64,000 nt of DNA, from assembly GCA_026419785.1 (NCBI GenBank), contig JAODTK010000743.1, positions 130,001 through 194,000 of the forward strand, given 5' to 3'. This DNA is from Sclerodactyla briareus. Its lineage: Eukaryota; Echinodermata; Holothuroidea; Dendrochirotida; Sclerodactylidae. The first letter of the stretch is position 1. Each line of letters opens with the position of its first letter. The position numbers were made by a program, and so were the translations under genes. The notes beneath the pieces were generated by a model. The model saw only the letters and a list, made by a program, of their open reading frames with translations, had not been told where the DNA came from and did no database searches. This document shows, piece by piece, positions 1 to 64,000 of the stretch.

Positions 1-679
1 TTCGTGTTTCAATGTGATCCAATTGTATAGCCTGTCTTGTAGCTTTCAATCATTTATCTTTTTTTCATTTAATAACACTGTGCACCAATATTACACCAAG
101 TGGGTTGAGGTAGAACCTTTGAGTAGTTGTTCCGCAAATCTAGGTTAACGGACGCGGTAGTGGCTGTTCCTTGAAGAAGAAAAAAAACTATGAGTGTTTA
201 CGTAGGAGACCCCATGACATGGTTGCAGCAACTCAGTTCTGTGGAAACACGAGAAATAGGTGTGAATTTTCGTTGCCGCAACTTCGCATTTTCTAGTAAA
301 CCTTTACATTTTTTTCCAGTGAGCCCCCGTCACACCGGCGTTTACTTCGCTACCTCCTTGAAGTTCTGAATGGAATGAACGCGAGAACGCCATGGACTCC
401 GTGAAATATTCAGCAGCTACGCCCGAGCTGCGTTCGCTTGGCGTCCTTGCGACGTCTCTTGCTCCTGCGTCGATGGAGTTTGGGCTGCATCAACGTTGCT
501 CGCGCTACGCTCTGGTCATAGTGCTTTCTGCGTTGTTGAAGACCCCGCTATGTCCTCGCTATAACCTCGCTCCGTCTGGGAAGATCACGATTCGCTCCTA
601 CTGCATCATCACTACGACCTCGGATAAGTTTTGTATTTTTCATTTGTATTCCATGAATACGCTGTTTCCATGAATTCGA
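1..679. other. Anonymous DNA, no gene recognised
   Basis: No family could be recognised on either strand. A 93-codon open frame on the plus strand at 392-673 has no recognisable motif, no hydrophobic leader and no supporting splice context. I regard it as chance. The stretch is locally GC-richer at 310-600 than its surroundings. Confidence 0.5.
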
Positions 680-683
680 CCGT

Positions 684-960
684 CATGGGCCGCAAAGCTG
701 CAAAGTAAATAACGTCTCCGAGAAGACCAAAACGAAGCAAAAACAGCAGCAAGTGGGCCCAGGCGCCTAAGGCCCGTTGGATGGAAAGACCGATTCAATG
801 AGTAAGACCGTTGACAGTATTAAGGAGGGCGTCAGTAGTGATGATGCTTCCGAGTCTGGTACAGTGTCTGAGGTTTCTAATCATTCCGCTACATATTCAA
901 AAGACAAAGTTTCCACAGACTAAGCTCTCAGCAAGAGAAATGGAGTGGCTAGAGGCGAAC
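684..960 (+). pseudogene. Degenerate Lys/Gln/Ser-rich coding remnant
   Basis: One plus-strand frame reads a lysine- and glutamine-rich stretch (NVSEKTKTKQKQQQ), one in-frame stop, then an acidic serine-rich stretch (SMSKTVDSIKEGVSSDDASE) that ends at a stop near 922. The composition is coding-like, resembling the low-complexity N-terminus of a retroelement structural protein or a nuclear protein. No family can be named. The internal stop and lack of flanking splice signals suggest a dead fragment. It could also be chance. Confidence 0.25.
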
Positions 961-1156
961 CCAGTTCAATATTGTGACCGCCAAAGCTCGCCGGCAACGA
1001 AGAGAGCCCCTATGTTACTAATTGACAGAGATCTGTCTCAGAGGGGTGGGGGTTGAGGTCGGTACTCAGGGGAAGTAATCCATCATAGCCTCACCTTCCT
1101 ATTGGTATATGCATAGACTCGATTTTGGGTCCCTAGACACATTCTGGTGCTATATT

Positions 1157-1850
1157 ATTTAGTTTAGTTTAGTGGGGAAAGGTCAGGCAAAGACTCGTCC
1201 TCGTTCAACCCTGAAACCACAACCCCAAAAATGCAAATGACCAGAGCTACATAATTCGCCCACAATTTTTGAAGATGAATCAAGAGCGTTCTTGAAGGCA
1301 TTCACACTACCCGACATAACAACATTTTCCGGCATGCTATTCCACTCGTTGATGGCTCTCTGTGAAAAGAAGTGTTTCTGAAAATCCAATCTACAGCGCA
1401 GAACCCAAGCTTGAGGTGGTGACCACGAGTAGTAGTCACATTGGAATACTCAAAGAATTCATCGAATTGCCAAACCATCAGTCTATGACAATTGTTAAGA
1501 CCTGGGTCAAATCACCCGGAACCCGCCTCAGCTCCATTGAAGTTAGCCATACGTCGTACCCCCCTCTTCCTCGTACGGGAATCGCTCAGGCACTATTATT
1601 CTAGTAGCCATCCTCTGAACATGACTGTTTTATCTTCACGAGATACGGGTTCCACACTTGGACGAATACTCGAGGTGAGGTCTAACTAATTGCTTGAAGA
1701 GTCTGAGAACTATATTCTCATTCAAGGAAGTGAAATGCCGCTTTATCAGACCGAGAATTCAATTGCCTTTCCTTGCAGCTTCAGCACACTGCTTAGAAGG
1801 TTTCAACGAAGCCTCGAAGCACACACATCTGAATAACAGCTGCGAAACTG
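1157..1850 (-). mobile_element. 5'-truncated non-LTR retrotransposon (LINE), 3' end of reverse transcriptase ORF
   Basis: On the reverse strand this encodes the C-terminal end of a CR1/Jockey-type LINE polyprotein. The block FFSQRAINEWNSMPENVV followed by SVNAFKNALD lies at about 1,280-1,375. A second block, CFEASLKPSKQCAEAARKG, lies further upstream in gene sense, near 1,760-1,840. The 3' end is marked by tandem CTAAA copies (plus strand tttagtttagttta at 1,157-1,172). The better-preserved copy at 29.3-31.8 kb shows the same protein blocks and the same tail, so they are one family. The copy lacks the polymerase core and has frameshifts and stops, so it is dead. Confidence 0.8.
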
Positions 1851-2039
1851 TTACTGGGCAGCAGGGAGATTGTTTCTGTGCTAACAATTTATTGGTCACG
1901 TGGTCTCTTCTGTTACGCCACTGAATCTTTACATAGAAATTCATTGGACATCTGGCGCCATTCATCTCGAGTACAAAGAGGGCGCACGTGTTACGTGCAA
2001 CTCTGAAGGAGAGTGGCGTATGATTACAGCGAATTTCAG

Positions 2040-2225
2040 TCTCGGCTCCAAGCATCCCTTTTTTTTCTTCCTGCAATTTTCCTTGACTACGCTCACGCCC
2101 ACTTGGCGTAGTCGCTCCGGTGTGACGGGGGTAGTATTTAGTGTGACCCGGTCGGTATTCGATCCCCGGTGTTCCAGGAGGTACGTGGGCGCTCTTCCGA
2201 CAGTGCGAACCAACCACTCAGTTTT
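2040..2225 (-). mobile_element. tRNA-derived SINE
   Basis: Read on the reverse strand, the stretch starts GTGGTTGGTTCGCACTG, continues GGAAGAGCGCCCACGTACC, and has a B-box-like GGGGATCGAATACC. These resemble the A and B box arrangement of a tRNA gene. A non-tRNA body with a GGCGTGAGCG segment and an A-rich end near 2,055-2,070 (ttttttttctt on plus) follows. No cloverleaf with paired acceptor stem is apparent, so it is a SINE rather than a tRNA gene. It sits next to the LINE remnant at 1.16-1.85 kb. Confidence 0.6.
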
Positions 2226-5200
2226 ATAACCCAGTAGACATGATTGCTCGTGGCAAGGTGTTCTAGAATATGTAATTAACGTCCGCAGCTTGGTTTCAGA
2301 CTGTTAATTTCTCTATTTCGAACACTTTCCAAATTTTGCAGCGGTGACTTATTGTAGCTCCCGCCTCCGCAGTAATTTCGTAGCTCAAAAATGATCCACG
2401 TCGTCTGTCAACCGTTCATTTCATATAGAAGAGCTGCTAGAATAGTAAAGTCTCCAATATCATATACTGTTCTTCCTTCACTGAAAAATCACATTCTCTT
2501 GCGGAACCGTAATCCTTACATTCAGGCCCGCACCCCCTCATCCGCGCATATGAAATTCTGAGCTTACTCCAAACCGCCAACATACATATAAATAGAAATG
2601 GCGGGGCCAACTACACATGACTACAGGATAATGTACCTAACATGGATGTCGGGGGCGAAATCATGGTGTATTGGTATCATTGACCTTTGACGCAATAGTC
2701 GGGATCGAAATCCAGCAGTCATCTCTGACGTCTTTCCCGGTGGCTGTACTGACAGTTGCGATAGCCGTGGTCGTGGTCTTCGCTTCACGGCCGCTGTGAT
2801 GCCAATGTTCTTTCCGTCGCTCCTGAGCGGATGCGAACATCGTTGGATACAGCTTCTATGTCCTATTCACACCTTTCCTAGGCCTTACGTTTCCAGCTGG
2901 TAGAGTGAGTTCGGACACACCACCTACCTGGGCAGTTGAACTTCACATTGAGTACTAACCCTAGAAAAATGAATCTCAAAAGTATGCAGCAAAACTATGA
3001 ACAGATTGGTTTACTTTATACGATTAACTATCTAGTGGCATGAATATGAACGAGCCTGGGAATTCCATTCATCTACACTCTATGAAATATTGGGTACCTA
3101 GCACACCTATCCCTGGTGTTGTGTAAGAAAATTACTCAATCATTGCGTACAATTTGGTTATTGTTATTTTGTTATTTTTTTCACAAACGTTGACCAACAC
3201 GGTATAGGTAGCTTGTTCACAGTGTGTGTAATCCTCTACCACATTCTCACGAGTGTATATATATTAGATTTATCGTTCACTCCGCAACAATACAAACATA
3301 ACGTGCAATGATATGAAGATATTTATTACCAACATTCACAAAAATACTACAAAACGAATATCAAAACTTACAGAGCAGAGGTCATATAACACAACATGAA
3401 TATTTAATGCAAGGTATAAACCCTATATTATACACTCTTCATAATCAGCATAAACGAACAACACATCCAACAACACCTTAACCACCTCATATATGTAGTT
3501 TACTATTACCATGGCATTCGCATATGACGATACACTGACCTGTGAATTTCCGAAAGTTGCATTATCGAATGCGTGCTTTCAGATAAGGGCAGAACCGATC
3601 GATCCTGCTTAACCCCCAATCTGGCATTATGAGAAAAACAAAAATGGGTCTTTGGAGGGGAATACTTGGCAGACGTAAATCAGGTGTGAATGTGGTGCGC
3701 TACCTTAATTATTCCTTCAGTCCGGAAGGCTAATTCACGTGCTACTCCATGAGGCTTCAAAATGCTTATAAGGTCATTATATTATAGCATTCGGTTATCT
3801 CTAAAAGACATAGGGATCCACCCCCTGCAGCAAAGCAAATTATTCCAGATCAACCAATCGTTCAATGAAATTTTTCACTGGTATTGTTCGTATTCCATTC
3901 AATGGACACGTTTCCACCACGCCGGGCATAGGCACAAAGTTAGTCGTACAAACATCAGTACCAAACATTGACTTCCACAAACAATAGCGAGAATAACCTC
4001 AGCAATGGTGGGCTGATTGAGGAACTTTGGCCCGATTGATTTATTGGCATTTAGGGGGCTAGTGTCGCAGGCTGTGCGTGATATGGTGTCAAATTTTGAA
4101 GGTCCATATAATATATTTTATATTCCATTTCATTTCACAAAATGAACAAAAAATTGCTCCTTCCATGCCCATCCACTCATGACATGTTCTGATTGAAATA
4201 AATCGGTGCAGAGTGTCACTTACGCAATTTCTTCACGATTATAGATACTAGAAGAACATTAGCAGATAGCGAGTCATTTGCAAGGTGGGGGGGGGGGGGG
4301 GAGTTTTAACAACCAACAATTACTCGAATGCATAACTGTTGTTGTTGTGATAGGTTGAGGCATCAACAGGAAAAAAGGCAGTTGACATGACGAATCAATC
4401 AATAGAATACGGTGCATTCAACAATTTTCGTATATCACTTTGAACTTTTCTATGAAACATTTCTGGGTGTTCCATTCCTCAACATTCCAACAGAAAAAGC
4501 TATTGTCGATATTGTGTCTATATTGCTCAAAACATAGCAGTCCCTATCTAGACAATACTGCATCGCTATATGGTACGTTATCCGTGATGTATCACATAAA
4601 GGGGTCAAACAAAAAGTCAGGCATTCTTATCAATACCACTGCATCCAGTAATCGCTCCGTTGACCTGTCCGTCCCTTTATTATAACATTGGCTTGAATAT
4701 TTCGACCGCAGTTCGTTTTTCTCCTAGAACAAATGATAGGATTTTGCCCAATGTTTCTAGCAGCATTAAATCTACCACCGAATACGTGAATCACGCAACA
4801 GTTTTACAGATTGCACATCGCAGTTAGCGATTTGAGCGTAAGCTCAGTTGAACTCGTGAAGCAGATTCAGAACCAAAGTGTTCTGTGATTCTCATTCTGA
4901 TCGAGCTAAGCAATGTACTAACTAAGGAATAATTAGGAGAGATTCGTCTTTGCACAAATTGCTCACATTCAATCAAAAAAGAAAGATGGTCTACATGAAG
5001 ACGATATATTTCATATCTTCATATTACTAGCGTGTTAATAAGATTTCCTGGCCTTAGATGACGTTGGACCTGACCCTGTTCATGACCTGATGAGCTGATC
5101 ATATACTCATGATGGAGAACCCATGTACCAATTATTGGCTCCATCTATCAAAGGGGGGGGGGGATGAGTACTATTATGTCAAACTATAGGCGTCACATAT

Positions 5201-5425
5201 GCACACACGAATCCGCGCGCGCACACTCTGTTACCGATTATGAAGCTTTTATGCGTATACAACATTCATTGTAAACGTAAGTATTCAATTGCGTAGAATG
5301 TGTCTCAAATAGTGTTGACAAGACATTTGAACCTAATACTAACAAGTGTATCAGATGTAGAGATATGATACAAATGAATCGATACACAGTGTAATAAAAG
5401 AAACCCAAAAAAAAAAAAACTTAAA
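2226..5425. other. AT-rich intergenic or intronic DNA, no gene recognised
   Basis: Both strands were read for motifs and nothing convincing was found. Short open frames at 3,762-3,971 and 4,440-4,685 have no recognisable domains. The stretch holds a 15-base poly-G run at 4,287-4,301 and an 11-base run at 5,153-5,163. A CA/GC-rich stretch lies at 5,195-5,230. The stretch around 5,040-5,110 resembles 35,965-36,050, which suggests the copy A duplication begins near 5.0 kb. Confidence 0.5.
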
Positions 5426-5431
5426 ATTTCT

Positions 5432-5600
5432 TTACATAATATATGTCCTGGAGGACTTCGCCATCGTAACTGCAAGTACAGCTACCTTGGGGAAAAACGT
5501 CCAATGACTGCTAAAATTCGAACCCAGAAGTTTCTTGCGAAGCGTCGGTGTAACTGGTCTGTCATTGTTTCGCCTGATTGGTACGAGTGGTAGTTTGCTT
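5432..5600 (-). mobile_element. Possible tRNA-derived SINE fragment
   Basis: The reverse strand shows GACGCTTCGCAAG, then a B-box-like GGGTTCGAATTTT, then GGACGTTTTTC. The same order of blocks occurs at 33,960-34,075 (GACGCTTCGCGAGC, GGGTTCAAATTCC, GGACGTTTTTC). Shared blocks spaced like a tRNA promoter suggest two copies of one SINE. The 5' end is not clear, and the two could instead be paralogous pieces of the duplicated region. Confidence 0.4.
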
Positions 5601-7322
5601 ACGCAGTGCTCGTTCCGTAAATTCTGTACCAATGGAACACATCTTTCACATCGAATACAGAATATCAGAACGCATTCACGAGGGACCATGCGCACATGAA
5701 ATTAACATTTATGGAGTTATAACGCACCCCGTTCTCACTTATGCAACTCTCCTTACTTATACCAAACCGGCTAACAACCGGTTCAGCTGTACAAGCGCCT
5801 CTGCTTTAACCAGGGGACGTTCATGGTATTAGAACCAATCGGTATGAACCCCCAACTTCAATTCAAGAGTTGGGAGAAAAAAGGAGGAGAACGTAATTTT
5901 CGGACAATTCGTTTTTACATATACATGCAACCATGTGATCGGCAAGCTTAAAGGTGAGATTGAGGTATGAAATATAAAAGACATCGTACTTCCACGTTTA
6001 TATAAAAAACGGATAGAGCCCAATGAATTATACGATTATTGTACATGGAAAGTGCTGGTTCCTTTCTATCTGGAATCAATTCCAGATTTCATGCGCACGT
6101 GAATTATTCCTTTTTGGAGCCATGCCGTACTCCGCATCCGTATTATAGCATATGATCCAATTGCATCGTACCTAAGGAATCCATTCCATAGGTACAGATG
6201 CAGAGAGGTTAGTAGTAAGGTGTTTTGTAATTTTTAAGAGTGTATAGACTGTATGTTGAGCTGCAAAGGCGGTTATGCCCATGTATACGGACGTTTACAT
6301 TTTGTGAGAAGGATACATTCCCTATAAACACAATTTGCGGTCATCAATGCCGCATTGGTAAATTCTCTGATTATGCTCAGCACTCGTCGATTTTATTCAT
6401 TTAGATAAATTTGTACTGCTATCCTTGCAACACGAGTGAAACTGGACAATCTCAATTTTTGGTACATGAATCTGTTGTTGTGTTAGATGCCATATTTCGC
6501 GCTCGCGCCGATGAAATCATCGCGGAACACATGTCTTCGTATTATCTATTGCACCAATGATTACTGAACAGTCATATCGAACGTTTTCCCCTATCCCTTG
6601 GCACTACAAAGCTGTCATCATATAATAATATCAGCAACCTTACTTATCTAGAATATTTGATACCCGAATTTCGGTAATTTCAACAACAGTTCCTGAACGA
6701 ACTACACGTTTTGGTTGATGTCTATATCCTCTACCGCTGTACAAATTTCATAACATCCACTAGCAGCTGTTATTTACAATTTGTCCGATAGTTATGGAAT
6801 GGTTTTTCTATCGGATGCACTTAACGTTTGACAAACAGCACATCGAATTGACATAAATCTACTAGGAGCGAGATATTTAGCATTTATATTTTCAGATGAA
6901 CACTTGCATACTCTAGTATTGCGGCGACAGGCTTGACATGTTGTCGTTTTGTCGAAGTTTTATCGCGGTTTGCATATTCTGGATATCACATGATCTTGTT
7001 GCGCCTGTACGTCCGTCGTTATCGGAGGAGTTCCAGAATAGCATACATCTGATCCAAGTGACCATCGTCCGGTATTGGCTCCTCCTTTCTGCACTCAGCA
7101 TAATCCACCATCTTCTGCGTTTTCAGGACCCATGTTGCGTCAGTTTTGTACCCAATGCTGCGCCAATCAGCTGAACGAGAGCGTACTCGATGGTCATGAA
7201 TTTGGTCTGAGTCAATATGACTCTTTGAAGCATCCCGCTGGGTGATAGTAATCATGTACCCCCTCTGTTACCAGTGTCGCAGCCATTCTTACCAGCTCTT
7301 TCTAGTTGCAGGCTTCGTTATT
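5600..7322. repeat. Left part of segmental duplication, copy A (related to 36.1-37.45 kb)
   Basis: Several blocks match the 36.1-37.45 kb region in the same order and orientation. 'gagccatgccgtactccgc' near 6,118 matches near 36,258. 'cccatgtatacggacgtt' near 6,279 matches near 36,415. The 6,950-7,315 block matches 37,040-37,450. The first block also occurs near 27,957. Divergence is high, with indels and substitutions throughout, so the duplication is old. The only coding potential seen is the tail-like exon at 7,019-7,237. Confidence 0.65.
7019..7237 (-). CDS. Exon-like ORF, candidate receptor cytoplasmic tail (copy A)
   Basis: The reverse strand is open from a good acceptor (ctatcacccag) to a stop at 7,019, giving about 72 residues. 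The product is hydrophilic and contains VRSRSADWRS, KMVDYAEC and DDGHLDQMYAIL. The last is a YxxL-type tyrosine motif of the kind used for endocytosis or SH2 docking. Copy B (near 37.1-37.35 kb) keeps the acceptor and related peptides (DQIYDI, RPRSADWRS, NPKYAIL) but is frameshifted soon after the acceptor. Peptide conservation in the same order supports real coding history. The receptor role is inferred from the membrane-segment ORF next to copy B. No known family was recognised. Confidence 0.4.
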   Translation of the reverse strand, partial: RDASKSHIDSDQIHDHRVRSRSADWRSIGYKTDATWVLKTQKMVDYAECRKEEPIPDDGHLDQMYAILELLR

Positions 7323-8378
7323 AAGTGGCGTTAACCAACTTTCAAACGGGGGGGGGGCACAAGGGGGGCAACAGACCTTTTGTGGGGGGGGGGGGGGGGG
7401 CACATGAGGGGGGAGGGCACATGTGGGGGCACCTGAATACCATTTATTAGCGGGGAGCGCCACCTACGGTTGGCGCGGTCGTACACGAAAAATTTGGGTT
7501 GCGCAACCCCCAGATGGCCGGAAATGACCCTTTCCGAGCGTTTTTGCTGCATGTACCAAGCTTAAAATCGGGGCATTTTGTGATAACAATCTTGCAATCG
7601 GTTGAAAATTTCAACATTTTGTGAAGCCCTCGAGTTTATCGTGCCCAGACTTTTTGTCCAGAATATTCAATAATTGTGCTCGGCCACTATGTTCACCAGT
7701 TACGCGCGAAGCGCGCAATATTTTTTTAGGGTTTCCGACAACATCTGGAAAAACAGGATTTCACAAGGAAAAATTTGGGACAATTTAGCTATCTCAGCTC
7801 TACTGTCCCAACCCATGATATTAGCGTTCAGTGGAGCAGTTACCTGGAGGGAAACATGCGTTTGGGAAATCGGACAAGAAGCTAATAGCTAAGCTACTGC
7901 AGTTACAAATCGCGTTGGTCGAGGGAGGAGGAGGAAACGGATTGGAGGGGTAAAGCGGTTCAGTAATAAAAAAACAGAGTAGTTGTCAAGGTCAATGAGA
8001 AGGTTGCTTGTATAGTTTCAGTATTAACCTCACAGATTGTATGAGTTAGGGGGCCATGAGGTAGAAATTTCCATAGAGTGTGCGGAGATGACGGAAAGCT
8101 ATGGCGACAGAATCCACTACTAGACTAGTACCGCGCGAAGCGCGATTTTTTCACCTTTTATCGCATTCGAGGCGAATTTAGCACAACTACGGCCTTCGTG
8201 TGATAGTTTCCGTGGTGTTGGCCAGATCTATATCAAACTGTAGTCGAATACTGACTACAGAATAGTTTTTCCCAGAAAATCACAAATCTCATGGGGGGGG
8301 GGGGGGGACGGTTTTCGAGTGGGGGGGGACGTGCCCACTGCCCGCCGCCCCCCCCTGCCCCTATTGGCGACGCCACGC
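7323..8378. mobile_element. Non-autonomous hAT-like transposon (MITE), ~1.05 kb
   Basis: The ends are inverted. The left reads AAGTGGCGTTAACCAA and the right end, reverse-complemented, reads GCGTGGCGTCGCCAATA. Each is followed by a G-rich tract (7,350-7,470 and the complement of 8,290-8,365). The flanks carry a likely 8 bp target duplication, cgttatt on the left and cgtttatt on the right. The duplicated host sequence is continuous across this point at about 37,450 in copy B, so the empty site is seen directly. Two GCGCGAAGCGCG-type palindromes lie inside (near 7,697 and 8,132). There is no transposase ORF. The hAT assignment rests on the GTGGCGT...CCA end style and the 8 bp duplication. Confidence 0.6.
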
Positions 8379-8799
8379 GTTTATTCTCCACTGGCTTGTC
8401 TATGGGCTGCGGTGGACAGTCAGGAGGATCTCCTGTTTGGGGAGGAATACCATATCTCCTGTGGGCGAATTTTAATCAGGGAATCGGATTCACCCACAAT
8501 GCACCGTTTGCATATCAGGAGATACATAAGCTTCAATGGTGGAACCTGTCGTGGAAGCCATTTACGTAGTGGAAAGGCTTAAAAAAATATACCAGTATGG
8601 ATATTATAAAAGGCTACAAAGCTTGGTTGACACTTGTTGGTTTCACAAGGTAATTTCGGAGAAACTAGACAATGTACGGTCTTAATTACAGTGAGCGGGC
8701 ACAGGCGTTGGCCAGTCTACTAGAGCAGGAGCCCAAGGGGGTCAGCCTAGCTGGAGAGGTAACAAATGGAGCCTACACAGTGACAAACGCTATGGCCTT

Positions 8800-9254
8800 C
8801 AAAGGAATGGTCGTCGGGCACGCACCTTCTGGTGGGTGGGGTGGTGAGGGCCTAACAAAAGGCCCAAAAATTAGCGCGGCTTAGCTCCCAGGTAACCGCT
8901 GGAAAAACTACGGAAAAATGTCCAGATTATCCCATGAAAAGGAATTGACCCGGGCAGACATTTTAGTTAGTGGGGTGGGCCCACCAGACGCCAATAACTA
9001 GAGGCCCAACAAAAAAGAGCTAGGGCTTAGCTCATGAGGTAACTAGTTGGAACAAAGTGAAAATGTTGTGGACCAATCCCCCAAGCTCTCACAAATGACC
9101 CAATGACAGGGAAATTTATGTTGTCGTTGGGTGGCCAGACGCCATTACAATCCCCCCCCCTACAAGCTTAACCTGGTTAGATCGTGAGGTAACCAGTGAA
9201 ACAAAAGTAGGAAAAGATCGGGACACTCCCAGCCATCACAAAGACCATGAGGCA
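8800..9254 (+). repeat. ~150 bp tandem repeat, outer left arm, first part
   Basis: About three diverged monomers. Each runs from 'ccagacgcc' through a CTAACCTGGTTAG-type palindrome and 'gtgaggtaac' to 'cccagc...cacaaatgaccc'. The same unit continues after the hAT-like insertion at 12,258-12,500 and appears inverted at 20,590-21,290. Monomers differ by many small indels. Confidence 0.7.
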
Positions 9255-9256
9255 AG

Positions 9257-9435
9257 TGTTGTTGTCGAGACCTGACATCGAACCGAGACCGAGTTCGAGA
9301 CCAAGAGGGTGTTCGGAGGCGGAGACCGAGATCGAGACCAGAGGGTGTCGAGACGAGATCGAGACCAAGCACCAGGAGCACAAGTCGAGACCAGCGACCG
9401 GAGACAGCAAGTCGAGACCGAGATCGAGACAGAAT
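9257..9435. repeat. GAGACC-type minisatellite at left end of the 3.0 kb hAT-like element
   Basis: Irregular tandem copies of cgagaccgagatcgagacc with short spacers such as agagggtgt. Open frames crossing it on both strands give only Arg/Leu/Ser/Asp-rich low-complexity peptides and are not genes. Confidence 0.75.
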
Positions 9436-12089
9436 GTATATAGTGTATGCAAACAAATTCAAAGTCCGAAACTGTATTAGTACGGGCCTATTTACACCCA
9501 CATGCTCTATTCTTGACATGATAGACAACCTATGCTCTTGATTACATTGCTTTTCTATGATCCACAAACGAAAGGGAACAGGCCTAACCACTGAGCCAAA
9601 TCAGGGGTAGTTGCCATGGAACATGCACATTGCACGCCCCCCAACCCCATAAAGCCGTTCCCCCTCCCCCAGTTCGCCGAATTCGTTGGTGAAGCCATGA
9701 ACTAAAATGTACACCTCTCATCACATTTTCAAATGAAATGTCTAAATAAAGTTGAGAAGACCGCGCCAGATGCAGACTGTTCCTCCATGTCTTTCCACAG
9801 TACTGATATGGTACTGATAAAACAGTAACATTTGACCAATGCGATGCCATGGGTGGGCCCTCTCTCACCTCTTCACTGATCTACCTCTTCTACCCCCACC
9901 CCCCCCCACCCCTTCGTCCCCCCTTGGCATGGGAGCTTCTTTCTCTGCATCCTTCATTCAAGCAAGATTCAGATATACGGCGTCCTAAACCAGGAAATTA
10001 ATGATCATCTCTCTCAGTCTATGTATTCCAATTAGAGATTAGATTTTACCCCCCCCCCCTCACCCAACCACCACCCCAGGACACTCTGCTTTCCCTATAT
10101 GGCCAGGTGGGGGCGCATTGGTCTCCTCCATAGCCCCGATCCTAGATCCAAAACCATACAATAACTTGACCCCTTCGAATGCATTACCATTAGCGTTTGT
10201 CTTATGATTGGAGGACAATTTCATATACCAGTACTGTAACGTTGATGTCTCAAGGTCGCCTAGGCCCAGTGAAGCCTGCCAAACGGTGATGAAAACAAAT
10301 TGCACAAAGTGAATTCATTGTCTAGGCTAGGATTCTACTTGTGGTCCTTTCCACAAAACCAGTATAGTTTAAGGTGGTAATTTTCCAATTAATCAAGTGC
10401 TAGCAAATACCCCTTGGACAACACTGCACCAACTGGGGCTAGGAGAGTCACGTGTCAGAAGATTTTACTGTAGCACACACTCCCTTGGAGGTGACGAACT
10501 CCGTCACCTCATGCCTCAAACTTCTCCCTCCAATTACACAGCCCTCTAAACCTTCAAAACTTCATTCAAGAACATTCCAATCACTACAATGTTAAAATTT
10601 CATTAGTAAAATGATGAACATACAAAACTATTTTGACCTCAATAATGAGGAAAATCACCACTGTTTTTCCCCAGCGTGTTTGTTTTGAACAGAGTGTGTA
10701 AACAGAAGTGTTGCACTCAGGGCTCATTTTGGCGATCTATTATTATTGGGGCACATGCAGGACATTACACGAAAATCTGGCATGATTATTTATATCTTAG
10801 AGTGGCAAACTCATAACACAGACAACAACTTGACTGGTGAAGGCATTGTGGGGATCCTGACCTGATTTTGGGTAAAAAAAAAAAAAAAAAATTTGGGTAA
10901 TTTTCCCACGACCGACCAAGCCACTATGAGGAATGAAAAAGTTCTGAACCTTTTCTTCACTACAATAATAGGTCTTTTGGGATATATTGAGATGCAAGTT
11001 GTCAGAAGCTGATTGTGTAACAGAAGGTGGTCGTTAGGCTAGCCTAAAAACAGCTTAGGCCTGGAGTTGGGAACGAGGCTTGAGTCACAGGTCTAAAGCC
11101 TGTGAGCGCAGGCTAGGGCTAGGCCCTAGGGCCTACGTGGTATGGTAGGCCTACTTCGTAGTTTTGAATGCTATAAAGTTCTTAAATACTTATTACATAG
11201 GACGATAACGACTTAATGACAAAGTAGCAATGAAGCATTCAAGTACATGTGAATTAAGTGTCTGAGAAACAAGTCCTCATGCAGGGAATGTGCAGTCAAT
11301 GTCAGAGAAACTTTCGCGAAAACTGGTACAATGTTCATGAAAGGTCCAACCAATCTGCGGAAAAATCGGACAATTCATATTCATGGTTCATATGAAGATA
11401 ATTGATAGTCGTTTGGGTTACTGCAGTAACTATCATAATTCAATTACCAATTACTGCCCCTCATCCCCAGTTAATTAGTGATTGAAATCACTAAATATTC
11501 ACACTCCCTTCTCTTCTAAGTATATCTGATAGTCGTGCCAGTACAGTATACTTCACTTCTGTCACAGTTTCGTATTGGGGTAGCATACGTAACAGGGTAC
11601 CCAGGTTTATAGGTCCGCGTTCTTTTATATTCATTCATTCTCCATCATGATCAGAGTTCAATATATTAGGATTGGATAAAAATTTGGTTGAAAAAGGCCT
11701 AACAATACGGCTTTGAAAATTGTGGAAGCCACAGGATGCTTTTCAGGTTTGAACAGGAACATAACAATTATTTGGAGCATTTTGATTGGCTAATGCCTTA
11801 TATATCCACTGTCAATACAGGCATTCCAGAAGTGAACAAACAGGAATCAGTTACAGGTACTGAACCTTGCCTACTGTCCTGGGTACTGTGCATGTGAGTG
11901 ACTGCCAACAAGTTGAAGCTAGCAACAATACTGGGCCCTGGGCTGTTTCCCACATTGACCAAGTAAGGGATCTAAAGGCCCACTCCACTTGCTAGTTCAT
12001 AGCAAAGCTCAACACATGAATTGAAGGATGTTTTTTCACTGAACTAAAAATGATTCCAAGGGAAAATATCAGCACCAATATTTTTGCTG

Positions 12090-12238
12090 CGTCTCGAAGC
12101 GAGACCGAAGAATTTCCGAGACCAGAAGGTTCGAGACCGAGACCGAGATCGAGACCACAGGGTGTCGAGACCGAGATTGAGACCGAGACCAGCAAAAAAC
12201 TCGTCTCGAGACCGGTCTCGAGACCGAGACCGGTAGTC
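12090..12238. repeat. GAGACC-type minisatellite at right end of the 3.0 kb hAT-like element
   Basis: Same unit and same strand sense as 9,257-9,435 (cgagaccgagaccgagatcg), so the two arrays are direct and only the element's extreme ends are inverted. It includes a palindromic stretch, tctcgagaccggtctcgaga, near 12,208. Confidence 0.75.
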
Positions 12239-12257
12239 GGCGGAACACTACAACACT

Positions 12258-12500
12258 GCCAATGCAGACATTGATGTGGGGGTTGGGTGCGCCAGACGCC
12301 ATACAATATCCCCACCCTTTCAGCTAACCTAGGTTAGCTGTAGTAACCATTGGGACAAAGTAGAAAAGGTTCGTGACACTCCCAGCTATCACAAATGACC
12401 CATGACAGCTTTTAAAGTGGAGGGGTTGGGTGCGCCAGACGCCTTACAATATCTTCACCCCTACAGCTATCCTAGGGGAAACTCGTAAGGTAACTAGTTG
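12258..12500 (+). repeat. ~150 bp tandem repeat, outer left arm, second part
   Basis: About one and a half monomers, continuing the array split by the 3.0 kb insertion. Shared blocks are gttgggtgcgccagacgcc, agctaacctaggttagctg and gacactcccagctatcacaaatgaccc. A poly-G run follows at 12,519-12,533. Confidence 0.75.
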
Positions 12501-12559
12501 ATACAGTAATAGTAATAAGGGGGGGGGGGGGGGTTTTGGCGGTCACGTCTAGTGTTTTT

Positions 12560-12740
12560 TTTTTGCGCTTTGCCGGCGAACAGGACTTGATCTTTATCTG
12601 GTTATGGGAGGCTACCTGAGATCCTGGAATCCGACTCAGTGGATTTTGGGCCTGGCTCTTGGGCAAAACCACTTTAATAATTCGCGGCTTGATGGCGTGG
12701 GATTGCCGTTTGGAGTTGAGTCGCGTGGTGTTTGTCAAAA
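12560..12740. repeat. Middle segment of left arm, inverted partner of 19,795-19,975
   Basis: The reverse complement of this segment matches 19,795-19,975 through blocks such as attaaagtggttttgcccaag versus attaaagcgtttttgcccca, and tagcctcccataac. It lies between the 150 bp repeats and the Penelope-like unit on both sides, which fixes the nested order of the arms. Confidence 0.75.
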
Positions 12741-12756
12741 CGTCTTGAACTGAAAT

Positions 12757-13460
12757 GGCTTAACTAAGTCTGACATGTGTCTTTGAGAAAGTCCAACATA
12801 GTAGGTTGCATTCAAGTGTCCATGCGCCTGTTGATCAACGGCGGTCCCTTCGTGATATTGTTAATCAGGCAAAAATAATAGCCGACTGAACAATTTGATC
12901 ACTTGTAGTTGGCTCGGGACTTGTAAGCTGAGTTGGACAGTTAATGCAAAAAACGCTTCAGAGTTGTATCGTTCTTCTGGCAAATATCAATGTATTTGTA
13001 TACAGTGACGCCGATTGAACAATTTGATCATTTTGTGAGGTTTTGGGGGTTTGGTTAAAACGACTGTGGTATGTTCAATGTATGCTCAAATAGTTTGCCA
13101 CTTGACAGTCCGTCAGTGAAAATTGTTAAACGGGCGGGTATATAACCCCTATTTTGAACAATGTTCACCTTGTTTAGCCTTTTTGACTCGGGACTGGTAT
13201 GAGGAGGTATGAAAGCGAGTGAGACGGTAGCGACGCATTTAGGACGCCCGACGAAATATCGTTTCGACGCGACACGGAATCGACACGATATATCGTCACA
13301 ATGATATCGAGCGACATCATTGTAACCCTAGTGTCGAAATATCGCGAGACGACATTCCCGCCAGGCTCCACATGCGTGCCGTGATCCACTGCCCCTCTCT
13401 GGTGGAGTTAGGCATGTTAGGAGCAGTATGTGACGTGAGTGAGCCTTTGTTGGCTTGAGA
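12757..13460. repeat. Left inverted arm of Penelope-like unit 1
   Basis: Begins GGCTTaACtAAGT, mirrored at the right end of the unit near 15,641-15,653. It contains two sub-repeats with the near-palindromic core tgaacaatttgatca (near 12,886 and 13,016), spaced 130 bp apart. An alternating cgatatatcg/tcattgt segment follows at 13,255-13,345. The inner end overlaps the C-terminal side of the reverse-transcriptase reading frame. Confidence 0.75.
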
Positions 13461-13639
13461 CTTTGAACCAGACTATAGTTTCTGCCCTCGGTATTATTTT
13501 GGGGCTTCATCAGTGGTATCGTATGCGGGCCGTGTCTCTGTTTATGGTACAACTTTGAGTATTTTGTTTATAGTGCTGCGATCAACTCATCGAGAAGAGT
13601 ATCGTCTTCGCTTTCTGTTTGTTCGTGTGCATGCCCGTG

Positions 13640-14740
13640 TGGAAATCAGGATTTAACTACTAAATCTCTGAGATTTTGTGCCCTTTTGTAGGCAATTATG
13701 GGGCTTTGGGGAAACAGTTGCGAAAGTTCTGGGTGACCGTTTATCAAGTGCCAATGCTCAGTTAAGGCCTCTTTTAGGTCCCTGGTTTTGACATGGGGGG
13801 TGTATGTTAGTTTGAACACCAGTGGTGGTTCTGATTTGCGTGCCGGGCGTCGCATATTTGTCGCGGTCCTCAAGCTTGATAGCATTGGACACGGATACCA
13901 CCTCTCCTTTCGTGTAGTTACGGAGCAAAAGTTTTTCTGTGAAAATTGTTTTTTTCTCGATGAAGTCAGCGCTGTCTGCCTCATTGTTGCATAGGCGTGC
14001 ATACCTTAGGACTTCCCCTTTGATAAAGCCATTGAAAGTTTGTGCATAACAGTGTCGCAGATCTCAGGGGGACGCTTGACTGCCATTGCGCAACCATTTT
14101 TTTGTCTATAAAATTGGGCGTTGAATTCAAAGCAGTTGCGTGAAAGTATAAGATCAATGAGTTTGCGCATTGATATGGACGATATTTTCGGTATATTGTA
14201 ATAGTCCTCAGGTGCGTATGCAACCTGGCATGCGTCGAGAGCCTCATCCTGCGGCGTGTTGGTGTACATTGATATGACATCCAGAGTAGCGATAAATTAG
14301 CTGGTAATATCAACCCCTGCAGTAGTGTAAGGCTGTGATTTGTGTCTTTCACATAGTTTCTTGCCTTGCTACTATTGGAAGGAGGAAATAATCCACAAAG
14401 GCTGAGATTGGCTCTGTTGGGGACCCGTTACCGCCTATGATAGGTCTGCCTGCAAAATTTGAGTTTGCTGGAGGTGCTTTGTGCACCTTAGGCAAGACGT
14501 ATATCATGGGCGTGCGGGTCTTACGGTTGTGTGGATTTTGGTAGTTGAATGTCTCTTCGTCTATTTCTTTCTCCTGCAAGGGCGTTAGGTCGTCGGCGTG
14601 GCTCCGGATTTTCTGGTACGAGGCGTTGGATACGGCCTAGGACTTCTTTGGTGAGTCTCAAGCCAGCAAAGGTTCTTAAACGTCACATACTGCTCCCAGC
14701 ATGCTTAATTCGTCCTAGGGAGGGGCAGTGGGACACGGTA
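13640..14740 (-). pseudogene. Penelope-like element reverse transcriptase, unit 1 (internally deleted)
   Basis: The reverse-strand frames spell typical Penelope-like (PLE) blocks. MIYVLPKVHKAPP and GRPIIGGNGSPTEP lie near 14,435-14,500. The motif A region YTNTPQDEALDAC lies near 14,230-14,266. The motif B region NGCAM...PPEICDTVMHKL lies near 14,040-14,095. The post-palm block KGEVLRYARLCNNEAD lies near 13,970-14,030. HWHLINGHPELSQLFPQSPI and KRAQNLRDLVVKS lie at 13,646-13,760. The stretch that should hold catalytic motif C (xxDD) between motif B and KGEVLRY is absent. Compared with unit 2, 1.13 kb encoding the N-terminal domain is also deleted at about 14,570. No GIY-YIG endonuclease follows. 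Several frameshifts are present. Confidence 0.8.
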
Positions 14741-15653
14741 CGCACTCGTGGCTTGCCGGCAGATACCGTCTCGCGATATATCGATAGTGTGGTTGCATTG
14801 ATATCATTGTGACGATATACCGTATCGATATCAAATCGCATTGGGACGGTATTTCGCCGCAACGTCATGGAAGCGTCACCGTCGTTTTACTAGCTGGTCA
14901 TAACTCCTCATGCCAGTCCCCAGCCACACAAAGGCTACACACATGAACAACTTGTTCAAATCGATGGTTATTAACCTGCCCGATTAACAATTTCACTGAA
15001 AGGGACTGTGACTAATTGACAGGACATGAGCATCTCATGAAATACCATAGTCTTTTCAACCCAGCGTTTAAAGTTCTAGCCTGAATTATGGCATCCCAAG
15101 GTGGTCAAATTGTTCAGTCGGCAAATATGCATCTATATTTGTCCGATTAACGATACCACTCCTAAACCTTTACACACTCCTGCTCAACTCATCGTGATAA
15201 GTCCAGTGCTAATAAAAAGCTTACAAAGTGATCAAATTGTTCAATCAGCTATATAGTATTTCCATGATTAACAATATCACGGACGGACTATTGCTATTGA
15301 CAAGGCGCATGGGCGTTTCTTGAACTCACCAAAGTCGGTTCTATCCATCGTTAAAAGTTTCAACCTAGAATGTAGTTTCCGAAGTGGTCAAATTGTTCAG
15401 TCGGCATTTATAAACACTTTTTGCCAGACTAACGATACCACTCACGAACTTTTAAAACATGCCTGCTCAACTTGACTCACTTGACCTGGGCTAAAAAAGC
15501 TCACAGTGATCAAATTGTTCAATCGGCTATGCATAATTTCAGCATGATTGACAATATCACAGACGGGTCATGGCTAATTGACAGGCGCATGGCACTCATG
15601 AACACAACACGTGTTAGACTTACTAAAGTCATCTATCCAACTTAGTCAAGCCA
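14640..15653. repeat. Right inverted arm of Penelope-like unit 1
   Basis: Reverse-complement partner of 12,757-13,460, longer and with more sub-repeats. Cores of the form tgatcaaattgttcaatcgg start near 15,101, 15,228, 15,384 and 15,506, so they alternate at roughly 125 and 155 bp. Each is followed by a gattaacaatatcac-type block. The arm ends acttagtcaagcc at 15,653. Confidence 0.75.
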
Positions 15654-15669
15654 ATTGACTAACTGAAAT

Positions 15670-16390
15670 GGCTTAACCAAGTCCGACATGTGTCTTTGAG
15701 TAGTCTAACACATAGAGTTTGGCATTCAGTGTCCCTGCGACTGTTGACAACGGCGGTCCTTCGTGAGATTGTTAATCAGGCAAAATAATAGCCGACTGAA
15801 CAATTTGATCACTTGTAGTTGGCTCGGGACTTGTAAGCTGAGTTGGACAGTTAATGCAAAAAACGCTTCAGAGTTGTATCGTTCTTCTGGCAAATATCAA
15901 TGTATTTGTATACAGTGACGCCGATTGAACAATTTGATCATTTGTGAGGTTTTGGGGGTTTGGTTTAAAACGACTGTGGTATGTTCAATGTATGCTCAAA
16001 TCGTTTGCCACTTGACAGTCCGTCAGTGAAATTGTTAATCGGGCGGTATATAACCCCTATTTTGAACAATGTTCACCTTTTTTAGTCTGTTTTTTGACTC
16101 GGGACTGGATACTGAGGAGGTAGGTGAAAGCGAGTTGAGACGGTACGAACGCATTTAGGAACGCCCGACGCAGATATCGTTTCGACGGCGATACCCACGG
16201 AATCGAACACGATATATCGTCACAAATATATCGAGCGACATCATTGTAACCCTAGTGTCGAAATATCGCGAGAACAAACATTCCCTCCCAGGCTCCACAT
16301 GCGTGCCCGTTATCCACTGCCCCTCTCTGGTGGAGTTAGACATGTTAGGAGCAGTATGTGACGTGAGTGAGCCTTTGTTGGCCTTGAGAC
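15670..16390. repeat. Left inverted arm of Penelope-like unit 2
   Basis: Direct copy of 12,757-13,460 with small indels. Long identical runs, such as aatgcaaaaaacgcttcag and the 130 bp spaced tgaacaatttgatca cores, show that the two units arose by recent tandem duplication. Confidence 0.8.
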
Positions 16391-16599
16391 TTTGAACCAG
16401 ACTATAGTTTCTGCCGTCAGTATTATTTTGGGGCTTCACAGTGGTATCGTATTGCGGCCGTGTCTCTGTTTATGGTACAACTTTTGAGTCATTTTGTTTT
16501 AAAGTGCTGCGATCAACTCATCGAGAGGAGTATCGTCTTCGCTTTCTGTTTTGGTTCTGTGGCCATGCCAGTGTGGAAATCAGTGATTTAACTACTAAA

Positions 16600-18790
16600 T
16601 TATCTTTGAGATTTTGTGCCCTTTTTTAGGCAATTATGGGGCTTTTGGGGAAACAGTTGCGAAAGTTCTGGGTGACCGTTATCAAGTGCCAATGCTCAGT
16701 TAAGGCCTCTTTTAGGTCCCTGGTTTTGACATGGGGGGTGTATTGTTAGTTTGAACACCATGTGTTTCGTGAATTTTGCGTTCCGGTCGTCGCATCATTT
16801 GTTCGCGGTCCTCATGCTTGAGGGCATTGGACTCGGATACCACCTCTCCTTTCTTGTAGTTACGGAGCAAAAGTTTTTCTGTGAAATGGTTTTTTCTCGA
16901 TGAAGTCAGCGCTGTCTGCCTCATTGTTGCATAGGCGGGCATACCTTAGGACTTCCCCGTTGATAACATTATTAAAGCCATTGAAAGTTTGTGCAAACGT
17001 TTGTCGCAGATCTTCAGGGGACGCTGGAATGCCATTGCCGCAACCATTTTTTTGGCTATTAAAATTGGGCGTTGAATTCAAAAGCAGTTGCGCGAAAGTA
17101 TAAGATCAATGAGTGTGCGCATTGATATGGACGATATTTCGGAGTTTATATTGTCATAGTCCTCAGGTGCGTATGCAAACCTGGCATGTGGCGAGAGCCT
17201 CATCATGTAGCGTGTTGGTGTACATTGATAGGACATCCAGAGTAGCGATAAAGTTTAGAATGGTAATATCAACCCCTGCAGTAGTGTAAGGATGTGATTG
17301 GTGTGGTCGTTCACATAGTTCTTTGCCTTGCTACTATTGGGAGGAGGAAATAATTCACAAAGGCTGAGATTGGCTCTGTTGGGGACCCGACCGGATATTG
17401 TAGGTCGGCCTGCAAATTTGGAGTTTGATGGAGGTGCTTGTGCACCTTAGGCAAGACGTATATCATGGGCGTGCGGTCTTACCGTGTGTGTGTATTTTGG
17501 TTAGTTGAATGTCTCTTCGTCTATTTCTTTGTTGGAGGGCATGTTGAAAGCGGTTTGGAACAACCGTCGGTGGTGGCTTCGGTTAGGTCGCTCGGTAACC
17601 GTTAGTGATGACCGCCTTTCGATGACGTTCGAATCTCAGTTTGATAATCGGACGCGATTGAGTATGGCTATGCCTCTTCCTTTGTAGAAGGCTTTACCAC
17701 AAGGGAGTAATCGTTCCTAATTGTATTTAGGGCCATGCGTTCTGCTTTCGTGGATTGTTGCGGCATTCTCATAAAGAATGACTAGCAACTCAACTTTGCT
17801 TGCCTCAGGTTATTCTCCAAACGTGCTGGTTTAAGGTCTCTTGAGGGACCATGTGGAAGCATGCGGAATATTTGTGTTCGTTTCTATGTATGACTAAACG
17901 AGGGCCATTGTTCTGTTGAGTTCCTTTAGGAGAGGAGAAAATGCGTACGCTTCGGTTTATCTGGGTCATGATGACGAACCCCACCTAGGGCGATAACACT
18001 AATATTGTATATAGAGGGCTGTCTGCTAGGTTTCTGAGTTTATTTGCCTCATTTTGATGGTTTGGCGGTGGCTACGTGTAGCCCGCGTACTGACGGGGTT
18101 GATAACGATTCGGTTATATTTAATAGTAACTTTACCCGCTCTGTAATTTTCGTTTTTTTTTGTTAGACGGGGTAGTGTTCTTACCTCATGACAGTAAAAG
18201 AAATGTTGACACGGACATAGGCTTGTTGAGAGAGATTGCGCTGATGCCCAACCCTTTCTGGTGCTAAAAAAGAAGCAGTTTGATCACAGAACAAAAGGTC
18301 TGGCGCATCTGGCATTGGATGGTCCGCAGCAAGCTTCTTAGCAGGACGGCTGGATTCGACGTTGTCCTGTAGGACTAGTATTCCTGTTGAGCCCTGTGTA
18401 TTTTTCTTGGAAGCGGCTTTGTACCAGCTTCGCCCCCACCCACTGCTGCACGACCGGAGGGATCTTCGCGCCAGGTTGTGACGCGAGGTTCTGCCCGACG
18501 GAGTGACGAGTCCCCAGACTCTAGTCAGTCCACTCAGTACAACGTTTTGCACACCTGGGAGTGTTGGATAACTCTTGTTTACCCGGAGGTAGTTAGGGGT
18601 GTATCCTTCCGAGTTCTGTCGGTCGAGTTTCTCAAGCTCCGTTTTAAGACGAAGAATCTTCTCCTGCAAGGGCGTTAGGTCGTCAGGGCGTGGCTCCGGA
18701 TTTTCTGGTAGCGGCGTGGATACGGGACTAGGACTTCTTTGGTGAGTCTCAAGCCAGCAAAGGTTCTTAAACGTCACATACTGCTCGCAG
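16600..18790 (-). pseudogene. Penelope-like element reverse transcriptase, unit 2 (longer copy, RT motif C missing)
   Basis: The N-terminal domain is open for 198 codons at 18,181-18,777. It starts MTFKNLCWLETHQ and includes the coiled-coil-like LQEKILRLKTELEKL and NYLRVNKSYPTLPGV. The pre-RT block NTIRNDYSLVVKPSTKEEA lies near 17,660-17,720. LPKVHK lies near 17,445, the YTN motif A region near 17,215, GEVLRYARLCNNEAD near 16,910-16,950, and HWHL...FP near 16,640-16,700. As in unit 1, motif B runs straight into the KGEVLRY block near 17,000, so the region expected to hold catalytic motif C is missing. No GIY-YIG endonuclease is seen. Frameshifts occur, some perhaps from consensus error. Confidence 0.8.
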
Positions 18791-19775
18791 CATGCTCAAT
18801 TCGTCAAGGGAGGGGCAGTGGGACACAATACGCACTCGTGGCTTGCGGCAGATACCGTCTCGCGATATATCGATAGTGTGGTTGCATTGATGACATTGTG
18901 ACGATATACCGTATCGATATAAATTCGCATTGACGGTATTTCCGCAGCAACGTCATGGAAGCATCACCGTCTTTCACTAGCTGGTCATAACTCCTCATGC
19001 CAGTCCCCAGCCTTACAAAGGGATACACACATGAACAACTTGTTCAAATCGATGGTTATAACCTGCCCGATTAAACAATTTCACTGAAGGGACGTCCTAA
19101 TTGACAGACATGAGCATCTATGAACATACCATAGTCTTTTCAACCCAGCGTTTAAAGTTCTGCCTGAATTATGGTCATCCCAGGTGGTCAAATTGTTCAG
19201 TCGGCAAATATGCCATATCTATTTGTCCGATTAACGGGATACACTCCTAAACCTTTAAACAACCCCTGCTCAACTCAGCGTGGTAAGTCCTGTGCTAATA
19301 AATTCTTACAAAGTGATCAAATTGTTCAATCAGCTAATAGTATTTCAGCCATGATTAACAATATCACGGACGGACTATTGATAATGACAAGGCCGCATGG
19401 GCGTTTTTCCTTGAACTCACCAAAGTCGGTTCTATCCATCGTTAAAAGTTTCAACCTAGAAGGTAGTTCCGAAGTGTAGTCGGGTCAAATGTTCAGTCGG
19501 CATATAAACACTTTTTGCCAGACTAACGATACCACTCACGACCTTTTAAACATGCCTCTTCTTGGACGGAGATGGCCAGCCGCTGGCTCAACTTGATACT
19601 CACTTGACCTGAGGCTAAAAAGCTCACAGTGATCAAATTGTTCAATCCGGTATGAATAATGTCCAGCATTGATTGACAATATCACAGACGGGTCATGGCA
19701 TTGACAGGAGAATGGGCACTCATGAACACAACAGTGTTAGACTTACTAAAGTCATCTATCCAACTTAGTCAAGCC
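18725..19775. repeat. Right inverted arm of Penelope-like unit 2
   Basis: Direct copy of 14,640-15,653 and inverse of 15,670-16,390. It carries the same ladder of tcaaattgttca cores (near 19,190, 19,316, 19,485 in degraded form, and 19,631). A 29 bp insertion near 19,558 is absent from unit 1. The arm ends acttagtcaagcc at 19,775. Confidence 0.8.
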
Positions 19776-19794
19776 AATTGGGACATTGTTCAAT

Positions 19795-19975
19795 TTGTTG
19801 TGACGAACAAACACCAATGCAACTCAAAACGACAACTCAGCACTAAGCCACGAAATATTAAAGCGTTTTTGCCCCAAGTCCAGGCCCAAAAGCCGTGAGT
19901 GCGGTCTCGGGATTTCCAGGAATCTCAGTTAGCCTCCCATAACAATCAAATCTTGTTCGCCAGCACAGCGCACAC
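19795..19975. repeat. Middle segment of right arm, inverted partner of 12,560-12,740
   Basis: Matches the reverse complement of 12,560-12,740 nearly throughout. The short open frame across it is an artefact of the repeat. Confidence 0.75.
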
Positions 19976-20505
19976 GAGTATGGTGAACGGTCAAACCCCA
20001 CTTACTAAAGGATTCCCACTTTGTGCAATCATGGAAGTGCTTCCAGCGTAGCAAAATAGTCGTGGTTGTATGGTTGGCACATCTTCCACTTGAAACGATC
20101 TGAATGCGATTAGTCACGATAATATGACAAAAGTAAACACTTTATATCCTTTTCAACTGGTAAGCTTCATGGCTGTTGCCAGGTGTCCGTAATATACGGC
20201 GCCAACTATTCTTATAATTTCCACAGCTGCCTTATTTGGAAATCCTCTCTATAAAATGTGGTGAACACTTCTTCCTGCAATTGTGCGGTTTGTCAGTGGC
20301 AAAACTGGGTGACATGAGATGACACAAGGTCAGTTTTGTCCAATCCAACACTCAAATTGATTTTAGTAGTTATACATATCAGTTAATCTGACCGGATGTA
20401 ATGCCGTTTGAACCCATAAAATTTCTTTCTGTCCTGTTTGATGGTTTTCTATCATGCGTGGGATTTCAGCTAGTGGCATTAAATAAAACTCTATTGAACA
20501 ATCGA
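19976..20505. other. Right-arm-only segment of the composite element
   Basis: About 0.5 kb with no counterpart on the left arm, where the 150 bp repeat is followed within ~60 bp by the 12,560 segment. It is either an insertion here or a deletion on the left. No gene or terminal repeat was recognised. Confidence 0.5.
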
Positions 20506-21300
20506 GATCTCCAGTTGGTTACCTACGAGCTACATATACTAGGTTTAGCACGCCATGGGTTTGAGAGGATATTGTATGGCGTCTGACAAAAAAACATTCC
20601 TGACCCACCCACTTAAAATGTCTGTAATTGGATCACTTGTGATAGCTGGAAGGTCACGAACATGTTCAACTTTGTTACAGCTGGTTACCTTACAGCTAAC
20701 CTAGGTTAGATTGGGGGTGGGGTGTATTGTATGGCGCGTATGGCGCATCCCAAACCCACAACTTGAAGTGTCGTCATGGTCATTTGTGATAGCTGGGAGT
20801 GTAACACGAACATTTCTACTTTTGTTTCCAATGGTACCTCACGAGATAACCTAGGTTAACTGTAGGGGTGGTGGGATTGAAATGGCGTCTGGGCACCCCA
20901 AACCACCACTTAATATGTCTGGCATTGGTCATTTCTCATAGATGGGGAGCGCGGCGCGAACATTTTCAACTTTGTTTCCAATGTTACCTTACGAGCTAAC
21001 TAGGTTAAGATGTAGGGGTGGGGGTATTGGATGGCGTCTGGCGAACCCAACCCACCACTTAAAAGGCTCTGTCATGGGTAGTTTGTGATAGCTGGGAGTG
21101 TAAACGAACAGTTCTACTTTGTTTCAACTGGTTACCTAGAGATAAGCTAGCCTCTTTTTGGGCCCCAAAAAAGTTTTGAATTGGGTCTGGCGGGCCAACC
21201 CCACCACTACAAAGTCTGTCCGGGTCATCCATGTTTAAACGAGATAATGCTGGATTTTGCCGTAGGATTTCCCGCGGGTACAGCGGGAGCTAAGCTAGGC
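20505..21300 (-). repeat. ~150 bp tandem repeat, outer right arm
   Basis: About five monomers in the opposite orientation to 8,800-9,254 and 12,258-12,500. The landmark 'tgtctg(t)...catttgtgatagctgggagtg' recurs near 20,619, 20,768, 20,918, 21,068 and 21,211, a spacing of about 143-150 bp. Each monomer includes the palindrome ctaacctaggttag or a degraded form. Confidence 0.8.
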
Positions 21301-21539
21301 TCTTAATTTTTGGCCGTTGTTATGGCCCTCAACACCCAACCCCAACAGAAGGTGCGTGCCAGACGAACATTTTCCGTGCAAAGGGCCATAGCGTTTGCCA
21401 CTGCTGTATGGATCAACAATTGGTACCCCCAGCTAGGCTGACCCCCTTGGGCTCCCGGTCTATACCGTTGCCAGTGCGTGGGTTTCTTATATAGCTCGCT
21501 CTCACAACAACGGTACACACAACGACTGTTGTCGGCCAA

Positions 21540-22200
21540 TGCACTGAGCGCGGCAGATTTGAACAGCAGTAATTAAATGTTCAGCCGGTCTGCAGTGCGT
21601 GTGTGTGATACACACTAGGCATCTTGGTTGTGTTGTGAAGGGCGTAGCGAAGGTTGTATTTTACAGATCTTAGCAAACCCTTATGTATCGAACTCGTGAA
21701 GACATGAAGCCTATCAAGAAGGGTAAGCTAATATGAACCCAGAGGTGAAGTTCTACTTGTTAATACAGTTGTTCTACGCAGGAATAGCGAAAAGTATCTG
21801 TCTGGGTTCTGTTTTTTTTTCCTTAAACACGGGCAAGACCGTTATCAGAAACGTCTGGCCGTCATTCTATCAGCATGACGTGTTTACTTCATTTGCATAC
21901 GGATTCTCCTGTTCGTATCGAACACTGTAAGTTTATGGGGAAGACCCCAGGGGACACGGTGAAGTGATGTACTGAAATGGGCGTCGGCGGAAGAGTACAG
22001 GCAAGTGGTGCGGTTCTGCACAGTACGGATGTGACAAGTCAGGACTGATCAGTAATGATATCTGACCTGGGAAGCACTATATAAGAACGAATATCATTAT
22101 TTAAAATCGAGCAGTAGAGACCTTGCGACAGCTCGAGGACGGCCTGTCAGCCAAGATCATCTCTGGACGTATGGCAGAGTCCACAAAAGCCTTCCTTTTT
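21540..22200. other. Non-repeat stretch between the composite element and the copy A duplication
   Basis: The only coding hint is a plus-strand frame, 21,733-21,928. It starts MNPEVKFYLLIQLFYAG, contains a mildly hydrophobic N-terminus, and ends at a strong donor-like ACT|GTAAGT at about 21,928. It has no recognised domain and no partner exon in view. Nothing else was recognised. Confidence 0.3.
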
Positions 22201-23159
22201 AATATGCCTATCGAGTTTCGACAATAGTAGGCATGTTAGACTCGGCAGATGAGTTAGCCACTGGTAATGCAACACTATCCATTTGGTCGATCAGCCCTGT
22301 ACATTCCTCGAAGGACGCAGCCCAGCAGGCACTCAAATCAAACATGTCGTGGCAGCTATGTAGCCGTATGGGCCGACTGAGAGACTCCTGTTGTCGAGTA
22401 CCTCTTCATCGAGTCTCAATGGTGCTGGAACTTCGATCACGACGCAATGTCACACGCCATTTGCCTATCTCTCAGGGTATTTGCAACGGTAAGTACTCCT
22501 TAAGAAAGTGCCCAGTCGCCAGACGATGCCGTTTGAGGAAGAGGCCTTGTAGTCTCCAAAGCAACTGATCAAGCGGGTCATTATGAACTGCGGCAACATA
22601 ACGATCTTTCAGTTGGCTAACAGCAAACCTATTGAAGCCTGATGTAGCTTTCTTCGGGGTTCTGAATGCCGAAAAGTGATAACCAGCAGGCTGTGATCTG
22701 TCGTGAGAAAACTGGATCTCATGAATACCTTTTGCAGTTCTTGATATCCTCTCGCCCCCCCCCCCCCACCACCCTCAATGATGAGTCAAGCAACCAAGTT
22801 CTCATTACAATACAGGTAGACTGGATCCAGGAAACAAATTGCGACGAGCCACCTCTAATTGAGCTGGGGCGACCAGTGCGGAGAGTTGGAAGATGATTCG
22901 GCACCACCAGCACAGTGTCTCAACAATAAACGTATAGGTTTTTTTTTCTTTCTAGACTGGGAGTTTTCGAGGAACCCGGTCCTTTAAGGGCGCGATGCCC
23001 CATGATGTGCGGTAAATGTTGCATATGTGACACACGTTCGTCGAACTGCCAGGGTATCCCTATTCACCGTTGAAACCAATAGAATTATAATAGAAATAAT
23101 CGATTATTTTCTTCAAAATATGTCTGCACTGATCGTTTCAGCCATATTCTCACTTACCG

Positions 23160-23250
23160 TTAACAATATTAGGATAATAGTAATAATAATACTAATACTA
23201 ATACCAATACTGATATCAATAATAATAATAATAATAAAAATAAAAATGAA

Positions 23251-23289
<39 letters not shown>

Positions 23290-23330
23290 TATAATAATAA
23301 CAATAATAATAATAGTAAATACTATTGAAA
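23160..23330. repeat. AAT/ATT-rich microsatellite
   Basis: Imperfect (ata)n / (aat)n tract, nearly pure at 23,215-23,310. Both strands are open across it and give poly-isoleucine peptides, which are artefacts. Confidence 0.95.
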
Positions 23331-23451
23331 ATAGTGTCACCTAATAGTCCATTAGCGTTGTAGGCCTACAGAAACGAACCTCATTAACGGCCCCGTAGAA
23401 CAGCGCCTTTCCAAATCGATGCTTGCGCTGCTGATGTTCTTAGAAAATAAT

Positions 23452-23836
23452 TCATAGCACTATATTTTTTCTCATAACATTATTGACACGAATGGTTTTC
23501 ATGCAATAGTCGGTACTCATTCGCAATTTCATCCCCGTTCGACGAATCTCAGCGGTCGGGCACAGTCCATTCAAATAATAGCATTCGATATATGCACTAC
23601 AGCGACAAGTTATGTACCCCGCCTCCGAAAGGGAGGTAGTGAGAACCATCTGTATATGACCAATATAACGCACCACAGTCAGAAGGTGCTTCACATCGAA
23701 TGCATCCACGCCTACCAAAGATAACGTCGTGCTCAATTACACTAGTATAAATACATTCCGAAGCAAGGCTACCCTCACAGAGGAAGACTGTAGTAGAAGC
23801 AGTGATGAGCAGTATCACGAGAACCAATTTGAACAT
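23452..23836 (-). pseudogene. Cysteine-rich secreted/receptor ectodomain exon, copy A (signal peptide present, middle deleted)
   Basis: The reverse strand starts at M (23,836) with a classic signal peptide (MFKLVLVILLITAS, then a small-residue region). It continues through CIYTSVIEHDVIFGRRGCI and CEAPSDCGALYWSYTDGSHY. About 90 bp present in copy B are missing after SHYLPF. This shifts frame, and the downstream part (ITCRCSAYIECYYLNGLCPTAE) is read in a second frame to 23,452. The splice donor used in copy B (AAA|GTAAGT) is here changed to an ATGAGT-like sequence. The domain has many Cys, Tyr and aromatic residues and matches no family I can name. As it stands this copy encodes only a short secreted peptide, and it is probably a pseudogene. 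Confidence 0.5.
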
Positions 23837-24272
23837 GTTGCTCCAGAACCAACCCGACCAATGTAATGTCTTTTAAACTTGTCCGAACAACGACAAAACA
23901 AAGCATAAAGTTGCCGATAGGTCGTACGTTGAGCAAATTAATACTGACATGAAAAGACAAGGAGTGTTCAACAAACTGGGAACTAGGAAATTGCACTGGC
24001 CGCCAGCAGCGAACTACTGTCATGTTCCCCAATAGATACATACGGTAAGTATTATAATGATATCATTTCCTATGTTTCCGGGAAAACGAGGAAGTAGGAT
24101 CGATGTTCAGTTACTGCTACTTTTCCCATGGCTACAACATTTAGAAAAGCAGTATATATTAGAATAAACCAAGTATCAAGCCCAAACTCAACAAATTCAA
24201 ATTTATGTTGATTAATGGCTTGAAACGGGTGCGTGGGGCCTGCCTAGAGCGACGGCAGCGGTGGGAAGTGGC

Positions 24273-24288
24273 GGGGGGGGGGGGGGGT
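24273..24288 (+). repeat. Poly-G tract expanded relative to paralogue
   Basis: A run of 16 G where copy B has five (near 42,766) within the shared 'gtggcggggg...ttgt' context. This shows a homopolymer expansion, or a base-calling artefact, since the duplication. Confidence 0.8.
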
Positions 24289-24654
24289 TGTCACATTATC
24301 GTTAAAGTGGCTCTCTCGAAGAAAGAAGGAAGATGAACCGTCGGGTAATATGAGTACTGAATATTAATGATATTTTAGCTGTTCTTCGTAAATGTAAGTC
24401 GCATGATGGCAATGAACCAATTAATGATGATGGGTACAGAATGTCATAACAAGAACATGAATACAACAAAATTTGCTAAGGTTCAACAGGTGACGTCTCT
24501 GTCTCTGTTCTTGTATTTTCCTCTCCCCGATGCTGGTCCATCTCGACACCAGTGTCGAGAGTCGTCCGGGGACAGTTCGATCTATATTTGCTCCACGTGT
24601 GGAGGACATCACCTTATCGAAATTCTTTCAATGTGTCTTTATAACCCTATGGTT

Positions 24655-25260
24655 CCCGACAACAAGTTCTCGACGAAAGTTTACGTCTCAATTTTTGGCT
24701 ATTGCTAACGCTAGGCCCCATCCTGATTTGGTGTGTGAACACTGCTTCCTGTGCAACCTACTCGTCAGACGATCTGCTTGGGATTAGAGGGGATTTAGCC
24801 CCTGTCAACAATCATCAGCGAATTAGACCATTCACCCCTAAAGAATGCAGCACCTTGAACGAGATGGGCATCGCCAGGCGAACAAAGCAAGGAAATCGCG
24901 GCGAGTTGCGCGGCGAGTTGCGCTGTGACTCGCGGAATGATCCTATTATTACCAGTATTATAACTACCCTCCAGGTATACAATTATCTTCCGAAACCTCG
25001 AGTGACGTGTGTTGGGGTGGCTTATGCGTCGTTTTTATGTTCCTCACTAGAGCTACTGACGCAGATCGTTAACATTTCGAATCATGTTGAATATTTTGTC
25101 AAAACTCCTGCACATGCTGTATTCAAACTTTTCGCAATTCGTCGCCCCACCCTCAGCAAAGAACAGGCTAACACATGCAGTTGCATAAAGATGAAAGATG
25201 CTGCCAGGTTCCTGGAGTATATATAACGTATACACAACTGGCTTCCGGCAACTTGTGTAG
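24655..25260 (+). promoter_or_regulatory. Conserved upstream flank with TATA-like motif, copy A
   Basis: This block occurs three times (here, 43,097-43,900 and 50,833-51,645). Near its end all three share a TATA-like core on the plus strand, GGAGTATATATAacg here at about 25,215. It is followed at 30-40 bp by 'cttccggcaacttgtgtagg'. A TATA box plus a conserved downstream segment is promoter-like, but no transcript evidence exists and the gene it might drive is unknown. The 174-codon ORF across the block is not kept open in the other two copies. Confidence 0.3.
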
Positions 25261-25325
25261 GAACTAACACATCGTAATGGACATGCCTTTAATCTAATTA
25301 TTTCCAGAACGATCGATTATTTGAC

Positions 25326-25655
25326 TACTGCTGTAAACGTTTTATGGGGTGTAGTTTCCGCATGACTTTCGCGAGCCATTCTCTCAATTTGCATCCATCA
25401 ATAATTCATGTGTTCCTGTTCGCGAATACAACTCGGTTTTCGGGCGGTTGCTCGACGAGCGTGCACCTTTGAGAACTCCACTCTTATCCTTTCGACCAGT
25501 GGTCCCCTTGTTTGCAGATTAAGTAAAGGAGGCGAAGCATCCACACGCAGCTCACGGCATCTCCAGAATCAGTAACCTTCGGAAAAAAACCTAGATCAAG
25601 GGTCGGCCGAGCGACCTGTAAATGCGTTCGTACCCTCTGACCTATCGATTACTGT
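25326..25655. other. Anonymous DNA between duplication copy A and LINE fragment
   Basis: No motif, repeat or exon recognised. Confidence 0.4.
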
Positions 25656-25659
25656 AATA

Positions 25660-26135
25660 GTCTCCATATTAACTAATGCACGAGTCTCATTATATGCGTC
25701 TACAGAAAATCCAGGACTCTGCAGCACGTCTCGTCTCGCGATCGAAGAATCTCCATCATATTTTACCGGTTTTACGATCTTCGCACAGATACCTGTTACT
25801 AGAAGGATTGAATTTAAAGTTATTGTTTTCACAGAGCCAGGAGAAGTCCAGTCCCGAAGTACATCTTTCACCTCATCACACCCAGGCAGGCTTGCTTCTG
25901 GTCCATTTCCTCGTACGAGTTATGGTGACTGCGTCTTCTCCGTAGCTGTCCCACCATTCTGAACTATCTCCCACATGGAATAAGTATTTCTGCAAGTCCA
26001 CCAAAACGAAACTCGAACCATATTTATTACTACAGTATCGTTTTTTTTTTTTGTAAAGCGCTTGGAAGCACTCTCAGGCGTTAATTATTATTGTGGGCGC
26101 TTTATAGGTGTTATTTATTATTATTCATTATTATC
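25660..26135 (+). mobile_element. CR1/L2-type LINE 3' end
   Basis: The plus strand encodes YMRLQKIQDSAARLVSRSK followed by HHILPVLRSSH. This is the C-terminal block characteristic of CR1/L2-clade reverse transcriptases, with the usual spacing. The untranslated end holds 'tgtaaagcgcttgg' and 'gtgggcgctttatag', followed by an ATT-rich tail (26,105-26,135). This is the standard 3' structure of L2-like elements. The copy is strongly 5'-truncated and frame-disrupted. Confidence 0.8.
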
Positions 26136-26194
26136 TTTAAAACAAAATAACCTATGACACACTAGCTACTGTTAGTACAGAGGGTATTGGATGA

Positions 26195-26710
26195 TCAATG
26201 AAACTGCTCCGAGGAAATCTACAACGGGGAAGAAAAGGAAGTTCCCGTAGGCTAGTGTTCCACAATCTAAAAACATATCACACGAGGATTGAATGTGAGT
26301 CACAGCTTATAGATACTATTCAAGATCTGGTAAATTCTCTTGATAAGAACACTCACTTTGATATCGCCATTATGGATTTTTTGAACGCATTCGATGTCTA
26401 CCACGTGGGTATGGGATTAATAACCCTCCTTTGATCTGGATCTCAAACCTTTCGAAATCACGCATACAAAGAGTTGTGGACACTGGTGAGGTCAGAATGG
26501 TCGAAGGTCAGCTCAGGTTTTCCTCAAGGTACAGTATTAGGGCCACTTATGTTCCTACTGTTTGTAACTGACCTTCCTACCAATGTTAGTTCTGGTGTTC
26601 GCTTGTTTGCTGATGATTGCATTATGTACCGGGGGATGACAAGTGAAGGTGACTATTCACTTCTCACACTTTTCCTATTTGTTCCAAACATCATCGCCAG
26701 TCTACACACT
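26195..26710 (+). mobile_element. LINE reverse transcriptase fragment (palm motifs A-C)
   Basis: The first open frame has ESQLIDTIQDLVNSL and FDIAIMDFLNAFDV (motif A, with the first catalytic Asp). After a frameshift the second has SGFPQGTVLGPLMFLLF (motif B) and SSGVRLFADDCIMYR (motif C, FADD). Both catalytic motifs are intact, but the frame change near 26,430 and missing ends make it non-functional. It differs from the LINE at 29-32 kb (which has [11 protein letters not shown]), so it is a second family, possibly the same one as the 3' end just upstream. Confidence 0.85.
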
Positions 26711-26719
26711 CCCCATAAG

Positions 26720-28080
26720 AATTCTGCATATCAAGAAGAAGCACCCAGGAACCACCACAAAACAAGGGCCTAATAGAGTTTCAAAAGAATCCCCACCTGA
26801 AGCGCAATGTCAAGAGTTATCTAAGGATCCTAGCGATGAGAAATGTCAACCCCACATTACATGACATCAGTGATATGCTTGATCAACATTACATCTTATT
26901 ACAAAACATTATTCCGTTCTCACTTTAGTGCTAAACCATATTTCGAGGTACAATACAGTTGTGACAGATGGACCCTATCTGCCGCAGGCCCCCAGTTGGA
27001 GCGTACAGGCGCACATTGTGTCTGTCTATATTACAGGCTGTGAGCAGTAGGCGTAACCTGCATGGAAGAGGTATATACGCGCAGGATAGACAATACAGTA
27101 AATTATACCTCTTTCAATGCATAACATTCGATTTCATGCAAATGTTCTCTCCTATAAAGTTGTTCTAACAGTTACAGAGGGCTCAGTTTGGGTATATAAC
27201 ACAAGAGCTATCTCACTTTATTACGATAAATTGTTCCTATTTCGAGCTGATCGATCACCACAACCCCATATTCCTTGGCTTGGATACAGGTGGGGATGTC
27301 AGCCCTTTGATCGGTGTCCTGAAGGAAATTACCCCAATTTCAAACCAGACTATTATAACAACAGTTCATCCTTGTTAGCTTCATTCTTGAACTGGGTATT
27401 GGCATACCGCAGGTGACAAGGCTCATATGCACAGGTAGTCCTTTATTAATTGCGCCATATAGCCTCCAATTTCGGAATAACAAAACGTGGCATTATTCTA
27501 ACATAATTACAAAGTTGAACGATTCAGCAGCGAGATCATGGGCAAAATACAAGACGAAGGGTTGGAGTAACTAAAATATTTGACATACATTATTCGCCCT
27601 GGATGAATCACAATCATCGGACTCGCTAAGAGGAGGTAGCTACCATATAACACTCATTCCAAATCTACATATTCTTCGAAATAGGCTGACACAAACGGGT
27701 TATCGTTAAAATAGGTACTCAGTTTAGCAGAGGCAAGAAGCATAACCAGGAAACCACAAAGCATAGTAATTGCTTGACCGATCCCGAGCTGATCAAGCTG
27801 AGCATTGTCAACTTAACGTGTTTACAGACTGAATTTCATTAGTGTCATATCGTCCCAAGAACAAATCTCCAACATTGAAACTGGGGACCCCTTCGCTTAC
27901 GTATTGCTCGTCCTTCTCTAATTTGCATCTTCACATTGATTTGTCATTTATGGAGCCATGTCGCACTCCGCAAACGCATCCGTAATTAATTCGGGAGGTG
28001 CGGATTCAGGGTGGAGCTATGAACGTGAAAATCTCAGTTCTTCGGAAGAAAAACACTGTTTGGTGAGTCTAAAAGGGCAA
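26720..28080. repeat. Duplicated segment, partner of 34.7-36.4 kb
   Basis: Ordered direct matches. 'agggcctaatag' and 'tcaaaagaatc' near 26,765 match near 34,740. 'ccttggcttggatacag' near 27,272 matches near 34,832. 'aaagttgaacgattca' near 27,511 matches near 35,089. 'tctccaacattgaaactgggg' near 27,867 matches near 36,160. 'gagccatgtcgcactccgc' near 27,953 matches near 36,250. The final block also matches 6.1 kb, so part of the unit is present three times. An extra ~400 bp (about 26,850-27,250) is inserted here relative to 34.8 kb. Confidence 0.65.
27258..27373 (+). pseudogene. Fragment of the conserved C-terminal exon seen at 34.7 kb
   Basis: The plus strand reads NPIFLGLDTGGDVSPLIGV and then KEITPI to a stop. 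It aligns with DPTFPGLNTEKNANPLVGV and KETNPF at 34.8 kb, and the two stop codons fall at the same aligned place (both followed by 'agct'). The upstream part is separated by an insertion. Shared peptide and stop position suggest an ancient coding exon. Confidence 0.35.
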
Positions 28081-29310
28081 CAAGAGGGCGATCCCGGAGC
28101 TGCATGATCTCATCGGCATCACTGAATTCAGTCATTCGAATCCACACATATTTGTATTTGTATCACCGGTATCTCCCCTCTTTCTTTCTGATTTCAACAT
28201 CATTCACCTGCTTCTCGCCGGACAACGCTCATGGTATCAGCGCAAGTTACTCTCTCAGCCCGTCATTGCTGAGGTATCTAAAAATCACTATTCATTAATC
28301 CAATCTACGTCACAATAGCAAAATGACATCCACGGACGTCAATAGGTGAAAACAAGAGCTAAACCTGTACGAAGTCAATATGGTTGTCTTTCTTGACATC
28401 GCATTTAATTTCAACAAGCTAAAATGGTTCCATCTTTTTTGTGTGCAAAACATTGCAACACACATGCTATGAAAAGAGAATATATTGACTACAAACGTTG
28501 AGGATGAGTTCTTCAGTGTGTAGTGAATTAGCACAGCACTGATGTAACAGCGAATCCATGAATTGTTTGTGGGCGTCGTTGTTCTGTTCGTACTGCTCAA
28601 TCTGTGCCAGTGTCCTGCGAAGTAAACGGATCCGTCATTGGAACATACTGTGGAATAAGTATTTCTGTTGATGCCCCGATCACAGTTTGAATAATAATAT
28701 TTATTATATATGTTATAATATTATCACATCATGACAGTTGGAGCCTTACAGAGTACCGTGTGATAGAGCGCTGCAGTTTTGCATGCTGTGCTGTCAGCTC
28801 TCTCGAGGAATAACACTGAATGAGGCAGCACAACACATTTACACCTGATGTATATCCGCCCGGTGTTCCGCTTCCCAAAAATAGACCCGTATTGTTTTCT
28901 CTTCTTGGCCTGATTGGGGGTTTAGGCTTCTTAGTTGGACCCATTCTGCATTCTGCCTTTATCTAAAAGAATACATTCGTTTACAACTTTACGTGAATCT
29001 GGCTATATTCTCATGTATTGTATCTTCACAATATTCCCTGTCTATTACGATATGGGATCATCCAGTGACAGTATGTCTGAAAGTGTCTGCTAACTTGTCA
29101 GGTAATCTAGAGATTCCACGGTGGGTTGGCTGTTAGATTAAAAACGGAGGTTGTTATACCTTCTGAAAAAAGGAGGAGGTAGGCCAAACAGAGGGTTGCC
29201 CTACGCTCTAATCCTGATTAATCATGACGGAATGGTAACCACCCAGGTGAAGTGGGCCTGTTTGGTGTGTACGTCAATGTACGATACGGTGATAGGAGTG
29301 TGCCACATCA
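28081..29310. other. Anonymous DNA, no gene recognised
   Basis: Open frames at 28,310-28,600 and 28,729-28,944 on the reverse strand have no recognisable motif. An ATT/TATA-rich patch lies at 28,690-28,725. Confidence 0.45.
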
Positions 29311-29318
29311 ATTTATGT

Positions 29319-31790
29319 GTTTAGTTTAGTTTAGTGAATAAGGGTCAGGAAGGACATAATCTTCATAAACGACCCCGGAGCCACAACATCCCAGGAAAGA
29401 AAAATGAACCAAACCACTAAATAATTCGCCCGTGATTCCTGAAAAATAAATCAAGACTGTTCTTGAACGCATTCACACTCTGAGAGCGAACAACATTTTC
29501 AGGAAGACAATTCCACTCATTGATCACTCTCTGCGAGAAGAAATATTTACGAATGTCCAATCGAAGCGCCTGCCACGAAGCTTGAGACAGTGGCCTCTAT
29601 TTGCAGTAACATTGGAAAAGTAGTGGAAGGACAGGCCATCGAGTCCATGGACAATTTTGAAAACCTGGATCAAGTCACCCCGAATTCGCCTCAGCTCCAT
29701 GGTAGTTAGACCGAGACGCCTTAATCTTTCCTCGTAGGATAAATTTTTCAGACAGTGAATCATTCTAGTTGCCCTACGCTGAACGTTTTCAATTACCTGC
29801 TTGTCTCTCGCAAAGTAGGGATTCCACACTTGTACAGAATACTCTAGGTGCAATCTCACCAGTTGCTTGAACAGCCTGACAACAATATCATTATCAAGGA
29901 AACTGAAGTGACGTCTAATCAAGCCAAGAATCCAATACCTCTTCTAGCAGCTTCGGCACGCTGCTTGGAAGGTTTCAAAGAAGAATCAAAACAAACCCAA
30001 GATCTTTTTCTGAAATCACCTCCTGAATATTTTGGCCATTTAACTTGAAGGAAGCGTTGCGATTGTGAAAACCAACATGCATAACTTTGCACTTGTCAAC
30101 ATTGAAAAACATTGCCAGTCGGAAGACCATTTGGAAATTATATCCAAATCCCTTTGAACAATTGCAGCATCATCATTCGAAATCGTCTGCGAACTTCTAA
30201 ACCCTGGAATGAACAGAACCTTCAAAATCGTCTATATACGCCAGGAAGAGTAACGGCCCGAGAACCGATCCCTGGGGAAACACCACTAGTGACCTTTGCC
30301 AAGAAGACGACAGCCCATTAATGACAACTCGTTGCCTATTATGAAGCCACTCACGAATCCACTTGAGGACATTCCCCTCAATGCCAAAGCTCTCCAACTT
30401 GAGGAAGAGACGCGAGCATGAGGAACCTTGTCAAAAGCTTCCTGAAAGTCCAGGAAACAATTATATCAACAGCATTGCCGTTGTCAACAGAACATGTAAA
30501 CATCTTCCATAAATTCCAAGAGATTAGTCAAACACGAACGATTTTTCCTAAACCCTGCTGAGAATCCCGAATCCGACTATGCTCTTGAATATTCAACCAT
30601 ATGATCCCGAATGGCTGATTCCATTACCTTGCAGACAACACTAATAAGACTGGCTGGCCTGTAATTACAAGAAGAGACAGTTACATTTTTTGAAAATAGA
30701 GAGAAACATTTGCTCTCCTCCAATCATCCGGAACAATACCTTCTTGTCGAGTCTTATGAAATTAATGCTCGTGGAAACAGACACTCATCGGCAAAGGATT
30801 TTAATAAGAAAGGAAAAACTCCGTCAGGACCAGGAGCTTATCACTTTTGAGCTTCTGCAGTTTCTCCTTTACTAAACCAGGCGAACACACCATATTACCA
30901 ATACTATGCGGATATACCCGACATCTAGGTCACCAAAATTATCCAAGTTCTCATGAGTAAAAAACAGACGAGAAATAATCATTAAGGACCTTAGTCATCT
31001 CCTGGCTATCGTTGATTGTATTACCCGAGTGGAATTATAAAAGGAACAATGCTGTCCTGACTTTCTGCTTCCCCCTCAAAAAGAGAAAAAGGCACGAGGA
31101 TTCTCTTTGATACTAGAGGCAATCTGCCTCAAAATATATTGTTTAGCACCAGAAACTTAACGCCGGACAAGCTTTTGCTGAACGTTGAAATGCTCTAGAT
31201 CAGTCACGGACCCAGAAGAACGATAGTAAAGTCGCCATAAGGTCGCTTACATTGGACGGCCAGGATAACTTACTTTCTATCAGAAGGCCTCTTGTTCTTA
31301 CTGCGACGTTTCCTTCAAGGAACGTTAAAATTTATAAATCGTTAACCATTTCTTCAATGAAACCATTCCAGGTCAACAGCATTGTTCCTATCTAACAATG
31401 TTATCCAATAAAACTTTGCTAAAAAAACCTGGGCAAATGCCATTTCCACACGGCCTTCCGAAACAGGGAACAAGCTATACACTCGGGGGGGATATGGACA
31501 GAACAAGACACATTGAAAGCTAAAATATCGTGACACTTGCACGAGATTCCCAGATTTCTACAGTATCTACAGAATGTGGATCAATGCGCAAAACTAAATC
31601 AAGATATTATGATTCGGGTAGGAAAATGTACATGCTGAGTGAAGAAAGGAAAACAATCCTGCGTGACATTGAAAAAGCCAGATCAATGACTGCCACTACT
31701 ACAGTACCAATTAGACCAAGAAATTCTGGAGAATTGAAATTACCCAGAAATAAATGTTACACTCACAGAAGACAGAAACTTCATTAAAGC
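29319..31790 (-). mobile_element. LINE (CR1/Jockey-type) with partial endonuclease and reverse transcriptase
   Basis: This is the best-preserved retrotransposon here, read right to left. The endonuclease end lies at 31,540-31,760 (FSRISWSNWYCSSGSH, NVTQDCF, TQHVHFPTR). The linker lies near 31,190-31,480 (ITLLDRNNAVDLEW, LWRLYYRSSGSVTDL), and SSIKENPRAFFSFF near 31,090. The RT blocks are GPDGVFPFLLKSFADE near 30,810, YRPASLISVVCKVMESAI near 30,630, [11 protein letters not shown] (motif A) near 30,420, and [19 protein letters not shown] (motif B) near 30,240. The C-terminal frame 29,524-29,922 is followed by FFSQRVINEWN near 29,510 and a stop near 29,424. The tail is CTAAA repeats at 29,321-29,335. 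There are many stops and frameshifts. The N-terminal endonuclease half may extend faintly to ~31,980. Confidence 0.85.
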
Positions 31791-32069
31791 ATGTCGGGAA
31801 GTGGAGAACGTTACACAACGCAACTAATAAAGAACTGGGGAATGTGTGTATTTATGTGTTGTGTTTAATAGCTTGCCTCTTCAATAGAATCAGTCCCACT
31901 TGTCCTTTTATATTTATTTCCCACCAGATAAAGGAATCCTAGCTATCAAAAACAGTGTCTAAGTGAGTGTCTCAATTATCGAATCAAGGAGCAAAAATAC
32001 TCTCGAGAATAATCATGTGTTATTGTTGCTCCAGTAGTGGGAAATAAATCTTCAAATTCGACTTCCGTA

Positions 32070-32560
32070 GGTTTCTCGAGTTGTTATCAATGGAAGTTCC
32101 TCTACTTGGCAAGGGGTCACCAGTTGTGTTCCCCAGGCCGTGAGAGCGGTCCATTTACTTTCTTGGCTATTTCAAACGACCCGATTATTCCGTGCATTCC
32201 AGTGTTAAAAAAAAATCGCGAACACGGAACCAAGCTGTATCGGGAAGTGACTTCGAATAACGATTTTGCAATTGTTCAGAGGGACTTCAAAACCGGAATC
32301 TCCCCATGGTATGTCCGATGGCAAATGTTCCTAACACCTATAATGCAAAGTGATGCATAACGGTTATCTCATAATAGCACCGCTTACTTTGAAGGGTAAA
32401 ATCAGAAGAAGATATCTTGCTGTGATTTTCGATTCTACGCGGAACTTTCTAAGCAGTGTGCGGAAGCTGCAAGGAAAGGTACCTGGATTCTCGGCTGAAT
32501 GAATTCAGTTTTCTTCATAGAGATATTGTTGTTAGGATGTTCAAACGGTTGGTAAGACCT
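32070..32560 (+). mobile_element. Second LINE fragment of the 29-32 kb family, opposite strand
   Basis: The plus strand encodes WKFLYLARGHQLCSPGR...GPFTFLAI, a degraded motif B region. It continues with NDFAIVQRDFKTG...WYVRWQ, which matches NDDAAIVQRDLDIISKW of the reverse-strand copy. LSKQCAEAARKG lies near 32,450, and the block matching SFLDNDIVVRLFKQLVR follows near 32,500. The same region is already present in the neighbouring copy, so this is a separate insertion, head-to-head with it. It is broken by stops. Confidence 0.75.
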
Positions 32561-33640
32561 CGACCTCGACACTTCGCAAATCACATTCATCATTCGATAA
32601 TAAGTTAAAAGGCAATCTATCGCTAAATACTCGGATTGACTTCAGTGATAGTTCCAGTCTCTATTTGTTTCCTCTTTTGTTAGATTGTTTATGTTTTGGG
32701 CCACTAGCTTCGATGAACATTTTTTGTCCAGGCAGTGGAGCAACACGTATAGTAAAATTGGGAATACGTAAGAAGAAAATGTTCCTGACTTGAATGTCAC
32801 GTAAAACAGTTAGAAAATCATGATAAATCGCCTCAATCTGGTTACACAGATGAATTGGCTGTTTTCGTCAAATTCTTAACGGAATTCCCGCAAGCTTGGG
32901 CAGTCAGTTCATACGTCCACCCTGTTCATCTGGAGGTAAACGAATGCTCACGCAGCCCCGTTACTCAGACGCTCCAGTTGAGAATCTGTGGAGCATGTCT
33001 GGCGCCATACCCATGGTGGGGTCAGCCCGCTGGGACTGCTTAGGGTGCCCTCTCAGTGAGTATTCGGTGGGCGTTTCGTCCATGCTCCACACCCCTTTCT
33101 GGAGCCTTTCAATCAAGTGTTTTTTTTCCTCTCTCTTACTAGGTAAGGACAGTGTTTAATTCATGTGAGGAGTCCTTTCTGCATAGGAGATTTCTCCCAG
33201 AACAACTCGTTCCAACTTAAAACGATCGGGTAAACTCCACAGTTACTCCACAGTTACCAGTACACTGACGTTGCATTTTGCTCTCGGGTTAAGGGAACTG
33301 TTAGAATAGACATTAAAGCGCAGTTGAATCGCATGGTCGACTCTAAAATCGCATTATGATGGGAAGACGTGTGATTTCTTACTTCCGACTTGCGTGAAGA
33401 CCGGTTAGTGAGGAGGCTCATGCCCGTCGTTACCACTTATACGAAATCAGTTTGTGACTTCGAATGTAATTTGACTACATCAAGCATTATTATGTGGGAT
33501 TTCAATTGATTTAATTGTTTATCGATTTTGGTTTATATGTTTATTGTTTACTGTGAGTTGCCATGCAATCTCACGGCTTATTCGTATTAGTAAATTATTT
33601 GCACCCATCCGATTCGATTGAAACAACTGGCTACAACTGT
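32561..33640. other. Anonymous DNA, no gene recognised
   Basis: Short plus-strand frames at 32,855-33,159 and a reverse frame at 33,254-33,436 contain no known motif. A T-rich run lies at 33,119-33,128. Confidence 0.45.
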
Positions 33641-33644
33641 TGAT

Positions 33645-33790
33645 GATCTTGCCCTGGACTGGGGCGGAGTGTTCTCAATATACATCAATGATTTTGCGAC
33701 TGTAATTGCATCCACTATCATGGTGCTTTCTGGTGATTGCATTTTCTACTGAACAACCAGTGGCTCGTCCCTGTTTGAAATATGGTTGCT
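33645..33790 (+). mobile_element. Degenerate reverse transcriptase fragment
   Basis: The plus strand reads LALDWGGVFSIYINDFATV and TIMVLSGDCIFY. This resembles the 'LGP..F.IYINDL' and 'FADDCI.Y' blocks of LINE reverse transcriptases at the usual spacing, with the catalytic AD replaced by SG. It is very short and degenerate. Origin from the family at 26.2 kb is possible. Confidence 0.4.
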
Positions 33791-33959
33791 CCGTTCGGGA
33801 TTCATACAAGGAGCCAGTGACATCAACTCGGGATAGTTCAGGGCGAAGCTGCCAGATATGTTCACAAGGATCACCACCAGTCAACTCTTGCTTGTCATCG
33901 GACTTATTGCAAATATCCCAACACAAACCCCCAAACCAATGCATGAATCGTAAAGACTG

Positions 33960-34075
33960 AGACCTCGATCATCGAAAAACGTCCGGAGACTTCTGGAATT
34001 TGAACCCGGAATGTTTGCTCGCGAAGCGTCATTGATACCAATCTGCAATTCATCCGCTGCAATATTTCACTTATC
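33960..34075 (-). mobile_element. Possible tRNA-derived SINE fragment, second copy
   Basis: The reverse strand shows GACGCTTCGCGAGC, the B-box-like GGGTTCAAATTCC, and GGACGTTTTTCGATG, as in the copy at 5,432-5,600. No cloverleaf is evident. Confidence 0.4.
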
Positions 34076-34690
34076 CTACGAACTAGAACATTTAAATATG
34101 TAAACCACTCTACTGATAGGCTGGAAGAGTGGCAGCAGCCTGCACGTCACAGCTACCAGACAATGGTGATGGATCTTGGTCATGGAAACATGATATTCAC
34201 ATACAAATCTCCTCCAACGAATGCTGATGCGCAGTGACGATGTTGTTTAATGATTGATGCAGCAGTAGCCGAACTTTCGATGTGTTCAGACATTTTTCGT
34301 CCAAGGTCCCACTATGGAATAATTTATGGCATTGATAGAAATGGTTATTGAAATTAATCTTCTCCCACAAATTTCAATTGTCTTCACAAATACATGTGAT
34401 CGCCCGTGTGTAGTGGGCCATTTGGGTTGTTCAGGAGTTCTGAGCCTAGAACCCGGGTTCGGGGCCTTTCGACCAAGTGAATGAACTAACGAACAATTAA
34501 TCTCTTCCTCTAAATTTGAAAGTGTCGATAATGGATTCTAATAATGCTTGACCAGTGATACATACGGGGGATATAAGCCGAAATATTTACTTCCGCCCGT
34601 CTATACCAAACAATTTTTTTCACTTCATGTAAGAACCCTGCACATCGAAAAATGCATGCAGAAAGCAAACCGAAACACCCACCTAAGGAG
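34076..34690. other. Anonymous DNA, no gene recognised
   Basis: A 'gaacccgggttcgg' palindrome lies near 34,450, and no coding motif was seen. Confidence 0.4.
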
Positions 34691-34699
34691 TGAGCTGGA

Positions 34700-34933
34700 A
34701 ATACAGGGTTGACCAACACTTCGGCACCACCACAAACTAAGGGCCTAATGGTTGAGTGGTGGAAGGAAGCTTCAAAAGAATCTCCACGAGGAATGAGGAA
34801 CCGGGCGATGAAGGAATACGACCCCACCTTCCCTGGCTTGAATACAGAGAAGAATGCCAACCCTCTGGTCGGTGTTTCAAAGGAAACTAACCCATTTCAA
34901 CCATACCGTTACATCAATAGCTACCATTGTTAG
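34700..34933 (+). CDS. Exon-like ORF, conserved C-terminal peptide of unknown protein
   Basis: An open plus-strand frame of about 75 residues ends at 34,933. It is hydrophilic, with KEASKESPRGMRNR, EYDPTFPGLNTEKNANPLVG, KETNPFQ and YRYINSYHC. A diverged paralogue at 26.7-27.37 kb keeps the peptide order and the same stop position, although it is interrupted. Conservation of the stop suggests a terminal exon. No domain is recognised, and the start and any acceptor site are not clear. It lies on the opposite strand to the receptor-like exons at 37-42 kb. Confidence 0.35.
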   Translation, partial: NTGLTNTSAPPQTKGLMVEWWKEASKESPRGMRNRAMKEYDPTFPGLNTEKNANPLVGVSKETNPFQPYRYINSYHC

Positions 34934-34939
34934 CTCTAA

Positions 34940-36800
34940 TTATGGGCGGGCCATTAGCAAATCACAGGATGAAAAACAAAAATCAATCACAGGCTCAAGT
35001 ATGTACATGTACTTTTACTTGTATTTATCACTCAATATGGCTACCAATTCCGAAAGGACAAGATGTGACATGATTTTAACAGAATTTCAAAGTTAAACGA
35101 TTCATTGGCAAGATGGGCAAATTACAATACGAAGTGATCAAGTGACTAGATGATACTATTAATCCCAATCACAGTCTCCTGCAATGTGCGCTAACTGACT
35201 TCACCAAATATATAGAACAAATAAAACAGCCTTTCGAAACATGCAACTTCACGTTTACATTGTAATCAGTAACAGTCAGAATTGTTAGCGAACAGCGACG
35301 GCAGAAAACGAAAACAAACTTCTCGCCACCCTCTTCAGGTATTGAGCATATCATGCGCTGAACAATGTCTATTGGATCGTACGAAACAAGCTCTTTTTTA
35401 CATTCCAATAATGATCTCATGCCAGTAGTCACGGAGGATATATCTCGCAAGCTGAGGTAGCCACCATGCATGGCTAAGCTTCCCTCTTACTGCAGCATCG
35501 GAAAAATGGGTGAATCAGTTGATGGGAAAACATGCGGGGAAACAAAAATGGGACGATAGGTAGACTAACATCATGTTTAGAAGTAACGTATTACAGAGAT
35601 CATTACACAAGACCCTTAATTATTTCTATTGAAAAATGTATATTTTGTACATTGAACATTAATAGTATTTCCAGTAGCAAACTGGAATTGAACAACTGAG
35701 ATATGTAGATGGCATACGTATATTATGTTTACAGACATTGACGTCTGCTGACCTCATCAAACTTTGAATTGACTCTAAACCATAGAGTTAGTTCTAGGGA
35801 ACCAACATACGGAGTAGGATATTTATTCATCGGGTTGGCGCAGAGGTATCTAAACAAACTAACATCTGACACAATCTCATTTCTTCACAATTTCCTAGGA
35901 AGCTGCACAATGTTTGATACTGGCTGATAACTTGATTGGAACAAGCATCCTGGACTTACTGTGTTAGCAGGATCGCCAAACTTGACTTAGACTTTGACCT
36001 GCCTCGACTCCTGACCTAACTTAATGTACTCATCATTGGGAACCCATACACTGCGTCTGAACTGAAAAGTAGTTAGTACAAATCTGCACGTAATGAAAAA
36101 AAAAACCCGGCCCCGTTATAATGTTGAATTATACTAGTGTCATTCCGTCCTGTAACATTTCTCCAACATTGGAACTGGGAACCCCTCAACTTGCGCAGTG
36201 TACTTTATTGGAATGAATTCCTAATTTATAGGTTCACGTAAATGTGTCATTCATGGGCCATGCCGCAATTCGCATACGCATCTGTACTCAAGTACTGTGG
36301 GTTCCATAGGTTCGCATTCAAGATACAGCTATAGAAGGAGAAAATCGCAGGTTTGAGAAGATATTTCTAGAAGGGAATAACTGTATGGCGAGTCTATAAA
36401 AACACATAATTGCCCATGTATATGGACGTTAAATTGATTTATGAGGAAGATGTTCTATAGAATCAATTTGCCATAATGTGGCGTCAATGCGCATCAGTAA
36501 ATTCATCGCTCGTCCTGTTTTACTCTTATAGATGAGTCTGTACTGCTCGTTGTCGCTCACATGGCGTGATACCCTTCCGAAACGTCGAAAAACGTCGAAA
36601 CGTCGAAATTTTTAATACAAGGGTCAATACAAGGATTATGCAGACATTTGAGTTAATCTATCTATCTCTATCTATCTATCCTTGACATACAGCAATGTCA
36701 CGCTATTATAACTCCATCTACTCTTACTCGTCCAGAAAATGTGATGCTCAAATGTCCTTCTCGGACTTTTACCGATAGGTCCCTCACTAGTCTATACGTT
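34940..36800. repeat. Duplicated segment, partner of 27.3-28.1 kb and (from 36.2 kb) of 6.1 kb
   Basis: See the ordered matches given for 26,720-28,080 and 5,600-7,322. A reverse-strand open frame at 35,169-35,471 (100 codons, Cys-rich near its end) has no recognised domain and its partner region in 27.6 kb is not open. I do not call it a gene. Short local repeats occur near 36,580-36,605 (acgtcgaa, three to four copies) and (tcta)n at 36,658-36,680. Confidence 0.55.
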
Positions 36801-36984
36801 TTGGTTTGTGTTTATATCCACTAACGCAATAACAATGTCATAATGTTTGCCATAGTTCTATTTACATTTTCACTAATAGTTATGGAATAGTCAATACGTA
36901 TCGAGTGCACGTCTTTACTGACGATCAGCATATAAAAAGCATCAAAACTCTTACTAGGGAAGAATTCACTCATCATTTTTTTCT

Positions 36985-37360
36985 TCATATTAACCACTGC
37001 ACATTCTGGGACTGTGGCGACAGTTCCTGGGCACGCTGTCGTTGTGCGAGTTTTGTCGACGGTTGCATGATCCGTTTGCACCGTTTCGGACTCTCTTGAA
37101 ATTTTTGCACATTCGTTTGCTAGAGTCAAGAATAGCGTACTTCGGATTCAAGCGACCATCTTCCGGTTTAGACACCACTTCTCCACACTGCGTAGGTCAC
37201 TACCTCTTCGGTTTAAGTGACTCCCTGGTTGATCATTTTCACCAGGTGCTGCGCCAATCGGCTGAACGAGGGCGTACTCCGATATCGTAAATTTGGTCCC
37301 GTCTGAGTTCGATGTACCTTCGCGCTCTTTGGAAGCATCCGCTGTGTGATAGTTATTTTC
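36985..37360 (-). pseudogene. Receptor cytoplasmic-tail-like exon, copy B (frameshifted)
   Basis: The acceptor ctatcacacag matches copy A. The paralogous peptides follow in broken frames: DQIYDI and RPRSADWRS near 37,250-37,300, then KPEDGRLNPKYAILDSS near 37,125-37,180. One base is missing just after the acceptor relative to copy A, which throws the frame. Tyrosine-centred motifs (IYDI, KYAIL) are shared between copies although the flanking residues differ. This could mean past selection on a signalling tail. In copy B the tail follows a membrane-segment ORF at 37.5 kb in the proper gene order. Confidence 0.35.
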
Positions 37361-37499
37361 AGTCGGAACAGGTAGTGTGCCCTCTCTGTTACCGCCCTCG
37401 ATGCTCGTTTGCCAGTGTCGCAGACATCTTCACCCGCTCTTTCTTGTCTACAGCTTAGTCTATTCTCCACTGCGTTGTCTGTGGGATGCATTTGAACAG

Positions 37500-37876
37500 A
37501 AGTACCCTCCGCCGAAGCGTTGGGACGATCCTCTGCTCAATTGATCTCGAACGGAACAAGAGGAGACACAATCCGAAAACGACTAGTAAAAGCGAAATAA
37601 TAACAGACGGGAGTGTAAAATGAGAACAAGAAAAAGATCGGTTTCATCGGGCTGCTTCTTATTGTCCATTGCATCCGCGTCAGTCGAACTTCCACGTGGA
37701 TCATGTCGTGTAGTCCCCATATTGCTAGTGGTAACTAGTGCTACGTTAGTCGTGGTTGAAGCAGTTGTTGTATTCACATCTAATGGGCGTTTAACCAATA
37801 GGCCTATATTAAACCGTGCACCGCAGCCCGAAGGATGGTGGACACACGTAGCAACGCAATACGCAACAGGCCTCAC
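37500..37876 (-). CDS. Thr/Ser-rich stalk plus single membrane-spanning segment (candidate receptor exon, copy B)
   Basis: On the reverse strand, 37,640-37,780 encodes a low-complexity stalk with DVNTTTASTTTNVALVTTS and SSTDADAMDNK. This is typical of an O-glycosylated juxtamembrane region. Immediately downstream, in another frame, lies VIISLLLVVFGLCLLLF followed by RSRSIEQR and LRRR. That is a textbook membrane helix with a basic stop-transfer cluster, at about 37,540-37,600. A frame change or an unseen short intron lies between them (no AG acceptor is obvious). It sits between the tail exon and the possible ectodomain exon, consistent with a type I membrane protein. The family is unknown. 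Confidence 0.4.
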
Positions 37877-37879
37877 TGA

Positions 37880-38400
37880 AAGAGTGGTTGTCGAAGTTTC
37901 TGAAAATAATATTCAAACGGGTTATGATATTTTACTTCTCTGAGAAGAAAATAAACAGTTCTGAAATATATATTACAGGAACAGCATCAATAAAGTTACA
38001 ATGTAAAAAAAAAAAATACCTGCCTAAGCAGTTAAGAACATAGAAGCGGATGTTGAATACAGTGAAAAAATATACCTTCCAAATTTTTCGAATCGGTCAA
38101 TTTGAACAATTGCATGTACTTACTGACGAACAGCTTTTTACCTAGCAGTGAAAGAAGAAGAAAAAAAATCATATTCAGAACACGCCAAGGAATTTCGAAA
38201 GCAATGTGTAGTTTTTGAAAAGTTGCTTCCAATCTAAATTATCCCAGTTGTCATTCACGCCCGAATCTCAATATTTTGGTATAGATTGGGCAGGTATAGC
38301 GAACAAATTTCTTACCAATTTTGCAAAACACATATAAGCCGGATAGTCTATTCCACTTCGTTCCAGTGCCACATTCGGGAGGAAAGGGAGTCTTGTAAAG
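37880..38400. other. Probable intron of the receptor-like gene
   Basis: AT-rich, with a 12-base A run near 38,005 and an A-rich stretch near 38,160. No exon recognised. Confidence 0.3.
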
Positions 38401-38410
38401 ATGATCTTAC

Positions 38411-38529
38411 CATTTCGACCAGAACAGTTGGTGCCGGCATCAAATGAGTTGCTACACACCACAGTGACGTGCGATCCCATCGGTACACTGACGTTATCGC
38501 TCGGTTTGGCTTCTCGTTGTATTATAAAA
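38411..38529 (-). CDS. Candidate extracellular domain exon (copy B)
   Basis: A 119 bp open segment is bounded by a good acceptor (aaatctatttacag) and a good donor (AATG|GTAAGAT). It encodes REAKPSDNVSVPMGSHVTVV followed by CSNSFDAGTNCSG. The 'GSHVTVVC' strand with two nearby cysteines recalls a half sushi/CCP or an immunoglobulin-like domain, but this is too short to decide. It lies in gene order between the cysteine-rich exon (42 kb) and the stalk/membrane exon (37.6 kb). The exon phases (2 at the start, 1 at the end) are unusual for a symmetric sushi module. Confidence 0.35.
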
Positions 38530-39045
38530 CTGTAAATAGATTTGTGAATACAATTGAATATATGTATCCCGGGTTTATGCCATTTTATGTGCGGTGCCGT
38601 AGTCCACGTATGACACGCCTGCTTCAACAAAAGATACCTCGAATTTGAATCTACTTGCGACTCCATAATCTAGTCTATACAGACTGTAATACTATCTAAC
38701 GTATACTCCCTAAACCCCCCTCCTCCCCCAAACCCGAGTCAACAGAAACACCACTATCGCACATCTCCGCACATACTCTGCAGAAGTCGATAAAGCAACA
38801 AGGCGGTCCCCATCGAACTCACGAATTCGCTCAGACAGGATGCAAGAGACAATATTTAATCCATAGTAAAGTTCTTGGGAGTGGAACTCGCTGTTCAAAC
38901 CGCTTATGCGCAAGCAGACGACCTGTCCTGTTCAGGATGATACTGAAGAGTGTATCAAGAGTGTATCCGGTACTGAACGAGTGTTACCCCTCTGTAGTTG
39001 CGCCGTACAATCCCGAACACTATCTTAACAGGAACACGTAGCAGG
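38530..39045. other. Probable intron of the receptor-like gene
   Basis: A C-rich stretch lies at 38,716-38,735. The short reverse frame 38,710-38,913 has no motif. Confidence 0.3.
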
Positions 39046-41811
39046 CGATGCCTATCGAGTTTCGTCAATAGCAGGCATGGTAGAATCTGCAGGCGAGTTA
39101 GCCACTGCTAATGCGACACCATCCATTATGGCGATCATCTCTGCACAATAATCGAACTGCGCACTCTAGCAGGCCCTCACGTCGGATTAACATTGCTTAA
39201 CGGTACCGTAGCAGCTGTGCACCACAGAGGGCCGAGTTACCGAGCCACCGGATCACCGACTGAGAGGATCCTCAGTCAGATACCTCTCCATCGAGTCTCA
39301 TTGACGCTGTCAGTGCTTCTCAATCACGACGCAGTGCCTTTACGCCATTTGCTGAAGCCTCCTGGGTATTTGTAGTCAGTGTGGACTAGATACTCCGTAT
39401 CTCCGTATCGATACTCCGTTAAGTCGATATCGATTACTCCGTACTCCGTTAAGTAGGTTTACCTAACTAGGTCGCCAGAGATTCCGCAAATCGCTTTCTC
39501 GCAGTCTCTCAAGCAACTGACTAAGCACACACTGCAGCAACATTAGGATTTTTCAGTTGGCTAACAGGGAACCTCTTGAAGCCGGCTTTGACTTTACTTG
39601 GGGTTCTGCATGCCTGAGAGTGATCTGTCGTGAAAAAACTGGGTTCTCATGAACACCCTGTACTTCATGAGTATTCTGCACACAACCGACCCCCATCCAT
39701 GAATGTATGGTCTATCTCATCGATGCTGATGCCATCATTTTCATATCAAGTCCAGCGCCCCATATTCTGTCTTTGCAACCACAAGGCAGCAAATCTAATG
39801 CCACGAATTCTAACGAAGCTGACTGACGAAGCTGACTTACCTAGGCGGTTATCATAACGATTCACGCAGGATGGCCATGACATGAATCCTGACCAGCCCT
39901 ACTAACAGGAGGCATTGTAAAGTCGGAACAACATCACACCCGGTTTGATTCCTCTCTCGGATGGAACATATACTATGGCTAACAGATCTGAACACTCACG
40001 GCGTGGACCATTCTGCCACATTTTCCACCTGCGTATGCCTACCTGATAGACTAATGATAGGCTAAGCCACGTACACAGATTTCGCGAGAGCCGGAACGGG
40101 GCCCTTGAGAGAGCTATAGTGTTGATGACAAGCATACCCATTCCCTCTTGACAAGAGAGGTAGACGGGCATCTTCATGAAGCGAGAGGATACTCCAGGAA
40201 TCAGACGCGACAGCCCACTTTTTATTGAGCTGGGGCGACAAGAGGTGTAAGATGACTCGGCACTACAGCACAATGACCTCCACGAGATGACTAACCTCTA
40301 GGTTTTTCCCGCTGTAGAATGGGTGTTTTCGAGGGCTTTGTCCATGCCCTCCGAGCCCTCCGAGGGCACGAAGCCCTTTGATGGGCAGCTGCGTCTGTAA
40401 ATTCCCACGACAACCACAACTCCCCCCCCCCCCCCCCCGCAATCAATGAGATTTCCTTTCGGAAAAAACTTCTACCCCCTACTAGTACATACTATTTCGT
40501 GATGTTGAGTACCAGATGCGGTGACTGTCAGAATGTTAATAGTCGAACGATTACGGAATTTCCATCAATAATTCTTAGTAAATTAATAGATCAAAGTTTT
40601 CCCCAGATACAATTCGGAGAGGAAAGATTCCGGGATTTCATTGAACTTACGATATATACGCTGTGATATGCTGTGATTCAAGTCCGATAGTGAATTTTAT
40701 TTTATCAACAATTTTGAGAGATGGAGAAGACCGATCGTGGTGGAAATTTTATCTAAGAAGGAGGAGGAGGCCGGGAGAAAAAAAACTGTGAGATTGCTCG
40801 TTTATAAGATTGGGGTATCAGTGACTGTGTCGGGCGACAAGTTCGGACCTTCAAACAGCGTGAACCGTTCGATGAGATATCCGTCTATACTGTATGGACA
40901 TGAGTTGGTATCACATCAGTATAGTCATTAATAACAGATCCATACAGGGAGTCGCGCAAACAGTAGCACAACGAAAAGCCGGCTTCGCGCTGCGTAAGTT
41001 AAAAGCAAAATTTATTTTGAACGTCCGTAAACATTATGATAAAATTGTTTTGTATCATTACCAATTTACCTGCCACAAACCGTAGAGGTTTCCAAGATAT
41101 TGATTCATAATATACCAGTTTAAACGTTCAGTTTCCTTTGAACCCTGTGCTAAATTTCTCTTATAATCTGGTAACTTAATGTGAGGCTTATCTAGCCAGG
41201 AAAAAAAGCGGGGTTGCAGCTATTGAGGAAGAGTTGGAGAACACCAATCGGCACATTCCTCGGAAGTTGTGACAGCCCCTTGGTAGGAGCCCCGAACGGA
41301 CCCGATCCTGTTATCATAATATTGCTCCACGGTAACTACTTGGGTGGGTTGGAACATCACATCCCAGTCCTGCAAGGTATCTCTGTGTTTCATACACTCT
41401 GATTTATTGTTATATTTTCTATCCAGCAAAAAATGTCGTATCAACTTCTTGAATGGGCTGAAAAGGGTTATGGCGTATTGAATTCTTGCATATCAAATTC
41501 CTTGACAAAACCAGTATGTCGTATCGACTGCTTCCATCCCGTCAGGGCGAGTCGGTCCAACGTTTAGTTCCCATCTCCGAGGACACGACGCAACCTAGTG
41601 GAGTTGATTGTTCGCTCTAAAATATAATTTCAGATCATTCAATACTAATAATAACAATAAATACTACTTACATAGCATCTCCGGAAACAGGGCCTTCCCA
41701 AATTGAGGGTGATCGATGCTCACGAGGCTCGTGTTTTTAGAAGAAATATCAACAGTATTCGTCCTCATAAAATTATTATCACAAATGGTTTCCAAGTTAT
41801 AGTCTACTTAC

Positions 41812-42093
41812 TTTCGATTTGATCCCCGTTCGACGAACCTCAGCGGTCGGGTAGAGTCCATTCAAATAATAGCAATCGGTATAATTACTGCAACGACATT
41901 TTATGTGCCCCATGTCACTATGGGTGATGTTCTCCATGATCCCAAAACCCACCCGTCCAGTACTACTAGAGTGGTGTTGATTACAGTATCCGTCTCTGAA
42001 TGGGAGGTAGTGAGAACCATCGGTATATGACCAATATAACACACCACATTCAGAAGGTGCTTCACATTTTTTGAACATGTTGCTCCAAATCAT
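41812..42093 (-). CDS. Cysteine-rich ectodomain exon, copy B (signal peptide lost)
   Basis: An open reverse-strand frame ends at a strong donor (AAA|GTAAGT, exon end 41,812). It contains CEAPSECGVLYWSYTDGSHY, a middle stretch with FRDGYCNQHH, then IKCRCSNYTDCYYLNGLYP. Six to seven cysteines and conserved Tyr/Trp suggest a compact disulphide-bonded domain. Compared with copy A, about 130 bp encoding the signal peptide and first cysteines are deleted, leaving only MIWSNMFKK before the domain. The middle part absent from A is present here. Amino-acid changes between copies are mostly conservative, so the domain was once under selection. The family is not recognised. Confidence 0.5.
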
Positions 42094-43096
42094 GTAATGA
42101 CTTTAAAACTTGTCCGAACAACGACAAAACAAAGCATAAAGTTGCCAATAGGTCGTGCGGTGAGCAAGTTAATACTGACATGAAAAGTCAAGGAGTGTCC
42201 AACAAACTAGGAACTAGGAACTTGCACTGGCCGCCAGCGAGCAAACTATTGCCTCACCCCCCCCCACCCCGAAATAGATACATACAGTAAGTATTCGAAT
42301 GATATCATTTCCGTGTTTCCGGGAAGAAAACGAGGAAAGTTAGGATCGACTTTCAGTTACTGCTACCCTGCCTTGCTACAACATTAGTACAGCAGTGATA
42401 TGATATTGACTGAACGGGTTATCAAGCCTAAAACTCAACATAGTCATATTGTCTGTGTATTATGTTGAACAAGGAAAGATGAAGCAGACATCGTTGATGC
42501 GAGGGAGGATCACAATTACGTCATTGAAACAGATTCGACAGGCAGAGGACTATGATTTTTGTGATGACAAAACCCATTCAATGTCTGGAAATGGCCTCGG
42601 GGCAATATTGAATGTGAATCTGTTGATTTATTTTTTAAATGGAACTTTGTGCTTGTGCATGGTTGTTTGCATACACAATCGTTAGAACAATTGAATCAAT
42701 CCAGAACACCGCAACTGGAAACGGAAGCGGGGGCCTGCCTAGAGCTACGGCAGCGGTGGGAAAGTGGCGGGGGTTGTTACATAAAATGACACATATGAAG
42801 AAGGAAGCGAAACCGTCGGGTACTAGGAGGTTAATGATTTTTTAGCTTGCTTTTCGGAAGGAGTCGCACAATGGCAATGAACCAAATTAATGAGGATGGG
42901 TACAGAATGTCAATAACAAGAACATGATACAACAACATTTTGCTAAAAGTTCCAACCGGTCACGTCTCTGTCTTGTTCTTGGATTTTACTCTCCCCCGTG
43001 TGATCCATCTCGACAAGGGTGTGTCCGGGGGCCAGTCGATCTATATTTGCCTCCACGGGGGAGGACATCACCTTCCTTATTGAAATTCTTTCAATG

Positions 43097-43900
43097 TCGA
43101 CAACAAGTTCTCAGAGAAAGTTTACGTCTCAATTCGCCCCTATGGCTAATGCTAGGGATTCTCTGATTTGGTGTGCGAACAATGCTTCCTGTGCCACCTA
43201 CTCGTCAGGGACGATTTGCTTGGGATCACAGGGGAGTAACCACTGCCCAACAATCCATAAGCGGATTAGACCATTCACCCCTAAGCATGCAGCCACCTGC
43301 AACGAAGATCGGTATAGCCAGGCGAACGACGAACGAAGCGGAGGAATCACGCGAGTTGGCGGTGACTGTCGCGGATTGATCTAGCATTACAGTATTATAA
43401 CTACCCTCCAGGTATACAATTATCTTCCGAAACCTCGAGTGACGTGTGTTGGGTAGCTTATGGCGTCGTTGTCTAAGTACTGAAGCAGGCGTTGAAAAAT
43501 TCAAATATGTTGAATACTTAGTCACGACTCCTGCACATGCTGTATTCAAACATTTTCGCAATGCATCCCCCCACTCTAGCGAAGAGAACAGATTACAAAG
43601 GAATAACATAAAACAGTTGAACAAAGGTTACTCCATGTCTTGTCGAGTTCCAGCATCAAACGTGGATACTATAGGCGAAAAATGCTGCCAGGTTCATGGA
43701 GTATATATAGCATATATACAACAGGCCTCCGGCAACTTGTGTAGGAATTAACACAGCGGAATGGGACACGCTTGTATCTAATTATTTCCAGAACGATCGA
43801 TTTTTGAGTTCTTGGACGGAGTCCCAAGGAATCTATGCGTCAGCGTGGCGTGTCGTATGTATGTGTTCATGTGAGTTGTATGTTTTGTAGGGGTGTAGTA
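43097..43900 (+). promoter_or_regulatory. Conserved flank with TATA-like motif, copy B, abutting the satellite
   Basis: Same block as 24,655-25,260, with the TATA-like core gagtatatatagc near 43,699 and 'ggcaacttgtgtagg' downstream. The satellite starts about 200 bp further on. If the core is active, transcription would run into the satellite. This is inferred from sequence only. Confidence 0.3.
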
Positions 43901-46780
43901 ACGCCTACCTTGTATCAGTCCAACAATTCCTGGTGGGATCAGTTCAAACTTGGTGGGTGTGGCTTCACCATGATGAGTCATGAACGCTATTTATTGTTTT
44001 TGAGTAGGGGGTCAACTTTGGGCAAAAAAGTGGAAACTGTAAATTCCGGTATTCTGTTCACTTCAGTATGTAATCAGGCAACGTCCACCATGCCTGGTGG
44101 GATCAAGTTCCAACTTGGTGGGGGTGCTTACCATGATGAGTACAAACGCTATTTATGGTGTTGTTGAGTAGGGGGTCACACTTTGGGCAAAAGGTGGAAA
44201 CTTGTAAAATTCCGGAATTTTGGGCACTTTACTTTGTAAACAGGCAAAGTCCAACTGCCATGGTGGGATCAAGATCAAACTTGGTGGTGTGCTTCCAATG
44301 ATGAGTATATGAACGCTATTTATTGTTGTATGAATTGGGGGTCAACTTCTGGCAAAAGGGGAAACTTGTAAAATTCTGGTATTTTGGGTTCTTTTCCCTT
44401 GTAAGCCGGCAAGTCCAATATGACGGTGGGATCAAGTTCAAACTTGGTGGGTGTCTTCCCATGGTGAGTACTGACGCTGTTTATTGTTGTGGATAGGGGG
44501 TCAATTTTGGGCTAAAAGGTGAACACTGTTAAATTCTGGTATTTGGGCCTTTTACCTTGTAATCAGGCAAACTACCAACATGCCTGGTGGGATCAAGTTC
44601 AAACGTGGTGGGTGTGCTTCCCATGATGACAGTACATGAACGCTAATTTATTGTTGTATGAGTTGGGGGTCATTTTTTTGCAAAAAGTGGAACTTGGTAA
44701 ATTCTGGTATTTTGGGCACTTTTACCTTGGTAATCAGGCAAAGTCCAACATGCCTGGTGGGATCAAGTTCAAACTGGTGGGTGGTTCTTCCTGATTGAGT
44801 ACATGAACGCTATTCTATTGTTGTATGAGTAGGGGGACACTTTGGGCAAAAAGTGGGAACTGTTCAAATTCCGGTATTTCGTCACTTTTACCTGTAAGCA
44901 GGCAAGTCCAATCTGCCTGGTGGGATCAAGTTCAAACTTGGTGGGTGTGCTGTCCCATGATGAGTATATGGTTCCTATTTATCGTGCTGAGTAGGGGGTC
45001 AATTTTGGGCAAAAAGGTGGGAAACTTGTTCAATTCTGGTATTTTGGCACTTTGGGGTCCTTGTAATCAGGCAAAGTCCAACAGCCTGGTTGGCATCAAG
45101 TTCAACTTGGTGGTGGTGCTTCCCATGATAGTACATGAACGCATCATTGTTGTATGAGTAGGGGGTCAATTTTGGGCAAAAGGTTGAAAATTGTACCATT
45201 CTGTATTCCGGGCCACTTTACCTTGTAATCAGGCAATGTCCAACATGCCTGTTGGGATCAAGTTCAAACTTGGTGGGTGTGCTTCCCATGATGAGTACAA
45301 TGACGCTATTTATCGTTGTATGAGTCAGGGGGTCAATTTTCGGGTCAACAACGTAGAACTTGTAAATTTCTGGTCTTTTGGGGACACTTTTGTGTCTGTA
45401 ATCAGGCAAAGTCCAACATGCCTGGTGGGATCAAGTTCAAACTTGGTGGGTGTCTTCCCATGATGAGTAACATGAACGCTATTTTTGTTGTAATGAGTAG
45501 GGGGTCACTTCTGTCATCGTGGAAACTTGTAAAATTCCGGTATGTTGGGCATTTTCCTTTGTTAATCAGGCAAAGTCCAAAACGCCCTCGTGGGATCAGT
45601 TCAAACTTGGTGGGTGTGCCTTCATGATGAGTAACTGACGCTATTTATCGTTGTCTGAGTAGGGGGTCAACTTTGGCAAAAAGTGGAAACATGAAAATTC
45701 TGGATTTTGGCACTTTTACTTTGTAATCAGCAAGTCCAACATGCCTGGTGGATCAAGTTCAAACGTGGTGGGTGTGGCTTTCCAATGATGAGTACAATGA
45801 ACGCTATTTATTGTTGTATGAGTTGGGGTCAATTTTTGGAAAAAGTGGAACTGTAAATTCTGTTCTGGTATTTTGGGCACTTTTATACCTGGTAATCAGG
45901 CAAAGTCAACATGCCTGTGGGATCAAGTTCAAACTTGGTGGGTGTGCTTCCCAATGATGAGTACATGAACGCTATTATGTTGTATGAGTGGGTGAACAAC
46001 TTTGGCAAAAAAGTGGGAACTTGTTTAAAATTCCGGTATTTCGGGCAGCTTTTAACCTTGTAAGCGGCCAAAGTCCCAATATGCCTGGTGGGATCAAGTT
46101 CAAACTTGGTGGGTGGCTTCCCATGATGAGTATATGTACGATATTTCGTTGCATTGAGTAGGGGGGTCATTTGGGCCAAAAGTGGAAACTTGTCAAATTC
46201 TGGTATTTTGGGGACTTTTTCCTTTTAATCAAGCAAAGTCTACATGCCTGTGGATCAGTTCATACTTGGTGGGTGTGCTTCCCATGTGAAAAAGTACATG
46301 ACCGCTATTCATTGTTGTATGAGTAGGGGGTCAATTTTGGGCAAAAGGTTGAAAATTGTTGCAAATTTTATATCATCGGGCTACATTTTACCCAATGTTA
46401 ATCAGGCAATGTCCAACATGCCTGTTGGGATCAGTTTTCAACTTGGTGGGTTGTGCTTCCCATGATAGTACATGAACGCTATTCATTAGTTGTGGAGTAT
46501 GGGGTAATTTTGGGCAAAAATCTGAAACTTGTAAAATTCTGGTATTCCGGGCTACGTTTTACCACACCTTTAGATCAGGCAAGGCCAACATGCCTGTTGG
46601 GATCAAGTTCAAACTTGGTGGGTGTGCTTCCCATGATGAGTACTGAATCGCTAATTTATCGTTTGTATGAGTATAGGGGGGTTAATTTTTTCGGGGCAAA
46701 CAGTAGAACTTGTAACGTTCTGGTATTTTGGGCACTTTTGATCTGTAATAGGCAAGTCCAACATGCCTGTGGAAAATTCT
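43900..46780 (+). repeat. ~167 bp satellite, forward block 1
   Basis: About 17-18 monomers. The consensus order is gcctggtgggatcaagttc, tggtgggtgtgcttccc, atgatgagtacatgaacgct, atttattgttgtatgagtag, ggggtcaattttgggcaaaa, gtggaaacttgtaaaattct, ggtattttgggcacttttac, cttgtaatcaggcaaagtcc. Monomers differ mainly by single-base indels. Every open frame across it is an artefact of repeat periodicity. Confidence 0.95.
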
Positions 46781-49700
46781 TATATTTTACACCTACCGAG
46801 GTAAAGGTGTTCAAAATACCAGAACTTTTTACAATGTTTCCACTTTTTCCCAAAATTGACCCCCTACACTCATACAACAATGAATAGCGTTCATGTCCCT
46901 CATCATGGAAGCACACCCACCAATTTTGAACTTGATTCCACCGGCATTGTTGGACTTTGCCTGATTACAAAGTAAAGTGCTCATTAACCATACTTTTACA
47001 TGTTTTCCACTTCTTGCCCAAAATCGACCCCCACCTCATACAACAATAAATAGTCGTTCAGTACTCATCATGAAAGCACACCCACGAAGTTTGAACTTGA
47101 TCCCACCAGGCATTGTGGACTTTGCCTGATGACAAGAAAAGTGCCCAAAATACCAGAATTTTATCAGTTTCCATTTTATGCCCAAAATTGACCCCCTATC
47201 CAAACTACAATAATAGCGTTCATGTGTGTACTCACCATGGGAAGCACACTTCCCAGTTTGAACTTGATCCCACCAGGCAGGTGCTCATTACTGATTACAA
47301 GGTAAAGGTGCTCAAATACCAGAATTTTACAATTTTTCACCTTTTTGGCCAAATTGACCCCCTAACTCATACGAATGAATAGCGTTCATGTACTCATCAT
47401 GGGAAGCACACAGACCAAGTATACTGATCCCACCATGCATTTGGACTTGCCTGATTACAAGGTAACAGTGCCCAATCTACCAGAATTTTACAAGTTTTCC
47501 ACTTTTTGTCCCAAATTGACCCCCTACTCATGCAACGATAATAGCTTTTCATATACTCATCATGGGTCGGCACACCCCCAGTTGAACTTGATCCACCGGC
47601 AGTTGGACTTGCCTGATTACAAGGTAAAGTGCCACGAATACCAGCATTTTACAAGTTTCACCTTTTCGCCTAAATTGACTCCCTACTCATACACAATAAA
47701 TAGCGTTCATGTACTCATCATGGGAATCACAACCCACCATTTGAACTTGATCCCACCAGGCATGTTGGACTTTGCCTGATTACAAGGTAAAAGTGCCAAA
47801 ATACCAGAATTTAAAAGTTCCCACCTTTTTGCCCAAAGTTGGACCCGTATCTACAACAATAAATCGCGCTCATGTACTTTTCCATCATGGGAAGCACACC
47901 CACAAGTTTGAAATTGATCACACCAGGAGGTTGGACTGTGCCTGATTACAAGTAAAAGTGCCCCAAAATAACAGAATTTACAAGTTTCCCCTTTATGCCC
48001 AAAATTGATCCCTACTCAATAAAACAAATGATATTGTTTAATGTGCTCATCATGGGCAGCACACCCCCAGTATGAATTGATAATACCAGCATGTTGGACT
48101 TGCCTGATTACAAGGTAAAAGTGCCCGGAATACCAGAATCTTACATGTTTCCACTTTTGGCCCAAAAATGACCCCCCAACTAATGACAACCAATAAATAG
48201 CGTGTCAGTATCATCATGGGAAGCACACCACGAAGTTTGAACTTGATCAACCAGGCATGTTGGACTTTGCCTGGATTACAAAGTAAAAGTAAAAGTGCTC
48301 AAAAATACCAGAATTTCACAGTTTCCAGTTATTGCCCAAAAGGACCCCCTACTATACAACAATGAATAGAGTTTCATGTAAACTCCCCTCATGGGAAGCA
48401 CACCCACCAGTTGGAACTGTTACACCAGGCTGTTGGACATTGCTGATTACGAAGACAAAAAAGTGCCAAACTACCAGAATTTTACAAGTTTCCACTTTTT
48501 GCCCAGGGATTGACCCCCTACTCATACAACGGCAATAGCGTTAGGGATCACTTCATGCGGAAGAACACCACCAGTATGAACATTGATCCCACCAGGATGT
48601 GGGACTTGCCTGATTACAAGGTATAAAAGTGAGCGAAATACCAGAATTTTAAAGTTTCCACTTTTTGCCCAAATTGACCCCTACTCAGACAAACAATGAA
48701 TAGCGTTCATGTCCTCATCATGGGAAGCACACACCCACAAGTTTGAACTTGATCCACCAGGCATGTTGGGACTTGCCTGATTACAAAAGTAAAAAGTGCC
48801 AAAATTACCGATTTTACATTTTCCACTTCTTGCCCAAAATCGACCCCCAAATCATAAACAATAAAGAGCGTTCATGTACTTCATCATGGGAGCACAACCA
48901 ACGAAGTTGAACTTGATCCCACCAGGCATAGTGGACTTTGCCTGATTACAAGGTTTAAAAGTACAAAATTACCAGAATTTTACAAGTTTCCCCTTTATGC
49001 CCAAAATTGACACACCTATCCAAAAATACAATAAAATAGCGCTTCATGTACTCACCAGGGAAAGCACACACCAAGTTTGAATTCAAATCCCACCAGGCAT
49101 GGTGCACATTACCTGATTCAAGGGAAAGTGTTCAAAATTCCAGAATTTTACAAGTTTCCATTTTGCCAAAAATTGACCCCCCTACTATACACCAATAAAA
49201 GCGTTATGACTACATCATAGGAACACACCCACCAAGTTTGACTTGATCCCACAGGTGTGGACTTTGCTGATTACAAGGGTAAAAGCGCTCAAAATACCAG
49301 AATTTTACATTTCACCTTTTTGCCCAAAATTGTCCCCATAATCATACAGCAATGAATAGCGTCATGTACTCATCAGGGAAAGCCACACCCACCAAGTTTG
49401 AACTTGTTCAACCAGGCATGTTGGACTTTGCCTGTTACAAGACAAAAGTGCCCAAAATACCAGATTTTTACAAGTCCATTCGGCAAGAAGAATGAGCCCT
49501 ACTAATACAACAATAAATAGCCGTCATGTATCATCATGGGAAGCACACCCCACAAGTATGAACTTGATCATACCAGGCAGGTTGGGACTTTGCCTGATTA
49601 CAACTGGGTAAAAGTGCCGGAATACCAGAATCTTACAAGTTTCCATTTTTGCCAAATTGACCCCCTACTCATACAACAATGAATAGAGTTCATGTCATCA

Positions 49701-50832
49701 TCTTGGGAAGCCAAAACCCAACCAAGTATGAACTAGATCCCCCAGGCATGTTGACTTTGCCTGGATAACCAAAGTAAAAGTCCCCCAAATTACCGGAATT
49801 TTACAAGTTCCATTTTTGCCCAAAAGTCTGACCCCTACTCATACAAACATAAATTGCGTTCATGTACTCATCATGGAAGACACACCAAGTTTGAATTGAT
49901 CCCAACCAGCATGTTGGACTTTGCCTGATTACAAAGTAAAAGTGCTCAAATACCGGAATTTACAAAGTTCCACCTTTGCCCAAAATTGACCCCATCGATA
50001 GTACAATAAATAGGTGATGTACTCACCATGCGGAGAACACCAACCCCAAGTTAGAATTCCATCCACACCAGCGCAGTTGCCCATTACAGACTGATAACAG
50101 GGCTAAAGGTGTTCAAAATTCACCAGAACTTTACAAGTTACCACTTTTGCCCAAAATTGACCCCCGAACCTATAAAAACAATAAATAGCGTTTAATGTGA
50201 CTCATTCATGGGAAGCACACCCACGAAGTTTGAAACTGATCAAACCAGGCATGATGGACTTTGCTTGATTACAAAGTGATGAAAGGGCTCAAAATACCAG
50301 AATTTCACAAGTTTACCCTTTTTGCCCAAAATGCCCCCTACTCAATACAGCAATGAATAGCGTTCATGCTCTCATTCATGGGAAGACACACCCACCAAGT
50401 TTGAACTTGTTCCCACGGCATGTGGGACTTTGCCTGATTACAAGACAAAAGGTTGCCCAAAAAGACCAGAATTTTACAAGTTCCATCTTTTGCCCAGAAG
50501 GACCCCCATACTCATCACGACAAATAGCGTCAGGTAATCATCTGGAAGCACACAAACAAAGTATGAAACTTGATTCCCACAGGCATGTTGGACTTTGCTG
50601 ATTACAAGTGTGTAAAAGTGCCCGATCTACCAGAATTTTACAAGTTTCCACTTTTTGCCCACCAAATTTGACCCCCTACTCATACAACAATGAATAGCGT
50701 TCATGTCCTCCATCATGGGAAGCACACACACCAAGATTGAACTTGATCCCACAGGCATGTTGGACTTTGCCTGATTACAAAGTAAAAGTGCCCAAAATAC
50801 CAGAATTTACAAATTTCCACTCTTTCCAAAAA
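46781..50832 (-). repeat. ~167 bp satellite, reverse block 1
   Basis: About 25 monomers of the same unit on the opposite strand (aagtttgaacttgatcccac, gcctgattacaaggtaaaag and so on). The switch point lies in a short unusual segment with 'cacctaccgaggtaaa' near 46,790, which is not part of the consensus. A variant monomer with 'actcaccatggg' and 'cacattacctgatt' recurs inside the block. Confidence 0.95.
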
Positions 50833-51645
50833 TCGACAACAAGTTCTCAGAGAAAGTTTACGTCCGGTTCTCAATTTCGCCATGCTAATGCTAGTGATTA
50901 TCCTGATTTGGTGTGCCGAACACTGCTTCCCTTTTCAACCTACTCGTCAGACGATCTGCTTGGGATCACAGGGGATTTAACCCCTGCCGAACAATCTCAG
51001 CGATAGACCATTCACCCCTAAAGAATGCAGCACCTTGAACGAGATAGGTATCGTCGCAGGCGAACGAAGCGAGGAATATCAACGGCGCTTGCGCGTTCGA
51101 CTCTGCGCGGATTGATCCTAATCATTACCAGTATTATAACTACCTACCTACCCTCCGGTAGCCATATCTGCAGAACCTCGAGTGAGGTTTGTGGGGTACT
51201 TATGCGGTCGTTTTTAATGCTACTGACGCAGATCGTTAAAATTTCATCATGTTGAATATTCTGTCACGACTCCTGCACATGCTGTATTCAAACTTTTCGC
51301 AATGCATCGTCGTACCCCCACTCTCAGCGCAGAACGGCTTACAAGGGTACATAAACAGTTGAAAAGTTTACTCCATGTCTTGTCGAGTTCCAGCATCAAC
51401 GTGGATACTCATAGGTCGAAAGATGCTGGCCGGTTCCGGAGTATTATAGCATATATACAACAGCCTCCGCAACTTGTGTAGGGAAGTAACACATCGTATG
51501 GACACAGCCTTGATCTAATTATTTTCCAGAACGATCGAATTTTTGATTTCTTGGAAACGGTGGAAGTCCAGTATCTATGAGTCAGCGTGGGGTGCGTAAT
51601 GTATGTGTGCATGGAAGTGTGTTGGTTGTATGGGATGAATGGAAC
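50833..51645 (+). repeat. Third copy of the conserved flank, embedded in satellite
   Basis: About 0.81 kb starting exactly at 'tcgacaacaagttctc'. It is colinear with 43,097-43,900 and 24,655-25,320, including a degraded TATA-like core (gagtattatagcatatatac near 51,439). It lies between a reverse and a forward satellite block. The upstream part of the duplication seen before 43,097 is absent, so the left edge is a recombination or amplification junction. Confidence 0.85.
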
Positions 51646-54515
51646 GCCTACCTTGTAATCAGTCCTCAACAAGTCCGGTGGGATCAAGTGTCAAACTTGG
51701 TGGTGTGCTTCCATGATGGAGTACATGACGCTATTTAATTGTTGTATGAGTAAAGGAAGGTTTCAACTTTTGGGCAAAAAGTGGAAACTTGTAAATTCCG
51801 GTATTCTGGTCACGGTTTTACTACTTTGTAATCAGGCAAAGTCCAACGAGCCTGGTGGGAGCCAGTTCAAACTTGGTGGGTGTGCTTTCCCATGATGAGT
51901 ACATACACGCTCATTTTTGTTGTATAGTAGGGGGTCAAACTTTGGGCAAAAAGTGGAAACTTGTAAATTCCGGTATTTGGGGCACTTTTTTACTTTGTAA
52001 ACAGGCACCGCAACAGCCTGGTGGGATCAAGATCAAACTTGGGGGGTGTGTTTCCAGAGTATCATGACCCCTATTTATTGTTGTATGAGTAGGGTCAACT
52101 TCTGCATAAGTGAACTTGTAAATTCGGTATTTTGGGCACTTTGCCTTTTTAGTCGGGCAAAGTCCAATATACTGTGGGATCAAGTTCAAACTTGGTGGGT
52201 TTCTTCGCATGTGAGTACATGAACGCTGTTATTGTTGTATGAGTAGGGGGTCAATTTCGGGCTAAAAGGTGAACTTGTAAAATTCTGGTATTTTGGGCAC
52301 ATTTTACCTTGTAATCAGGGGCAAAAAAAAACCCCCCCTCCACTCCTGGTGGGATCAGTTACAACGTGGTGGTGTGCTTTCCCATGATGAGTACCTGACG
52401 CTATTTATTTTGTATGAGTTGGGGGTCAATTTTTTGGCAAAATGGAAACTTTGTTGTAAATGTTGGTATTTTGGGCACGTTTTACCTTGTAATCAGGCAA
52501 AGTCCAACTTCAGGGGGATCAGTTCAAACTGTTGTGGGTGTCTTCCATATGCGGTACATGAACGCCATTTATTGTTGTATGAGTAGGGGGAACACTTTGG
52601 GCAAAAGGGGAAACTTGTTAAAATTCTGTTTTTTCGGGCACTTTACCTTGTAGTCGAGCAAAGTCCATATTCCCTGGTGGATCAAGTTCAAACCTTGGTG
52701 GGTGTGCTTCCCATGTATGAGTATATGTACCATTTATCGTGCATGAGTCGGTGTTCAATTTGGGCAAAAGTGGAAACTTGTCAAATCTGGGTTTTGGGCA
52801 TTTTGTCTTGTAATCCAGGCAATTCCAACACCTTGGTGGAGCAAGTTCATACTTGTGGTGGGTGTGGCTTCCCATTGATTTTGAGTACATGAACGCTATT
52901 CATTGTTATGAGTAGGGGTCCATTTTTGGCAAAAAGGTGAAACGTAAAATTCTGGTATTCCGGGCTACGTTCACCTTGTAATCAAGCAATGTCCACATGC
53001 CTGTTGGTATCAAGTTCAAACTTGGGTGGGTGTGCTTCCCATGATTAGTACATGAACGCTATGATCTGCGTTGTATGAGTAGGGGGTCCATTTTCGGCAA
53101 AAAGTAAACTTGTAATTCTGGTATTTTGGCACTTTGGTCTTGTAAATCAGGCAAAGTCCCCCCCCCAACATGCCGGTGGGATCAAGTTCAAACTTGGTGG
53201 GTGTGCTTCCCATGATTGGTCATGACGTTTTATTGTTGTAGGTATGGGGTCAATTTTCTGCAATAGTGGAAACTTGTAAAATTTTCCGGTTATGTTGGGC
53301 ACTTTTAACTGTTCAATCAGCAAAGTCCCATGAATCCTCGTGGGATCCAGTTCAAACTGGGTATGTGCTTCCAATGATGAGTACATGAACGCATTTATTG
53401 TTGTATGAAGGTAGGGGTCAACTTGGGCCAAAAGTGAAACATTAAAATTCTGGTATTTGGGCACTTTTAACTTTTATCAGGCAAACCAACATGCTGTTGG
53501 GATCAAGTTCAAACGGGTGGGGTGTGCCTTCCCTGATGAGTACATGAAGCGCTATTTTATTGTTGTATGAGTTGGGGTCAGCTTTGGCGAAAAAGTGGAA
53601 ACATGTAAAATTCTGGAGTTTTGGGGGCACTTTCCTTGTATATCCTGTGCAAGTCTATGCGATACATTCCAGTGTGTTGGGATCAAGGTTCAAACTTGGT
53701 GGGTGTGCTTCCCATGATGAGTACATGAACGCTATTTTAATTGTTTGTATAGTAGGGGACAACTTTGGGCAACAAAGTGGGAACGGTAAAATTCCGGTAT
53801 TTTCGTTCGGGCAGCTTTTACCTTGTAACAGCAGGCAATCCAATATGCCTTGTGGATCAAGTTCAAAACATTGGTGGGTGTGCTTCCATGATGAGTATAG
53901 GTATCTATTTATCGTTGCATGAGTAGGGGTATTTGGGCAAAAAGTGGAACTTGTAATTCGGAGTTGGGCCACTTTTTTCTTGTAATCGCCTGCACGTCCC
54001 AACATTCCTGTGGGATCAGTTCATACTTGGTGGGTGTGCTCCCATTACTAGTACATGAACGCTAGCATTGTTTTTGTTATGAGTAGGGGTTCAATTGGCA
54101 AAAAGGTGAACTTTGTAAAATTCTGGTATTCCGGGCTACGTTCACCTTGTAATCATGCAAAGTCCAACTGCCTGTTGGGACAAGTTCAAACTTGGGGGTG
54201 TGCCTTCCCCATGAGGAGTACCATGACGCTATTCATTGTTGTATGAGTATGGGGTCAAATTTGGGCAAAACGGTGAACTTGTAAAATTCTGGTATTCCGG
54301 GCTACGTTCACCTTGTAATCGGCAAGTCCAACATCCCTGTGGATCAAATTAAACGTTGGTGGTTGTCGTCCCCATGATGAGTACATGACGCATTTATCGT
54401 TTTGTATGCGTAATGGGTTAATTTTCGGGCAAAAATAAAACTTGTAACCATTTCTGGTATTTTGGGCACTTTTGTCTTGTAATCAGCAAAGCCCAACATG
54501 CCTGTTGAAATTCTG
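51646..54515 (+). repeat. ~167 bp satellite, forward block 2
   Basis: About 17-18 monomers, colinear with block 43,900-46,780 and with the same order of monomer variants. It has many indels, including an A/C-rich patch near 52,324-52,340. Confidence 0.95.
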
Positions 54516-57500
54516 ATATTTGGAACACCTACCGAGGTAAATGTGTTCAAAATATCATCACTTTTACAAGTTTCACTTTTTGCCAAATTGACCCCTACTC
54601 ATACAACAATGAATAGCGTTTCATGTCCTCATCATAGGAAGCCACACCCACCAATTTTGAACTTATCCCACCAGGCATGTTGGACTTTGCTGAGTACAAA
54701 TAAAAGTGCTAAATAACAGAATTTTACATGTTTCCTCTTTGCCCGAAAATCGACCGCCATCTCATACAACAATATATATCGTTCATGTACCTCATCATGA
54801 AAGCACACCCACGAATTTTGAAACTTGATCCCACCAGGCATGTTGGACTTTGCCTGATTACAAGATAAAGTGTCCCAAATACCAGAATTTTACAAGTTTC
54901 CCACTTTATTCCAAATTGACCCCTATCCAACAATAATAGCGTTCATGTACTCACCATGGTAAGCACACTCACCAAGTTTTGAACTGGGATCCCCAGGCAA
55001 TGTTAGCTCATATCTATACAAGGTAGAGGTGCTCAAAATACAGAATTTTACAATTTTCACCTTTTTTGCCAAATTGACCCCCTACTCATACAGCAATGAT
55101 TTCGTTCATGTACTCATCAGTGGGAAGCACACCACCAAGTTTGAAATTAATCCATCCAGGTCATGTTGTACATTGCCTGATTACAAGGTAAAGTGCCCAA
55201 CATACCAGAATTTTTACAAGTTTTCCACTTTTTTGCCAAAATTTGACCCCTACTCGGCAACGATAAATAGCGTTTCATATACTCATCATGGGAAGCACAC
55301 CCACCAAGTTTTGAACTTGATCCGCACCAGGCATGTTGGACCTTTGGCCCTGGATACACAAGTAAAAGTGCCCCGAATACCACAGTTTTACCCAAGTTTC
55401 AACCTTTTCGCCCTAAATTGGACTCCCACTCATACAAATAAAAGCGGTCATGTACTCATCCGGGAATGCACACCCACCAAGTTTAACTTTATGCCCACCA
55501 GCATATGGACTTTGCCATTCTTACAAGGTAAAGGTGCCCAAATTACCAGAACTTTACAAGTTACCACTTTTGCCCAAAGTTGACCCCGTACTCCATCCAA
55601 CAATAAATAGCGCTCATGTACTCATCTGGGAAGCACACCCCCCAATTTGAACTTGAATCCCACCAGGAGGGTTTGGCTTTGCCTGATTACAAGGTAAAAG
55701 TGCCCAAAATACCAAATTTTACAAGTTTTTTCTTTTTTTTCCCTCCTATTTCTCTCCTTTTACCTTTGACCCCATAACAATAGGAGTCATGTCCTCATCA
55801 TGGAAGCACACCCCCAAGTATGAACTTGATCTACCAGGCATGTTGGACTTTGCCCTGATAGCAAGTAAAAGTGCCGCGGAATACCAGAACTTTAAACAAG
55901 TTTCCTCCTCCACTTTTTTGCCCCAAAATGACCTCCAACTCATACAAACATAAATAGCGTTCCTTACTCATCATGGAAGCACACCCACGAATTTCAACTT
56001 GATCCCACCAGCATGTTGGACTTGCCTGATTAAAAGCAAAAGTGCTCAAAATTCCATAATTTCACAAGTTTCAACCTTTTGCCCAAAATGAAACCCCCAC
56101 TCATACAAACAATGAATAGGCGTTCATGTACTCATCATGGAACACACCCCAAGTTTGACTTGTTTTTTTTCCCACCAGGCATTTGACATTGCCTGATTAC
56201 AAAGCAAAATTGCCCACAATACCAGCATTTACAATTTTTCCACTTTTGCCCAGGATTGACCCCCCTACTCATACCACGACAAATGCGTTCAGGACTCATC
56301 ATGGGAAGCACAACCCCCCATATGAACTTGATCCCCCAGGCATGTTGGACTTTGCCTGATACAAGGTAAAGTCCCGGAATAACCAGAATTTTACCAGTTT
56401 CCACTTTTTCCCCAATTTGACCCCCTACTCCTACAAACCATGAATACGTTCATGTCCTCATCATGGAAGTCACACCCACCAATTTTGAACTTGATTCCAC
56501 CGCATGTTGGACTTTGCCTGAGTACAAAGAAAAAATTCCCAAAATCCAAGAATTTTTACTGTTTCCACTCTTTGGCCCAAAATCACGACCCCAACTCATA
56601 CAACTATAGCGTTTTCATTACTCATCAGGTAAGCACACCACGAAAGTATGAACTTGATCCCACCAGCATGTTGGACTTAGCCTATTACAAGGAAAAGTTA
56701 CAAAAATACCAGAATTTACAAGTTTCCCCTTTATGCCCAAAATTGAACCCCCTATCCAACTACATAAATTTAGCGTATGTACTCACCATGGGAAGCAACA
56801 ACCCACCAAGTTAATTCCATCCCACCAGGCAATTTTGCATACATTACCTGATTAGCAAGGTAAAGGTGTCAAAATTTCAGAATTTTACAAGTTTCCTCCA
56901 CTTTTTGCCAAACACCTTGACCCCCTAACTAAAAAAAGATACAACAATAATAGCGTTCATATACTCACATCGGAAGCACAACCCACTCAATTTTGAACTT
57001 GATCCCACCTAGCATGTTGGACTTGCCTTATTACAAGGAAAAGGGCTCAAAATACCAGAATTTTACAATTTTCACCTTTTGGGGCCCAAAATTGTCCCCC
57101 TACTGCATACAGCAATTGAATAGCGTTCATGTTACTCATCATGGGAAGCACACCCACAAGTTTGAACTTGTTCCAACCAGGCATGTTGGAAAAAACTTTC
57201 CTGATTACAAGAACAAAGTGCCAAAATACCAGAATTTTACAAGTTCCCACTCTGGCAGAATTTGACGCCCTACTCATACAACAATCAAATAGCGTTTTCA
57301 TGTACTCATCATGGGAAGCAACCACCCACCAGTATGAACTTGATCATACCAGGCAATTTGGCTTTGCCTGATTACAAAGGTAAAAGTTGCCCGAATACCA
57401 GACTTTCATTTCCACTTTTTTGCCCAAATTTGGACCCCCTACTCCTCCAACAAGAATAACGTTCGTGTCCTCATCTTGGGAAGCACACCCCCCAAGTATG

Positions 57501-60500
57501 AACTAGATCCCACCAGGCTTTGGACTTTGCCTGAATAACAAAGTAAAGTCCCCCAATTAACGGAATTTTACAAATTTTCCACTTTTTTTTATAATTTTTA
57601 ATTTTCCCAATTTTCCCAACCAATCAATTGGGTTAATGTACTCACCAGGGGAAGCACCCCCACCAATTTTCGAACCTTGATCCCCCCAGGCATGTTGGGA
57701 ACCTTTGCCTGATTCCAACAACGTAAAGTTGCTCAAAATAGGAACCGTAATTTACAAGTTCCACCTTTTTGCCTGCAAACTTGACCTACCCGCCTATCCT
57801 ATAACAATAATAGCGTTTCATGTACTCACCATGGAAGCACACCCACCAAGTTAAATTCCAGTCCCCCAGCTGTTGCCCATTCCTGATTACATGGTAAAGG
57901 TGTTCAAAATACCAGAACTTTACCAGTTTCCACTTTATGCCCCAATTGACCCCCGATACCCATTACAACAATAAATAGCTTGCATATGTACTCTCATGGG
58001 AAGCACACCCACGAAGTTTGAACTTGATTGATCCCACCAGGCATGATTGACTTTGGCCTGTTACAAAGTGAAAGTGCTCAAAAATACCAGAATTTCATTC
58101 ACAGTTTCCCTTTTTGTGCCCAAAATTGACCCCTACATACTCATACAGCAAATGATAGCGTCATGTACTCATCTGGGAAACACAACCCCCAATTTTGAAC
58201 TTGTTCCCACCATCATTTGGACTTTGCCTGATTCCAAGACAAAAGTGCCCATAAATCCAGCATTTTACAATTTTCCACTTTTGCCCAAATTGACCCCCTA
58301 CTCATCAACGACACATAGCGAGCGTTCAGGTACTCATCATGGGAGCAACACCCCCAAGTTTGAACTGATCCCACCAGGCCTGTTGGACTGCCGTATTACA
58401 AGGAAGTGCCCAATAACAGAATTTGACAAGTTTCCCACTTTTTGTGCCCAAATTTTTAACCCCACTCTACAACCATGAATAAGCCGTTTTTTCATGTCCT
58501 TCATCATGTGAAGCACCACCCACGCAAGTTTTGAACTTGATCCCACCATGCATGTTGACTTTGCCTGATTACAAAGTCAAAGTGTGCCCAAATACCAGAA
58601 TTTTTACAATGTTTTCCACTCTTGGTTGGCCCAAAATCGACCCCCAACACTCATAACACAATAAATACGTTCATGTACTCATCTGGGAAGCACACCCACG
58701 AAGTTTAAGGTTGAACTTGATCCCACCAGCATTGTTGGACTTTGCCTGATTACAAGGTAAAGTACCCAAAATATACCAGTTTTACAAGTTTCCTTCCTCC
58801 ACTTTATGCCCAAAATCGACCCCCCACCGTCGTACATTAAATAGCTTTCCTGTACTCACCATGGGGAAGCACAAACCCACCAAGTTAGAACTTCATCCAC
58901 CCAGGATGTTGCACATTACCTTGATTACAAGGTAAAGGTGTTCAAAATTCCAGAACTCCTTAACCAGTTTCCATCTTTTTTTGCCCAAAATTGACCCACT
59001 CATACAACAATAAAACTGTTCATTTACTTCATCATGGCAGCACCACCCACGAGTTTGAACTGGTGATCCCCACAGCGGATGGACTTTGCCTTATTACAAG
59101 TGAAAGTGCTCAAAAACCGAATTTCACAAGTTTCATCATCCCTTTTTTTTGCCCAAATTGACCCCTACGTCTATACAGCAATGAATATCGTTCATGTACT
59201 CATCATGGGGAAGGCACACCACCAGTTTTGAACTTGTTCCACCGGCATGTTTGCTTTGCCTTATTACAAAGACAAAAGTCCCAAATACCATAATTTTACA
59301 ATTTCCACTTTTTGCTTCCAGAATATGATGACCTCCCCTACTCATACAACACAAATACGTGTGTCAGGTACTCATCATGGGACGCACAACCACCCAAGTA
59401 TGAACTTGATCCCACCAGGCATGTTGGACTTTCTGATGACAGGGTAAAAGTTCCCAGAATACCAGAATTTGACAATTTTCCACTTTTTTGCCCCAATTTG
59501 ACTTTACCCCCTACTCATACACAAGAAAGCGTTTCATGTCCTCATCATGGGCAGCACACCCACCAAGTTTGAACTTATCCCACCAGGCATGTTGGACTTT
59601 GCCTGATTACCAGGAAAAGTTCCCAAATACCAGAATTTTACATGTTTCCACTCTTGCCCAAAAGCGACCCCCAACTCATACAACAATAAATAGCGTTCAT
59701 TTACTCATCATGGGAAGCACAACCCACGAAGTTGAACTTGAATCCCACCAGGCATGTTGACTTTTGCCTGATTACAAGGTAAAAGTACCCAAAATAAACC
59801 AGAATTTTACAAGTTTCCACCTTTATGCCCAAACTGGACCACCCCCTATCCAAACACAAAATAGCGTTCTGTACTCGCCATGGAAAGACACCACCCAAGT
59901 TTTGATTCCATCTCCCACCAGGCATTTTTTCACATTACCGCTACAAGGTAAGGTGTTCAAAATCTCAGAATTTTACAAGTTTTCCCTCCACTTTTTCCCA
60001 AAATTGACCCCCACTCATACAACAATAAATAGCGTCAGGTACTCATCATAGAAAGTCACACCCACCAAGTTTGAACTTGATTCCCACCAGGCATTTTGGA
60101 CTTTTGCCTGATTAACAGGTAAAAGGCTCAAATACCAGAATTTACATTTTTAGACCTTTTTTTTGCCCAAAATTTTCCCCCCGACTCATCAGCAATGAAT
60201 AGCGTTCATGTACTCATCATGGGAAGCACACCCCACCAAGTTTGAACTTGTTCCACCCAGGCATGTTGGACTTTTCCTGATGACAAGACAAAAGTGCCCA
60301 AAATAACCAGAATTTTACTACATGTTTCCACTTTTGGCCCAGAATTTGACGCCCTACTCATACACAATAAATAGCGTTTCATGTACTCATCATGGGAACA
60401 AAACACCCACCATATGAACTTGAATCATCCCAGGCATGTTGGACTTTGCCTGCTTACAAGGTAAAAGTGCCCCGGAATACCATAACTGTTACAAGTTTTC

Positions 60501-63500
60501 CACTTTTCCCAAATTTTACCCCCTACAACAACAATGAATAGCGTTCATGTCCTCATCTTGGGAAGCACAAAACCCACCATAGTTTGAAACTTGATCCCCC
60601 ACCAGGCAGGTTGGACCTTACTGTAACAAGTAAAATTGTTCAAAATTCCAGAATTTTACAATTTCAACTTTTTTGCCAAAAATTGACCCCCACCTTTTTT
60701 CATAAACAATAAATAGCGTTTCATGTACCTCATCTAGAAGCACACCCCCAATTTGAACTTGATCCCACCAGCCTTTGACTTTGCCTGATTACAGGAAAAG
60801 TGCTCAAAATACCAGAATTTTACATTTCAGCTTTTTGCCCAAAATTGACCCCTACGCATACAACGATAAATAGCGTTCATGTACTCCATCATGGGAAGCC
60901 ACCCACCAAGTATGAAACATTGATCCCACCAGCATGTTTGGACTTTGCTTATACAAGTAAAAGTTCCCGGAAATACCCAGAATTTTACAATTTCCACTTT
61001 TCCCACATCAAATTTTACCCCCTACTCATACCACAATGATACGTTCAATGTCCTTCAATCATGGGAAAGCACACCCTACCAAGTTTGGAACTTGAAATCC
61101 CACCAGGCATGTTGGGTTTTGCCTGATTACAGGTAAAAGTGCTCAAATACCAGAATTTCACAATTTTACAGTCCAACCTTTTTTTTTCCCCAAAATTGAC
61201 CCCCTACCATTACAGTCAATGATAGCGTTCATCATGTACTCATCATTGGAAGCACACCCACCAAGTATGAACTTGATCCCAACCAGCATGTTTGACTTTG
61301 CCTGCTTACAAGTAAAACGTAGCCCGGAATACCAGAATTTTACATTTCTCCCCACTTTTTTTTGCAACAAATTGACCCCCTACTCCTTCAACAATGAATA
61401 CTTCATGTCTCATCATAGAACACCCCCCCATTTTGAACTTGATCCCACCAGCATTGTTGGACTTTGCCTGATAAAAAGTAAAAGTGCTCACATTACCAGA
61501 ATTTACATTTTCCCCTCTTTGCCCAAAATCGACCCCCAACTCAATACAACAATAAATAGCGTTCATGTACTCATCCGAGAAGTCAAAAAACAAACCCACG
61601 AAGTTTGAACGTGATCCCATGTACCAGGCATGTTGGACTTTGCTGATTACCAGATAAAAGTCCCAACATACCATATTTACACGTGTACCACTTATGGATG
61701 CCCCGAAATTGACCCCCTAAATCCCAACTACATAAATAGCGTTCATAGTCCTCAACCATGGGATAGCACACTCACCACATTTGAACTTGATCCCACCAGC
61801 ATGTTGCTCATTATCTGATTTACAAGGTAAAGGTTCTCAAAATACCAGAATTTTAACAATTTCACCTTTTTTTGACCAAAAGTGCCCCCTACTCATACAG
61901 CAAATGAATAGCGTTCTGTACCATCATGGGCAGCACAACCACCAATATGAACTTGATCCCACCAGCATGTTGGACATGCCTGATTACAAGTAAAAGTGCC
62001 CAACATAACCAAAGTTTTACATCCAAGTTTCCAACTTTTTTCCCAAAATTGACCCCCTACTCTGCACAACGATAAATAGCGTGCATGAACTCATCATGGA
62101 GCACACCCACAAGTGTTTGAATTGAGCCCCCAGGCATGTGTGGACTTTGCCCTGATTTACAAGGTAAAAGTGCCCAGAATACCAGCTTTTACAAGTTTCA
62201 CTTTCATCTCCATCATCACTCATCACCTTTTCGCCCTACAATTGACTTTCCCTACTCATACACAATAAATAGCGTCATTACCATCATGGGAATCCCACCC
62301 ACCAAGTTTTGAACTTGATCCCCCACCAGGCATATTGGGAACCCCCCCCCCCTTTTGCCTGCTACAAGTAAAGTGCCCACAATACCAAATTTTAAAAGTT
62401 TCCACTTTTTGGCACCCAGTGACCCGTACTCATACAACATAAATAGCGCTCAGGTATCTCAATCATGGGAAGCGACACCCTCCAAGTTTGAACTTTGATC
62501 CCACCAGGAGGGTTGGACTTTCCTGATTCCAAGGTAAAGTGCCCAAATACCAGAATTGTACAATTTTCCACTTATTTTGGTTGCCCCAAATTGATCTCCT
62601 ACTCAATACAACAATTATAGTGGTTCATGTCCTCAGGTCATGGGGGAGGCACACCCACCAAGTATGACTTGAATCATACAGGCATGTTTGGACTTTGCCT
62701 GATTTACAAGGAAAAAGTGCCCGGAATACAGAATTTTACAAGTTCCACTTTTTGCCCAAAATTGATGAACCCCCAACTCATAAAACAATAAATAGCTTCC
62801 ATGTACTCCTCATGACAAAAACCACACAACACCCACCACGTTGAACTTGATCCCACCAGGCTGGGTTTTGGGACTTTTGCCTGATACAGGTAAAAGTGCT
62901 CAAAATAACCGATAATTTTACAATTTTCACTTTTTGCCCAAATTGGACCCCCTACTCATACAACGATAAATCGCGTTCATGTACTCATCATGGGAAGCAC
63001 ACCCCCAATATGAACTTGAATCCCACCAGCTGTTGGACTTTTGCCTGATTACAAGTAAAAAGTGCCCGAATACAGATATTTTAACTTTTACAAGTTTCCT
63101 CCACTTTTTGCCCAAAAGTTTGACCCCCTCTCATCACAACATAAATAAGCGTTCATATACCCTCAAATTGACGCACACCCACAAGTTTGAACTCGAATCC
63201 CACCAGGCATGTTGATTTGCTGATTACAAATGAAATGCCCAAAATTCCGGAATTTTACAAGTTTCCACTTTTTGCCAAAAGTTGACCCCCTACTCACTAC
63301 CACAATAATAGCGTTCATATACTCATATCATGGAGAGCAACCCACCAATTTTGAACTCGATCCTACCATGCAATGTTGACTTTGCCTATTACAAAGTAAA
63401 AGTGCCCCAACTACCCCCGAAAGTTTTAACAAGTTTCCTCCACTTTTTTGCCCAGAGTTTGGACCCCCTACTCATACAACAATACATAGCGTTCATGTTC

Positions 63501-64000
63501 TCATCATGGGCAGCACACCCACCAAGTTGTGAACTTGATCACCAAGAGCAATTTTGGACTTTGCCTTATGACAGGTAAAAGTTCCCAAATAAATAAACCC
63601 GGAATTTACAATTGTTCCACTTTTTTGCCCAAAATTGACCCCACTCATCCAACAATAATAGCGTTCATGTATCATCATGGAGCCACACCCACCAAGTTTG
63701 AACTCTATCCCACCGCATTTGGACTTTGCCGATTAAAATAAAGTTACAGAATACCAGAATTTTACAAGTTTTCCACTTTTTGTCCCAAAGAAGCCCCGAT
63801 CTCATACAACAATGAATAGCAACTTTTGCCCACAGTTTACCCCCTACTCATACAACAATAAAATAACGTTCAAATGTACTCATCATGGGAAGCAAACCCA
63901 CCACCCAAGTTTGAATTTGATACCACCAGGCATGTTTGGACTTGGTAAAAGTGGCTCAAAAAATATCAGAAATTTACAAGTTTCCATTTTGTGCCCAAAA
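54516..64000 (-). repeat. ~167 bp satellite, reverse block 2 (runs off the window)
   Basis: About 57 monomers to the window edge. It starts with the same switch-point segment ('cacctaccgaggtaaa' near 54,527). It continues well past the length of reverse block 1 (4.05 kb) without another flank copy. Variant monomers bearing 'actcaccatgg' recur near 56,780, 57,820, 58,852 and 59,872. No gene was seen. Confidence 0.95.

Follow-up and report, generated by a model that had tools for sequence, protein, structure and literature searches.

A putative Penelope-like retroelement with inverted arms, apparently carried by a foldback-like DNA transposon, in the holothurian Sclerodactyla briareus

Introduction

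A 64,000-nucleotide stretch of contig JAODTK010000743.1 of Sclerodactyla briareus, hereafter the window, contains layers of sequence that are repeated as reverse complements in mirror order around two reverse transcriptase (RT) units, which raises the question of what kind of mobile element could have this architecture. An earlier note, made from the sequence alone, offered two answers: either the very long inverted flanks belong to a Penelope-like element (PLE) family, or a PLE has been captured by a foldback element. Each is right in part, at a different layer: the inner element possesses inverted arms and a terminus of its own, and the outer arms are foldback-like with 3-bp target site duplications (TSDs). 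The structure appears to combine two mobile elements, one transporting the other, and the baffling mirror structure would result from nested insertions. We favour, with a probability of about 0.7, a nested composite in which a PLE-type retroelement lies inside a foldback-like terminal inverted repeat (TIR) transposon that multiplied the whole package.

Results

Organisation of the Copy in the Window

Gapped self-BLAST of the window and a reading of the borders delimited one mirror-symmetric insertion at positions 8,721–21,462, flanked by TAC at 8,718–8,720 and 21,463–21,465, the 3-bp TSD found by comparison across 15 elements. A single target duplication thus surrounds the whole, as the earlier note proposed to check, and the borders drawn there at 8,672 and 21,530 move to the aligned ends. 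The mirror order of the layers was borne out by self-BLAST, with E values of 2e-28 to 2e-72 for the layer pairs: 8,721–9,220 pairs with 21,462–20,957 (75%, E 2e-72), 12,250–12,492 and 12,259–12,500 with the 150-bp array at 20,678–21,086 (E 2e-34 and 6e-35), 12,564–12,903 with 19,972–19,628 (E 2e-28), 12,844–13,462 with 15,288–14,654 (E 5e-55), and 13,053–13,462 with 19,145–18,745 (E 1e-37). Two enclosed units were found as well, and they are direct tandem copies: 12,748–14,570 corresponds to 15,661–17,530 at 91%, and 14,569–15,657 to 18,659–19,780 at 89%.

The left (C-side) outer arm O, on the plus strand, consists of a distal part with ~150-bp units and the terminus TAGAGCAGGAGCCC (8,721–9,250; self-BLAST and terminus comparison) and a proximal part (12,258–12,505; self-BLAST), separated by about 3 kb of a separately inserted repeat (roughly 9,251–12,257). 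Locus comparison places the C-side terminus of the inner, putatively Penelope-like element in the T arm at 12,510–12,747 (plus strand). Then follow, in unit 1, the C-side inner inverted arm I (12,748–13,462, plus strand; self-BLAST and locus mapping), the RT coding remains recognised by comparison with other copies (13,463–14,569, minus strand, with the ORF stop at 13,568–13,570), and the N-side copy I', inverted relative to I (14,654–15,657, plus strand; self-BLAST). Unit 2 comprises a second I arm with RT remains that carry the same RT deletion (15,661–17,530, plus strand), the N-terminal part of the RT ORF, designated N1 (17,531–18,658, minus strand; self-BLAST and locus mapping), which unit 1 lacks, and the upstream end of the RT ORF with I' (18,659–19,780, plus strand). 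The N-side terminus of the inner element, T', lies at 19,781–20,012 (minus strand; locus comparison), and the right (N-side) outer arm O' at 20,508–21,462 (minus strand; self-BLAST), with 150-bp tandem units detected by TRF at 20,603–21,150. Between T' and O' are 495 bp without a left partner (gapR, 20,013–20,507), which we assign to the outer transposon by locus comparison. Besides these layers, the window copy shows the RT deletion, a tandem duplication of the inner unit, unit 1 having lost N1, and the 3-kb hAT-like insertion.

The secondary insertion at 9,251–12,257 begins with GTGTTGT and ends with ACAACACTG; its ends align with a score of 52, versus a maximum of 33 for shuffled sequences, and an imperfect 8-bp duplication was read by eye. 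It is a member of another interspersed repeat family with at least 55 matches (40 of 219 candidates scored). From its ends we infer a hAT-like element, the superfamily name being tentative.

Recurrence in the Host Genome

The 319-Mb host genome was searched, and 20 further loci were fetched. The outer arm adjoins the core (O beside T) in 18 of them, so that arms and core mostly travel jointly, a point that the earlier note had wished to see checked. All probes and layers occur in one identical order in 11 of the 20, with differing flanks, and two additional loci (L034 and L035) are arranged likewise; N1 is present in 17 of the 20. The outer terminus is common to loci with unrelated flanks, and 18 of the fetched copies lie on contigs of at least 171 kb in ordinary-looking surroundings. 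No related locus was confirmed among viral contigs, nor by one pattern among genome contigs, and none was found in plasmids.

The assembly is very noisy, with about 5% substitutions and 13–15% gap columns per copy. Transition/transversion ratios (ts/tv) between copies are 0.32–0.63, or about 0.5, the signature of assembly noise, which precludes dating of the elements.

The Outer Arms

The outer arms, ~0.8–0.9 kb long, are built of ~150-bp tandem units and end with TAGAGCRGGAGCCC. Long inverted arms with internal tandem repeats, to which the earlier note had drawn attention as foldback-type, are a property of the outer layer, together with the 3-bp TSD. This duplication is exact in 6 of 15 elements versus 5 of 210 mixed-locus pairs, while lengths of 2, 4 and 5 bp gave 0, 1 and 0 exact cases among the same 15. 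In the nine elements with inexact TSDs, assembly noise may be the explanation; the ends are badly preserved at several loci (e.g., L012, L018, and L034). A TA-only duplication was dropped in favour of 3 bp on the basis of this length comparison, and a KolobokP-type element with TTAA ends was rejected, since TTAA at 8,682 and 21,573 falls outside the aligned termini. A 3-bp target duplication is a mark of a transposase, and we read the outer arms as those of a probably non-autonomous, foldback-like TIR transposon generating such duplications. Among transposases, a search limited to DDE_Tnp_4 of PIF/Harbinger, a superfamily with 3-bp TSDs, gave 14 genome matches, none of them at a known outer-arm locus.

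Outer arms are not separated by side (CC 0.205, NN 0.183, CN 0.201), and those of the window differ with a ts/tv of 30/67, resembling assembly noise. At one locus (L033), outer arms that are 88% alike enclose part of a PLE from another family. An empty O-gapR-O' copy was not found among nine spot-checked gapR copies (of 41 matches); T' adjoins gapR in seven of these, and the other two are of a diverged family. Only two of the outer-arm loci examined, C2051 (16,947–22,956) and C2849 (from 104,788), lack a PLE beside gapR-like sequence: in both, O and the gapR-like sequence are followed by ~0.8 kb without a PLE, and both elements are only partly covered.

The Inner Element

The inner arms, T (~0.24 kb) and I (~0.7–1.0 kb), are inverted around the RT. 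At eight loci (L011, L016, L043, and L053–L057) the inner terminus has neither outer arm nor gapR outside it, within flanks of 1.4–3.6 kb at the first three and of 38–66 bp at the others. Outer-arm and gapR scores in these flanks fall in the range of shuffled sequences, and four positive controls scored 50–89. Not all eight loci are independent, because the flanks of L016, L053, and L056 are related and I'-like. Locus L043 and the above-mentioned L033 align up to the inner terminus and then diverge, and neither O nor gapR was found in 9.5 kb around the sister RT of C1114. No TSD was readable at the inner borders. A reading of L011 and L016 as 5'-truncated retrocopies was dropped, because L056 is bordered on both sides by T ends, at a distance of ~350 bp, and a matching end in inverted orientation is present at L016. 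The match of L057 to the I arm ends at the same point as in L011, which suggests subfamilies.

Inner arm pairs differ with ts/tv of 46/34, 55/38, 36/33, and 42/44, unlike the noise between copies, which argues that these arms are truly diverged; we read them as probably older than the outer arms.

Reverse Transcriptase Coding Sequence

The window fragments alone had no Pfam or NCBIfam match that would indicate an RT family. When pieces of a majority sequence from about 15 genomic copies were joined, they matched RVT_1 (E 6.9e-9, 36.1 bits versus a cut-off of 29.6). The RT is homologous to another RT of the same genome (L040; palm 3e-11, C-terminal part 8e-8), which we take to be PLE-like, and the family majority carries KPFDKG, LPKVHK, MYTN, CAMG, and NLRDLLVKS, presumably PLE marks. 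We class it provisionally as Penelope-like by homology to the L040 RT. About 300 bp including RYRDD, present in other copies, are missing at 14,038/14,039, and the catalytic block is absent from both window units.

The majority ORF ends 26 aa past LRDLLVKS, and three frames of either window unit gave no Pfam match; the three genome matches to the GIY-YIG endonuclease domain (PF01541) all lie away from contigs bearing these copies. The sister L043 retains the C-terminal residues and has a stop in a neighbouring frame. These data show a C-terminus without GIY-YIG for the W-family majority. Hammerhead ribozymes are reported, though not universally, from the terminal repeats of PLEs; none was matched in Rfam up to E 5 within 8,000–22,000, where assembly noise could mask one.

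Comparison of the W-family majority with L043 revealed 110/81/178 differences by codon position and a dN/dS of 0.118 over 315 codons, with a pS of 0.738 near saturation and a codon sample biased to conserved tblastn segments. Such a value (about 0.12, in this biased sample) shows purifying selection between sister families, so that the RT was in the past functional as a gene belonging to the inner element. Among copies, differences by codon position (0.121/0.113/0.112, p 0.75) have no third-position excess, and this comparison is uninformative because the differences carry the assembly-noise signature. As a test for an open ORF, the family majority was unstable between methods.

Discussion

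Origin of the Composite

The occurrence of arms and core at unrelated loci had been named in advance as an observation that would speak against one giant element. They do occur apart, at the eight loci with the inner terminus only and at the two partly covered outer-arm loci, although they are joined in 18 of the 20 fetched loci, and it is this separation that argues for the nested composite. The joint occurrence and the rarity of outer arms without a PLE beside gapR-like sequence would also fit a single retroelement, a PLE family with compound inverted arms of ~2 kb made entirely by the RT, its arm-less copies being truncated or members of older families; an inverted pLTR lying next to a PLE copy is indeed described in PMC3846280. 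We consider this unlikely, since the T border alone acts as a terminus, the outer arms are homogeneous while the inner ones are truly diverged, and a fixed 3-bp TSD with copies retaining both ends is unlike target-primed insertion.

Conversely, the RT could be a passive passenger with no role in a foldback DNA transposon, as the loss of the catalytic block from both window units and the lack of third-position excess among copies might indicate; with the latter test blurred by noise at a ts/tv of about 0.5, and with purifying selection between sister families, this is quite improbable. The strong noise of the assembly could speak for the fold-over that the earlier note named as a possible artefact, and the doubling of the inner unit, which was not seen in the other mapped loci (the 20 fetched, L034, and L035), may have arisen during assembly, with a ts/tv of 0.32–0.33 between the two units. 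Nevertheless, we exclude a fold-over or misjoin as the source of the mirror structure, leaving it a negligible probability, because this structure recurs across the genome, at 11 of the 20 loci and in differing flanking sequence, and its arms are interrupted and unequal in size and divergence.

Under the nested composite, the outer storey would be a non-autonomous foldback-like TIR transposon integrating with a 3-bp target duplication, and a transposase, presumably supplied in trans, would act on its ends and move the package. The inner storey would be a PLE with an RT but without GIY-YIG, bounded by its own older inverted arms. The PLE probably entered the outer element, not the reverse, and sits between the outer arm and gapR; the outer transposase would then have multiplied the package, about 6.6–7 kb unless enlarged, to roughly 40 loci.

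More tentatively, one could hypothesise that an endonuclease-less PLE with inverted, not direct, terminal repeats uses the foldback transposon as a vehicle, with transposase-recognised arms replacing the endonuclease for internal insertion. With an origin or persistence in two or more PLE families (W and L033/L043), the association would be a recurrent chimera of class I and class II elements and not an accident, a possibility to which we give less than even odds. If true, an inverted-arm PLE in a DNA transposon within contigs would represent another route to internal sites for an endonuclease-less RT. The system also offers a concrete case in which to study the frequency of fusions between class I and class II elements.

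Comparison with Known Systems

No comparable element was found among the matches listed in the open-licence literature. Composite architecture and multimers are shared with the composite-like KolobokP DNA transposons as outlined in PMC9587614, which have direct long terminal repeats and an encoded DDD/E transposase, neither of which was seen here. Tandem copies and adjacent inverted pLTR have been described for PLEs (accounts in PMC11167929 and PMC3846280), and canonical Penelope/Poseidon elements resemble the inner element in these features and in the PLE-type RT, whereas here no GIY-YIG or hammerhead was found and the terminal arms are inverted, not direct.

Tetris, a foldback element of Drosophila virilis, resembles the outer storey according to the description in PMC4079207: both are apparently non-autonomous and contain tandem repeats within their TIRs (~220 bp in Tetris, ~150 bp here), and Tetris, one TIR end of which is common to another element, is likewise thought to be mobilised by the transposase of another element. 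The abstract of that account does not mention an RT cargo such as that present here.

Endonuclease-deficient PLEs of bdelloid rotifers, Athena and Terminons, likewise have an RT whose ORF includes no GIY-YIG, as summarised in PMC6431247, and a speculative parallel could be drawn between the C-rich 3' end of their transcript strand and the G-run, read on the complementary strand, of the T terminus here. Those elements attach to chromosome ends, whereas 18 of the 20 copies fetched here are on contigs of at least 171 kb, flanked on either side by inverted arms and enclosed in what appears to be another transposon.

Probable Composite Organisation and Recurrence

The probably composite structure (8,721–21,462) comprises outer arms (O/O') around an inner Penelope-like (PLE) reverse transcriptase (RT) element, which has its own terminal arms (T/T') and inner inverted arms (I/I'). 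Gapped self-comparison of the window bore out the mirror-order layers and the two RT units described in the earlier note, the units being in direct orientation, and the tandem array of the arm was found independently, in agreement, by TRF. The outer arms were 86.6% identical over 724 aligned positions, skipping an interruption of the left arm by about 3 kb (9,251–12,257).

A search of the host assembly (319 Mb, 3,171 contigs) gave 40 matches to the T arm (40 of 176 candidates scored), 65 to the outer arm (40 of 89), 40 to its terminal 80 bp (40 of 60), and 41 to gapR (40 of 43), a right-side-only segment between T' and O' (20,013–20,507) taken as part of the outer transposon. Window probes were mapped onto 20 loci chosen by similarity to the window, namely the 18 top T matches after the window itself, C1941, and C1075. 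The full set, comprising an O arm at each end together with T, I, RT, the N-terminal part of the RT ORF (N1), I', an inverted T, and gapR, was present in one order at 11 of them (L009, L012, L013, L014, L015, L017, L018, L020, L022, L026, and L027; the RT match of L015 is partial). Four had no T' or only one O arm (L019, L021, L023, and L025), three were interrupted by the end of the analysed stretch (L010, L024, and L028), and two carried T without O (L011 and L016); L034 and L035 are two further loci resembling the full-order ones. Since the layered order recurs across the genome, the assembly fold-over considered in the earlier note cannot be its cause and was ruled out.

In another composite copy (L039, C3147:4400–14300), the left outer arm and adjoining sequence are tandemly duplicated (1–1657 versus 1876–3542, 82%), and about 1.9 kb separates the outer arm from T.

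Termini of the Outer and Inner Elements

Most of the 37 segments aligned at the outer terminus have TAGAGCRGGAGCCC in common, with errors, while the flanks beyond are unrelated; L017_L_2051 is internal, and L014_L, L018_R, and L022_L are among the few not preserved. Identical 3-bp flanks were found in 6 of 15 two-ended elements (the window copy, L009, L013, L017, L033, and L035) versus 5 of 210 mixed-locus pairs; in the window copy, TAC stands on both sides, as the single target duplication around the whole structure sought in the earlier note. For lengths of 2, 4, and 5 bp, the counts were 0, 1 (L020), and 0 of 15, with 16, 1, and 1 of 210 in the controls. Given the assembly noise per copy (about 5% substitutions and 13–15% gap columns), six exact cases do not conflict with every element having a 3-bp duplication.

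The T border is itself a terminus. Homology between L033 and L043, a locus of a sister PLE family, extends to this border, and the sequences beyond are unrelated. No outer arm or gapR was detected outside T at L011 (1,454 bp flank), L016 (1,457 bp), and L043 (3,592 bp), nor within the 38–66 bp compared at L053–L057. Nearest-flank scores at all eight loci were within the shuffle range, while four positive controls drawn from composite copies scored 50–89 against O. The whole flanks of L011 and L016 scored under the shuffle maximum; that of L043 reached 78 versus 76 (proximal O) and 142 versus 134 (gapR), with 10 shuffles each, which we take as no match. L016, L053, and L056 may not be independent, since their flanks are related and I'-like. 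In L043 (contig C1114), the sister RT has one T arm, and neither O, gapR, nor a second inner arm was found in the surrounding 9.5 kb.

L016 (1458–1795) and L056 (42–391) contain elements of about 350 bp with inverted T termini at both ends and related flanks resembling the I' arm; they are possibly miniature derivatives of the inner PLE.

An outer arm is present in C2849, and C2051 matches the outer terminus over 51 bp; both carry gapR-like sequence (71–72% identity) followed, in these partly known elements, by about 0.8 kb without PLE, related between the two contigs. At L033, the outer arms enclose a fragment of an L043-type PLE. No empty outer element was seen among nine spot-checked gapR copies. 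The independent occurrence of arms and core, raised in the earlier note against a single unit, is thus partly observed, in the eight loci with neither O nor gapR outside T and in C2849 and C2051, while outer arms adjoin the core at 18 of the 20 mapped loci.

The transition/transversion counts were 46/34, 55/38, 36/33, and 42/44 in four inner arm comparisons and 30/67 in the outer pair, with ratios of 0.32–0.63 between copies. Judged by this difference from the outer arms and between-copy values, the inner arms are truly diverged, and we infer that this pair is older than the outer one. The outer arms showed no separation by side. Across the whole assembly, repeat copies differ with a ratio of about 0.5 and 9–15% gap columns; therefore, within-family divergence is not datable from this assembly.

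Reverse Transcriptase Gene

Profile searches with the window RT fragments matched no RT family, while pieces of the majority sequence of about 15 copies, joined together, matched RVT_1 (6.9e-9) and, weakly, the PDB entries for Drt3a RT (0.0013) and LtrA (0.017). The majority RT contains KPFDKG, LPKVHK, LDVISMYTN, GCAMG, RYRDD, and NLRDLLVKS, which we take to be PLE markers. A PLE-like RT in C1216 (L040) matches the window family in the palm (3e-11) and C-terminus (8e-8); downstream of its LRDILV lies a Cys-rich stretch, presumably the linker of canonical PLEs, and Pfam detected no GIY-YIG there. The majority ORF stops 26 aa past LRDLLVKS, and no endonuclease was found in window units 1 and 2. 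L043 retains the same C-terminal residues, but its corresponding stop is in an adjacent frame, which makes a common end of the two families only probable. The majority and L043 differ at 110/81/178 sites by codon position (dN/dS 0.118, 315 codons), with pS near saturation (0.738) and segments limited to those conserved enough for tblastn. No codon-position signal was detected among the copies themselves, as expected if their differences are mostly noise.

Rearrangements and Other Repeats in the Window

A stretch of about 300 bp that is present in most mapped copies and, by comparison with the family majority, includes RYRDD is missing from both units at 14,038/14,039; therefore, the deletion preceded the duplication. 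L034 has a larger deletion at the matching position. Unit 1 lacks N1. No other mapped locus showed the tandem duplication, which might have arisen in the assembly. The 9,251–12,257 insertion ends in short, hAT-like inverted repeats, and its interior is an interspersed family of its own, for which scoring 40 of 219 candidates gave 55 genomic matches; CGAGACC minisatellites occur at both ends.

About 20 kb (43917–63820) consists of a 164–178 bp satellite, with arrays in both orientations (43917–46769, 46801–50837, 52174–54496, 54535–62204, and 62354–63820) and a dispersed segment between two of them; inverted arrays around a repeat resemble the outer arms in layout. A second dispersed repeat is present in direct orientation (22204–25339 versus 39048–43807, 70–92% in pieces), and its end recurs at 50834–51559 between two arrays.

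Mobility and Comparison with Known Systems

For the outer storey, termini, a 3-bp duplication, and many copies with both ends were directly seen. Most likely, a putative transposase supplied in trans would recognise the outer termini, moving the whole package by DNA transposition. DDE_Tnp_4, the sole transposase family searched, had 14 matches in the genome, 0 of 14 at the outer-arm loci identified. No target duplication was readable at the inner-element borders. At the T terminus, the plus strand has a G run; speculatively, the RT-strand transcript would therefore end C-rich, as do the telomere-attaching Terminons (PMC6431247).

No description of a PLE within a foldback element was found among the listed titles and opening abstract lines of open-licence papers. 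Among known systems, the outer storey most resembles Tetris (PMC4079207), and the inner storey is closest to canonical PLEs (PMC11167929, PMC3846280) and endonuclease-deficient PLEs (PMC6431247).
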